DNA of 42,218 bases from Frankia sp. AiPs1 (GTDB taxonomy: Bacteria > Actinomycetota > Actinomycetes > Frankiales > Frankiaceae): assembly GCF_023716945.1 (NCBI RefSeq), contig NZ_JAMQQF010000011.1, positions 1 through 42,218 on the forward strand, written 5' to 3'. The notes below the pieces were generated by a model. That model ran no database searches. It was not told where the DNA came from and saw only the letters and a program-made list of their open reading frames with translations. A program made the position numbers and the translations under genes. Shown here piece after piece: positions 1 through 42,218 of the stretch (its first letter is position 1; each line of letters starts with the position of its first letter).

Positions 1-1350
1 GGGGGGGTGCTCGCGGTCGGCGCGCGGCTGCGGGCCGAGGGTGTGCCCGCCGAGCTGGTCGCCGCCGCCTTCACCCAGGCGGAGCTGCGGCATCGGGCGG
101 CGGCCAAGTTCGCCCGCGCCGAGGAGATGTTCTTCACCCGAGCGGGGCTGGAACAGGCGTCCTCCCAGGCTGCCGCCGAACACCGGGCGGCCCGGTTCGT
201 CGGCCTGCGCCGCCTGGCGGACCTGTGCACCGGGATCGGAGGGGACGCCCTCGCCCTGGCACCGGGGCGAGAAATCCTGCTCGTCGACCGGGACCCCGTG
301 CATCTGCGGATGGCCGCGCTGAACGTCGCCGTCCACGGGGCGCACCGGGTCGACACGCTGCTCGCCGACGTCCGCGACGCCGACCTGACCGGTTACGACG
401 GGGTCTTCGTCGACCCGGCCCGGCGCGCCGGGGACCGCCGGCTGGCCTCGCGGGCCAGCGAGCCGCCGCTGCCCTGGTGCTTCGCCCTCGCCGACCGGGT
501 CGCGGCGGTGGCGGTGAAGGCGGCCCCGGGACTTGTGACCGACCAGGTCCCCCCCGGTTGGGAAATCGAGTTCGTCGCCGACGGCCGAGACCTCAAGGAG
601 GCCGTGTTGTTCTCCCCGGCCCTCGCCACGACCGAGCGCCGCGCGACCGTGCTGCACCCCGCCTCGCCGTCCTCGTTCGCCTCGCCGTCTGCCTTCGCAT
701 CGCCATCTGCGTCGCCGCCTCTGGCTGCCTCGCCGTCCTTGCCTGTGTCACCAATCGTGTCTGCGTCACCAATCGTGTCTGCGTCACCAATCGTGTCTGT
801 GTCGCCGTCGCAACCCGCGTCGCCCGTGTCGCTCGGGTCGGCTGGGGTCGGCGTCGGGTGGCCGAGACCGGTCAGCCTGGTGGGCAGCCCGGACCCGGCG
901 CAGGCCGGCGGCCCGGTCGACGCCCCTGGGCAGTACCTCTACGACCCGAGCCCGGCCGTCACCCGGGCCGGCCTGGTGGGTGAGCTTGCGCGCCGGCTCG
1001 GTGCCTGGCAGATCGACCCGATGATCGCCTTTCTCAGCTCGGACACGCCGGTCGCCAGCCCCTTCGCCCGGTTGCTACGGATCTCCGCGAGCCTGCCGTT
1101 CGATGTCCGGCGGCTCGCCGCCGAACTACGTGGGCGCGGAATCGGGTCGCTGGAGATCCGCCGCCGTGGTCTCGCGGGCGACGTCGACGAGCTGCGCCGC
1201 CGCCTGCTGCCCCGCCGTCGCGACCTGGTCGCCGGCGGTCCGGCCATCACCCTGGTGATGACCAGGCTGCGCGACGAGCCCTGGGCCTTCCTCTGCACGG
1301 ACGGGATTGCTGACGCCCGGCCCCTGCCGAGCCCGTCCGTCTCCGAATGA
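1..1350 (+). CDS. Class I SAM-dependent methyltransferase with THUMP-like C-terminus, 5' end outside window
   Basis: The frame is open to the left edge, so the GTG at 7 is probably internal and roughly the first 50 residues are missing. The methyltransferase SAM site is visible in LADLCTGIGGDALALA, followed by LLVDRDP (acidic residue closing strand 2) and VFVDPARR, the catalytic-loop equivalent typical of the THUMP-like family. The C-terminal part (about residues 300-440) ends in a small domain with GIGSLEIRRRG and ALVMTR-like segments, matching the THUMP_like domain. Between them lies a 100-residue low-complexity Ser/Pro/Ala linker built partly from 18-bp tandem repeats; homologues normally lack this. 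Substrate is probably RNA, but this is not established for the family. Family assignment is firm, function is inferred. Confidence 0.8.
   Translation, partial: GGVLAVGARLRAEGVPAELVAAAFTQAELRHRAAAKFARAEEMFFTRAGLEQASSQAAAEHRAARFVGLRRLADLCTGIGGDALALAPGREILLVDRDPVHLRMAALNVAVHGAHRVDTLLADVRDADLTGYDGVFVDPARRAGDRRLASRASEPPLPWCFALADRVAAVAVKAAPGLVTDQVPPGWEIEFVADGRDLKEAVLFSPALATTERRATVLHPASPSSFASPSAFASPSASPPLAASPSLPVSPIVSASPIVSASPIVSVSPSQPASPVSLGSAGVGVGWPRPVSLVGSPDPAQAGGPVDAPGQYLYDPSPAVTRAGLVGELARRLGAWQIDPMIAFLSSDTPVASPFARLLRISASLPFDVRRLAAELRGRGIGSLEIRRRGLAGDVDELRRRLLPRRRDLVAGGPAITLVMTRLRDEPWAFLCTDGIADARPLPSPSVSE
748..801 (+). repeat. 18-bp in-frame tandem repeat (3 units)
   Basis: Three consecutive copies of TCACCAATCGTGTCTGCG start at 748, 766 and 784, the last with one change. 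In the gene frame they encode SPIVSA units inside the low-complexity linker of the methyltransferase. The 18-bp period keeps the frame, so copy number could vary without breaking the gene. Confidence 0.85.
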
Positions 1351-1417
1351 GCCAAATGAGCGGCCGAACCTGTCCGTAATCGGCCCCGGTGCCGCCCGGT
1401 GCGGCCGACGAGCGGGG

Positions 1418-2158
1418 TCACGGGGCGGTGAGTCGGCCCGTGGCGGCGGCGGTGAGGCAGCCGGCGGCGATGGCGGCGGCCAAGGCGAGTGGCACGATCC
1501 GGTCGACGTGCAGCAGAAGCGCGCCGCCGACCAGCGCGCCGGTGAACATGGCCAGGGGCGCGGCCAGCCGGCGCGGGGCGTGGAAGCCGGGGCCGCCGGC
1601 CAGCCGCGAGTCGATGACCAGCCCCGTCAGGGTGGTGGTCAGCACGTTGGTCGGGACCTCCGGGACCGCCACCCGCCGTGCCGTCGCATGCTGCAGCCCC
1701 ATGGCGACGGCCAGCGGCACGATGATCGCGTAGGGCCGGTCTGTGTCCCCGGTGAGCCAGGCGGCGACCAGCGCCGTGATGATCAGCCCGGTCTGGATGG
1801 CCAGCGCGACCGTCAGCCACCGCGGTCCGCGTCCGTGGCGCAGCGCCGGGGCCGTACCTGTCCGGCCGGCGAGGACCGCGCCGGTCAGGAAGCCGGCCAA
1901 CGCGAGCGCGGACAGGTCCGCGGACAACCCGGGCGCTCCCGCCAGCGCGAACGCGAGGAGCACGACGTTGCCGGTCATGTTCGCCACGAACACCCGGCCG
2001 AGCCCGAGAAAGCTGGTCGCATCGACCAGCCCCGTCAGGCTCGCCATCGCGAGCAGCAATGCCACCTCCCGCCGATCCCACCCCGTCGACGGCGTCGACG
2101 GCGCGGGCGGCTGCGGGGGCGTGGGGCCGGTCGACGGCAGTGGCGTCGACGGCGTCAT
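1418..2158 (-). CDS. DUF1275 (YoaK-like) integral membrane protein
   Basis: 246 residues, a usual length for DUF1275. After a Pro/Thr/Ser-rich cytosolic N-terminus of about 28 residues, the protein starts with the family signature LLLAMASLTGLVDATSFLGL and then VFVANMTGNVVLL, where the GLVDA and MTGN motifs are diagnostic. Six hydrophobic segments follow, with VPTNVLTTTLTGLVID near the middle. The ATG at 2158 gives the natural start; a small inverted arrangement with the VOC gene (also minus strand, 140 bp upstream) does not suggest tight coupling. The biological role of this family is unknown; transport has been suggested but not shown. Confidence 0.88.
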   Translation of the reverse strand: MTPSTPLPSTGPTPPQPPAPSTPSTGWDRREVALLLAMASLTGLVDATSFLGLGRVFVANMTGNVVLLAFALAGAPGLSADLSALALAGFLTGAVLAGRTGTAPALRHGRGPRWLTVALAIQTGLIITALVAAWLTGDTDRPYAIIVPLAVAMGLQHATARRVAVPEVPTNVLTTTLTGLVIDSRLAGGPGFHAPRRLAAPLAMFTGALVGGALLLHVDRIVPLALAAAIAAGCLTAAATGRLTAP

Positions 2159-2299
2159 CGGCCCAGTGTCACCGACGCCGAGTCGCTGGCCCCGCAGCCC
2201 TCGCCCGCCGAACGGCCATCCGAGTCGACGGGTCGGGAGGCGGGGAGGCGGGCCGTGGTGCCGCGGGCCGTGGGGCCGCGGGGCCGGCGACGGGGACTG

Positions 2300-2773
2300 C
2301 TACAGGCGCAGGGGACGGATCGGGGCGGCGATCAGGTGCGGCTGCGACTGCCAGTCGACGCCCGGCACGTCGATGTACAGCTCGATCTCGTTGCCGTCCG
2401 GGTCGAGGATGTAGAGGCTGTGGGTGATCGTGTGGTCCGAGGCCCCGACGATGTCGACGCCCGCCTCCCGGATGCGGGCCAGGACCTCGCGCAGCTCGTC
2501 GTCGGTGTCGCCGACCTTCAGCCCGAAGTGGTAGAGCCCGATCCGCCGGCCGGCCGGCACCGCGGCCGCGTCCTCGCCGACCTCGATGAGCAGCAGTTCG
2601 TGGTGCGTGCGGCCGGCGGAGAAACCGGCCGCGGGCACGCGCAGCGGGTTGCCGGCGGAGTCGGCCGGGGCCGGGAACACCTGCCGCCAGCCGAGGACGT
2701 CCCGGTAGAACGTGGCCGATCGATCGATGTTGCGGACGTAGAGGACGAGATGTCCCAGTTCCTTGATCTCCAC
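2300..2773 (-). CDS. VOC-family (glyoxalase/ring-cleavage dioxygenase fold) protein
   Basis: 157 residues. Two beta-alpha-beta-beta-beta modules are visible. Likely metal ligands are the His of ELGHLVLYV near residue 8, the His of LYHFGLKV in the second module and the Glu of DGNEIELYID, the pattern of type I extradiol dioxygenases and glyoxalase-like enzymes. The frame is open further upstream, but GTG at 2773 is chosen because GGGGAG lies about six bases before it and homology begins there; upstream residues are low-complexity. Substrate cannot be read from sequence. It stands alone between DUF1275 and ssrA. Confidence 0.8.
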   Translation of the reverse strand: MEIKELGHLVLYVRNIDRSATFYRDVLGWRQVFPAPADSAGNPLRVPAAGFSAGRTHHELLLIEVGEDAAAVPAGRRIGLYHFGLKVGDTDDELREVLARIREAGVDIVGASDHTITHSLYILDPDGNEIELYIDVPGVDWQSQPHLIAAPIRPLRL

Positions 2774-2972
2774 AGTGGTCTCCCCGGGGCTGGCGGACGG
2801 GATGCCGTTGCTCGTACAACTACCACGCGGAGCCCGGCATGCCCGCCGCGGCATAGTGATTTCGCGTCCGCCCGGCCGGTGGCGCTGCCGTCCGTCGTCC
2901 ACCTCGCGTGACGCCCACCTCGCGTGACGCCCGCCGGCTGCGGCGCACGCTCCGGTCGCCGGCGTCCTGCGG

Positions 2973-2978
2973 TAGCAT
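2973..2978 (+). promoter_or_regulatory. Putative -10 box of ssrA
   Basis: TAGCAT lies 25 bases before the mature 5' end of the tmRNA, a position consistent with a short precursor leader removed by RNase P. No good -35 hexamer is visible at 17-18 bases upstream, so this is a weak call. Confidence 0.35.
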
Positions 2979-3002
2979 GGAGCGCCAGGCAAGACTGTAC
3001 CT

Positions 3003-3370
3003 GGGGGTGATCGGTTTCGACTTCGGACGTCGAGGCAGGGGAAGCGGGCCGAGGATGAACGGTTATCTCGTAAACGATCCGTTCAAAAAAATAGCTGCCA
3101 ACAAGTCGCAGCCTGTTACCACCTCTTACGCCCTCGCGGCATAGAGACTAGGTAACCGTCAGCCTGGGAGTGCCTCCGGCCCAGGATCTGACGTCGCTAG
3201 GAGGATCACCGACTGACCCGGTCGCGGGGCCAGCCGGAAAATCAAACAGCGACTGAGCCTATGTCGGCTTGCCTGCGGGTCCGACGGGGCTGAGAAACAA
3301 GTAGCAGGCTCCGCCCGGAGAAGCCCTGTGTCGGTTTCGGAGGACGCGGGTTCGATTCCCGCCACCTCCA
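3003..3370 (+). ncRNA. ssrA: tmRNA (transfer-messenger RNA)
   Basis: The 5' end GGGGGUG (3003-3009) pairs with CACCUCC (3363-3369) as the seven-pair acceptor stem, one G-U pair included; A3370 is the discriminator. The 5' side continues with ATCGGTTTCGACTTCG, the conserved tRNA-like D-region of tmRNA, and the 3' side has the T arm GCGGGTTCGATTCCCGC (3346-3362). The tag reading frame gives ANKSQPVTTSYALAA followed by TAG at 3142-3144; the YALAA end is the protease-recognition tail of actinobacterial tags. CCA is not encoded. The 3' end is supplied by the integrated element: bases from about 3347 on match attR exactly, so integration restores a full tRNA-like domain but moves the native terminator 21.5 kb away. 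Confidence 0.95.
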
Positions 3371-4953
3371 CTCGCTGGATTCGGTATGGGATCATTGCCG
3401 ACGCCGCTGTGACCAGCGGAAACGCTCGGCGATGATCCCACCGGAGAAGATCCGCAAGTGGTGGTACCCAGTCGGTCCCCAGAACGGTTCGCCCGGGGGA
3501 TCGCCGCGGACACCGTCTCGGCCGCCTTACGACCTGTCGACCGCAGCAGATGCGCGTACAGGTTCCCCGTCACCGATGTCGAAGAGTGACCAAGCCTCTT
3601 CGACACGATCGTGATGTCGACTCCCTCGCCGAGCAGGATCGACGCCGACCCGTGACGAAGGTCGTGCAGCCGCTTGCGCGACAGCAGTCGGTCGCCGATC
3701 TCGTCGCCCACCTCCAGGGCCACCGGCAACGGTTCGGCCAGATGCAGCAGCGACCGCGAGCCCTGCACCGCCGCGCCGAGCACCGTCACCGCGCCGACCG
3801 GTTCCCGGTCGCGGTAGAGCGTCCACGTGCCCTCGGCTGGTCGGTACCGCGTGCCCACGACGACGGTGGTCGCCCCGGCCGCCGCCGGCAACCGGACGGT
3901 GCCGAGCAGGCCGACGCGCCGGGCGATCTGCTGCATGCGCTTGGTCAGGTACTCCGGGAACAGGTAGCGCCCGGAGGGGTGCGTGAAGATCAGGTCTCGG
4001 AGTTGGACCGGGTTGCCGTGATCGTCGGGAAGGATGCCGTTGTCCCACTCATCGCCGACCGTCTCCCGCTCGTCCTCCTGGCGGAGCCGGTGGGCTGCCA
4101 GCGATCCGAGGGTGACGCCGTCAAGGTCGACCTTCCGCCGACCTGACCTCGTCTTCGGCGCCCAGACGCCGAGCACGCCGCCACTGCGGACGATCTGCTG
4201 TCGGATCGTGAGCACGGACCCCGCATCGTCGAGTCCGGGCCACGTCGCCCCGCACACCTCCCCACGGCGCACCCCATGCAGCGCCATCAACTCGTACGCG
4301 GCGGCAAGTCGATCGTCGGCCGCCTCGTCGAGGAACCGACCGACCTCCTCGGGCTCCCACGGCTCCACCTCGGGGGCCGAGTGCGAGGCCAGCTCGACGC
4401 CGGCCGCCGGGTTGAATTCGATCATCCTCTGCCTGTGCGCGTCGTTGAGCGCGGTGCGCAGCATCTCGAAGACGTCGCCCACCGTCGCCGGCCCGATCGG
4501 CCGCCCGCGCTCCCGGGCGGCCTCCGCCGCCTTCTTCAGCGCGGTGTCGATGTGCTCGGCTCGTAGCGCGACAAGTGGCATCTCGCCGAGGGTCGGTACC
4601 AGGTGGAGCCGGATGAACGACTCGTACCGGCTGCGGGTCGTCGGTCGTAGGGCGTTCTTCCGGGAGTGCCAGTCCTGGAGGTAGGCGCCTACCGTCAGGT
4701 TCCCGATGTGCTGCCCTCCCGCGCGGACCCGCGCCACGGCCTTCTCTCCGGCCTTCTCGGCTTCCTTCTTGGTCGCATAGCCGGAGTCGCTGATCTCCTG
4801 CTTCCCGACCAGCGGGACCAGTTCCTTCGGAACCCAGATCCGGTAGGCCCACGTCCCGTGGGTGCGCTTGGTCAACTGCGGGCACTTCCCGCGCCCGTAC
4901 TTCTTGCCGGCCTCGTCCCGGCACCCGCAGAGCTTCTCCATATTGATCTTCAT
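3259..4953 (-). CDS. Tyrosine-recombinase integrase of the ssrA element
   Basis: 564 residues. An N-terminal arm-binding-like region carries four cysteine/histidine residues (CGC near 9-11, C24). A SAM-like core-binding domain spans about 85-190 and the catalytic domain about 195-475. Catalytic residues read as R229 (HGVRRGE), K267, H430-x-x-R433 (HDLRHG), H456 (LGHSS) and Y466 (GNLYAHLL). About 70 residues (356-427) are inserted just before HDLRHG, where relatives have only a short link. ATG 4953 overlaps the stop of the upstream XRE gene (ATGA), so translation is coupled. The last 34 residues come from reading attL and the tmRNA on the other strand (GGGGNRTRV). In the excised circle the frame would instead end soon after the att core in RSGPDRA. 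Function is confident. Confidence 0.93.
   Translation of the reverse strand: MKINMEKLCGCRDEAGKKYGRGKCPQLTKRTHGTWAYRIWVPKELVPLVGKQEISDSGYATKKEAEKAGEKAVARVRAGGQHIGNLTVGAYLQDWHSRKNALRPTTRSRYESFIRLHLVPTLGEMPLVALRAEHIDTALKKAAEAARERGRPIGPATVGDVFEMLRTALNDAHRQRMIEFNPAAGVELASHSAPEVEPWEPEEVGRFLDEAADDRLAAAYELMALHGVRRGEVCGATWPGLDDAGSVLTIRQQIVRSGGVLGVWAPKTRSGRRKVDLDGVTLGSLAAHRLRQEDERETVGDEWDNGILPDDHGNPVQLRDLIFTHPSGRYLFPEYLTKRMQQIARRVGLLGTVRLPAAAGATTVVVGTRYRPAEGTWTLYRDREPVGAVTVLGAAVQGSRSLLHLAEPLPVALEVGDEIGDRLLSRKRLHDLRHGSASILLGEGVDITIVSKRLGHSSTSVTGNLYAHLLRSTGRKAAETVSAAIPRANRSGDRLGTTTCGSSPVGSSPSVSAGHSGVGNDPIPNPASGGGGNRTRVLRNRHRASPGGACYLFLSPVGPAGKPT
3347..3371 (+). repeat. attL core of the integrative element (3' end of ssrA)
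   Basis: A 25-bp segment running from the T arm to one base past the tmRNA discriminator (starts CGGGTTCGATTCCCGCC, ends ACCTCCAC) is repeated exactly and in the same direction at 24811-24835. A tyrosine integrase gene abuts it. This is the standard arrangement for integration at a tmRNA gene. Confidence 0.9.
3462..3487 (+). repeat. Putative integrase arm-type site, left (P' arm)
   Basis: This 26-bp stretch begins TGGTACCCAGTCGG and ends CCCAGAACGG; 22 of 26 bases match 24675-24700 in the same orientation, and both are followed by TTC. Each copy holds two CCCAG half-units 11 bp apart. They sit about 90 and 110 bp from the att cores, as expected for sites bound by the integrase N-terminal domain. 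This copy lies inside the integrase 3' coding region. Confidence 0.55.
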
Positions 4954-5753
4954 CTCTTTGCTCCCCGTTGAATTTCCTCGGCCAGGCGGTCGACAAGCTG
5001 ACGCGTGATCCGGCCACGTAGTGCACGAAGCCGGCCCGGATCATCGCCCGCGTCCGCGCGTTCGTCGACGAGCCGATCCCGTTCCTCCGCCAGGGAGAGC
5101 CCCCACAGGCCCCGCGAGAGGCGGAGCACCGTCTCGGGGGTCTCGTCGAGGCGCTTCGCTGCCTTGCGTTCCGTCTCGCTCGGCACGAGCAGCCGGACGA
5201 GCCCGTAAGAGCGGCCCTTCGAGGCGGCGAGCTGCCTGATCACATCGGACGCCTGGTCCTCGCCTTTCCCGGCCACCAACTCCCGTCTCTCCGGACCCGC
5301 CTTCTCGTGACTGTCCGGTGATGGATCGGCCTCTTCCAATACCTCGACGTCCATGCGCGGCGGCCACGACTCCGGAAGAGGACGGCTGACCGGTGACAGC
5401 TCCAGATCGCCCTCCCGGACGTCGTGTAGACCTGCGCCGGCCAGGATCTTCAGGGCTGCGGATCCCCTGGCAGACGCAGTCGACGACAGCCGGATCAGGA
5501 CATCGGGCGGGATCAGATCGGCCATCCGTACAGGGCGTTGGCATACCTTGCTGAGGATCAGCGGAAGCAACATCAGCTCTTCCGCACTGATCGCCTTCTC
5601 GCCGTTCTCCAGAGCGCCGACCTTCGCCCGCGACCACGCGAGGCCGTGCACGCGGGCCACCTGGCTGACGTCGTCCTGCCGGGCACCCACGGCCTCCCGG
5701 GCACGTCGGACACCCTCGCCGATGACCTGCCGGAGTGGGCGTGTGTTCGTCAC
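4950..5753 (-). CDS. XRE-type DNA-binding regulator upstream of integrase
   Basis: 267 residues from GTG 5753. An N-terminal helix-turn-helix covers about residues 10-75 (IGEGVRRAREAVGARQDDVS, then VGALENGEKAISAEELMLL), an XRE pattern in which the WSRAKVGALENG stretch gives the end of the recognition helix. The rest is charged and unrecognised, with a C-terminal helical part (VDRLAEEIQRG). The stop overlaps the integrase ATG by four bases, so the two form an operon. Two 16-bp palindromes of one consensus lie just upstream, at 5775 and 5831, and flank a divergent promoter; autoregulation and control of the excision/replication genes to the right is likely. GTG 5762 is an alternative start. No strong ribosome site is visible. 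Confidence 0.75.
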   Translation of the reverse strand: MTNTRPLRQVIGEGVRRAREAVGARQDDVSQVARVHGLAWSRAKVGALENGEKAISAEELMLLPLILSKVCQRPVRMADLIPPDVLIRLSSTASARGSAALKILAGAGLHDVREGDLELSPVSRPLPESWPPRMDVEVLEEADPSPDSHEKAGPERRELVAGKGEDQASDVIRQLAASKGRSYGLVRLLVPSETERKAAKRLDETPETVLRLSRGLWGLSLAEERDRLVDERADAGDDPGRLRALRGRITRQLVDRLAEEIQRGAKR

Positions 5754-5774
5754 GCCCCACACACTACCCGAGAC

Positions 5775-5790
5775 GCCCCAAATTTGGGGC
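5775..5790. promoter_or_regulatory. Palindromic operator 1
   Basis: GCCCCAAATTTGGGGC is a perfect 16-bp palindrome. It ends two bases before the TTGACA of the rightward promoter and lies 22 bp before the start of the XRE gene, so one bound repressor could act on both directions. Confidence 0.7.
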
Positions 5791-5792
5791 GC

Positions 5793-5822
5793 TTGACAGC
5801 GCCGCACGGCCGCGTGTAGAAA
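5793..5822 (+). promoter_or_regulatory. Rightward promoter of the small ORF/excisionase operon
   Basis: TTGACA (5793-5798) is followed after 18 bases by TAGAAA (5817-5822). The promoter is bracketed by the two GCCCC...GGGGC palindromes, the second lying about where transcription would start. Confidence 0.6.
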
Positions 5823-5830
5823 CCTGGTGC

Positions 5831-5846
5831 GCCCCAGAATCGGGGC
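5831..5846. promoter_or_regulatory. Palindromic operator 2
   Basis: GCCCCAGAATCGGGGC shares all ten arm bases with operator 1 and lies 56 bp away, start to start. It covers the presumed transcription start of the rightward operon. Confidence 0.65.
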
Positions 5847-5870
5847 CTACATGAACCTCGGAGAGTGATC

Positions 5871-6035
5871 TTGTCAGACGCGTTCCTCACACCACGCGAA
5901 CCCGATTCGACGGGCGAGATCTCAGTCGGCCCGCTCGACCAGGCGGAACAGCGCGCCTGCGGCCAGCGCAAATCCGGGATAGGAAGCACCAGCCGCTGCC
6001 CACTGCCGACCGACGGGTCGGCCGGGGCTGCGTGA
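5871..6035 (+). CDS. Small hypothetical protein preceding excisionase
   Basis: 54 residues from TTG 5871 (MSDAFLTPREPDSTGEISVG onward), with GGAGAG seven bases before the start. GTG 5865 in the same frame is an alternative. Its stop overlaps the next gene's GTG by four bases (GTGA), and it lies directly behind the regulated promoter. Two cysteines about 15 residues apart are present, but no known domain is recognised. The overlap and promoter position are the main support that it is real. It is too short for most ORF cut-offs. Confidence 0.5.
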   Translation: MSDAFLTPREPDSTGEISVGPLDQAEQRACGQRKSGIGSTSRCPLPTDGSAGAA

Positions 6036-6268
6036 GCCTGCCCAAGCGCGGTCAGTGGACCGCAGCCGACTTGCGGGCGCTTCCCGTGACGACTGATCTT
6101 GCCACTGCCGCGTCAGTGCTGAACATGGGCCTCACGAAGGCACGCGATCTTGCACGGATTGACCGGTTCCCGGTGCCGGTGCTGCGGCACGGCGATCGGT
6201 ACGTCGTGCCTACTCGCCCCCTACTGGCGCTGCTGAACGTCGAGCCCGAGCCGGTGCAGGTCGGATGA
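6032..6268 (+). CDS. Excisionase-like helix-turn-helix protein
   Basis: 78 residues, the right size for an Xis/AlpA-type protein. The segment DLATAASVLNMGLTKARDLARI (with the break at 20 residues) forms a MerR-like winged helix-turn-helix: helix, turn at NMG, recognition helix; followed by FPVPVLRHGDRYVVPTRPLL, which is the usual wing where the residue to be read is RYVVP. GTG 6032 overlaps the previous stop. Actinobacterial integrative elements usually carry such a protein near the integrase to direct excision; here it is transcribed away from the integrase under the XRE-operator promoter. Role in excision is inferred from family and position. Confidence 0.7.
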   Translation: MSLPKRGQWTAADLRALPVTTDLATAASVLNMGLTKARDLARIDRFPVPVLRHGDRYVVPTRPLLALLNVEPEPVQVG

Positions 6269-6269
6269 G

Positions 6270-6548
6270 TTGCCTGGACATAGCAGTGTGGCTGGGGTAC
6301 CTGATCTTGCCGCGCTCTCTCGACCGGGAGGCCAACGGGCGGGTGCGCCGCCAGTGCCGCCCGACCTCGGCGATCTCTCCCTGCTCCTCCGCAACGTCTA
6401 TGCAGGCCGGCTCACACAGCGGCTCTGCCGGAGTGGTGGCGCGGGGTCTACGGCGTCCTCGACGGACTTTCGATCTGCACGACGGGGGGGTTTTCCGCTG
6501 CGGACACGCCAACCCAGCGAACGCTGGAAGGAGGTCCGAGTCGGCTGA
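6270..6548 (+). CDS. Doubtful small ORF after excisionase, possibly a decayed gene
   Basis: 92 codons from TTG 6270, starting directly after the excisionase stop. Codon third positions are GC-rich through most of its length and the middle (PPVPPDLGDLSLLLRNVYAG) looks protein-like. From about 6420 another frame looks better (PEWWRGVYGVLDGLSICTTG), which suggests one frameshift in a formerly longer gene. A second ORF in the frame starting ATG 6265 overlaps it and looks less convincing. No family is recognised. Confidence 0.3.
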   Translation: MPGHSSVAGVPDLAALSRPGGQRAGAPPVPPDLGDLSLLLRNVYAGRLTQRLCRSGGAGSTASSTDFRSARRGGFPLRTRQPSERWKEVRVG

Positions 6549-6862
6549 GGACAAGGCAATCCTCACGAGGTTTTAAGCGCCCCTGGCCTCGGGGTCGCCG
6601 CCGCTGAGCGGTTCGGCGCTGTGACACGGGTAGGCGCTCGAGGGGCCGACGACAGACAGTGTCGAGATATCGATCACCGAATATCCTGGCGGCAGAGAGG
6701 GCGGTTTGCGAAATTTCCCTTGCCAATTACAGAGGTTTACCTAGTCGGCATACCAGGCTTGATCATGGCCGTCGACCGGACGCCCAACTAAAGACTAACG
6801 TCAATAGACAAGACTCGGCGGCCGTAATTCCTACCGGACTTGGCCGCCGGGTGAGGAGCTGC

Positions 6863-7822
6863 ATGGACGAGGATATTCTAGACCAGTACCTGGCCGCAAA
6901 CGTCTTCGGTGAGGGCCCGGACCCTGACCTGCCGTGGTCTCACTTAAACAAGCCGGGACATGTCCTGCTGAAGAATGGGTACGAGCGGTACTGGGGTCAA
7001 TATCTGGAGCCCATCACGCACCGGATTTTTCACACGATCATGTACCACCAGAACTACGAGACCGGGGCGTGTTTCCCCTCTCGTTCGACCTTGGCGAAGG
7101 CCGTCAAGCACCGCGGCAAGCCCGTATCGGAGAAGACGGTTTCCCGGAAGATCGGGGAGCTGGAGGGCGTTGGACTCCTGGAGATCGTCAGGCCTATCCG
7201 CAGAAACGGGCCGTTCGTCAACCCGCGGTACCGGGCCGGCGGACGGACCAATCGGTATGTGATCAATTATGATCGGCTTGCGGCCACCGATGAAGACGGA
7301 ACCCCAGTCGCCGCGAACATCACAACCCGTTTCTTCCTCACTCTCGGAGGAAGGGTTCACCTCCCACACGGTCATCCGTGGATCGTCCATGAGGACCCGA
7401 AGCAGATGCGGGCACACCTGGCGTTCCTACGAATCGGGATCGTGGAGCCGACTCCCGACCTGTTCGACATTCCTGCGCCTAGAGTGGCGATCAAGCCGCT
7501 GAAGAGCTACAAGCATCGGCCCGATATTCAGGCCGAAGCCGAGGAACTGGCCCAGTACTTCCTGGTCAAGGCTTTCGATGTCGCGCACCGGGTGGACAAG
7601 GTACCTACCAGCGAAAGCGAGATCAAGGATACGTTCGGCCGCTGGCTAGGGGCTACGACGGTTGAGTGCACCCTGGACCACATCATCTTCATGATCGATC
7701 AGTTTTTCGACGAGTGGACGCTGAATGGCAGGCCGAACGCCGACATCTGGAGTCAGTTCGAAAACCAGAAGGCCCGGCTGTTCAACCTCGCAAAGGAAAC
7801 ACTGAACGAGCAAGCGGCGTAG
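6863..7822 (+). CDS. HTH_36-type replication-initiator-like protein
   Basis: 319 residues from ATG 6863, with GAGGAG six bases upstream; the frame is open earlier but that part is not protein-like. Residues about 25-110 form a winged helix of HTH_36 type: HRIFHTIMYHQNYETGACFP, then SRSTLAKAVKHRGKPVSEKT and a second helix VSRKIGELEGVGLLEIVRP. Such domains are common in plasmid and phage replication proteins. The C-terminal half is acidic and aromatic and is not recognised. Directly downstream lie three GAGTGTA iterons and a set of 10-bp-phased repeats, the arrangement expected of a rep gene with its origin. A primase/polymerase motif is not visible, so it would recruit host machinery. Rep function is inferred from domain plus context. 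Confidence 0.6.
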   Translation: MDEDILDQYLAANVFGEGPDPDLPWSHLNKPGHVLLKNGYERYWGQYLEPITHRIFHTIMYHQNYETGACFPSRSTLAKAVKHRGKPVSEKTVSRKIGELEGVGLLEIVRPIRRNGPFVNPRYRAGGRTNRYVINYDRLAATDEDGTPVAANITTRFFLTLGGRVHLPHGHPWIVHEDPKQMRAHLAFLRIGIVEPTPDLFDIPAPRVAIKPLKSYKHRPDIQAEAEELAQYFLVKAFDVAHRVDKVPTSESEIKDTFGRWLGATTVECTLDHIIFMIDQFFDEWTLNGRPNADIWSQFENQKARLFNLAKETLNEQAA

Positions 7823-7849
7823 CCTTGGCAGGGGGAAGTTCTGGCAACG

Positions 7850-7899
7850 GAGTGTACCAGGATTCCGTGACTGAGTGTATTTTTTAATTGCCGAGTGTA
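7850..7899 (+). repeat. GAGTGTA iterons (3 copies)
   Basis: GAGTGTA occurs at 7850, 7873 and 7893, spaced 23 and 20 bp, close to two helical turns. An AT-rich stretch (TATTTTTTAATTG) sits between copies two and three. Position straight after the Rep-like gene suggests initiator-binding sites. Confidence 0.5.
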
Positions 7900-8024
7900 A
7901 TTTGCGCGCCCTGTGGCGGCCTCGGTCCGAAGGACATCCAAACGCCCCCAGATTCCCGATGAGGTCCCCCGCGCGTCTCGCGCGTGTCCCACCTACGCCC
8001 CGGTCGTGTCCCGCGTATGTCCCG

Positions 8025-8084
8025 CTAAGGAGTTCTAAGGCTCTTCAAGGTCCTTCAAGGCTTTTGAAGGTGACCTAAGATCGG
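8025..8084 (+). repeat. Six tandem 10-bp-phased repeats
   Basis: AAGG occurs at exactly 8027, 8037, 8047, 8057 and 8067, and AAGA at 8077. The preceding bases are CT, CT, TC, TC, TG and CT, giving a loose decamer of the form YHAAGGNNNN. Ten-bp spacing puts all six cores on one face of the helix. The last units also form a hairpin, CCTTCAA/TTGAAGG (8052-8070). Likely part of the replication or partition locus; the binding protein is unknown. Confidence 0.65.
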
Positions 8085-8127
8085 TACTTCGTACCGTACG
8101 CGCATCGCTCCGCTCTGCGCGCATCGC
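8083..8127. repeat. Hairpin and CGCGCATCGC direct repeat beside phased repeats
   Basis: GGTAC-TTC-GTACC (8083-8095) is a perfect hairpin. It is followed by CGCGCATCGC at 8099-8108 and again at 8118-8127, 19 bp apart. Together with the phased repeats this makes a compact repeat-rich block of about 100 bp. Confidence 0.5.
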
Positions 8128-8754
8128 GCTAAAGATCAAGAGACTGCTCTTCGGGGAAGACCCAGAGAGGAGATACCTCCACGGCTATGCGCTCAGTCAC
8201 GATCAGCGAACGCGCCTCCCGCGTTCTCCTCGCGTACGCGAAGGTGTGCCTCACACGCAGAGTTATTTTTCCCGGTACCCAGAATCGCCGTAGAAAGACG
8301 AACGACGCCTCCCGGTACAAGGGAAGGAGTCTAATGCTCAGCGGCGATCCTGGACCCTTGGGGGCGTGTCCTCGGCGAAGCTACATCGGCGGTACGAATC
8401 CACAGTGATGATCGGCGCCATTTTGACCTGAGGCACATCGACCAGGAGCACGTCGTACCAGCCGGTGTCCGGCACATCGTGAGTACTGCAACGGCACTTG
8501 GTGGCGATGGTAGATGATCTGGGTTGTGGTGGTGGAGACGAGGGCGGGCGAGCTCCGCCTGCCGGGCAGCCCGTCCAGGGGCGGGCCGTCGCCGATCGCG
8601 TCTTCGCGGACGGGGCACCCGCGTACCCGGCATAGCGTAGACCGGCTCGGGGTTGCACCGGGCGGCCGGCGGGGACGAGGTGCTGGAGGCCGACGACGCG
8701 GCAGGCACGGACGGCGGGAAACCCGACCCGCCAGCGTTCCGCTAACCTTCTCGC
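8128..8754. other. 627-bp stretch without a convincing gene
   Basis: Short ORFs occur on both strands but none has both a ribosome site and steady codon bias. On the minus strand, 8340-8470 translates as a protein-like fragment (TGWYDVLLVDVPQVKMAPII), possibly a gene remnant. The end of this stretch must hold the promoter of the TIR gene; no clear hexamers are seen. Confidence 0.4.
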
Positions 8755-9711
8755 GTGACCAACGTACCAAAGGCGTTCATCAGCCATGCCCACGAGGACA
8801 AGGATCGATTTGTCGTGCCCTTCGCAGCGGCGCTACGCGCCGGTGGAGTTGACGCATGGCTCGACCAGTGGGAAATGGTGGGCGGAGACTCTATCGTCGA
8901 CCGGATATTCCGAGAAGGAATCGGGCAAGCCGATGCGATAATAGTCATCGTATCGCGAGTCAGCGTCAACAAACGTTGGGTGAAGGAAGAACTTGACGCA
9001 GCGATCGTGCGCCGGATCGAGAAGTCTGCGCGGCTTATACCGGTCACACTCGACGGTATTGAGGTTCCCGCAGCGATCGCTCATCTTCTGCGCTATGACG
9101 CGGACGCCTTCGGCGTTGAAGGCACCGCCCACCGTGTCAGACGGACCTTGTATGGAATTTCCGACAAGCCGCCCTTGGGGAACGCGCCGGCCTACACGCG
9201 ATCCGGCGAGCTACCACAGCTAGTAGTGGGTGACCCAGTTGACGACTTGGTTCTTACCCAGATCATCCAAGAGATCCGCGGATCGACGGCCATGTCGATA
9301 CTGATGAGCAACGCAATACAAGAGAGGTTGGCTGCGGTGGACGTCTCGGCGGAAGACTTCTACGAAAGCATGGTGTCGCTCGTCAATCAGGGAGTCGTAA
9401 ATGCCAAGGTGATGTCCGGAGGCCTTCGCTGGCAGATTATAGGCGTGCCCGACTTTGTGTGGCTGACAGCGGAACGGGCAATGGGAATTGACCTGGAAGG
9501 GATTAAGCGATCAATCCTGAGCGTGATCGTCAATGATGGTGCGGACCTGAATTGGTCGATGTTCTCCGACGTGCACTGGCGGACTCTTCGGGCGATATTC
9601 AATGAATTCTCAGCCGATAATCTTCTGAAGTGGACTCAGCCTCTCGGTAGGAATATTCATGTTACCAATGTGAGCCCACTGGCTCGACGGGCATTGCGGA
9701 ACATGGATTAG
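8755..9711 (+). CDS. TIR-domain protein, putative defence effector
   Basis: 318 residues from GTG 8755. The N-terminal 130 residues are a TIR domain: KAFISHAHEDKD (strand A and helix), GVDAWLDQWEMVGGDSI (BB-loop region), ADAIIVIVSRVSVNKRW and then E79 in KEELDAA, the position of the catalytic glutamate in NAD+-cleaving TIRs. Residues about 160-318 are not recognised; LTQIIQEIRGSTAMSILMSN and the following segments look like a winged-helix sensor or adaptor. Bacterial TIR proteins often act in phage defence by depleting NAD+ or making a signal. The gene stands alone, more AT-rich than its surroundings, and lies in the same element as a restriction system. A defence role is inferred. Confidence 0.75.
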   Translation: MTNVPKAFISHAHEDKDRFVVPFAAALRAGGVDAWLDQWEMVGGDSIVDRIFREGIGQADAIIVIVSRVSVNKRWVKEELDAAIVRRIEKSARLIPVTLDGIEVPAAIAHLLRYDADAFGVEGTAHRVRRTLYGISDKPPLGNAPAYTRSGELPQLVVGDPVDDLVLTQIIQEIRGSTAMSILMSNAIQERLAAVDVSAEDFYESMVSLVNQGVVNAKVMSGGLRWQIIGVPDFVWLTAERAMGIDLEGIKRSILSVIVNDGADLNWSMFSDVHWRTLRAIFNEFSADNLLKWTQPLGRNIHVTNVSPLARRALRNMD

Positions 9712-9824
9712 CCGCACCCAGTTTCCTGGCCTCCGTTTCTCCAGCGACCCGGCGCCCCCGCTCAACCCTTGATCCCCGGTTTGACGCCAAGGTCTGCCGA
9801 TCTAATCGCTGTTGACCTATGAAA

Positions 9825-9882
9825 GGGGGATTTAGGTCTGGGCGCATGCACCAGATCGGTGTGCGACCTCGAGGAATCCCCC
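9825..9882 (+). other. 58-nt stepped hairpin after the TIR gene
   Basis: GGGGGATT (9825-9832) pairs with AATCCCCC (9875-9882), AGGTC (9834-9838) with GACCT (9865-9869), and CACC (9849-9852) with GGTG (9858-9861), all nested. It lacks a T-run. It may be a small structured RNA, an mRNA end or a degraded repeat. The rest of 9712-10185 shows no convincing gene; one tiny GTG-started reading frame at 10045 follows a GGAGG. Confidence 0.4.
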
Positions 9883-10185
9883 TACGGCACGTACTAATTG
9901 GCCCAATTCGTGTCTTCCGCCAGAGCTTCCTGAAACGTGTGGTCACCCCCGTGTTGACGCCAGTGACCGAGGTGCGCCCTAGTTGGGGCAATCACACATC
10001 GAATCAGGGCCGACGGCCGAGCCCATACCGCTCCTATCGAGGAGGTGACTCAGCCGACCGAACCGAAGGGAAGACGTTGGCACTGGCAATCCTGCTCTTA
10101 GGTCTTTCCCCCTGTTTCGGACTCTTCCACCCATCACTCCGGCAATGGGACGCATGCCGGTGAAGTTGCATCTGTCTCGGTCTGA

Positions 10186-11369
10186 CCTAGATTCGCCAGT
10201 ACCTGTGGTGTGATCGTTTGCGGTGTGACCGCGGCGTGGGATCTTCGTTTTCGGGGTTGCGTCGCGGCGGTTCTCGGGGTGTGAGCAGGGCGAAGGTCCG
10301 GCTGTCGTGCCGGGTGGGCGCCGGTTCCACGGGCCGGAGGGGTGCCGCGCGTCGGGTGTCGGGACTGGTCAGGCGACCGCGGGCAGGTCGCGCAGCCGGG
10401 TGAGCGCGGTGGGCAGGTACTGGTCGCGGCCGGGTGGCAGCCGCAGGGTCAGGGTGCCGGCGTGGTGGGTGAGCCGGCCGGGGACGTTGAGCAGTTCGTG
10501 GCGGAGCCGGTCGCCGTGCGCGCGGCCGGCGCGCTGATCCAGCCCGGTCAGCGACTGGAGCATGGTCGACAGCCAGCCGGCGAGGACAGCAGCCCACATC
10601 CAGACCGCGTTGACGGCGGGGTCGGCCGAGGGCAGGTGGCGCAGCCCGGCACCGAGCTTGGTGTCCTTGATCTGGGTCTCGATGTCGGCCCGGCCGCGGA
10701 ACCAGTGCTCGACCGCGACGATGCCGGCGCCGTCGTCGGCGGGGATGTTCGTGACAATGAAGCTGACGGCCCAGGCGTGGTCGGCGACGCCTTCCAGCGC
10801 GAGGGCGAGCTGGCCTTTCGGGATGGTGCGCCGCCGCCGGGAGCGGGGATCTCCGGAGATCTCCTCGGCGGGGACCCGAACCCGGCGGATGATCGTGTAG
10901 GTGCCGGGCGGCCAGCCCGCCGGGGCGTAGCCGACGGCGGTGACCTGGGCGCCGTGCATGTCGCGGGCGTCGGTCCAGGCGGTCTCGGGCACCGCGGCGT
11001 AGGCCCGCCACAACGCGGCGTTACGCGGCGCGGCGACTGCGAAGTCCGCGCCGGCCGCCACCGCGCCCGCTGTTTGACCAGGCCGACCCGCTCGTCGAGT
11101 GCCTCGACCACACCCAGCCGGTCGACCAGCTCGGCGACCACGGCCAGCCCCGCCGTCCCGGTCAGCGACCGGTCCGCCGGACCGACCCGAACCCGCCGGG
11201 CCCGTGTCCTCGACCCCTTCGACCTGCGTATTCTGTTCACCCGGCGGGTGCCTCTCGTCAGCGAGCTTCGGTTGGTCTGGTAACCCCGATTCTCCCTGCA
11301 CGGCAGGCACCCGCTCACATTCGGACGATCTACGAACCCCCAACATCAGCCACTACTGGCGAATCTAGG
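10186..11369. mobile_element. IS1380-like insertion sequence, internally deleted
   Basis: Perfect 16-bp inverted ends CCTAGATTCGCCAGTA occur at 10186-10201 and, inverted, at 11354-11369. Direct repeats TCTGA flank them (10181-10185 and 11370-11374) as a 5-bp target duplication. At 1184 bp it is roughly 0.5 kb shorter than full-length IS1380 elements, and the transposase inside has lost its middle. The ends remain usable by a transposase acting in trans. Confidence 0.85.
10369..11318 (-). pseudogene. IS1380-family transposase remnant
   Basis: The N-terminal part reads in one frame (RVGPADRSLTGTAGLAVVAE, then DRLGVVEALDERVGLVKQ). The C-terminal part reads in another from about 11050 leftward (DFAVAAPRNAALWRAYAAVP, HAWAVSFIVTNIPA, VEHWFRGRADIETQIKDTKL and AVWMWAAVLAGWLSTMLQSL). 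Between them the central segment that carries the first catalytic aspartates in IS1380 transposases is missing and the frame changes. The family usually has about 450-480 residues; at most 300 are represented. The product would be inactive. Confidence 0.8.
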
Positions 11370-11429
11370 TCTGAAAGTGGAGAAGGCGCCTGCGGCTGGG
11401 AGGGATCAGAGTAACTACCAGCCCATAGA

Positions 11430-11618
11430 GTGGCACAGGAAAAAGCGGAAGGAGTGACGGATATAGTTGGTACCACGGGTCCCGAAAAGCGAAAATCGAA
11501 AGCTCGGAAGATCGGGCCTATGGAAGATCAAAGTACTGGCATCCACGGGAATTCCGGCTCGCTGCAGAAGAACCATACTAACTACGACCAACGACAAAAG
11601 GGAGGGGAACATACATGA
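11430..11618 (+). CDS. Doubtful 62-aa ORF in AT-richer segment
   Basis: Starts GTG 11430 (MAQEKAEGVTDIVGTTGPEK, then RKSKARKIGPMEDQSTGIHG onward); a GTG at 11454 follows a GGAAGGA. It is strongly hydrophilic and basic, with no recognised domain. Its stop overlaps by four bases (ATGA) the start of the following micro-ORF, which has a strong ribosome site. That overlap is the only good support. Codon use is unlike the host, fitting acquired DNA. Confidence 0.25.
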   Translation: MAQEKAEGVTDIVGTTGPEKRKSKARKIGPMEDQSTGIHGNSGSLQKNHTNYDQRQKGGEHT

Positions 11619-11692
11619 CTGACCATCTCGGCTTCTGGGAGATGAGGGTCGGGCGGCGAGCCAGCCTTGTGTCACACACGAGGCGGAAGTAG
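11615..11692 (+). CDS. Doubtful 25-aa micro-ORF with strong ribosome site
   Basis: ATG 11615 is preceded at eight bases by GGGAGGGGA and encodes MTDHLGFWEMRVGRRASLV plus six residues. In a neighbouring frame the downstream 120 bases stay open and are rich in Ser, Thr, Gly and Cys, so it might be the broken start of a longer peptide gene. No family is recognised. Confidence 0.25.
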   Translation: MTDHLGFWEMRVGRRASLVSHTRRK

Positions 11693-12419
11693 TGGTTGAA
11701 CCGGCTCGGGTCGCCCAGTGTTCAGGGGGTAGCTCACGTTCCACTACTTCACCTGATCGCGGCTACCTTTTTTCCTCGGATTTGGGACCGATTAAGTGTG
11801 GCTTATAACCCGTGCTACAGTGGTCTTGAAAAACAGGTAGAATCACCAACCGGGACTCACACGGAAACCCGTCAGCTAGATAAGCGGGCAATGACGTTCC
11901 GTTACAGGTGCGAGACAAGAGGATCAAGCCGTTGGTGTGTCCACGGCGACTTGGCGGTATGCGCACGCCACAATAAATCTATACCCCAAGTGGGAATAGC
12001 AGGCCTACAGCAGATTCGACGCCAGTCGTAGCTGCCGGCAACCTGAAGCCGGAAACCCGCAAAAGGTCAGTCCTACCAAGGTTTGTATTGTGAAAGATGA
12101 GCTTCCCCGTAGAAGCGTTGGAGTCGCTACGGAGGTGGAAGCGCTGCCCGACCCAGCCGGATGGCCGGGTTCTTGTATTAACTCCATCGAGGAGGTCTCC
12201 CGTCGAGCTCCTGGACGGATTGGTGGGGGTTGCATTTCTGTATGGGGACAGTACCGTCAGCAACGGCCAGCCGTCGTCAATCACCATCAGGCCAATAGGC
12301 CGAGGCGTCACGAGATCGCTCGGGGAGCATATCCACGTCGACCATCTTGACGACGCTTTTTTCAGGCCTTGTCGGACCCTCCCGCTACGCTGCAACGAAC
12401 CACCTGGCGGGGAGATGCG
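11693..12419. other. 727-bp stretch with no confident gene
   Basis: AT-richer DNA. From ATG 12097 a plus-strand ORF of 143 codons looks protein-like for its first 100 codons (SPVELLDGLVGVAFLYGDST, then RGVTRSLGEHIHVDHLDDAF), but it runs 100 bp into the next real gene out of frame and lacks a ribosome site. A second plus frame from GTG 12090 and a minus frame are also open. Probably a frameshifted remnant; not recognised. Confidence 0.35.
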
Positions 12420-12659
12420 ATGTCCGAGGATCTGGTCAGGCTGTACGACTCCGGCGAGGAGCATGCCGCTCTGCGCGCCCACCTCCTTGCTGAAGGCCTG
12501 CCCGGGGGCGATGACCCGGAGGTCCTGACCTACCTGTCAGACGCACTCTTCACGGTAGCTATGGAGGACTTCGGCGTCATCCACACACCGCCGGCCGGTC
12601 TCCCGGAGCGCACGGTCTCCGACGTTGTCGATGCCTACAACCTCCGCATGTTCCTCTGA
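12420..12659 (+). CDS. Small acidic hypothetical protein
   Basis: 79 residues from ATG 12420 (MSEDLVRLYDSGEEHAALRA onward), with GGGGAG about five bases upstream. The protein is acidic and mostly helical, with strongly GC-rich third codon positions, and ends VVDAYNLRMFL. No family is recognised. It lies 100 bp before the recombinase gene on the same strand, separated from it by a 26-bp palindrome. Confidence 0.6.
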   Translation: MSEDLVRLYDSGEEHAALRAHLLAEGLPGGDDPEVLTYLSDALFTVAMEDFGVIHTPPAGLPERTVSDVVDAYNLRMFL

Positions 12660-12733
12660 CTCGACGTCGCGGATGGTAGCCATGTCGCTACCAATTGCGT
12701 GTTGTGGGAGCGGGGAGGGGAAGCGGGCTTCGA

Positions 12734-12759
12734 TACAGGATAAGGCCTCTTATCCTGTA
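12734..12759. promoter_or_regulatory. 26-bp palindrome upstream of the second recombinase
   Basis: TACAGGATAAG and CTTATCCTGTA are perfect 11-bp inverted arms around the spacer GCCT. It ends three bases before the recombinase GTG start. It could be an operator blocking translation or transcription, or a recombination site for the enzyme itself, whose family binds paired 11-bp arms (usually with a 6-8 bp spacer). Confidence 0.65.
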
Positions 12760-12762
12760 CTC

Positions 12763-13686
12763 GTGGCTACGATCGCCCTTCACTCACGGGACGCTCTCAC
12801 TCCGGTTACCGATGGTGACCAACTGTGGCACCTCGCCGGCGCATGGCTGCTCAGCCATCGTTCGGAGCACACCCGCAGGGCATACGCACGAGACCTTCGG
12901 GCCTTCGCCGACTGGTGCGCTGCGCACGACCTGGACATGATCACGGGAGTTCGACGCGGTCACATTGACGCCTACGCGCGCGAGGCCGAGGAGGTCCAGG
13001 GCGAGAGCCCGGCGACGGTCGCGAGGCGGCTCTCCGCCCTGGCCTCCTTCTATGGATATCTCGTAGCCGAGGAAGCGATCACGAGTTCCCCGCTGACGCA
13101 TGTCAAGCGTCCGAAGGTGGGCGACGACTCCCAAACGACCGGCCTCGACCGAAGCCAGGTCCGAGCCCTGCTCGTTGCCGCCGCCGCGGACAGCCCACGG
13201 GCTGGTGCTCTGATCTCTCTGCTCGCAGGGAACGGTCTGCGGGTCGGCGAGGTCCTGGCCACCGACGTCGTAGACCTTGATACCGAGCGGGGCCATCGCG
13301 TGTTGCGGATCATCCGCAAGGGCGGCAAGCGGGCCACCGTTCCTCTCGCCCCATCGGTGGTCAACGCGCTGGACACCTACCTCGCCCGCCGGACAGACGG
13401 GCCGCTGTTCTCCACCCGCACCGGTAAGCGGCTCGACGAACCGTATGTCTTCCGACTCGTCCGCCGCCTGGCCAGGGAAGCCGGCATCGCCAACGCGGAC
13501 AAGCTCAGCCCGCACAGCCTCCGGCACAGCTTCGCCACGCTCGCCCTCGACGCTAACGTCCCGCTCCGCGACGTCCAAGACGCCTGCGGCCACGCCGACC
13601 CGCGCACCACCCGCCGCTACGACCGAGCCCGCCACAACCTCGACCGGCACGCGGCCTACGCGCTCGCCAGCTACCTCGCCGAGTAG
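12763..13686 (+). CDS. XerC/XerD-like tyrosine recombinase
   Basis: 307 residues from GTG 12763, the normal size of Xer-type enzymes. The core-binding domain covers about residues 15-105 (HTRRAYARDLRAFADWCAAH, then ATVARRLSALASFYGYLVAE). The catalytic domain has R in GNGLRVGEVLA, K in IIRKGGKRATVPL, H-x-x-R in SPHSLRHSFATL, H in ACGHADPRTTRRY and the Tyr nucleophile in the same stretch (RRYDRARHNL). It differs clearly from the ssrA integrase, so it is a second, independent recombinase. Possible jobs are resolving dimers of the circular element or integrating a nested unit. A long palindrome immediately precedes its start. Confidence 0.88.
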   Translation: MATIALHSRDALTPVTDGDQLWHLAGAWLLSHRSEHTRRAYARDLRAFADWCAAHDLDMITGVRRGHIDAYAREAEEVQGESPATVARRLSALASFYGYLVAEEAITSSPLTHVKRPKVGDDSQTTGLDRSQVRALLVAAAADSPRAGALISLLAGNGLRVGEVLATDVVDLDTERGHRVLRIIRKGGKRATVPLAPSVVNALDTYLARRTDGPLFSTRTGKRLDEPYVFRLVRRLAREAGIANADKLSPHSLRHSFATLALDANVPLRDVQDACGHADPRTTRRYDRARHNLDRHAAYALASYLAE

Positions 13687-14096
13687 ATCGCGAGCATCAT
13701 CCCCATGGTGCACCCCGAGGAGATCGAGCGCGGGGCTGGTCGTCAACCCTGCGGATTCGCGATCGAGGCACCTGATCGGCTTGGCAATCTTCGGGCGACA
13801 CCCCCTACCCTTAAATGATCTCCCCTGTAAGCATGCCGCCCGTACACTCGCGTAGGAAATTTCGGGGTGCAAACAGACAGTGCCACACTGCCGGCCAAAA
13901 GAGGGCCTTCGAAAGCGGCTCGACGAGCCCTTTGCTCCCGACTCGTCGGCCATCTCGTCCGGGAAATGAAAGTGGCATCGCGAACAGGGGGGCAGATGAA
14001 TATACGGGCTCGACCGCGAAACCACCCGGCTGGATCCAATAGCCGGCGACTGCGTTCGGCCACAATCGCGCGGCGCCCGAGCCCAAGCCCGCCGTC
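13687..14096. other. 410-bp gap between convergent genes
   Basis: The recombinase (plus) and the methyltransferase (minus) converge here. A plus-strand ORF from GTG 13867 is rich in Arg, Ser and Pro and has no ribosome site. No hairpin with a T-run is seen. Nothing is confidently assigned. Confidence 0.35.
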
Positions 14097-15821
14097 TCAG
14101 GCGCGAGACAGGGCGCCAGAACCGCTGGCGACCTGCCAGCCGTCGTCAATCAGGCTCTGGGTTACGTCACGTAGATGGACAGCCGAGAGATCCCAGCTCT
14201 CCCGTATGCCCATCCTCAGTATCTCCAGGTACACGTGACTGGGCGTTCGGCCAATGTTCCCCCTAGCGATCTCCCGTGCCACATTTCCGACCTGGTCCGC
14301 GGTAGGCACTTTGAAGCATCTACTGTCATCGCCTGCGGTCATCGTGATTATCAGATCGAGCGTAGCCACGTGCTCGAACCCCGACGCGAGACCCTTCACT
14401 GAACGCTGACCTTTGTTGAGAATGGCCAGGCTATGGGGGTCAATTAGCAGGCCAGCATTCTTGATGGACCGCTGCACGAGCGACCAAACACTACCGGTCG
14501 AGTTTCCGAATACCATACTCACGTGTCCGCCAGGCTTCAAGATCCGTCGACATTCCGATAGAGCATTGGTCAGCATTCCCTCGTAGCGGCTAGCTGAACG
14601 TACCTTTTTTGAACCCCGGTCCACAACCGCCTCTAGAGAGACATCGGTGAATCCCTCTAGCCACGCTTCTTGGAAAAGCGCCATATCTGCATAGAAAAGA
14701 TTCGATCCGAATGGCGGATCCGTGAACACGTAGTCAACGCTGCTGTCTGCGAGCGGAATCGATTCGGCGCTAGACAACTCGTATGAAACGTCGATCTCAG
14801 GATCGTCCGAGTCGAATAGCGTGCCAGCCTGCATGAGCAAGCGAAGATAATTGTCTGATCGGCAGGCCGCCTCAACTTTACGGAGAAAAAGATCAAAAAC
14901 ATTCCACTCGTAGAATACGGCGGCCACGTAGTAGTTAGCGTTCGCGGCGTTCAATGGCCGCATTGGCGACCATTGATACCTTTTTGACGCTCTAGTAAGG
15001 CAAGCTGTGAATGCGAATAGCAGCTTATCTCTAATCGCCTTGTCCTCGACCTCGCGGATACCTTCTCGCAATACCGTCAAAACGGCAAGGTTGCGCTTTG
15101 AGTAGAAAGAGGATACCGAGATAAGTCCAGACCTACCCAGCGACTGGGTTTTGTACATCTGGCGATCGGGAGTGATCTCAACCCTTGGGTAGGGCAGCGC
15201 ATCCAAGTCGACAGCCGGCGGCGTAGCCGCAGCCTGTTCGATCTGAGTGGTTGAACACCCACACTCGATACAGTCGACCTCACCGATCTCGCCAATGCGC
15301 TCGCTTCCCGACGGCACGCGCAGCCCGCAGTTACTACACTGCATGTCCTTCTTCGACCAGCCGGAGGCCTCCATCGCTCGGTAGAAACTGCCAACATGAG
15401 AGCACTGCGCACACTGGAACTGATAGCTCCAGATCGTCTTGACCAACTTTGCGGTCTCAGAACATTTCCGGCATTTCGTGCCGTATACGTCACCGAGGTA
15501 ACTACGAACTGCGGACACTAGTTCGTCGGCGGTCTTCCGTAGAAGGTCCTGATTCACAAGATTTGCATAGTTACGCCCGATATGCTGGCCTAGTACGCTG
15601 ATATCGAACAGTCGGGCTCGACGCCTAAGGGAAGCTGCGGCTACGCCCGTCATCCCCGACCCGGCGAACGGGTCTACTACTACGTCGCCCTCGTTCGAAT
15701 ACGCGGCGATGAACGGAGTAATGGCCGGGATCGGCACCTTCGTTAGGTAAGCATGTGCCATGTATGCTGGGTCGCTGCGGCCTACGACTAGTTCCTCTGG
15801 CACCGAACGACTGTTACTCAT
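14097..15821 (-). CDS. DNA methyltransferase with zinc-ribbon insert, modification enzyme of the PvuII-like system
   Basis: 574 residues from ATG 15821 (ATG 15836 is an in-frame alternative; both lie in the C-boxes). Motif X-I is N-terminal: AYLTKVPIPAITPF, then GDVVVDPFAGSGMTG near residue 50. Motif IV, VFTDPPFGSNLFYADM, is near residue 367. The DPPF form is used by amino-methyltransferases (N4-cytosine or N6-adenine). Between them are four CxxC pairs (CRKC, CAQC, CSNC, CIEC), two likely zinc ribbons, and a probable target-recognition region. M.PvuII is a smaller beta-class enzyme with the opposite order (SPPF first), so this is a different methyltransferase type. It is divergent from the C gene and must protect the site cut by the neighbouring nuclease. 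Substrate site is inferred from that partner. Confidence 0.8.
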   Translation of the reverse strand: MSNSRSVPEELVVGRSDPAYMAHAYLTKVPIPAITPFIAAYSNEGDVVVDPFAGSGMTGVAAASLRRRARLFDISVLGQHIGRNYANLVNQDLLRKTADELVSAVRSYLGDVYGTKCRKCSETAKLVKTIWSYQFQCAQCSHVGSFYRAMEASGWSKKDMQCSNCGLRVPSGSERIGEIGEVDCIECGCSTTQIEQAAATPPAVDLDALPYPRVEITPDRQMYKTQSLGRSGLISVSSFYSKRNLAVLTVLREGIREVEDKAIRDKLLFAFTACLTRASKRYQWSPMRPLNAANANYYVAAVFYEWNVFDLFLRKVEAACRSDNYLRLLMQAGTLFDSDDPEIDVSYELSSAESIPLADSSVDYVFTDPPFGSNLFYADMALFQEAWLEGFTDVSLEAVVDRGSKKVRSASRYEGMLTNALSECRRILKPGGHVSMVFGNSTGSVWSLVQRSIKNAGLLIDPHSLAILNKGQRSVKGLASGFEHVATLDLIITMTAGDDSRCFKVPTADQVGNVAREIARGNIGRTPSHVYLEILRMGIRESWDLSAVHLRDVTQSLIDDGWQVASGSGALSRA

Positions 15822-15840
15822 AGTCTGTAGCCTCATAGTC
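15815..15840. promoter_or_regulatory. C-boxes of the restriction-modification system
   Basis: Two half-conserved dyads, TACTCATAGTC (15815-15825) and GCCTCATAGTC (15830-15840), are separated by TGTA (15826-15829). This is the layout known for C.PvuII operators, GACT-N3-AGTC, TGTA, GACT-N3-AGTC. They lie 28 bp before the C gene start and contain both possible ATG codons of the methyltransferase. Confidence 0.75.
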
Positions 15841-15867
15841 TGCCCGGTTCATACGGTCTACGACATC

Positions 15868-16104
15868 ATGCCGTACGGACCCGCGCCGACCCCCGAGCCC
15901 CACCGTGTCGCCTTTGGGCGCCGTGTCCGCACCCTCCGAGAAGCGCGAGGACTCTCGCAAGAATCTCTCGCTGAGCAAGCGGACGTGCACCGAACGTACA
16001 TCTCAAGTCTGGAGCGCGGCCACCGTAACGTGGGGCTTGACAACATCATCGCCCTGGCCAGGGCGCTCGGCGTCGCACCCGGCCAGTTGTTCGAGGACGT
16101 CTAG
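15868..16104 (+). CDS. Controller (C) protein, XRE family
   Basis: 78 residues from ATG 15868, typical for C proteins. The helix-turn-helix is clear: FGRRVRTLREARGLSQESLA, EQADVHRTYISSLERGHRNV, GLDNIIALARALGVAPGQLF. The HRTYISSLERG recognition helix closely resembles C.PvuII-type and related controllers. No ribosome site precedes the ATG, so the mRNA may be leaderless or nearly so. C-boxes lie just upstream. By analogy it delays nuclease expression until the methyltransferase has acted; but here the nuclease gene is convergent rather than downstream in the same operon, so control of the nuclease must differ from PvuII. Confidence 0.85.
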   Translation: MPYGPAPTPEPHRVAFGRRVRTLREARGLSQESLAEQADVHRTYISSLERGHRNVGLDNIIALARALGVAPGQLFEDV

Positions 16105-16133
16105 ACCAACGCCGAGCCCCTGGATCATCTAGT

Positions 16134-16739
16134 TCATTCAGTCAGCGTCTGTTGCCGCGGTACACCATCCTGTGCGAGCAGCGGCCAGATGCAGACACCA
16201 TTATTGATGACGAACTTGAGCGGAATCTTCGGGTTGTTCAAGTGGGGAGGTGCGGAGCCCTCGACCCCCCGGCTGATCTGATCCCGGATTTTTCGCTCCC
16301 ATTCCCCAAAGAAAGTCTCCAGTCGGGAAGGGGCGATCTCGTAAATCGACTCCGGCGCTGCCTGGTCAAAGACTGCTACGATCCATAGATGGACGCGCCT
16401 GTAACGCTCAATGTTCTCGATGGTTAGCGTGTGTTCTGTTGTGATGCCGAGACTTGTCTTTCTTACGCCTCTCGAACTGACGCGAGCGACCGTCTTGATC
16501 TCATATTGTCTACCCAGGCTATCTGCGGCATCATCCCCAGTTCTGCCAAGTTTTTTTAGATCGAGTAGCGTCAGTAGTAGCAGCTCCTTGTATCCGCCGT
16601 CGTCGAATACGTTGTGAATGCCGTGCTTCGTCGCTTCCGCCTGAAGCTTCTTGCCCATTGCTATGAGCGGCTGAATATCGCCTGTCGGTGCCAGTACAGG
16701 CTGAGACTGGCCGCCTTGCGGCCACAGAGGGTCATGCAC
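16134..16739 (-). CDS. PvuII-like type II restriction endonuclease
   Basis: 201 residues; R.PvuII has 157. From about residue 33 the likeness to R.PvuII is direct: KHGIHNVFDDGG, then GRTGDDAADSLGRQYEIKT, where D70, E80 and K82 match the catalytic D58, E68 and K70 with identical spacing. Also SIYEIAPSRLETFFGEWERK and LNNPKIPLKFVINNGVCIW match the PvuII C-terminal half. The PvuII HHH stretch is replaced by TTEHTLT, keeping one His. Extra are a 32-residue N-terminus and a 16-residue tail. The expected target is CAGCTG or a close relative (inferred). It converges on the C gene, whose stop is 29 bp away. Confidence 0.85.
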   Translation of the reverse strand: MHDPLWPQGGQSQPVLAPTGDIQPLIAMGKKLQAEATKHGIHNVFDDGGYKELLLLTLLDLKKLGRTGDDAADSLGRQYEIKTVARVSSRGVRKTSLGITTEHTLTIENIERYRRVHLWIVAVFDQAAPESIYEIAPSRLETFFGEWERKIRDQISRGVEGSAPPHLNNPKIPLKFVINNGVCIWPLLAQDGVPRQQTLTE

Positions 16740-16929
16740 AAATTACGACCCTGTCCGCGCAGCCTCCGACAGTCTACAGACTATCGGTCACAATGGTCTG
16801 TCGAACATGCTTGCCGCTGCCCCGCGCGAACGCGCACTGTTGCTCCATCCTCGTCATCCGCTTGCGGGCCCCGAGCGTCCCGCCAGGTGCAGGCACGATC
16901 TGCCGAGTGGGCCTTTCCGCGCGACTGGA

Positions 16930-18108
16930 GGCTGCGCTGCGTGACCGTCGCACGGTCAGGTGGTGCGCCCGTGTTCGATGTCGAGGAGGTCGAGGTCGGC
17001 GGCGACGTCAACCACGAGTTCATGGCCCCCACCGAGGTTGGGGAGGACCTGTTCGTCTACGCGCCCGACGGCACGTACGCGGCGAACCTGGAGGCGGCGT
17101 ACTGCGAGCGTCCCGAGCCGGTCGAGCCCGGATCGCAACCGTTGGTTCGCGCGCACACGCCTGGGGTTCCTGGGGTCGACGACCTGTCCGCCCACCTGGG
17201 GCGTCGCAGATCCTGAAGTGCGTCCTCTACAAGCTGCCCCAGGCCGAGGGCGAGGCGCCCCTTCGGGCGATCGCTGTACTGGTCCCGGGCGACCGCGAGG
17301 TCAACGAGCACAAGCTCACAAAGGAACTGGGAGCGCCACCGTCGCTCCTCGACGCCGCCGACTTCACCGCGCACCCGGCTCTGGTCCGCGGCTATGTCGG
17401 CCCGGTCGGGCTCGGAGCCCACGTCTATCGGATCATTGCGGATCATCACGTCGCCGCCGGCCGCGACTGGTGCACGGGCGCGAACCAGGTCGACCATCAC
17501 GTCACTGCTGCAACCTGGGCCGGGACTTCACTCCCGACGAGTTCGCCGATGTCACCAACGTGCGTGCGGGGGATGCCTCTCCGGACGGCAGCGGACCGCT
17601 GGCGATCGACCGCTCGGTCGAGGTCGGGCACATCTTCCAACTCGGCACCAAGTACTCCCAGCCGCTGGAAGCCCGCTACCTGGACACGAACGGCAAGGAC
17701 GTAGCGATGATGATGGGCTGCTATGGCATCGGGATCAGCCGCATCCTGTCCGTTGCCATCGAACAGCACCACCACGACGACAACGGCATCCTCTGGCCGG
17801 CGGAACTCGCTCCCTACGACGTCGAGGTCATCCCGCTCGGCAAGAACGTCGACCCGGAGGCAGTCACCAGTGTGGCTGCGACGCTGCAGGCCGAGGGCCT
17901 GGACGTCCTCGTCGACGACCGGCCGGGGTCGGCCGGGGTCAAGTTCGCCGATGCCGACCTGATCGGCTGCCCCGTCCAGGTCATCGCCGGCCGCCGTCTC
18001 GCCGAGGGAGTGGTCGAGGTACGGACCCGCGACCGGTCGACCACCCTCGACGTCGACATCGCAGACCTCCCGAAGGCAGTGCAGCGACTCCTCCACCCGT
18101 CGGCCTAG
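16930..18108 (+). pseudogene. proS: Prolyl-tRNA synthetase remnant, truncated and frameshifted
   Basis: Three frames together spell the last two thirds of a bacterial ProRS. Segment 1 (to about 17210) has VGGDVNHEFMAPTEVGEDLF and YAANLEAA. Segment 2 (about 17208-17500) belongs to the inserted editing domain (ILKCVLYKLPQAEGEAPLRA, VLVPGDREVNEHKLTKELG). Segment 3 (about 17505-18108) has the motif 3 region MMMGCYGIGISRILSVAIEQ, GILWPAELAPYDVEV and the anticodon-binding domain to a natural stop. The N-terminal part with motifs 1 and 2 is absent, and two frameshifts remain (near 17210 and 17505). It cannot be functional. It sits next to an intact lysS, so the element once carried at least two spare synthetases. 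Confidence 0.85.
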
Positions 18109-18161
18109 CCAACCGGCGGCTCAGGGACCCGGGGGCCAGGCCTACTTGTGTGCCAAGTCTT

Positions 18162-18187
18162 AATTGGCGATATTTTCCGCGCCAATT
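18162..18187. terminator. Inverted repeat after proS remnant
   Basis: AATTGGCG (18162-18169) and CGCCAATT (18180-18187) form an 8-bp stem with a 10-base loop. It lacks a T-run and lies between convergent units. Confidence 0.4.
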
Positions 18188-18222
18188 GATGCCCGCCTAA
18201 CCTGCCTTCGGGAATTGAGGAT

Positions 18223-18244
18223 TCCCCGAACGGGGACACTTTTT
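18223..18244 (+). terminator. Rho-independent-like terminator between proS remnant and lysS
   Basis: TCCCCG-AA-CGGGGA (18223-18236) is followed by CAC and five T residues (18240-18244). Stem 6 bp, very small loop. Confidence 0.5.
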
Positions 18245-18264
18245 CCCTTTCAGGGTCGCAAGTG

Positions 18265-19716
18265 TCAGTCGTCCTCTTCGGGTGTGGCTAGCTGGTCTTT
18301 GTGGGCGCCGCGCATGGTGGGAAAGAGGACGACGTCTCGGAGAGTCGGGGCGTCGGTGAGGAGAGCGACGAAGCGATCGATACCAAGCCCGAGGCCGGAC
18401 ATCGGGGGCATGCCGTACTCCATGGCCTCGATGAAATCCTCTTCGAGCATCATGGTCTCGTCGTCGCCGGCCTCGCGGAGCGCGGCCTGCTCTTCGAGCC
18501 GCTGCCGCTGCTCAGCGGGGTCGACCAGTTCGGAGTAGGCCTTGACGACCTCCACGCCGTTGACCACTACCTGGAACATGTCGAGCGCGGTGGGGTCAGC
18601 GTCGCTGCGCCGAGCCAAGGGGACTAGCTCCGCCGGGTGATGCACCAGGAAGCAGGGCTGGATGAGGTCGGGCCGGACGGTCTTCTTGTAGAGCAGGTCG
18701 ACGAGGCCGGCGTAGGACGGGGAGGTCCCGACGTCCAGGCCGAGCTCGGCTACCCGGCCGCGCAGGGTGGGAAGATCACGGATGACGGTAAGGTCGATGC
18801 CGGTGCGCCGCGCCACCTCGGCCCGGTAGTCGATCTCCGGCCAGTCGGCGCCGAAGTCGAGCTTGACGCCCTCGTAGGTGACCGACCGGGCACCAAGGAC
18901 ATCATCGAGGACCGCGAGGATCAGCTCACGCACGAAGGCCATGTTGTCGCGGTAGTCCCAGTAGGCGGCGTACCACTCCAGCATCGTGAACTCCTGGAGG
19001 TGCGAGGAGTCCATGCCTTCGTTGCGGAAGTTGCGGCCCAGTTCGTAGACGCGGTCGTAGGCACCGACGACGATCCGCTTGAGGTAGGTCTCGGGTGAGA
19101 TCCGCAGGTAGAAGTCTTCGCCCAGGGCGTTGTGCTTGGTGATGAACGGGCGGGCCGCTGCGCCGGACGCCGCCTCTTGCAGCATCGGGGTTTCGACTTC
19201 GAGGAAGTCGTTGTCGTCGAGGAACCGGCGAATCCGACTAATGATCTTCGTGCGGGTCTGAAACCGTTCCCGGGACTCGGAGTTGACGAGCAGGTCGAGG
19301 TAGCGGCGGCGGTAGCGGGCCTCGACGTTGGACAGGCCCTGCCACTTGTCCGGAAGGGCACGCACGGTCCGGTTCAGGACCGTCATCTCGGAGATGGCGA
19401 CGGTCCGCTCGCCGCGGCGAGTGGTGTAGAGGCTGCCGGCGATCCCGATGAAATCGCCGATCTTGACGGCGCGGGACCATTCCTTGATGACGTCCGCACC
19501 CAGATCGGTCTTGGACAGGGAGACCTGCACCCGGCCGCTACGGTCTTGCAGATGCCCGAAGATCAGCCCGCCCATACGGCGCCATAGGACTACGCGACCG
19601 GCGAGACGGACAGCCGTCCCGTCGGGAGCGGCTGCGGCGTCGGCTGCAACCGCGTCGGTCCGGTAGCCGGACTGCGGCCCGGCCGCCTCGCTTGCCCCGG
19701 GCTCCTCGATCGACAT
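18265..19716 (-). CDS. lysS: Class II lysyl-tRNA synthetase, spare copy on the element
   Basis: 483 residues from ATG 19716, a normal length, with AAGAGGG nine bases upstream. The OB-fold anticodon domain is at about 35-140 (VRLAGRVVLWRRMGGLIFGH, LQDRSGRVQVSL). Class II motifs follow: motif 1 FLEVETPMLQ, motif 2 LGRNFRNEGMDSSHLQEFTM and motif 3 GLGLGIDRFVALLTD, all intact, so it should charge tRNA-Lys. A TAGGCT at 19827-19832 (minus strand) gives a likely -10 box and a leader of about 100 nt. It follows the 47-aa peptide gene on the same strand. As a mobile-element copy it may protect against a LysRS inhibitor or feed Lys-tRNA to a biosynthetic step; both are inferences. A housekeeping role is unlikely but not excluded. 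Confidence 0.95.
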   Translation of the reverse strand: MSIEEPGASEAAGPQSGYRTDAVAADAAAAPDGTAVRLAGRVVLWRRMGGLIFGHLQDRSGRVQVSLSKTDLGADVIKEWSRAVKIGDFIGIAGSLYTTRRGERTVAISEMTVLNRTVRALPDKWQGLSNVEARYRRRYLDLLVNSESRERFQTRTKIISRIRRFLDDNDFLEVETPMLQEAASGAAARPFITKHNALGEDFYLRISPETYLKRIVVGAYDRVYELGRNFRNEGMDSSHLQEFTMLEWYAAYWDYRDNMAFVRELILAVLDDVLGARSVTYEGVKLDFGADWPEIDYRAEVARRTGIDLTVIRDLPTLRGRVAELGLDVGTSPSYAGLVDLLYKKTVRPDLIQPCFLVHHPAELVPLARRSDADPTALDMFQVVVNGVEVVKAYSELVDPAEQRQRLEEQAALREAGDDETMMLEEDFIEAMEYGMPPMSGLGLGIDRFVALLTDAPTLRDVVLFPTMRGAHKDQLATPEEDD

Positions 19717-19888
19717 CAACACACACCCTCTTGCAGCAGAAAGCACCAGCTAGCCGCGAGGGTGGCGTTGGGTGAACGCTCCCGGGCGGGCCAGGTGACG
19801 GACCGGCATCCGTAGATGACCTCTCCAGCCTACCGACCTTCGCCGAAGCCCCTGCGGGGCACCTGACGCACCCGGAAGCGCAGGAAGA

Positions 19889-20032
19889 TCATCCAGACTG
19901 CTGGGCCTCCGCGGCCTGCGCTGGCACCTGGCTGAAGTCCCCCTGCTGCTTGAGAGCGAAGACCGGGCCCGGAACCTCGTGCAGGTCGAAGACGGATTCG
20001 GCTGATTCGATGACTGCGGACTCTTGTGCCAC
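19889..20032 (-). CDS. 47-aa peptide, candidate RiPP precursor
   Basis: GTG 20032 has GAGAGGAG six bases upstream (20039-20046), one of the best ribosome sites in the window. The peptide starts MAQESAVIESAESVFDLHEV, continues PGPVFALKQQGDFSQ and ends VPAQAAEAQQSG. The FDLHEV-type motif after an acidic helix recalls leader peptides of ribosomally made, modified peptides; there is no Cys or Thr, and the C-terminal part is rich in Ala, Gln and Ser. A TAGGCT at 20062-20067 on this strand is a likely -10 box. The gene is divergent from two SagB-like dehydrogenases, 40 bp away, and is followed by lysS. No family is recognised; the precursor role is inferred from size, context and expression signals. 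Confidence 0.65.
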   Translation of the reverse strand: MAQESAVIESAESVFDLHEVPGPVFALKQQGDFSQVPAQAAEAQQSG

Positions 20033-20041
20033 TTCGTGCTC

Positions 20042-20063
20042 CTCTCATCCCTTTACGTGAGAG
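20042..20063. promoter_or_regulatory. Inverted repeat between peptide gene and sagB-like operon
   Basis: CTCTCA (20042-20047) and TGAGAG (20058-20063) flank ten bases. It sits between the -10 box and ribosome site of the peptide gene and just before the ATG of the divergent operon, so it could be a shared operator. Confidence 0.4.
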
Positions 20064-20072
20064 CCTAGCCAG

Positions 20073-21206
20073 ATGGAAGCCTCTAGGGAGTCGGATCGCA
20101 ACGAATCGTCAGCATTGGCTTCCGTCGGGCAGGACCAGATGCTCTACGTGCCCTCTGACGTGCGCATTCGCCTGGGGCGCTGGGGTGTTGGCGATGCTGT
20201 CCTGATCGAGCGGCTCACGACGAGGCAGCGATGGACCGCGAATCGCGCCGTTGCCGCGGTCCTGCTGACCTTCAGCGGCGGGCGCACCCGTGGCCAGGGG
20301 GCGGAAACGGCTGCCGAGGTTCTTGCTACCAAGCAGGAAGACGTCCAGTGGCAGATCAACCGCCTCGCCGAGATCGGTCTTCTGCATGCCGCAGTACCCC
20401 CCACGTCCGGTCCTCTTGCCGAACAGTGGCGTGAACACGGCTGGATCGCGGCTTACGATCACCATCTCGCCACCTGGGACTTCCCGCTGGTCGACTACAC
20501 GGCTGGCGGTCGTCAGATCGACCGGACCCGGATGGAGGGCTACCGGGCCGATGCTCCGGATCCTGGCCCCTTGGCCCACGGATACTGCGCGGAGCTCCCC
20601 ACCGCGTTCGACCTATCCGACGCGGCGAGCATCGAGCTGTCGGCGCCGCTCACCGCAGTGCTACACAACACGGAAGCGTCGGCGAGCCTCGACGCGGGGA
20701 CGCTGCGGGCGCTGCTCGCGCAGACTTTCTGCTTCACCGAGACCCAACCGGAATGGAAGATCCGCCGGACAAGCCCCAGCGGTGGAGCTCGCTATCCGGC
20801 CGAAGGATATGTGATCACGCAAGGCGTCGACGATATGTCGGATGGCGTCTGGCACGTCGATGCGGCCCGCTGTCGTCTGGTCCGAGTCCCCGGCTCCGTC
20901 AGCGCGGCCTGGGCAAAGGCCAATCTCGAAGGACTACACCTCGCGCCCTTCGCCCCTCAGGCTTTTGTGATCGTCACCGCCGTTTTCGCCCGAAATATGT
21001 ATAGATACCGGGAGCCTCGAACATTCCGCACGGTCTTCATGGACGTGGGACACCTTCTCGGCACCTTGGAAATGGTCGCGAGTGGGCTGGGGGTTCGTTC
21101 CTTCATCCACCACGCGATCAATGAGTCGGAGGTCGAAGGCATGCTGAAAATCTCGCCTCTCCGCGAAGGCGTGATTGCCGGTGCGGCCATCGCTGGTCGG
21201 CCATGA
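20073..21206 (+). CDS. SagB/ThcOx-type flavin-dependent dehydrogenase, first of pair
   Basis: 377 residues from ATG 20073 (ATG 20139, MLYVPSDVRIRLGRWG, is an alternative). The N-terminal 90 residues form a winged-helix-like segment (NRAVAAVLLTFSGG, then QINRLAEIGLLHA), as in SagB-type enzymes of peptide-modifying clusters. The nitroreductase fold spans about 190-377 and has the canonical RRTSPSGGARYPAEGYVI and GHLLGTLEMVASGLGVRSF. The opening RRSxRxF flavin motif is replaced by LHNTEASASLDAG. No YcaO cyclodehydratase is nearby. Its stop overlaps the next start (ATGA). Likely an FMN oxidoreductase acting on a peptide; substrate unknown. Confidence 0.8.
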   Translation: MEASRESDRNESSALASVGQDQMLYVPSDVRIRLGRWGVGDAVLIERLTTRQRWTANRAVAAVLLTFSGGRTRGQGAETAAEVLATKQEDVQWQINRLAEIGLLHAAVPPTSGPLAEQWREHGWIAAYDHHLATWDFPLVDYTAGGRQIDRTRMEGYRADAPDPGPLAHGYCAELPTAFDLSDAASIELSAPLTAVLHNTEASASLDAGTLRALLAQTFCFTETQPEWKIRRTSPSGGARYPAEGYVITQGVDDMSDGVWHVDAARCRLVRVPGSVSAAWAKANLEGLHLAPFAPQAFVIVTAVFARNMYRYREPRTFRTVFMDVGHLLGTLEMVASGLGVRSFIHHAINESEVEGMLKISPLREGVIAGAAIAGRP

Positions 21207-22207
21207 GTGAGCAGCGCGTTTGGCGGCCACTCACCACAGCGACTCCCGTGGGGGATCGCTATGTTGAGATGGACTCGCCCGTGGCCGGATCTCGTATCCG
21301 CTTACACCGGGACGCACTCGTCCGCCTTCTCGCTGACCAGCCGGTGCCGCCAGCCTTCGAACACGGCCTTACGGAACGTGGCCTCCTCTGCGTCAGCGGC
21401 GGCGAGGAGGAACCGGCCGAAGAAGACCTTGCACTGTGGCAGGAGCGAGGTTGGGGGCTTTCGCTCGCGAGCTATCTGTGGTCGAGGTCGGTGTCGTACT
21501 ACGATTCGGGTCCCGGCGAAGAGGATAGACGATCGGCCGCAATAGAGTCGATGCTTCATGAACGTTCCTGCCCCCTGCCTCCCGAACCGGATCCGTCCGC
21601 GGTCTCCCTCCAGGCGGTCGGGGACTGGGACGCCCCGCCTTTGAGTGCGGTGCTTGCAAAACGGCGGAGTGTCGGAGCGTTCCGGCAGAGCAGCGTCGAT
21701 CGGGGGGCTCTGGCGGCACTGCTGTACTACGGGACTAGCAAGATCCGGGCGTGCCGCCGAGCTGCCTCCGCTGAGAAACCGAGCAGCCTGCTGATCAGCG
21801 TGGGAGCAGCATTCGATATCTACGTCCTTGTCTACGCGGTCGACGGGCTGATATCTGGCGTGCACCGCTACCATCCCGAGACGAATACGCTCTCGTTGGT
21901 CAAAGCGGGAAATTTCCGGGAGGCGGCGTACGTCGCTCTCGCCGGACAGCCGGCCCCAAAAAATGCAGCAGCCACGATCCTGCTCGTCGCCGACTTCGCG
22001 CGGTACCAATGGCGATATCGCCATGAACGTGCCCTACGGAACTTGTACCTGGAAGCCGGACGACTGATGCAGCCACTGATTCTCGTTGCTACCGCCCTGG
22101 GGCTACAAACAGGGATCACTCCAGCGGTGCGCGACGAAGAGATCGCCGATCTACTCGGCGAGAATTCAGAGAATTGGCAGGCTCTACACACCCTGACTGT
22201 CGCCTAA
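21203..22207 (+). CDS. SagB-like flavin-dependent dehydrogenase, second of pair
   Basis: 334 residues, start coupled by ATGA to the preceding gene. The N-terminal segment (SRIRLHRDALVRLLADQPVP, HGLTERGLLCV) parallels the wing-like domain of its partner, followed by LALWQERGWGLSLASYLWSR, a linker seen in SagB relatives. The nitroreductase domain opens with the intact flavin motif AVLAKRRSVGAFRQSSVDRG but lacks PSGGARYP at the next conserved site, where it reads SAEKPSSLL. SGVHRYHPETNTLSLVKAG and LYLEAGRLMQPLILVATALG are further family features. The missing motifs are complementary to those of the partner, so a heterodimer sharing two flavin sites is likely. Substrate unknown. Confidence 0.75.
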   Translation: MSEQRVWRPLTTATPVGDRYVEMDSPVAGSRIRLHRDALVRLLADQPVPPAFEHGLTERGLLCVSGGEEEPAEEDLALWQERGWGLSLASYLWSRSVSYYDSGPGEEDRRSAAIESMLHERSCPLPPEPDPSAVSLQAVGDWDAPPLSAVLAKRRSVGAFRQSSVDRGALAALLYYGTSKIRACRRAASAEKPSSLLISVGAAFDIYVLVYAVDGLISGVHRYHPETNTLSLVKAGNFREAAYVALAGQPAPKNAAATILLVADFARYQWRYRHERALRNLYLEAGRLMQPLILVATALGLQTGITPAVRDEEIADLLGENSENWQALHTLTVA

Positions 22208-22329
22208 GGTGATGTGAAATTGGTTCATATTTCGGCTTGGTTGTGGTAGTGCGACGCTGGCAGCTAATCGGACTAAGTGAAAAATGCGCGGACTCGGGAA
22301 ATTTATACGGCGGCTGCCCGAGGACTGCG

Positions 22330-22374
22330 AACGGCGAATCCCCTGGCGGACTCGGGTATGGGGGATTCGCCGTT
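22330..22374. terminator. Strong hairpin after sagB-like operon
   Basis: AACGGCGAATCCCC (22330-22343) pairs perfectly with GGGGATTCGCCGTT (22361-22374), loop 17 bases. It separates the convergent sagB-like operon and the unknown minus-strand genes and can serve both. The 22208-22429 interval holds nothing else recognisable. Confidence 0.6.
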
Positions 22375-22429
22375 GGCGGAAATTCTGAGCGCCAGAGCGT
22401 CGGTAGACGCCAGCAGTATCCTCGCCCTT

Positions 22430-22960
22430 CTAGGGGGCGCTTCCCTCGCCTCTCAGGGGATATGCCATTTCCTGTGATGCAGTTTCGTGCCATGCTCGCA
22501 TGATGAAGCGGTCCGGTCCGGTGATCGTGAATGTTTGGGCTCTTGCCAGGTCGAGCACCATCAGCGGTCGTGGGAACGTGTCCATCTGTATGGAGAAACG
22601 GCACCAGCGCAGGACGGGCCCGAGATGGTCGCTGGGGTGTTGTGCGATCACGGTTCCGTCGCCGTCGAAGACGATGATGTTCGCGCTGTGGGGCATTATG
22701 CTGGGCTTCTCGGTCGGCTCTGGCCGCTGGTAGACAGCGCCGCCGACGACGGCATGCATCGCGGACAGGACGTCCTCCTGGAAGGAGACCTGTCCGTCGC
22801 GGTGGTCCTGAGGGTCCTGGTAGCCGTCTGGATCCCTGGGCTCGATGGTGAGAATCGCCGCCAGCATGTCGAGCGCCGTTGCATGGTCGACACGGCCGTC
22901 TCGCCCCCGGGTCACCCGTGGGATGAGGATGTCGCGCAGTAGCGTCGAGTAGGCGGTCAT
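22430..22960 (-). CDS. Hypothetical protein, second gene of two-gene operon
   Basis: 176 residues from ATG 22960, whose first bases overlap the stop of the preceding gene (ATGA). N-terminal half helical (STLLRDILIPRV, HATALDMLAAILTIE), C-terminal half a probable beta domain (ANIIVFDGDGTVIAQ, PLMVLDLARAQTFTITG). No family is recognised. No signal peptide or membrane segment is seen. Confidence 0.6.
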   Translation of the reverse strand: MTAYSTLLRDILIPRVTRGRDGRVDHATALDMLAAILTIEPRDPDGYQDPQDHRDGQVSFQEDVLSAMHAVVGGAVYQRPEPTEKPSIMPHSANIIVFDGDGTVIAQHPSDHLGPVLRWCRFSIQMDTFPRPLMVLDLARAQTFTITGPDRFIMRAWHETASQEMAYPLRGEGSAP

Positions 22961-23223
22961 GCGGCGCTGCCCGGACGCCGGGAGAGGACGCGGAGCACGG
23001 CCTCGGGCAGGTGAGCGCTCGTGGCGGGCTGTCCGGCCTGCTTGTTCTGCGCGCGGTGCAGAGCAGTGGCCGGGAGGTACATCGGTCCGACGGTGTAGGG
23101 GCCATCGATGTTCTTCGAGCCCCACAGGTCGGCCTCCACCGATGAGTAGAACCCGCCCTGGATCACTGGGCCACAGGCTGTTTGCTCGACGACGGCGAAC
23201 AAGGCCGACTCACCTCGGCTCAT
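22957..23223 (-). CDS. Hypothetical protein, first gene of two-gene operon
   Basis: 88 residues from ATG 23223, with GAGAGG about ten bases before; GTG 23232 in frame is too close to that site. The sequence SALFAVVEQTACGPVIQGGF, then YSSVEADLWGSKNIDGPYTV suggests a small beta-rich domain with a basic tail. No family is recognised. It is divergent from the XRE-DUF5753 gene; the 236-bp space between them holds two palindromes. Confidence 0.6.
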   Translation of the reverse strand: MSRGESALFAVVEQTACGPVIQGGFYSSVEADLWGSKNIDGPYTVGPMYLPATALHRAQNKQAGQPATSAHLPEAVLRVLSRRPGSAA

Positions 23224-23314
23224 GGCGATCACCCTCTCGGTAGCAGATAGGTGCTGTCCCCCTGCCGGGCCTGCGCTGGCAGCAGGGAGACAGCGACTGG
23301 GTGAGGACGGAGAG

Positions 23315-23334
23315 CATCCTCACCGGTGAGGATG
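23315..23334. promoter_or_regulatory. 20-bp perfect palindrome
   Basis: CATCCTCACCGGTGAGGATG lies in the divergent promoter region between the two-gene hypothetical operon and the XRE gene. It is a good candidate operator. Confidence 0.55.
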
Positions 23335-23340
23335 ACCGAT

Positions 23341-23362
23341 CGCACTTGCTCAAGCAAGTGCG
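23341..23362. promoter_or_regulatory. Second palindrome with additional half-site
   Basis: Arms CGCACTTGCT and AGCAAGTGCG surround CA. The half AAGCAAGT is repeated at 23364-23371. It is unrelated in sequence to the palindrome at 23315, so two different regulators may bind here. Confidence 0.5.
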
Positions 23363-23459
23363 TAAGCAAGTTTTGTGTTCCCTTGGTGGGCCTGCGGCAA
23401 GGCCCATTCGCCTACGTAGTGGCAGGCTACGATCACGGGGCTGAGGAGTAAGGAGCGTC

Positions 23460-24317
23460 TTGACCCCGATGACCACCGCACCGACGATGCGCCGCCGGAA
23501 GCTTGGCGCCGAGCTCAGGCGCCTGCGTCTTGCAGCGGGCCTGACGATGAAGGACGCCGCGAAGGTTCTGCGATCCACCGAGAGCAAGGTCAGCCGGATG
23601 GAGAACGGCCACGTGCCGTTCCGACAGATGGACATCGAAGACCTGCTTGATCTCTATGGCATCAAGGATGCCGCCGTGCGGGCCGAGTTGATCGACCTGG
23701 TCCAGGACACGCGGGCCGTCGGCTGGTGGCACACCTACAGCGATGCGGTGCCGCAGGACTTCGAGCTCTACCTCGGGCTCGAAGCCGGAGCCTCCAAGGT
23801 CTCGGCCTTCACCTGCGGGCCGATCGAAGGTCTTCTCCAGACTCCGGCCTACGCGGCGGTTCTGATCCGCGGCGCGTCGCCCAGCGCCAGCGACGACGAG
23901 GTCGATCGTCGTGTGCGGCTTCGCCTCGAACGGCAGAAAAGGCTGACCGGTGCGTCCCCTCCGCACCTCTGGGCGATCATGGATGAGGCGGTCCTACGCC
24001 GGCCCATCGGCGGAGCGGACGTCTTCCGTGATCAGCTCCGGCACCTGGTCCGCTGCGCAGAGCGGCCGAACATTACGGTCCAGGTGCTGCCGTTCGGCAG
24101 GGGCTGGCACCCAGCGGTCGGCAAGTCTTTCACGATCCTGGGGCTTCCCGAGGACGTCAGCTCCGACGTCGTGTACGTCGAGGAAGTCGGGAGCAGTCTG
24201 TACGTAGAGAAGCCGGACGCTACGGCGCGCTACAAGCGGATGCTCGACGAGCTGATCGTGATGTCCCTTCCGCCCGACGAGTCGGTTCGGATGATCAAGA
24301 CGATGAGCGAGGAATGA
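23460..24317 (+). CDS. XRE regulator with DUF5753 domain
   Basis: 285 residues, a standard length. The helix-turn-helix is at about 12-65 (LGAELRRLRLAAGLTMKDAA, then STESKVSRMENGHV). The remainder is DUF5753: EAGASKVSAFTCGPIEGLLQ TPAYAAVLI, later VRCAERPNITVQVLPFGRGW and VYVEEVGSSLYVEKP. TTG 23460 has AGGAG about six bases upstream; ATG 23469 is possible. Such proteins pair with a DUF397 protein in actinobacteria (WhiJ-like, sometimes toxin-antitoxin-like); the DUF397 gene follows after six bases. Confidence 0.93.
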   Translation: MTPMTTAPTMRRRKLGAELRRLRLAAGLTMKDAAKVLRSTESKVSRMENGHVPFRQMDIEDLLDLYGIKDAAVRAELIDLVQDTRAVGWWHTYSDAVPQDFELYLGLEAGASKVSAFTCGPIEGLLQTPAYAAVLIRGASPSASDDEVDRRVRLRLERQKRLTGASPPHLWAIMDEAVLRRPIGGADVFRDQLRHLVRCAERPNITVQVLPFGRGWHPAVGKSFTILGLPEDVSSDVVYVEEVGSSLYVEKPDATARYKRMLDELIVMSLPPDESVRMIKTMSEE

Positions 24318-24323
24318 TCAAGA

Positions 24324-24539
24324 ATGAAGAAGATCGAATTTGACCCCGAACAGCTCGACTTCGTGAAGAGCACCCACAGTGACGGCGAGCGTGCCTGTGT
24401 CGAGGTCGCCCGCATCCCCGGCGGCCTCGGTATCGCCATCAGGGACAGCAAGAACCCAGACGGGCCTACTCAGGTCTACACCCCGCAGGAGTGGGCCGCC
24501 TTCGTGGCCGGCGTCCGAGACGGTGAGTTCGACCTCTGA
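24324..24539 (+). CDS. DUF397 protein, partner of the XRE-DUF5753 regulator
   Basis: 71 residues, typical. The family pattern is clear: FVKSTHSDGERACVEVAR (relatives have KSSxSGxxGxCVEVA), VAIRDSKNP as GIAIRDSKNPDGP, and the closing TPQEWAAFVAGVRDGEFDL. It probably forms an operon with the preceding gene. Such small proteins are thought to counteract or tune the XRE partner; the precise role is not known. Confidence 0.93.
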   Translation: MKKIEFDPEQLDFVKSTHSDGERACVEVARIPGGLGIAIRDSKNPDGPTQVYTPQEWAAFVAGVRDGEFDL

Positions 24540-24564
24540 TCCAGCCGACAATCCAGACCGACCG

Positions 24565-24596
24565 ACGGCCGGGCAGCTTCGAAGCTGCCCGGCCGT
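24565..24596. terminator. 32-bp perfect palindrome, terminator of the XRE/DUF397 operon
   Basis: ACGGCCGGGCAGCTTC is followed directly by its reverse complement, a 16-bp perfect inverted repeat 25 bp after the DUF397 stop. GC-rich, with only a short TTC after it. Confidence 0.7.
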
Positions 24597-24674
24597 TCAA
24601 GCTTCGCGCCGGCGCGTCGCACACGGAGAGTGAGCGTAGATCGTCCCGGCAATCACGTGTCTATCGGACGCCTC

Positions 24675-24700
24675 TGGTACCCAGCCGGAACCCAGTACGG
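24675..24700 (+). repeat. Putative integrase arm-type site, right (P arm)
   Basis: This 26-bp stretch begins TGGTACCCAGCCGG and ends CCCAGTACGG and matches 3462-3487 in 22 of 26 positions and orientation. It lies 110 bp inside attR. The rest of 24600-24810 shows no gene; a minus-strand reading frame through attR is the antisense of the tRNA-like sequence. Confidence 0.55.
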
Positions 24701-24810
24701 TTCCACTTCTGAGCGATTCTGGCCGTTCGCCAGCGATCTTCTATGGCACGGAAGCCGCTGCGATATAAGGGCTTCCGGCTACCAGCGATCATGCCCGATC
24801 CGGTCCTGAC

Positions 24811-24835
24811 CGGGTTCGATTCCCGCCACCTCCAC
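24811..24835 (+). repeat. attR core of the integrative element
   Basis: Exact 25-bp copy of 3347-3371. The bases to its left do not form a tRNA-like domain, so this is the att copy left at the far end, not a second tmRNA gene. Six bases to the right begins the terminator that originally followed ssrA. Confidence 0.9.
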
Positions 24836-24840
24836 AAGCT

Positions 24841-24884
24841 GGCCCGCCGTGGTCGCTGACCTTTGGTCAGCTTCCCGGCGGGCC
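24841..24884 (+). terminator. Displaced ssrA terminator
   Basis: GGCCCGCCG (24841-24849) pairs with CGGCGGGCC (24876-24884), and inside them GCTGACC (24855-24861) pairs with GGTCAGC (24865-24871). TTTT follows at 24891. Before insertion this would have stood directly after the tmRNA. Confidence 0.65.
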
Positions 24885-24969
24885 GCGATGTTTTCCGGGG
24901 GGCGACCCCCCGGACCCCCACGGGCGCGATGTATGGCGGGGTCGGTGGGATCATGGCGTCATCTGGTTC

Positions 24970-25260
24970 ATGACAGAATGCCGTGAGGAGATCTCGGAGC
25001 CGTGTTCGGTCTCGATCTTTCTCGGCCCCCGCGTGCAGCTGTCCGTCCCGCCCGGCGTTGATACCACGCTGGTCGACCTTGCTATGGATAGGCTGCCTGT
25101 TCGGTGCGGCGTCGACCATGCCGACGCGATGGATCTGGCGGGCCGGCTGCTGGCCCCGGCGCAGATCCTGGCCGGCCTCACGGGCGGCGTGGTTCTGCGC
25201 GACCCGCTCGATCTGCTCACCGTGCGGCGTCGGGCACTGGCCTGGTTGTCAGGGGCGTGA
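24970..25260 (+). CDS. Small hypothetical protein next to AraC gene
   Basis: 96 residues from ATG 24970 (MTECREEISEPCSVSIFLGP onward). Third codon positions are GC-rich for most of the length. The centre has PPGVDTTLVDLAMDRLP and the end LDLLTVRRRALAWLSGA. No domain is recognised and no strong ribosome site is seen. It converges on and overlaps the AraC gene end by 12 bp. It is the first gene past attR. Confidence 0.5.
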   Translation: MTECREEISEPCSVSIFLGPRVQLSVPPGVDTTLVDLAMDRLPVRCGVDHADAMDLAGRLLAPAQILAGLTGGVVLRDPLDLLTVRRRALAWLSGA

Positions 25261-26109
25261 TCCTGCCCGCGCGTGACGGCGGTAGTCGCTGGGGGACTGG
25301 CCGGTGTAGGCGGTGAAGGCGCGAGCGAACGCGCTGGGGCTCGCGAAACCGACGTCGGTGGCGATGCGCAGGACGGTGTCCTCGGTCTCGGCCAGCATCG
25401 TCATGGCCCGGAGCAGCCGGCTGATGAGCAGGTACTGCCGCCACGTCATGGTGGTCTCGGTGGCGAACCGACGCCGCAGCGTCCGCTCGGAGACGGCGGC
25501 GGCCGTGCAGACGTCGGCGATGCCGACCGTGCGCAGGTGGCTGTCGGTGTAGCGCATGGCCGCGGCGACGACCGGATCGTTGCTGGTCGGCAGATGGAAG
25601 GGCACCTCGTGCTCCAACCAGCCTGCCACCAGGGCCGCCATGGCGCGGAAGAAGAGGTCCGCCGCGGGATCGCTGCACGCACGGTCGATCGGCCAGCGGA
25701 CGGCGTATCTGATCATCTCCCGCAGGACGGGTTCGATCGCGAGCACACGGGCACGGTCCCCGGCTTCGGTGATGGTTTCGGGCTCGAAGAACACCGAGAT
25801 CGTGCTGACCTTCTTGATCGTCGTCCGGTGGGCGAGACCCGCTGGGATCCAGACCGCTCGCTGGGGTGGCAGCAGGTAACGGGTGGTCGAGGTCTCGACC
25901 TGGACCACGCCTTCGATCGCGTACTCGATCTGATGAAGATCGTGGACGTGCCAGTCGGTCGTGAGGTCGACGGCGGTGTACGGGTACGTACCGGCAGCCA
26001 CCGACGTGGTGGAGCGTGGCGAGATCATCGTGGCAGTGGCCGCAAAAGGCGCATCATCGGCCGATAGTGCGGCGACGGTCATGGTTGAGAACAGTATCAA
26101 TACTGGCAT
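25249..26109 (-). CDS. AraC-family transcriptional regulator
   Basis: 286 residues from ATG 26109; ATG 26082 and 26028 are alternatives, and AGGAA lies nine bases before 26109. An N-terminal cupin-like sensor is seen (DWHVHDLHQIEYAIEGVVQV, LLPPQRAVWIPAGLAHRT). The two C-terminal helix-turn-helix units are VGIADVCTAAAVSERTLRRR and DTVLRIATDVGFASPSAFAR, ending AFTAYTGQSPSDYRR, the AraC signature. It is divergent from the methyltransferase-ABC exporter operon, which it probably controls. Confidence 0.9.
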   Translation of the reverse strand: MPVLILFSTMTVAALSADDAPFAATATMISPRSTTSVAAGTYPYTAVDLTTDWHVHDLHQIEYAIEGVVQVETSTTRYLLPPQRAVWIPAGLAHRTTIKKVSTISVFFEPETITEAGDRARVLAIEPVLREMIRYAVRWPIDRACSDPAADLFFRAMAALVAGWLEHEVPFHLPTSNDPVVAAAMRYTDSHLRTVGIADVCTAAAVSERTLRRRFATETTMTWRQYLLISRLLRAMTMLAETEDTVLRIATDVGFASPSAFARAFTAYTGQSPSDYRRHARAGSRP

Positions 26110-26181
26110 GACATTCTTGTTCCTGACCGGAGCTGACGACACCGATGCCAGCGACACCGATTTCAGTTGGGCCGTGGCGCG

Positions 26182-26799
26182 ATGAACCAGGGGCATCTGG
26201 ACTATCTGGCGAGCCCCGAATGGGCGGCGGCACTGCGAACCGACCTGCTGCCCTGGCTCGAGACGGTCGCCGAGTTGGGCGACGACGTCCTCGAGATCGG
26301 CCCTGGCCCGGGTCTGACGACCGATTTGCTCCGGGAATGCTGCGCATCGGTCACCGCCGTCGAAATCGACAGCGGTCTCGCCGCGGCCCTGGCCGAGCGG
26401 CTCAGGGGCACGAACGTGGTGGTGATCTCCGGTGACGCGACGGAGGTGGAATTGCCGTCAGGCCGGTTCTCCGCCGCGACCTGTTTCTCGATGCTGCACC
26501 ACATGCCGTCCCCGCAGGCCCAGGACCAGCTGTTCGCCGAGCTGCACCGGGTGCTGCGCCCTGGCGCGCCGCTGGTCGGGGTCGACTCGGCGGACACCGA
26601 TCTGGCCCGGGGCGCTCACGTCGACGACGTCTTCGTGCCGCTCGAACCCGAGACGTTGGGCGAGCGCCTGCGCGCCGCCGGATTCACCGCCGTGACCGTC
26701 ACCGCGGCCGGACCACACCAGATCCGTTTCGACGCCCGCAAGCCCGAGGCGGCAGCGGGCGCTGGCCGCCCGGCCTCCGGGCACGGCGGTGCCGCGTGA
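26182..26799 (+). CDS. Class I SAM-dependent methyltransferase, first gene of exporter operon
   Basis: 205 residues from ATG 26182. Motif I is VLEIGPGPGLTTDLL, followed by VTAVEIDSGLAAAL (acidic end of strand 2), VVVISGDATEVELP and FSAATCFSMLHHMPSP, the pattern of small-molecule methyltransferases related to UbiE. The C-terminal helix ends in a low-complexity tail. Its stop overlaps the ABC gene start (GTGA). A methyltransferase beside a DrrAB-type exporter suggests modification and export of, or resistance to, a natural product; substrate unknown. No clear ribosome site. Confidence 0.85.
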   Translation: MNQGHLDYLASPEWAAALRTDLLPWLETVAELGDDVLEIGPGPGLTTDLLRECCASVTAVEIDSGLAAALAERLRGTNVVVISGDATEVELPSGRFSAATCFSMLHHMPSPQAQDQLFAELHRVLRPGAPLVGVDSADTDLARGAHVDDVFVPLEPETLGERLRAAGFTAVTVTAAGPHQIRFDARKPEAAAGAGRPASGHGGAA

Positions 26800-27758
26800 G
26801 TACACCGGTCATCGAGGCCGAGGGCCTGACGAAACGTTACGGGGGAACCCAGGCGCTGGCCGGCGTCTCGCTGGCCGCCGCCCAGGGAACCGTGCTCGGC
26901 GTGCTGGGCCCCAACGGCGCCGGCAAGTCGACGACCGTCCGGGTACTGACGACACTGACTCGGCCGGACAGCGGGTCGGCCCGCGTCGCAGGGTGGGACG
27001 TACGCGCCGATCCGGGCGAGGTTCGACGCCGGATCGGGGTGACCGCCCAGGACGCGACCGTCGACCAGGCGCTGACCGCACGCCAGAACCTGATGATGCT
27101 CGCCAGTCTGAGCGGGCTGCCGCGCTCCCGCGCGGCGGCGCGAGCGGCCGAGCTGCTGGAACGCTTCGAACTCGGGCACGTCGCGAACCGACCGGTGAAG
27201 GGGTACTCGGGCGGGACGCGTCGCCGCCTCGACCTCGCCGCGGGGCTGGTGGCACGTCCGCCCGTGCTGTTCCTCGACGAACCGACCACGGGCCTGGACC
27301 CGGTGAGTCGGCAGCGGATGTGGGACGTCGTGCGCGAGCTCGTGCAGGAGGGCACGACCGTCCTGCTCACCACGCAGTACCTCGATGAGGCCGACACCTT
27401 GGCGGACCAGATCGTCGTCATCGACCACGGCCGCGTCATCGCCGCCGGCACTCCCCGCGAGCTGAAGAACACCACCGGCGGCGCTCGTCTGGAGGTGACG
27501 CTCAGCCGCGCGCACGACGCGGCAGCGCGGGCTTTGGGCCCGCTCGTGACGGGGACGGTCGAGGCCAGTCAGGACGGTCGGCGGCTGCGGGCCGCCGTCG
27601 ACGGGGGCACGGGTCTGGCTACCGCGATCGTCCGGGCGTTGGACCAGGCCGGCGTCCTCGTCGACGACGTCGCCGTCCATCCGCCGTCGTTGGACGACGT
27701 GTTCCACGCCCTGACCGGCGCGCCGGTCGACTCCGACCGAATGGTGGTCTCCGCGTGA
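26796..27758 (+). CDS. ABC transporter ATP-binding protein, DrrA-like
   Basis: 320 residues from GTG 26796. Walker A is GPNGAGKST, Q-loop VTAQDATVD, signature YSGGTRRRLDLA, Walker B VLFLDEPTTGLDP and switch His replaced by TTQYLDEA (Gln). The C-terminal 90 residues match the DrrA-type extension. It pairs with the permease that follows, with a four-base overlap (GTGA). This family exports drugs or lipids and often gives antibiotic self-resistance. Cytoplasmic face of the membrane. Confidence 0.95.
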   Translation: MSTPVIEAEGLTKRYGGTQALAGVSLAAAQGTVLGVLGPNGAGKSTTVRVLTTLTRPDSGSARVAGWDVRADPGEVRRRIGVTAQDATVDQALTARQNLMMLASLSGLPRSRAAARAAELLERFELGHVANRPVKGYSGGTRRRLDLAAGLVARPPVLFLDEPTTGLDPVSRQRMWDVVRELVQEGTTVLLTTQYLDEADTLADQIVVIDHGRVIAAGTPRELKNTTGGARLEVTLSRAHDAAARALGPLVTGTVEASQDGRRLRAAVDGGTGLATAIVRALDQAGVLVDDVAVHPPSLDDVFHALTGAPVDSDRMVVSA

Positions 27759-28612
27759 CGTCCAGCCACAGCGTCGCTGTCCCGACCAGCGCGGTCGGCG
27801 CGGTCGACCCCGGCAACGCCCTTCGGCGCCTGAGTCGTGAAGTGTCGGTGCTTACTCACCGTAATCTTGTGCATGTGGCTCACGAGCCGCTGCAACTGTC
27901 GGACGTCACCATCCAGCCGATCGTGTTCAGCCTGCTGTTCGTCTACGTGTTCGGCAGCGGCGTGACGATCCCGGGCGGCAGTTACCAGGATTTCGCGCTC
28001 GCCGGGCTGCTCGCGCTCAACCTCACCACCGCGACGAGCGGGACGGCAGTGGGCCTGAGTACGGACCTGACCACCGGCGTCATCGACCGCTTCCGCACGC
28101 TGCCGATGTGGCGTGCCACCGTCCTGGTGGCACGTTCGTTCACCGACCTGCTGTCGTACCTCGTCTGCCTGGCCATGGTCGTGGTCACAGGTCTCGCGAT
28201 CGGCTGGCGCCCGAAGGCGTCGCTGGGTTCGACGGTGGCGGGACTCGCCATTCCACTGCTGTTCACCTTTGCTCTGTCGTGGATGACGGCCTGCATCGGC
28301 ATGGTTGCCGAGGGGCCGGAGAGCGCGCAGAGTCTCGGTCTGGTTCTGTTGTTTCCGCTCGCCATCGTCTCCAACGCCATGGTTCCCACCCAGGGCATGC
28401 CGGGTTGGCTGGAGACCATCGCGAACTGGAATCCGGTCAGTGCCGTCACCGCGGCCGCTCGCGACCTGCTCGGAAATCCCAACCCCTCCAGCGGGCTCGA
28501 CGACTGGCCGATGCAACACCCGCTCGCCGCCGCACTCATCTGGTCGTTCGCGATCATAGGAATCTGTGCGCCACTTGCCACCGTCCTCTACGGCCGGCGC
28601 ACCCGGGACTGA
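27755..28612 (+). CDS. ABC-2 type permease, DrrB-like
   Basis: 285 residues from GTG 27755, six hydrophobic segments. Family marks include PLQLSDVTIQPIVFSLLFVY near the start, GSYQDFALAGLLALNLTTAT and FRTLPMWRATVLVARSFTDL. The last third has MVPTQGMPGWLETIANWNPV before the final helix. It forms the membrane channel of the DrrA-like ATPase. Confidence 0.93.
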   Translation: MTSSHSVAVPTSAVGAVDPGNALRRLSREVSVLTHRNLVHVAHEPLQLSDVTIQPIVFSLLFVYVFGSGVTIPGGSYQDFALAGLLALNLTTATSGTAVGLSTDLTTGVIDRFRTLPMWRATVLVARSFTDLLSYLVCLAMVVVTGLAIGWRPKASLGSTVAGLAIPLLFTFALSWMTACIGMVAEGPESAQSLGLVLLFPLAIVSNAMVPTQGMPGWLETIANWNPVSAVTAAARDLLGNPNPSSGLDDWPMQHPLAAALIWSFAIIGICAPLATVLYGRRTRD

Positions 28613-28665
28613 TCCCAGGGATCAAGCAAGGAGGCCATCGATCATGTCGTCATTCGTCCGCCGAT

Positions 28666-29118
28666 CCGGTGGTGCGGGCCGGTCATCCGCTGGCGTCCGG
28701 TCCGGTCACGCTGCTCCGACTCGCGTCGGTCGGCCACGTCGCGGTCTCCCGGCGGGGTCGCACCCGCGGAGCTCTGGACGACGTCCTCGCCGAACACGGC
28801 CTCGTTCGCACGGTCGTGGCCGCGGTGCCGACCTTCACCGCGGCGGCGCACCTCATCGCCGATTCCGACCTGACCGGGTTGATCCCAGCCGGCTACGCGC
28901 ACCAGGTCGCCGCACTCACCGGCGCCCACCTTTACGAGGTTCCCGCCGAGCTGCCGGCACTGCCGATCTCGCAGGCGTGGCACGGGCGCCACGACCTCGA
29001 TCCCGCCCACCACTGGTTGCGAGATCAGATTCGCGCCGTCGTCAGGAGCGCAGAAACTACGGTCATCCGGCGTCCACCGACCGGTCCTGATGCCTTGCCA
29101 CTTCAGGGGACGTCGTAG
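28666..29118 (+). pseudogene. LysR-type regulator remnant (substrate-binding half)
   Basis: About 150 codons read as the C-terminal half of a LysR substrate-binding domain: RAGHPLASGPVTLLRLASVG HVAVSR, then VAAVPTFTAAAHLIADSDLT and LPALPISQAWHGRHDLDPAH. The DNA-binding half is missing and the frame has no start. An ATG at 28644 with AAGGAGG eight bases upstream lies in a different frame, so a deletion plus frameshift joined a real gene start to this remnant. The stop overlaps the convergent SDR gene by 56 bp. Confidence 0.75.
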
Positions 29119-29938
29119 GTGATGCCAGCAATCTCGTGGTCAGCTGATGGAGCCGGGCGCCCGCTCGGGGGTCGAAAAGCTGGTTGTTCACCGGGATACG
29201 ACGGCCCTCCACGAACGCGCTCAGCCGCTCGGTCGGCGGCGAGTCGAGGCAGGGCAGTATCTGCCCGATGCTCTGATCAATCGATTTCCCGAAATTCTTC
29301 AGACCAGCCACCTGGGCGGCTGTGGCAGCGTCGTATTCGCCGGAGAAACTGGTCGACACGACACCCGGGTGGAAGAGGATGTATTTGATTCGGCTGTTTG
29401 TGTGCTGGTCCGCGAAGCCGGCGCCCAGCAGGTCGTTGAGTCGGCCGCCGTGGCCCAGTGCGCCTGTTCCCAGGTAGCCGTGTCGGAGTTGGAGGTCGCT
29501 CCACCAAATATCGCCCGTCCCACCCGGGCCGGCCACGTTCAGAATCAGTGGACGCTCGGACTGGTCCAGCGTCTCGGCCAAGCCGTGGCTTAGCAGGAAC
29601 CGACTCAGGTAGAACAGCGCGAAGTTGCTCTCGAAGCCGTCCGGGGTCTCGGTCCGCGTCGACCGGTGGTACCGCGCGCACAGTACGAGTATGTCCAGGG
29701 TCGGCAACAGGTCTTTGATCCGCTCGAGGAGATCGGTGTTCTCGCGAACGAGACTCAGATCGGCTCGGGCGAAGTGAGCGCGGTCCCCGGCTCCCCGCCG
29801 GCGGGCGGCGTCGACGAAATCTCTGCCCTTCCGCTCGTTCCGGCCGATGATGAGGACCTCGTAGCCCCGGTTCAGGTAGACCTCGGCCAGCGCTCGGCCG
29901 ATCCCGTCGTTCCCGCCCGTGATGGCGATCGAGCTCAT
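29063..29938 (-). CDS. SDR-family oxidoreductase
   Basis: 291 residues from ATG 29938. The NAD(P)-binding motif is AITGGNDGIGRALAEVY (TGxxxGIG). R in LIIGRNERK suggests NADPH preference. The usual NAG is LVLCARYH, and there is no clear YxxxK; instead a run of SRFLLSHGLAETLDQSERP and a downstream HPGVVSTSFSGE. This resembles the retinol-dehydrogenase-like SDR group with an altered active site, so catalysis is uncertain. Near the MarR gene on the same strand, possibly under its control. Confidence 0.8.
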   Translation of the reverse strand: MSSIAITGGNDGIGRALAEVYLNRGYEVLIIGRNERKGRDFVDAARRRGAGDRAHFARADLSLVRENTDLLERIKDLLPTLDILVLCARYHRSTRTETPDGFESNFALFYLSRFLLSHGLAETLDQSERPLILNVAGPGGTGDIWWSDLQLRHGYLGTGALGHGGRLNDLLGAGFADQHTNSRIKYILFHPGVVSTSFSGEYDAATAAQVAGLKNFGKSIDQSIGQILPCLDSPPTERLSAFVEGRRIPVNNQLFDPRAGARLHQLTTRLLASPTTSPEVARHQDRSVDAG

Positions 29939-30060
29939 GCATGTCCCTCTCTCGTCGACGGCTGACGGGGGTCTGGCAGGGTCGGCGGGGGCCTTCTACA
30001 CAAGTTTTGTCGATAAAAGCATCAAGTCGCCGTCGCCGCAAGCCCGCGGCCGGTCTGTGG

Positions 30061-30082
30061 CGCGCAGCGGGCCCGCTGCGCG
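30061..30082. terminator. 22-bp GC palindrome between MarR and SDR genes
   Basis: CGCGCAGCGGG is followed directly by its reverse complement CCCGCTGCGCG. It lies 90 bp after the MarR stop on the minus-strand transcript and could end that transcript. Confidence 0.5.
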
Positions 30083-30096
30083 CACCACGCAGCGCG

Positions 30097-30134
30097 TCGG
30101 CCGGCCCCCCGTAGATCGGCCGGCCCCCCGTAGA
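30097..30134. repeat. 19-bp tandem duplication
   Basis: TCGGCCGGCCCCCCGTAGA occurs twice back to back (30097-30115, 30116-30134), perfectly, 40 bp after the MarR stop. Recent duplication or paired binding site. Confidence 0.6.
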
Positions 30135-30173
30135 GAGGAAGCCCTACGCGGCTGCGCCGGCCCGTCGAACGGG

Positions 30174-30728
30174 TCAGCTCGTCGAGCGAAGTTCGGCGAT
30201 CATGTCGGCCAGCATGTGCTCCTGAACCCGGATGAGCACGCCGGTGGCCTGCTCGAGCTCGTCCGGCCGCACCCGCGCGAACACCTGTGCCAACAGCTCA
30301 CGCCGCGCAGCCCGCACCCGCGCGACCGTCGCCCGTCCCTCGACCGTGATGACGATCATGGCGACCCGCCGGTCCCGGCCGTCCGCCACCCGGTTGACGA
30401 GCTGGACCCGAAGGAGCTCGCGGAGCTGCAGCGAGACGGTCGAAATATCGATCTTCAGGCAGTCCGCGATGTCCGACACCCGCATGGGACCGGCGACGTC
30501 GAAGTGCTCCAGCAGGCGCATCGGTCCCGCCTGCAGGTCACAGCCGGACCGCTGGGCCACCTCTGACCGCGTGTGCTTGCTTTCGCTCCACCGCACCAGC
30601 GCGGACAGCGCGACCTCCAGCCGCGCGATCGACCCCGGGTCGGCCGGCTCCGCCTCCACGGACAGCGCGGCGGCCGGGCCCGGCGGCGTCACCGACGGGC
30701 CCTCGGGCGCCTCCGCCGATGTGCGCAT
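30174..30728 (-). CDS. MarR-family transcriptional regulator
   Basis: 184 residues from ATG 30728. After a Pro/Ala-rich N-terminus, the winged helix is clear: GPMRLLEHFDVAGPMRVSDI, ADCLKIDISTVSLQLRELLR, then the wing NRVADGRDRRVAMIVITVEG, where DGRDRR is the family hallmark. The C-terminal helices form the dimer interface. Upstream, 30935-30965 is strikingly AT-rich (AAATAATTTTTAAC) and is the likely promoter. Probable target is itself and the SDR gene. Confidence 0.9.
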   Translation of the reverse strand: MRTSAEAPEGPSVTPPGPAAALSVEAEPADPGSIARLEVALSALVRWSESKHTRSEVAQRSGCDLQAGPMRLLEHFDVAGPMRVSDIADCLKIDISTVSLQLRELLRVQLVNRVADGRDRRVAMIVITVEGRATVARVRAARRELLAQVFARVRPDELEQATGVLIRVQEHMLADMIAELRSTS

Positions 30729-30980
30729 CCTCCGACGCTACCTCTCGGGCGCACTCGCCCTCGCCCGCATCGTCGAACCTCACCGCCGGCGGCGGGCCGC
30801 GGAACCAGGGCTCGCCGCCGGGTCGGGGCCGGGCCTGGTCCCGCCGGTGCATCGCGGCGAGCAGGTCCCGGGTGCAGGGCGCGCGGAGGGGACGGAGAAG
30901 ACGGTCGCGACTATCCCCGCCGCCACGATCACCACTCTAAATAATTTTTAACAACAAAAGTATATGACGCATCGCAGGAT

Positions 30981-31060
30981 CGGGTTCCATGCTCGTCACC
31001 TCCACGAGCTGGCCCGCCGTGGTCGCCGATCTCCGATCGGCTGCCCGGGGGCCGCGATGG
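30981..31060 (+). repeat. Diverged copy of the ssrA 3' end and terminator
   Basis: Eighty bases align without a gap, until the last eight, to 24811-24890 (att core plus terminator). CACCTCCAC and GCTGGCCCGCCGTGGTCG are kept; the T-loop portion is damaged. The inner terminator stem changes on both sides, GCCGATC/GATCGGC here against GCTGACC/GGTCAGC there, so pairing is preserved. It marks the probable far end of an older island. The wider 30729-31330 interval holds no convincing gene. Confidence 0.75.
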
Positions 31061-31330
31061 AGAGAGTCTCGTCCGCCCGGCGATGGCCGCCGCTCCTGAC
31101 CGCAGGGAGAATGACCTACCGCCGAGGCGAGATCGCCTCGCAGCTGTCGCGCAATTTACCTTGTCACGGCCGCGCTTCAGGAGTAGGTGCATCTCTGAGT
31201 TTCCTGCTGGAAAGCAACCCGCCCAATGTTTGCTGACGAACAAGAATTGAACGCCTTCGACAATAAGGTTTGGAGTGGACTAGGCTCGGGCACCTAGTTG
31301 CAAGATCGGTACTGGAATCGGGGGTAGGAG

Positions 31331-32254
31331 TTGCCACTCCAGTCGCGGTGGCTCCTCGTGGGTCTCCTTGCTTGCGTCACTGTCGCTGCTTTCGTCCTAC
31401 TACTGTTCACTGGTGGCGTCGGCCGGCTCGGGCTGGCTGTGGGGATGGCTGCCGCGTTGCTGGCCACCCTTTACCTTGCCTTTGGGAGTGGCAGGTATCT
31501 CGTGGCGGTCACGCTTGTCGTCGCAACCTCTACCATCGCCTTCGGCCTCCTGACGGTACTTCCTGACTCGGCTCCGGGAGAGGCGGGGGCGACCGGCTGC
31601 CGGAAGGGTCCGACAAGCGCACCGGAGGCGAACAGCGATCTTTCTCGGTGGCAGAGCTTCGGGAATGGCGTAGTTTCCTACGGCGCAAATATCCTGGAGG
31701 TGGGGGTCGAGCCGGGCGACTACAACCCGGCCGGCTGGGGCCTGGACAGGGTCGGATACTGCGACTACCGATTCACCTTCACCGTTGACCTCACGACGCC
31801 CCGTCTGGCGCTGCTTCCCGGTCCGAACTCCAATCTCGGCTGGGGCTTCGGTGTGGGCACCTGCATGACCATCGGGCAGAACGGCGAGCCGATGGGGGCG
31901 TATCTTCAGTACGGCTTCCTTGAATCATCGGATCAGCCGCAACGGGTGCTCGCCGGAATCGTCAAGGCTGGCGAGTACAACACCTATACGTTTATCAACG
32001 ACACGCCGTCGCCGGTCTCGCGTCCGTATGTTGAGGGCGAGCTCATCGAGATCGCATGGACCATCGAGGTGCGGGGAATCACCGCAACCGCCGTCGGGAC
32101 GGTCGGCGGAGTCGCCGGACCGCACGTGCGTTGGCGGCTGGCCGACGGGGCGCGCCTGCCGGAATCGTGCGGTGCGGGTGGCGGCGACGGCGTCGCGTTC
32201 CGTGCGTGGGGCACCCGCGCTGTCATCCATTCACCCCTGATCACACCGCTGTAG
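31331..32254 (+). CDS. Membrane-anchored hypothetical protein with extracellular domain
   Basis: 307 residues from TTG 31331; GGAG touches the start, so a slightly later start such as GTG 31358 is possible. Three hydrophobic helices occupy residues 5-80 (WLLVGLLACVTVAAFVLLLF and others). The remaining 220 residues are rich in Gly, Thr and Tyr and look like a secreted beta domain (VGYCDYRFTFTVDL, GWGFGVGTCMTIGQNGEPMG, VRGITATAVGTVGG), with four or more cysteines. No family is recognised. The peptidoglycan-binding gene follows on the same strand 60 bp later. Confidence 0.65.
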   Translation: MPLQSRWLLVGLLACVTVAAFVLLLFTGGVGRLGLAVGMAAALLATLYLAFGSGRYLVAVTLVVATSTIAFGLLTVLPDSAPGEAGATGCRKGPTSAPEANSDLSRWQSFGNGVVSYGANILEVGVEPGDYNPAGWGLDRVGYCDYRFTFTVDLTTPRLALLPGPNSNLGWGFGVGTCMTIGQNGEPMGAYLQYGFLESSDQPQRVLAGIVKAGEYNTYTFINDTPSPVSRPYVEGELIEIAWTIEVRGITATAVGTVGGVAGPHVRWRLADGARLPESCGAGGGDGVAFRAWGTRAVIHSPLITPL

Positions 32255-32314
32255 TTTTCGGGTTTCCTGGGCCCGCTGCTTCGAGCACGGCCCGTTCTGA
32301 AGGAGGAGGATCAC

Positions 32315-32785
32315 ATGACCAAAAGACTGCCCGGTCGGCACCGAGCACCGGCCGGGCCGACGGGCAACAGCGTATCCCGCAAGTTGGCACGAGCTGGCGT
32401 CGTCGCGGTGACGGTCGCCGCGTGCAGTTCGGTTGCCACCATTCCGGCCCTCGCGGCGGGGCCGGTGACCACCATTGTTCCGGGTTCCCCGGCGGGCGGA
32501 CCTCCGGTGACCGTTCCCAACCGGCCCAGCACTCCTCCTGTCACGGTTCCGAACAAGCCTGGCGGCGGCGTACCTGGTCCGACAACGCATCAGTCGTTGC
32601 CGACACTGCGCTATGGCAGTCGGGGGAGTGCGGTGGTGACCCTGCAGCGCGCGCTGCGTATTCCTGCCGATGGTGCATTCGGGCCGGCGACGCTGAACGC
32701 GGTGCGTAGGTGGCAGGCGTCCCATCGGCTTACGGCTGACGGGATCGTCGGACCGCAGACGTGGGCGAGCCTCGGTTACCGGTAG
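32315..32785 (+). CDS. Secreted peptidoglycan-binding (PG_binding_1) protein
   Basis: 156 residues from ATG 32315, with AGGAGGAGG upstream. A signal peptide is visible: basic start MTKRLPGRHRAP, hydrophobic VVAVTVAACSSVATIPALAA and cleavage after ALAA near residue 48. A Pro/Gly/Val-rich linker (about 50-92) precedes one PG_binding_1 domain: LRYGSRGSAVVTLQRAL, ADGAFGPATLNAVRRWQASH, TADGIVGPQTWASL. No catalytic domain is attached, so it is a cell-wall-binding protein or an enzyme subunit. Confidence 0.88.
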   Translation: MTKRLPGRHRAPAGPTGNSVSRKLARAGVVAVTVAACSSVATIPALAAGPVTTIVPGSPAGGPPVTVPNRPSTPPVTVPNKPGGGVPGPTTHQSLPTLRYGSRGSAVVTLQRALRIPADGAFGPATLNAVRRWQASHRLTADGIVGPQTWASLGYR

Positions 32786-32892
32786 GCGTCGGGTGCGGCT
32801 TTGGACGGGCTGCCCGGAGCCGCACCCCACCCGTACCCGGGAACCGAGCCGATGGCGGGGCGGTCTCGCCGAGGTGCCGGCCGCTTCCGCGG

Positions 32893-33714
32893 TCAGGGGC
32901 GGGCCATCGAGCCGGCGTCGACGGCGATGGTCGAGCCGGTGATCATGCGGGCCTCGTCGGAGACGAGGAAGGCGATCACCTCGCTGACGTCGCGAGGTTC
33001 GATCAGCTCGACGGGAAGCGCGTTCTGCATCGCGGCGGCGAGGTGCGGCAGGCTGGTGATGCTCTCGAACAGCGCGGGGTTCTCCACCACCATCGCGGTG
33101 TTCACCCCGGTCGGGGCGACGGCATTGACGCGGACGTTGTCCGGGCCCAGCAGGGCGGCGTAGGCCTTGACCAGGGCGACCACGGCGGTCTTGGCCGCGG
33201 TGTAGGCGTCGGCGCCGGCCGTGCCGTCGGTGAACGCCTTCAGCCCCGCGACGGAACTCGTCACGATGATGTTGCCGGTCCGGCGTTCGCGCATGTGGGC
33301 GGCGGCGAGTTGCAGGGTGTGCCAGGCGCCGGTGAGCATCGTTCCGAGCGCGTCGTCCCACACCTGCTGCATGTCCGGGTGGTCGCTGCCAGAAATGATC
33401 ACGCCGGCATTGGCGATCGCGATGTCAACCTGCCCGAGCTGGGCGACCCCGGCGTCGAAGGCGATCTGCTGGTCGGCCCGGGAACGCACGTCGCCCTTGC
33501 GCAGCACCGCGGTCCGGCCGAGCTGTTCGATGAGCCGGCCGGTCTCCTTGAGATCCTCCTCCGTCGCCATCGGGTAGGGCACCGTGTCGAGCTGCGCGCA
33601 CAGATCGAGGCCGACGATGTCGGCCCCCTGCTCGGCCAGCAGTAACGCGTGCGAGCGGCCCTGACCACGGGCGACCCCGGTGATGTAGGCGACCTTGCCG
33701 TCGAACTTCCCCAT
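32893..33714 (-). CDS. Mycofactocin-type SDR oxidoreductase
   Basis: 273 residues from ATG 33714. The NAD site VAYITGVARGQGRSHALLLA with ARGQGRSHA and the extended loop LCAQLDTVPYPMATEEDLKE are the marks of mycofactocin-dependent SDRs, whose NAD cofactor stays bound. Catalytic Ser-Tyr-Lys are SSVAGLK and DAYTAAKTAV. The C-terminus GSTIAVDAGSMARP is typical. It lies 85 bp after the aldehyde dehydrogenase on the same strand: an alcohol-to-aldehyde-to-acid pair is likely. The mycofactocin synthesis genes are not in this window. Confidence 0.9.
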   Translation of the reverse strand: MGKFDGKVAYITGVARGQGRSHALLLAEQGADIVGLDLCAQLDTVPYPMATEEDLKETGRLIEQLGRTAVLRKGDVRSRADQQIAFDAGVAQLGQVDIAIANAGVIISGSDHPDMQQVWDDALGTMLTGAWHTLQLAAAHMRERRTGNIIVTSSVAGLKAFTDGTAGADAYTAAKTAVVALVKAYAALLGPDNVRVNAVAPTGVNTAMVVENPALFESITSLPHLAAAMQNALPVELIEPRDVSEVIAFLVSDEARMITGSTIAVDAGSMARP

Positions 33715-33799
33715 GTCGCTACCTGCGCCTTCGCATCACGAGTGAACGGGACGTCGGCCCCCGCCGGTCGGCCCCTATCAGGCCGGGGGTCGGCTCGCA

Positions 33800-35257
33800 T
33801 CAGGCCGGGGGATAACCGATCGTCTTGATCTCCAGGAAGGACTCGAAGCCGGGGATGCCGTTCTCCCGGCCGAGGCCGCTCTGCTTGTAGCCGCCGAACG
33901 GCGAGTCCGGGGCGAGCCAGTGGGCGTTGTTGACGGCGACCGTCCCGGTCCGCAGCCGGCGGGCCACGGCCATGGCCCGCTCGACGCTGCCACTGGAGAC
34001 CACGCCGGACAGGCCGTAGATGCTGTTGTTGGCGATCGCGACCGCGTCGTCGTCATCGTCGAACGGGAGCACCGTCACCACCGGGCCGAAGATCTCCTCC
34101 TGGGCGATGCGGGCATCGGGATCGACGTCGACGAACAACGTCGGCTCGACGTAGAACCCGCGGTCGTGCCGCGGCGAGCGCTCACCGCCGCAGACGAGCT
34201 TCGCCTCGGACCGCCCGACATTGATGTAGTCGAGCACCCGGGTCCGTTGCCGGTCGCTGATGAGCGGCCCCATCATGTTCGCCGGGTCCATCGGGTCGCC
34301 GTACGGGAAGGCGCGCACGGCGGCCTCGGCCGCGTCGACCGCCTCGGTGTAGCGGGAGCGTGGGACGAGGATGCGGGTGGCCAGCGCGCAGCCCTGCCCG
34401 GCGTGGAAGCAGATGTGCGAGGCGGCGAGTCCGACGACCGCGCCGAGGTCGGCGTCGTCGAGCACGATGGAGGCCGACTTCCCGCCGAGTTCGAGGAAGG
34501 TCCGCTTCACCGTCCCCGCCGCCGAGGCCATGACCGCCCGGCCCGTCGCGGTCGAGCCGGTGAACGTGATGAGGTCGACGTCGCGGTGCGCGGTGAGCTG
34601 GGCGCCGATTCCGTGGTCGGCGGAGGTGACGACGTTGAGCACGCCCGGGGGCAGGTCGGTGTCCTCCAGCGCGATCTGACCGAGCAGCGCCGCGGTCCAC
34701 GGGGTGTCCGGCGCCGGCTTGAGCACCACCGTGTTCCCCGCGGCGAGCGCGCCGGTCACCTTGACCAGGTTCAGCATCAGCGGGAAGTTCCACGGGGTGA
34801 TGGCGCCGACGACGCCGACCGGCTCGCGCCGCACGACCCGGCTCGCCGGGCCCATCAGGGTCGTCGTGTCGGGTAGTGCCTGCTCGTACGCGTAGGACTC
34901 CGCGAGGTCGGCGACATAGCCGATGTCGGCGATCACCGGCTCGACCTGCATGAGCCGGCTCAGCGACAGCGTGCAGCCGGTCTCGGCGATGAGGACCTCC
35001 CGGACCTGTTCGATCCGGGCCTGCAACGCGGTCTGGAGCTGACGAAGGCAGTGCGCCCGCAACGCCGGGTCGGTGCTCCATGAGCCCCGGTCGAACCGGT
35101 GTCGGGCCGCCGTGACCGCCGCGTCGAGGTCCGCCGGTCCCGCGTCGGCGGCGACCCCGAGGAGCTCCTCCGTGGCGGGGTTGCCGTTGTCGAACGTCCG
35201 CCCGGAGCGGGCGGCGACGAGCTCGCCGTTGATGATCAGTTCCGATCGGTCGATCAT
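33800..35257 (-). CDS. Aldehyde dehydrogenase
   Basis: 485 residues from ATG 35257, a normal length. Cofactor-binding VGAITPWNFPLMLNLVKVTG, ALAAGNTVVLKPAPDTPWTA and the glycine motif FTGSTATGRAVMASAAG are present. The general base Glu is in FLELGGKSASIVL and the nucleophilic Cys in FHAGQGCALATR; EEIFGPVVTVLPFD and SPFGGYKQSGLGRENG follow. Likely oxidises the aldehyde made by the adjacent mycofactocin-type SDR. Substrate unknown. Confidence 0.93.
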   Translation of the reverse strand: MIDRSELIINGELVAARSGRTFDNGNPATEELLGVAADAGPADLDAAVTAARHRFDRGSWSTDPALRAHCLRQLQTALQARIEQVREVLIAETGCTLSLSRLMQVEPVIADIGYVADLAESYAYEQALPDTTTLMGPASRVVRREPVGVVGAITPWNFPLMLNLVKVTGALAAGNTVVLKPAPDTPWTAALLGQIALEDTDLPPGVLNVVTSADHGIGAQLTAHRDVDLITFTGSTATGRAVMASAAGTVKRTFLELGGKSASIVLDDADLGAVVGLAASHICFHAGQGCALATRILVPRSRYTEAVDAAEAAVRAFPYGDPMDPANMMGPLISDRQRTRVLDYINVGRSEAKLVCGGERSPRHDRGFYVEPTLFVDVDPDARIAQEEIFGPVVTVLPFDDDDDAVAIANNSIYGLSGVVSSGSVERAMAVARRLRTGTVAVNNAHWLAPDSPFGGYKQSGLGRENGIPGFESFLEIKTIGYPPA

Positions 35258-35369
35258 CGACCCTCCTGTCGCCGGAAGCGGCGGTGATCCCGCGCGTCCG
35301 TGACATTGGTAACAATCCCGCGAATTATTGTCAACCGGAGAGTCGGCTAAATTGGTGCCGGCGGGAGTT

Positions 35370-36068
35370 CTAGGCTCCCTGCCAGCGGTACAGGTTCCCG
35401 GGACGGCCGCACCGTCCGTAGCGGTGGGAGCGGATCGCCAGTCGATGGACGGCCAGGTGCTCCAGGTAGCGGCGGGCCGTGGCGCGGGACACTCCGATCG
35501 CGGAAGCGATATCCGTGGCGGAGGCCGGCACGGTCTCGGCCCGCAACTGGGCCACGACGGCGTCGAGGGTCGTCGTGGACACGCCCTTGGGCTGGTCGGC
35601 GACCGGGGTGAACGGTGGCCGGAGCGCGGTCAGGGCGCGATCGACCTCCTCCTGGCTGAGATGGTGCGGGGGAGCGGTCGTCAGCGCGCGGTGCGTCGTC
35701 GCGAACCGGTGGAGACGGTCGCGCAGAGTCGCGGCGCTGAGCGGTTTCACCAGGTACTGGGCGACCCCGTAGGACAACGCGGCCCGGACTGTCGCAAGGT
35801 CGCTGGCCGACGTCACGGCGATGATGTCGAGCACGGCGCTGCGGGACCGCAGTGTGCGGCATACCTCCACGCCCGTCATGTCGGGCAGGAGGAGATCGAG
35901 CAGGACGAGTTGCGGATGACCGCGGGAGACGAACTCCAGCGCCTCGGCGCCGCTGTGGACGATGCCGATGACGGCGAATCCGGGCAGCTGGTCGACATGG
36001 CTGCCCTGCTGCTCGGCCAGCCGCGTGTCACCGTCGACGATCAGCGTGCGGATCGGATTATCAGGCAT
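35370..36068 (-). CDS. Response regulator of the CitB/DcuR group
   Basis: 232 residues from ATG 36068. The receiver domain (1-120) has IRTLIVDGDTRLAE, phospho-acceptor Asp in VLLDLLLPDMTG, Thr/Ser in IIAVTSAS and Lys in QYLVKPLSA. The C-terminal winged helix (about 170-225) has ASATDIASAIGVSRATARRY LEHLAVHRLA, as in CitB/DcuR regulators of C4-dicarboxylate or citrate uptake. One acidic pocket residue is Asp12-Gly-Asp14, slightly unusual. The usual partner sensor kinase is not adjacent. It is divergent from the dctA gene, its likely target. Confidence 0.88.
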   Translation of the reverse strand: MPDNPIRTLIVDGDTRLAEQQGSHVDQLPGFAVIGIVHSGAEALEFVSRGHPQLVLLDLLLPDMTGVEVCRTLRSRSAVLDIIAVTSASDLATVRAALSYGVAQYLVKPLSAATLRDRLHRFATTHRALTTAPPHHLSQEEVDRALTALRPPFTPVADQPKGVSTTTLDAVVAQLRAETVPASATDIASAIGVSRATARRYLEHLAVHRLAIRSHRYGRCGRPGNLYRWQGA

Positions 36069-36418
36069 ACGTCGCGGCTCCGGACGGTCTGGTCGAAGAA
36101 ACAGCAGGAGAGGTATCGGGGTAATGGTCTGTCGGATTCCCGGTCTCGGGTGACGCGTATTTTCACAGAGCAAGCCCGGGAATGCATCCGCCAGCTGTCG
36201 GAGATGCGTCCCGGTCCGGCCGACGAACGTGCGGAACCGGCGGTCGACGGCCCGGTGCCGCGGCCCCGTCGACACCCTTCCTCCGCGGCTCACCGGCACT
36301 ATGGTGCCGTTCCTGGAGAATATGCGCAGAACCGTGACACGGGGGCCGCCGCTGAGCAGTGTGGTCGCGAACATCGACATCACCGGGAAAGGTTTTCCTG
36401 CCCGGCGAGGAGGCACCT

Positions 36419-37978
36419 ATGTCCGCGCCCGCTCCAATCGCCCCGCGGGTCCGCCGCCCGTGGTATCGCCAGTTGTACGTGTGGGTCCTCGCCGGTATCG
36501 CCGCCGGCATTGTCGTGGGCCAGCTGGCGCCGGATTTCGCGGTCCGCCTCCAGCCGCTGGGCACGACCTTCGTCGACGCCATCAAAATGGTCATCGCGCC
36601 CATCGTCTTCTGCACCGTCGTCGGCGGCATCGCGCAGGTCGACAACCTGCGCAAGGTGGGCCGCGTCGGCCTGAAGTCCATCGTCTACTTCGAGGCCGTC
36701 ACCAGCGTCGCGCTCCTGCTCGGCCTGATCGTGATGAACGTGTTCCGGCCCGGGGACGGGGTGCACGCCAACCCCGCCGGCCTCGTCGTCAACGACACCG
36801 TCGGCGGCTACATCAAACAGGGCAAGAGCGAGGGCTGGGGTCACTACCTGTCCGACATCGTGCCGGGCAGCGTGGTCGGTGCCTTCGCCGACGGCGCCAT
36901 CCTGCAGGTGCTGTTCTTCGCAGTCCTGTTCGGGATCGCCCTGAACCTCATCGGGCCCGCCGGCGCCGGGCTCGCGGCCGGGGTCGAGCGGGTCGGCACC
37001 GCCATGTTCCAGGTGATGCGGATCATCATGTACGCGGCTCCCGTCGGCGCGTTCGGGGCCATGGCCTTCACCATCGGCAAGTACGGCGTCGACACCCTGA
37101 CCAGCCTCGGTAAGCTCATCGGTATCTTCTATGGCACCTCGGTGTTCTTCGTCCTTGTCGTTCTGGGCGCAATCGCTGCTGCCATCGGTGTCAACATCCT
37201 GCGGCTGCTGCGCTACATCCGGGAGGAGCTGCTCATCGTTTTGGGCACCTCGTCCTCGGAACCGGTGCTTCCCCAGCTCATGCGCAAGCTCGAGGCGCTC
37301 GGCGCACCGCGGCAGGTCGTCGGGCTGACCGTGCCGACGGGATACTCGTTCAATCTCGACGGCACCTGCATCTATCTGACCCTCTCCGCCCTTTATCTCG
37401 CCCAGGCCGTCGACGCCGACCTGTCGATCGGCCAACAGCTCGCTATCGTCGGCGTTCTCCTGCTGACCTCGAAGGGCGCCGCGGGCGTCACCGGTTCCGG
37501 ATTCATCGTCCTCGCCGCGACCCTATCCACGGTCGACTCGATTCCGGTGGCCGCCATCATGCTCATCTTCGGCATCGACAAGTTCATGTCCGAATGCCGG
37601 GCGCTGACGAACGTCTGCGGGAACACCCTCGCCACCCTGGTCGTGGCCCGCTGGGAAGGCGTCCTCGACACTGAGCGCATGCACCAGGTCCTCGACCACG
37701 GCGGCACCGAGCCGCCTGTCCTCGTCGAACCGCCCGTCCTCGTCGAGCCGCCTGTCCTCGTCGAGCCGCCTGTCCTCGTCGAGCCGCCTGTCCTCGTCGA
37801 GCCGCCTGTCCTCGTCGAGCCGCCCGCCCTCGTCGAGACACCCGGAGACGTTGCCGACCGTCCGGCGGTGGGTCGCCCAGTCGCCGACTCGGACAACCCG
37901 AACGGTGCGGACGACCCGGAACTGACGGTTGCGGTTGCCGTCCCCGCACCTCTGACCGGGCAGGGACCCGGGAGCTAA
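36419..37978 (+). CDS. dctA: Cation:C4-dicarboxylate symporter (DAACS family)
   Basis: 519 residues from ATG 36419, with GAGGAGG seven bases before. The DctA/glutamate carrier signature is complete: VDAIKMVIAPIVFCTVVGGI, the serine-rich loop VLGTSSSEPVLPQLMRKLEA, TVPTGYSFNLDGTCIYLTLS and SKGAAGVTGSGFIVLAATLS, then MSECRALTNVCGNTLAT with the substrate- and cation-binding Asn/Arg residues. Eight membrane segments plus two reentrant loops are expected. The core ends near residue 425; a 95-residue tail follows, containing seven EPPVLV repeats absent in relatives. Transports succinate, fumarate or malate by cation symport (family knowledge). Confidence 0.94.
   Translation: MSAPAPIAPRVRRPWYRQLYVWVLAGIAAGIVVGQLAPDFAVRLQPLGTTFVDAIKMVIAPIVFCTVVGGIAQVDNLRKVGRVGLKSIVYFEAVTSVALLLGLIVMNVFRPGDGVHANPAGLVVNDTVGGYIKQGKSEGWGHYLSDIVPGSVVGAFADGAILQVLFFAVLFGIALNLIGPAGAGLAAGVERVGTAMFQVMRIIMYAAPVGAFGAMAFTIGKYGVDTLTSLGKLIGIFYGTSVFFVLVVLGAIAAAIGVNILRLLRYIREELLIVLGTSSSEPVLPQLMRKLEALGAPRQVVGLTVPTGYSFNLDGTCIYLTLSALYLAQAVDADLSIGQQLAIVGVLLLTSKGAAGVTGSGFIVLAATLSTVDSIPVAAIMLIFGIDKFMSECRALTNVCGNTLATLVVARWEGVLDTERMHQVLDHGGTEPPVLVEPPVLVEPPVLVEPPVLVEPPVLVEPPVLVEPPALVETPGDVADRPAVGRPVADSDNPNGADDPELTVAVAVPAPLTGQGPGS
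37709..37834 (+). repeat. 18-bp in-frame tandem repeat (7 units) in the dctA tail
   Basis: Seven consecutive units near GAGCCGCCTGTCCTCGTC, at 37709 and every 18 bases to 37834. The second and last have two changes each. They encode EPPVLV, the last EPPALV, in the cytoplasmic tail. Copy number could change without a frameshift. Confidence 0.92.
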
Positions 37979-38010
37979 GCGAACCCGGGAGCTGATCGAA
38001 CCCGGGAGCG
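37967..38010. repeat. 17-bp-period direct repeats over the dctA stop
   Basis: ACCCGGGAGC occurs at 37967, 37984 and 38001, period 17; the bases between also partly agree (CTAAGCGA, CTGATCGA). The first copy contains the dctA stop. The remaining gap to 38324 shows no gene. Confidence 0.7.
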
Positions 38011-38324
38011 GAGGGATCCGACCTGGCGTCGCCGACGGGGCAATACGGGCATAGCGGGTTTCGGCCGCCCGTGGTCGTATTTTGCTGCACGTGGGTGTTG
38101 TCACCAGGTTCCGGCGTCGTTACGCTTCCCCTGCGCCGGTTCGCGATGTGCCTTTTCGGGCAGCCGGCGGAATCACGGGGGTTCACGTTTCTGCGTCGGC
38201 GCCACGGGTTGCCGGCCATTGTGGACTGTCTCGCGGTCGGGTCCGGCCGGCTGCTTCTTTCGCTTTTCCTGGCCGGATTCCTGCATGGCCGAGATACGGC
38301 TGTGCGGACACGAGAGGTGGGAAC

Positions 38325-38585
38325 ATGTCCCTTTATCACACCGAAATTCAGTGGGGCGGTCCGGGCGCGGACTGGCACAAGGACAGCGACCTGCAGATCG
38401 TCATCAGCAACCGTAACGGGGTCGTTCCGCCGACGGGTCTGCCCGCCACGGGTACCCAGGTGTCCTGGTCCGGCCCGCACGGGAACGGCAGCGTCACGTT
38501 CTTCGAGGACGGCGCCCTGTTCCAGGGTGCGGCCCAGTTCCCGGGTGAGGGCCCGGTGGGCTACCGCGGAACGGCTGCGTCGTAG
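38325..38585 (+). CDS. Small OAA-type lectin-like protein
   Basis: 86 residues from ATG 38325 (AGGTGGG six bases before). It matches one repeat of the Oscillatoria agardhii agglutinin family: start TEIQWGGPGADWHKDSD compares with the family's ENQWGGSSAPWNEGG, and the end QFPGEGPVGYRGT with TYAGEGPIGFRA. The middle, TGTQVSWSGPHGNGSVTFFE, supplies the beta-barrel strands. Known members have two or more repeats and bind high-mannose glycans; this has one, slightly longer. No signal peptide is visible. The match is from motif memory, not a search, so sugar binding is inferred. Confidence 0.6.
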   Translation: MSLYHTEIQWGGPGADWHKDSDLQIVISNRNGVVPPTGLPATGTQVSWSGPHGNGSVTFFEDGALFQGAAQFPGEGPVGYRGTAAS

Positions 38586-38609
38586 GAGATCCCGGAGCTG
38601 GGGCACGCC

Positions 38610-38626
38610 GTCAACTTCGAGTTGAC
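38610..38626. promoter_or_regulatory. Operator-like palindrome 1 upstream of HTH/Clp-N gene
   Basis: GTCAACTTCGAGTTGAC has perfect 7-bp arms around TCG. A second site of the same form lies 28 bp downstream. Confidence 0.65.
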
Positions 38627-38637
38627 GGCGTTCTCCT

Positions 38638-38654
38638 GTCAACCTAAAGTTGAC
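38638..38654. promoter_or_regulatory. Operator-like palindrome 2 upstream of HTH/Clp-N gene
   Basis: GTCAACCTAAAGTTGAC has 6-bp arms identical to site 1 and ends three bases before the GTG start. A protein bound here would block translation start or transcription; autoregulation by the HTH protein is likely. Confidence 0.65.
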
Positions 38655-38657
38655 GCC

Positions 38658-39362
38658 GTGACCGAACCGGTTCGGATGACGCGCGCCGTCAGCCTCGACG
38701 ACCTGATCGAGGCCGTCGCCGCCGCCCACCCCGACGCGCTGTCCAGGCTGTCGAACGCCATTCTCCTGGCCGACCACCTCAGCGAGGTGGCCGACCATCT
38801 GATCGGGCATTACGTCGACCAGGCGCGCAGGTCCGGAGCGTCCTGGACCGACATCGGTCGGAGCATGGGGGTCACCCGGCAGGCGGCGCAGAAGCGATTC
38901 GTGTCGAAGGCCGCGGGCGAGCCGGCGCCGCCGGAGGGCGACCCGGGCTTCGGCCGCTTCACCGTCCCGGCCCGCAACGTGGTGATGGCGGCCCAGAACG
39001 AGGCGCACTCGGCGGGCAACGACGAGATCGGCCCGGCGCATCTCGCCCTCGGCCTGCTCGCCGAGCCCGAGGCGCTCGCCGCGCAGGCCGTCCGGGCGCA
39101 GGGAGTCGAGCTCGCGGCCGTCCGACGGGCCGCCGCAGCGGCGCTGCCCCCGCGGGTCGCGCGGGTGCCCGACCTCGTCCCGTTCGACGCGGGCGCGAAG
39201 AAGGCGCTGGAGCTGACCATCCGCGAGGCCCTGCGGCTGGGGCACGAAGAGGTCGGGACCGAGCACATCCTGCTCGCACTGCTGGAGCTCGAGGATGGCT
39301 CGGGCGTGCTCAGCGGCCTCGGTGTCACCAAGACCGCCGCCCAGGCGTTCGTCACGGCATAG
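38658..39362 (+). CDS. HTH protein with Clp N-terminal repeat domain
   Basis: 234 residues from GTG 38658. Residues about 5-75 are a helix-turn-helix with LSEVADHLIGHYVDQARRSG and SWTDIGRSMGVTRQAAQKRF, a pattern usual in actinobacterial Clp-N regulators. Residues about 95-230 hold two Clp_N repeats (ARNVVMAAQNEAHSAGNDEI GPAHLALGLL and AKKALELTIREALRLGHEEV GTEHILLALLE), as in ClpC/ClpB N-domains, but no ATPase follows. It may sense misfolded or tagged protein and regulate genes. Two palindromes directly upstream suggest autoregulation. Confidence 0.88.
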   Translation: MTEPVRMTRAVSLDDLIEAVAAAHPDALSRLSNAILLADHLSEVADHLIGHYVDQARRSGASWTDIGRSMGVTRQAAQKRFVSKAAGEPAPPEGDPGFGRFTVPARNVVMAAQNEAHSAGNDEIGPAHLALGLLAEPEALAAQAVRAQGVELAAVRRAAAAALPPRVARVPDLVPFDAGAKKALELTIREALRLGHEEVGTEHILLALLELEDGSGVLSGLGVTKTAAQAFVTA

Positions 39363-39381
39363 GCATAGGTGTGGGTGTATG

Positions 39382-39601
39382 TCACGGCCTAGGCGCCCAG
39401 ACAGAGCCCTCGATGAGCTGCGGCGCGCCGGGGGCGAACCGCGGCAGGTCGATCAGGCTCGGCAGGTCGGCCGCCATGGGCCGCCCGGTCGAGGCCGTTG
39501 TCCAGCTCGACGAGCCGCCCGGCGACCACCCGGGCCAGCCAGATCGACTCGGCCGCGCCCTTGGCCCGCCCCGACCAGTCCACCGCGATCACCTGTGCCA
39601 C
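39382..39601 (-). pseudogene. DUF429-like gene remnant, both ends kept, middle lost
   Basis: The N-terminus MAQVIAVDWSGRAKGAAESI, then WLARVVAGRLVELDNGLDR is that of DUF429 (RNase H-like fold; D of VDWSG is the first acidic site). In another frame the last 30 codons read MAADLPSLIDLPRFAPG, then APQLIEGSVWAPRP, which looks like the natural C-terminus. A deletion of several hundred bases with a frame change joined them near 39490. Inactive. Confidence 0.55.
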
Positions 39602-39749
39602 GAGACGGCAACGCTATCCGTGGCGTCGCGCCGGCGTCGACCGCGCACCGCGGAACATCATGGGCGCGGGGCCTGCGGTGTGATGGTGTTCCTGCGGAAC
39701 TACCCACTCGCACGGTCCCGGCCGAGGCGGCCGGGTGGAGGATCATCGA

Positions 39750-40448
39750 ATGACAGAAGACTCGCCAACCCCGCGTCCCGCGCCCGCGGGGGCCGGCCCC
39801 TCCGAGCCGCCCTGGAGGCAGATCGAGTCGCGCAGTCCCGAGTGGCTGCCGTGGGTGCGCGAGCTGCACTCCATTGCCCAGGCCGGGCTCGCCTACTCCC
39901 AGGACCCCTACGACCTCGAACGGTTCGAGCAGCTCCGGCGGCTCAGCTACGAGATCGCGGCCCACTGCACCGTCGTCACCGTGGAGGCGGCGGAGGGCCT
40001 CTTCGGTGGCGAGGTCGGCTACCAGACGCCGAAGGTCGACGTGCGTGGGGTGCTGTTCGACGGCGATCGGATCCTGCTCGTCCGGGAGAAGGAGGACGGC
40101 GGCTGGTCGCTGCCGGGCGGCTGGGCCGACGTGGGCCTCACCCCGGCCGAGGTCGTCGTCAAGGAGATCTTCGAGGAGGCCGGTCTGCGCGCCGAGCCGG
40201 AGCGCCTGCTCGCGGTCCTCGACAAGCGCCGGCACGCCCACCCGCCGTACCCGAACGACACCTACAAGATCTTCATTCGGTGCCGGGTGGTCGGCGGGAG
40301 CCCCGGTGGGGGGCTGGAGACCTCTGAGGTCGGCTGGTTCCAGCGCGACGCCCTGCCGCCGCTGTCCGAGAAGCGCAACACCGCCGGCCAGCTCGCCCTG
40401 ATGTTCGGCTACCTGGACGACCCCACCGCCCCGGCCGTCGTCGACTGA
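39750..40448 (+). CDS. Nudix hydrolase with N-terminal Nudix_N-type helix
   Basis: 232 residues from ATG 39750, with GGAGG eight bases before. The N-terminal half (WLPWVRELHSIAQAGLAYSQ DPYDLERFEQLRRLSYEIAA) matches the N-terminal domain that precedes certain Nudix enzymes. The Nudix box is GGWADVGLTPAEVVVKEIFE then EAGL, with the consensus REUXEE represented by KEIFEE, so one Arg is Lys. The rest, YKIFIRCRVVGGSPGGGLET, is usual. It hydrolyses a nucleoside diphosphate-X; substrate unknown. Confidence 0.92.
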   Translation: MTEDSPTPRPAPAGAGPSEPPWRQIESRSPEWLPWVRELHSIAQAGLAYSQDPYDLERFEQLRRLSYEIAAHCTVVTVEAAEGLFGGEVGYQTPKVDVRGVLFDGDRILLVREKEDGGWSLPGGWADVGLTPAEVVVKEIFEEAGLRAEPERLLAVLDKRRHAHPPYPNDTYKIFIRCRVVGGSPGGGLETSEVGWFQRDALPPLSEKRNTAGQLALMFGYLDDPTAPAVVD

Positions 40449-40483
40449 GTCGGCATCCGGGCTGGGCCGGCATCCAGGAGGCG

Positions 40484-40966
40484 TCAGCGCTCGGTGTCGA
40501 GCACTGCTGCGAGCCTGACGGCAAGGTCGTCCATCACCGCCGGCAGCACCCATTCGACCTCCGGGCGGCGCAGGAACGTGAAGACGTCCGGGCCCTGGGC
40601 GGTGACGGGCAGATCCTTGGCCCGCGGCACGATATGGACGTGCAGATGCTCGAATCCGGCGGCCTCCGAGAACGCGGCCACGTAGGTCTTCGCGCAGCCG
40701 GTCACCTTGACCAGCGCCCGGCTCAGCCGCCAGGTCAGCACCCCGAGCTCGGCGGCCTCGGCCTCGGTGAGTTCCGCCGGGGAGGTGAGGTGCCGCCGGC
40801 TGACCAGGACAAGCCATCCCGGCAGCGCCGTCCGGATCGCGTGTGCCGCCCGCCATCCCGTCCCGACCAGCACCCGCTCCCGCGGCGGCAGCCCGGCCGG
40901 CGCCGCGTTGCCCGCGCACGAATAGCAGCCTTCCGTTCCGACGGCCGGGACCACACCGATACCCAT
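40484..40966 (-). CDS. HIT-family protein
   Basis: 160 residues from ATG 40966. The histidine triad is FEHLHVHIVPR near residue 110. Upstream GWLVLVSRRHLTSPAELTEA EAAELGVLTW is the family beta-hairpin and helix. An N-terminal CYSC motif could bind metal. It acts as nucleotidyl hydrolase or transferase (family knowledge). It follows the DyP gene on the same strand after 93 bp and converges on the Nudix gene. Confidence 0.9.
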   Translation of the reverse strand: MGIGVVPAVGTEGCYSCAGNAAPAGLPPRERVLVGTGWRAAHAIRTALPGWLVLVSRRHLTSPAELTEAEAAELGVLTWRLSRALVKVTGCAKTYVAAFSEAAGFEHLHVHIVPRAKDLPVTAQGPDVFTFLRRPEVEWVLPAVMDDLAVRLAAVLDTER

Positions 40967-41059
40967 CGCGGCCCCGCCTTCCCGGTGAAGAATGCTGCCC
41001 GCCCGCCGGACGATGAGTTGTGATCCGCGTGTTCCCGGAGATCGCGGCCGGGCTGGATG

Positions 41060-42218
41060 TCAGGTCGTGGTGAACAGGGCGCTGGCCCAGAAGTCCTTGG
41101 GGTCGCGGACGCCGGGTGGGACCGCGAAGACGGCGCTGCTGGTGTGGACGATGTACTCGTTGAGTGCATCCGACGCGGCCAGCCGGCGCTGGATCGGCAG
41201 GAACCCGGTGCGGGGGTCGCGCTGGAACGCGATGAAGAACAGGCCCGCGTCGAGCTGTCCGGTCTCCTGGTTGACGCCGTCGGTGTAGGAGTAGCCGCGG
41301 CGCAGGATCGTCGCGCCGCCGTTGGTCGACGCTGCCGCGAGCCGGATGTGGGCGTCCGCGGGGATGACCGGCTCGCCGTCGGCCCCCTTGGTGCTCAGCG
41401 GGACCGGGTCGAACTCCTCGGCCGCGCCCAGCGGCGCGCCACTCGCCTTCGTCCGCCCGAAGACCTGCTCCTGGTCCAGCAGGAAGTCGCGATCCCAGGA
41501 CTCCAGCAGCATCCGGATGCGGCGGGTGACGACGTAGGTGCCGCCGCGCATCCACGACTGGTCGCCGTCCGCGCCGACCCAGACGTGCTTGGCCAGCGAC
41601 GCGGTGTCCTCGCGTTTGACGTTGTTCGTGCCGTCCTTGAAGCCCATCAGGTTGCGCGGCGTGTCCTGGCTGCTGCTGGTCGTGCTGGTCCGGCCGAAGC
41701 CGAGCTGGAACCAGCGCAGCACGGCGGTGCCCTGGGCGAGACGGCGCAGGTTGCGCACGGCGTGGAAGGCGACCTGCGGATCGTCGGCGCAGGCCTGCAC
41801 GCACAGGTCGCCGCGGCTGCGTAGCGGGTCGAGGTTGTCGCCGGGCAGCGGCGGGATGTCGGTGAGCGCCGCGGGCCTGCGCCCGGCCAGGCCGAAGCGT
41901 CCGTCGAACAGACTCGGCCCGAGTCCGAAGGTGATGGTCAGGTTGCCGGCGGTCAGCCCGATCGCCTCGCCGGTGTCCCGCGGCGGCGAATGCGGCGCGG
42001 CGGCGTCGTCGGCGACGGCCTGCCCGGCGGCCATCCGGGCGGCGGCCGCGGTCCACCCGACGAGCAGCTCGCGCAGCTGGTCGCGGCTCACCCCGGCGGA
42101 GACGTCGAAGGCGGCGAAGGCGAGTCGATCCTGGGCGTCGGTGGTGATTCCGGCCTGCTGCGCGCCGTGGAACGGCACGATCCCCCGGGGCGCCGCGGCG
42201 GTCGCGGGCGGCGAGTCG
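41060..42218 (-). CDS. Dyp-type (EfeB-like) haem peroxidase, 5' end outside window
   Basis: The frame is open to the right edge; RGIVPFHGAQQAGITT is the start of the mature domain in EfeB-type DyPs, so a Tat signal peptide probably lies beyond the window. The GXXDG catalytic motif is NLMGFKDGTNN, with the Asp that activates peroxide. The proximal haem His and distal Arg regions are represented by TRRIRMLLESWDRDFLLDQE and RRGYSYTDGVNQETGQLDAG LFFIAFQRDP. The C-terminus reaches a natural stop. It acts in the cell envelope on haem or organic substrates (family knowledge). Confidence 0.93.
   Translation of the reverse strand, partial: DSPPATAAAPRGIVPFHGAQQAGITTDAQDRLAFAAFDVSAGVSRDQLRELLVGWTAAAARMAAGQAVADDAAAPHSPPRDTGEAIGLTAGNLTITFGLGPSLFDGRFGLAGRRPAALTDIPPLPGDNLDPLRSRGDLCVQACADDPQVAFHAVRNLRRLAQGTAVLRWFQLGFGRTSTTSSSQDTPRNLMGFKDGTNNVKREDTASLAKHVWVGADGDQSWMRGGTYVVTRRIRMLLESWDRDFLLDQEQVFGRTKASGAPLGAAEEFDPVPLSTKGADGEPVIPADAHIRLAAASTNGGATILRRGYSYTDGVNQETGQLDAGLFFIAFQRDPRTGFLPIQRRLAASDALNEYIVHTSSAVFAVPPGVRDPKDFWASALFTTT

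Follow-up and report, generated by a model that had tools for sequence, protein, structure and literature searches.

Paired SagB-type flavoenzymes beside a small peptide gene on an ssrA-integrated element of Frankia: a candidate YcaO-independent RiPP-like system

What function do two coupled SagB-type flavoenzymes have when they are encoded beside a very small peptide gene, with no YcaO gene nearby? This question is raised by a 42,218-nucleotide stretch of Frankia sp. AiPs1, referred to here as the window. In a 2025 preprint that reports the first dehydrophenylalanine (dehydroPhe) in a RiPP, nitroreductases unassociated with YcaO are termed rare and functionally uncharacterized (PMC12636437). 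The genes named in the preliminary description, lysS, a 47-aa peptide and a coupled SagB/ThcOx-type pair, were all confirmed in place. SagB1 (20139..21206, forward strand; ORF listed from 20073) is a SagB/ThcOx-type dehydrogenase that keeps the PSGG motif, and SagB2 (21203..22207, forward strand) is a second SagB-type protein without this motif; the two genes overlap by 4 bases (ATGA). SagB1 probably starts at the ATG at 20139: the initial 22 residues of the listed ORF have no counterpart in the relative in genome L021, and the DNA similarity to it starts at 20148. The precursor-like peptide gene (19889..20032, reverse strand; 47 aa, conserved segment FDLHEVPGPVFALKQ) has a GTG start codon with GAGGAG upstream. 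It is separated from the divergent enzyme pair by 106 bp (20033..20138), a length that holds if SagB1 starts at 20139, and no sigma-70-type promoter was matched in 19700-22700. The class-II lysyl-tRNA synthetase gene lysS (18265..19746, reverse strand) lies 142 bp from the peptide stop and is recognized as lysine--tRNA ligase by NF001756 (552 bits, cut-off 468). The family scan of the window covered 42 ORFs, with lysS and a proS fragment compared with NCBIfam only, and took in 39 of the 42 ORFs of a simple caller. Among the ORFs scanned, no match to the YcaO, LanB or radical-SAM families was found, and neither a processing protease nor a dedicated exporter could be recognized beside the module.

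One close relative of the module was found, in the Pseudonocardiales MAG L021. Its enzymes are 68-70% identical to the window pair, and the three genes are arranged as in the window, with the peptide divergent from the enzyme pair. The peptides of the window and L021 have FxLxEVPGPxFALKQ in common, followed by an unconserved tail, and their alignment scores 89 (22.8 +- 4.5 in shuffles). Over the 15 conserved codons, 0, 1 and 8 differences are seen at codon positions 1, 2 and 3, and therefore the peptide is selected at the protein level. A conserved short precursor-like gene beside a putative modifying enzyme, one general feature of RiPP systems, is present in both genomes. The peptide gene and the coupled flavoenzyme pair are genuine and form one set. 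The window frames are intact, and sagB2 of L021 contains an in-frame TGA. The preliminary description had proposed a peptide and flavoenzyme-pair system without YcaO nearby, to be given up if the peptide were not conserved in other copies; in this one close copy it is conserved, and no YcaO is encoded in the window ORFs scanned, which supports the proposal. Its remark that the peptide has no Cys or Thr stands for the window but does not extend to L021, whose peptide has Thr, or to a Thermus peptide, which has Cys, both outside the shared segment. The segment itself contains no Cys, Ser or Thr; the tails contain Ser in the window, Ser and Thr in L021, and Cys in Thermus.

Nitroreductase (PF00881) is the sole Pfam family in SagB1 and in SagB2, and neither carries a fused MNIO domain. 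Against TIGR03605 (SagB; curated cut-off 78.4), SagB1 scores 72.9-75.2 bits and SagB2 77.4-79.5 bits. Against TIGR04511 (putative peptide maturation dehydrogenase), the scores are 94.1 and 91.6 bits, both below the curated cut-off of 240. The best PDB match of both proteins is the two-domain nitroreductase 3eo7, whose domains 72-234 and 325-507 are preferred by the SagB1 and SagB2 profiles respectively, with the gene order kept. The catalytic Lys201 of McbC corresponds to Arg311 of SagB1 as counted on the alignment. The N-terminal region of SagB1, putatively RRE-like, was matched by no Pfam or NCBIfam model, and the AlphaFold model of SagB2 (pLDDT 36) was too poor for use. Compared with L021, dN/dS is 0.067 for SagB1, with synonymous sites near saturation, and 0.125 for SagB2, with the L021 stop codon omitted from the count. 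These coding-sequence comparisons indicate that both enzymes are under strong purifying selection.

Relatives of the module are rare. A SagB1 search of 396 genomes of the phylum gave 17 with a match at E<=1e-10, and a SagB1 profile matched 29 of 393 genomes of the class, the source genome being included in both counts. The SagB2 profile matched 26 places in 24 of 397 genomes of another order, and 20 of these loci were examined. The examined loci of these searches contain no second pair; most of them reach only about 1.5 kb on each side, too short a span to show a partner lying further off, as it does in Natrinema. In one of them, L057, two overlapping frames form a single gene rather than a pair. 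A pattern-based contig scan, which detects close relatives only, matched 12 stretches, one of which encodes a relative. The peptide was found in 1 of 35 genomes of the order. Its profile matched only L021's own genome among 200 genomes, and among 396 genomes the source genome and G261 (E 0.004); the 29-aa frame in G261, with no SagB gene in the 3-kb stretch around it, was taken as a chance match. No relative was found in viral contigs, nor did the L021 peptide match plasmids or the window peptide phages. A Novosphingobium match of the Thermus peptide (E 0.5) has no SagB match in the surrounding 8.1 kb. Loci in Priestia J2, Nonomuraea, Streptomyces NBC_01281, Ligilactobacillus and Polaromonas, each with a single SagB but without a SagB2-like gene in the sequence covered, were set aside. 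Literature listings from open-licence PMC contained no description of such a pair with a peptide.

More distant pairs occur on plasmids of bacteria and archaea. The order on a Thermus plasmid is peptide, SagB1, SagB2, ThiF, MATE exporter and a protein weakly matching DUF885. A radical-SAM gene lies some 7 kb ahead of the Thermus peptide, on the far side of transposases, and was not counted to the cluster. On a Halorussus plasmid, SagB2-like and SagB1-like genes overlap and are accompanied by two near-identical copies of a 30-aa peptide, each with GGAGGTG before its ATG; a Natrinema plasmid encodes both enzyme types, and its SagB2-like gene is preceded by a peptide of 28 to 33 aa. The small peptides beside the Thermus and the two haloarchaeal pairs share E[VL]x(5,6)[AF][LV]x[QE], a pattern devised after the peptides had been inspected. 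Among 5112 distinct ORFs of 18-90 aa from the window and the loci, the narrower form E[VL]x(5,6)ALxQ is found in 4, all beside such pairs (0.3 expected from shuffles), and the wider form in 8 (1.9 expected). Six of these 8 lie beside pairs, two of them being the Halorussus copies, and two are unrelated (window 35099-35287 and L125 1216-1452). In alignments, the Thermus peptide shows no significant similarity to the window peptide (P 0.28) and only weak similarity to the L021 peptide (0.03). No peptide with the pattern was found at an Anoxybacillus pair. None of the aromatic residues is kept in all peptides of the five loci, and dehydroPhe is therefore not predicted family-wide.

The peptide, the SagB pair and lysS are carried by a 21.5-kb genomic element integrated at ssrA (3347..24835). 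The tmRNA gene (3003-3371) ends in a 25-base sequence (3347-3371) that is repeated exactly at the far end of the element, at 24811-24835, and an integrase gene (3259-4953) lies beside the left copy. The related genome G001 matches the window up to 3371 and again from 32893, plus 89 bp at 24831-24919. Other cargo includes a PvuII-like nuclease, a TIR protein and the proS fragment.

On this observed basis of gene set, conservation, selection, mobile context and pairs beside small peptides elsewhere, we hold with moderate confidence that the module is a small YcaO-independent RiPP-like system carried as cargo of the ssrA element, in which the peptide would be desaturated by SagB1 and SagB2 acting as a heterodimer. 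The 47-aa peptide would be the precursor, and the two enzymes would form a heterodimer mimicking a split two-domain nitroreductase, with a single FMN bound mainly by SagB1. The N-terminal region of SagB1 may bind the conserved peptide segment, by analogy with the leader-binding fold in the N-terminal portion of ThcOx (PMC5108345) and the RRE-like domain of BmdC (PMC8795117); against this analogy, no bound peptide was seen in ThcOx itself, one of whose two clamp domains is deemed unlikely to be active (PMC5108345). The flavin would then abstract two hydrogens from a residue that lies within the segment or shortly after it, giving a dehydroamino acid (-2 Da). This chemistry and product are proposed on the precedent of the PflD nitroreductase domain, which makes Z-dehydroPhe in a RiPP from a cluster without YcaO (PMC12636437); AlbAB, an oxidase of nitroreductase fold, is a further precedent (PMC11055893). 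The residue attacked may be Phe25 or Leu27 of FALK; another candidate is Phe15 of V-F-D, a sequence similar to the I-F-D site at which PflA is desaturated. A broader reading may be put forward only tentatively: a YcaO-free RiPP class on mobile elements of bacteria and archaea, in which a heterodimer of flavin-binding SagB1 and degenerate SagB2 would read E[VL]x(5,6)[AF][LV]x[QE] in tiny precursors and desaturate the variable C-terminal residues after it.

For lysS, the preliminary description suggested that the enzyme charges tRNA-Lys and that flavin oxidation may follow a Lys-tRNA-dependent addition of lysine to the peptide. The gene is indeed close to the peptide and encodes an extra LysRS, both class I and class II being present in 1 of 35 genomes of the order, this one only. 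A contaminant contig as the source of two classes is thought unlikely, because the right flank matches G001 in pieces (90-96%) and both flanks are collinear with G001; the closest genome by lysS, G003, gave one weak match to the right flank. A DNA match of the window lysS to G003 (91%) covers 18286-19828 and does not reach the peptide. L021 has an intact class-II lysS (85% identical) on a different contig from the module, with no peptide of this kind in the 309 bp upstream; a more distant lysS is possible there because the module contig ends 241 bp past the peptide. The genes annotated on the Thermus, Natrinema and Halorussus stretches include no lysS. As lysS does not adjoin the other copies as far as their sequence extends, and its DNA match to a related genome stops short of the peptide, the gene is probably an unrelated passenger rather than part of the module. 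Lysine addition, for which a LanB-like (PEARL-type) protein is also absent from the 42 window ORFs scanned, is not supported and seems scarcely credible. The second LysRS might instead serve self-protection, the imported class-II enzyme substituting for a class-I LysRS inhibited by the product. The extra copy in the same element, beside the peptide, fits this idea, but the other module-bearing stretches have no adjoining lysS and the element carries further cargo, so that we consider it very unlikely.

Other explanations concern the flavoenzymes and the peptide. Rather than the substrate, the peptide could be a small accessory component of the enzymes, in the way that AlbB accompanies AlbA, with the pair oxidizing another small molecule. 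Two-gene nitroreductase-type oxidases acting on small molecules do exist (PMC11055893), and the peptide is short with an unconserved tail; yet the tandem near-identical Halorussus copies, the variation of the tails from locus to locus and the exporter-containing, RiPP-like Thermus cluster fit a precursor better, making a partner role unlikely. That the locus is a decaying or inactive remnant spread by mobile elements would agree with its rare, scattered occurrence, the stop in L021 sagB2 and the proS fragment, but is quite unlikely given the strong purifying selection on both enzymes and the peptide segment and the intact window frames. An ordinary azole-forming (LAP/TOMM-type) pathway would place a YcaO cyclodehydratase elsewhere in the genome, and nitroreductases of RiPP clusters usually co-localize with YcaO and jointly install azoles (PMC12636437). 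Here YcaO is found neither in the window ORFs scanned nor among the annotated Thermus, Natrinema and Halorussus genes (plasmid gene tables being incomplete), the shared segment lacks Cys, Ser and Thr, and SagB1 has Arg311 in place of McbC Lys201, all of which render azole formation highly improbable. Desaturation of a precursor by the pair remains the preferred reading. The window set represents a minimal three-gene case of a YcaO-unassociated nitroreductase that can be tested directly, and a wider family with very small precursors in bacteria and archaea is hinted at. If true, it would show SagB action without azolines, and a reason for the split into flavin-binding and degenerate halves.

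Compared with known systems, SagB1 and SagB2 share their superfamily with the SagB/McbC/ThcOx azoline dehydrogenases, but differ in having no YcaO nearby, no heterocyclizable residue in the shared segment, paired enzymes, and Arg for McbC Lys201. The PflD-type MNIO-nitroreductase RiPPs of Pseudomonas (pfl, pos) resemble the proposed system in that a nitroreductase domain acts on a RiPP precursor without YcaO; the Pfl target Phe lies in I-F-D (PMC12636437), to which the window's V-F-D and the I-F-E of L021 may be compared. In pfl and pos, however, an MNIO and the nitroreductase form one fusion protein, accompanied by a HEXXH enzyme (PMC12636437), whereas here two separate SagB proteins occur and neither MNIO nor HEXXH enzyme is among the window ORFs scanned. 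AlbAB, which desaturates cyclo(Phe-Leu), is likewise two-component, with a nitroreductase fold, FMN and alpha,beta-dehydrogenation of a Phe/Leu substrate, features that are here predicted from genes (PMC11055893). AlbB is not a nitroreductase, whereas SagB1 and SagB2 are both nitroreductase-like, and the AlbAB substrate is a cyclic dipeptide from a tRNA-dependent synthase, whereas here a peptide gene adjoins (PMC11055893); no Pfam match to an AlbB-type partner or a cyclodipeptide synthase was found among the window ORFs scanned. A graspetide branch also has a SagB-like nitroreductase in a putative RiPP locus, but its main enzyme is an ATP-grasp ligase, of which the window ORFs scanned gave no match (PMC8939145). 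The putative nitroreductase 3eo7 of Anabaena variabilis, a structure cited as unpublished (PMC8795117), carries a pair of SagB-like domains on a single chain, the first matching SagB1 and the second SagB2; it is one fused protein, whereas in Frankia the two halves are separate genes beside a peptide.

The window corresponds to contig C222 in a draft genome totalling 7.35 Mb, and the order was sampled by 35 genomes from 7 genera. The positions of lysS, the 47-aa peptide gene, and the two SagB-type genes in the preliminary description were borne out, and the ribosome site of the peptide gene is a good one. The SagB1 and SagB2 genes share four bases. By sequence comparison, the most likely start of SagB1 is 20139 and not 20073, leaving 106 bp between it and the divergent peptide gene (19889-20032, minus strand). 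A pattern-based scan for SagB1, covering 84,980 species with one genome per species, returned a single relative, 70% identical, on a contig of a Pseudonocardiales MAG (locus L021). A 57-aa peptide gene adjoins this SagB1 in divergent orientation, and FxLxEVPGPxFALKQ is common to both peptides, whose alignment score is 89 (shuffles, 22.8 ± 4.5). Within the 15 codons of this stretch, 0, 1, and 8 differences occurred at codon positions 1, 2, and 3, indicating that the amino acids are retained while silent sites drift. The dN/dS of the whole peptide is 0.55, so its ends are less constrained; the values for SagB1 and SagB2, whose synonymous sites are close to saturated, are 0.067 and 0.125. One in-frame TGA in the L021 sagB2 is either real or an assembly error. 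The set of peptide, SagB1, and SagB2 is conserved.

Partners of both enzymes were also found on four plasmids. The plasmid of Thermus thermophilus SG0.5JP17-16 carries peptide, SagB1, SagB2, ThiF, and MATE genes, plus one for a protein whose DUF885 match falls below the cut-off; that of Anoxybacillus amylolyticus carries SagB1, IS genes, and SagB2, together with genes for a third protein, weakly SagB-like, and for one that is likely a membrane protein. The SagB1-like and SagB2-like genes of Natrinema pallidum (174 and 102 bits) lie about 2 kb apart, and those of Halorussus caseinilyticus (119 and 88 bits) overlap in reverse order. Small ORFs adjoin the Thermus pair (annotated as hypothetical), the Natrinema pair (unannotated), and the Halorussus pair, where two tandem near-identical 30-aa copies are unannotated (L131:7083-7190 and 7370-7477, minus strand), each preceded by GGAGGTG. 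These ORFs and the window peptide share E[VL]x(5,6)[AF][LV]x[QE]. Among the small ORFs in the window and collected loci, 5112 distinct ones in all, the narrower E[VL]x(5,6)ALxQ matched 4, all beside a pair, against 0.3 expected from shuffling; the wider pattern gave 8 matches, 2 of them unrelated, against 1.9 expected. The sharing favors a peptide family across these loci, as support rather than proof, since both patterns were drawn up after inspection of the peptides and no peptide with the wider pattern was found at the Anoxybacillus pair. Plain alignment of the Thermus and window peptides gave no significant relatedness. The Natrinema pair and its small peptide, which contains HQHH, adjoin nickel ABC-transporter genes, and nikABCD genes lie near a SagB of Priestia J2. 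A Ligilactobacillus salivarius plasmid (L136:3378-5744) carries a 41-aa peptide, a SagB gene, and a gene for a putative ATP-grasp-like protein of 354 aa.

The best solved-structure match for both enzymes is 3eo7, a putative nitroreductase of Anabaena variabilis with two nitroreductase domains in one chain. The SagB1 profile favors residues 72-234 (E 3.6e-25; second domain, 0.002), and the SagB2 profile residues 325-507 (E 6e-18; first domain, 7e-10). SagB1 retains TSPSGG in all 4 aligned members; SagB2 is without it and retains the region around YRHERALRNL. From these domain preferences and the restriction of TSPSGG to SagB1, we infer that the two proteins form a heterodimer in which a single FMN site is functional. 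Arg311-Tyr312 of SagB1, counted on the profile alignment, corresponds to the catalytic Lys201-Tyr202 of the azoline dehydrogenase McbC, where Halorussus SagB1 has Lys-Tyr.

The module lies within a 21.5-kb element (3347-24835) whose integration site is the ssrA 3' end. This is seen from the tmRNA gene (3003-3371, ARAGORN), the exact recurrence of its last 25 bases at 24811-24835, the integrase (3259-4953), and the related genome G001, whose collinearity with the window covers 118 to 3371 and resumes at 32893, and which also has a match of 89 bp (24831-24919) right where the right-hand repeat lies. The G+C of the element is 0.636, lower than that of its outer flanks (0.728 and 0.704). Other cargo includes HTH/DUF5753 and DUF397 genes and what looks like a restriction-modification set (14097-16739), composed of a DNA methylase (14097-15836, minus strand), an HTH protein (15760-16104, plus strand), and a PvuII-like endonuclease (16134-16739, minus strand). 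A TIR-domain protein (8755-9711) with a ThsB-TIR match, likewise encoded in the element, is a possible anti-phage component. Outside the element, 38082-38585 encodes an OAA-family lectin sugar-binding domain protein (95.7 bits).

The window lysS (18265-19746) is the sole class-II lysS found in its genome, and is 94% identical to the copy in genome G003 and 72-90% to 19 others. Among the 35 genomes of the order, many of them incomplete drafts, class-II lysS at 72% identity or more was found in 21 (two more had only a 40-42% match) and class-I LysRS in 12; neither was found in 3 (G012, G013, and G015) at the limits used. Only the present genome shows both (class I at G000 C324:4249-6090), the rest showing a single class apart from those 3. 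The second LysRS may conceivably protect against the product, a reading of low probability. The DNA match of lysS to G003 (91%) covers 18286-19828 and stops 60 bp short of the peptide gene; lysS and the region upstream of it therefore seem to have arrived together as cargo. The observation in the preliminary description stood and its interpretation was half right: the peptide and flavoenzymes form a conserved set, and lysS, linked there to a possible Lys-tRNA-dependent addition, seems not to belong to it. A prolyl-tRNA synthetase C-terminal fragment adjoins lysS (16960-18108; about 190 residues match the last third of the model). In the L021 genome, lysS fragments (L126:4763-5152), among what are presumably ribosomal-protein genes, lie on a separate contig from the intact lysS.

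The SagB1-SagB2 pair would perform a two-electron desaturation on the peptide, and the system as described, with the modified residue left unspecified, is on balance probable. Phe of SVFDL may be the target; alternatively, FxL would be a recognition part, and the modified site would lie in FALK or the tail. According to a preprint (PMC12636437), the PflD nitroreductase domain of a YcaO-free cluster converts Phe to Z-dehydroPhe within AAIFDQ, and other dehydroamino acids are suggested for further YcaO-free nitroreductases. Compared with AAIFDQ, the window peptide has SVFDL, L021 VIFEL, and Thermus EPFDL, a three-residue likeness that is a lead only in marking Phe as the target. Among YcaO-free nitroreductase RiPP-like systems, the present system is a new variant.
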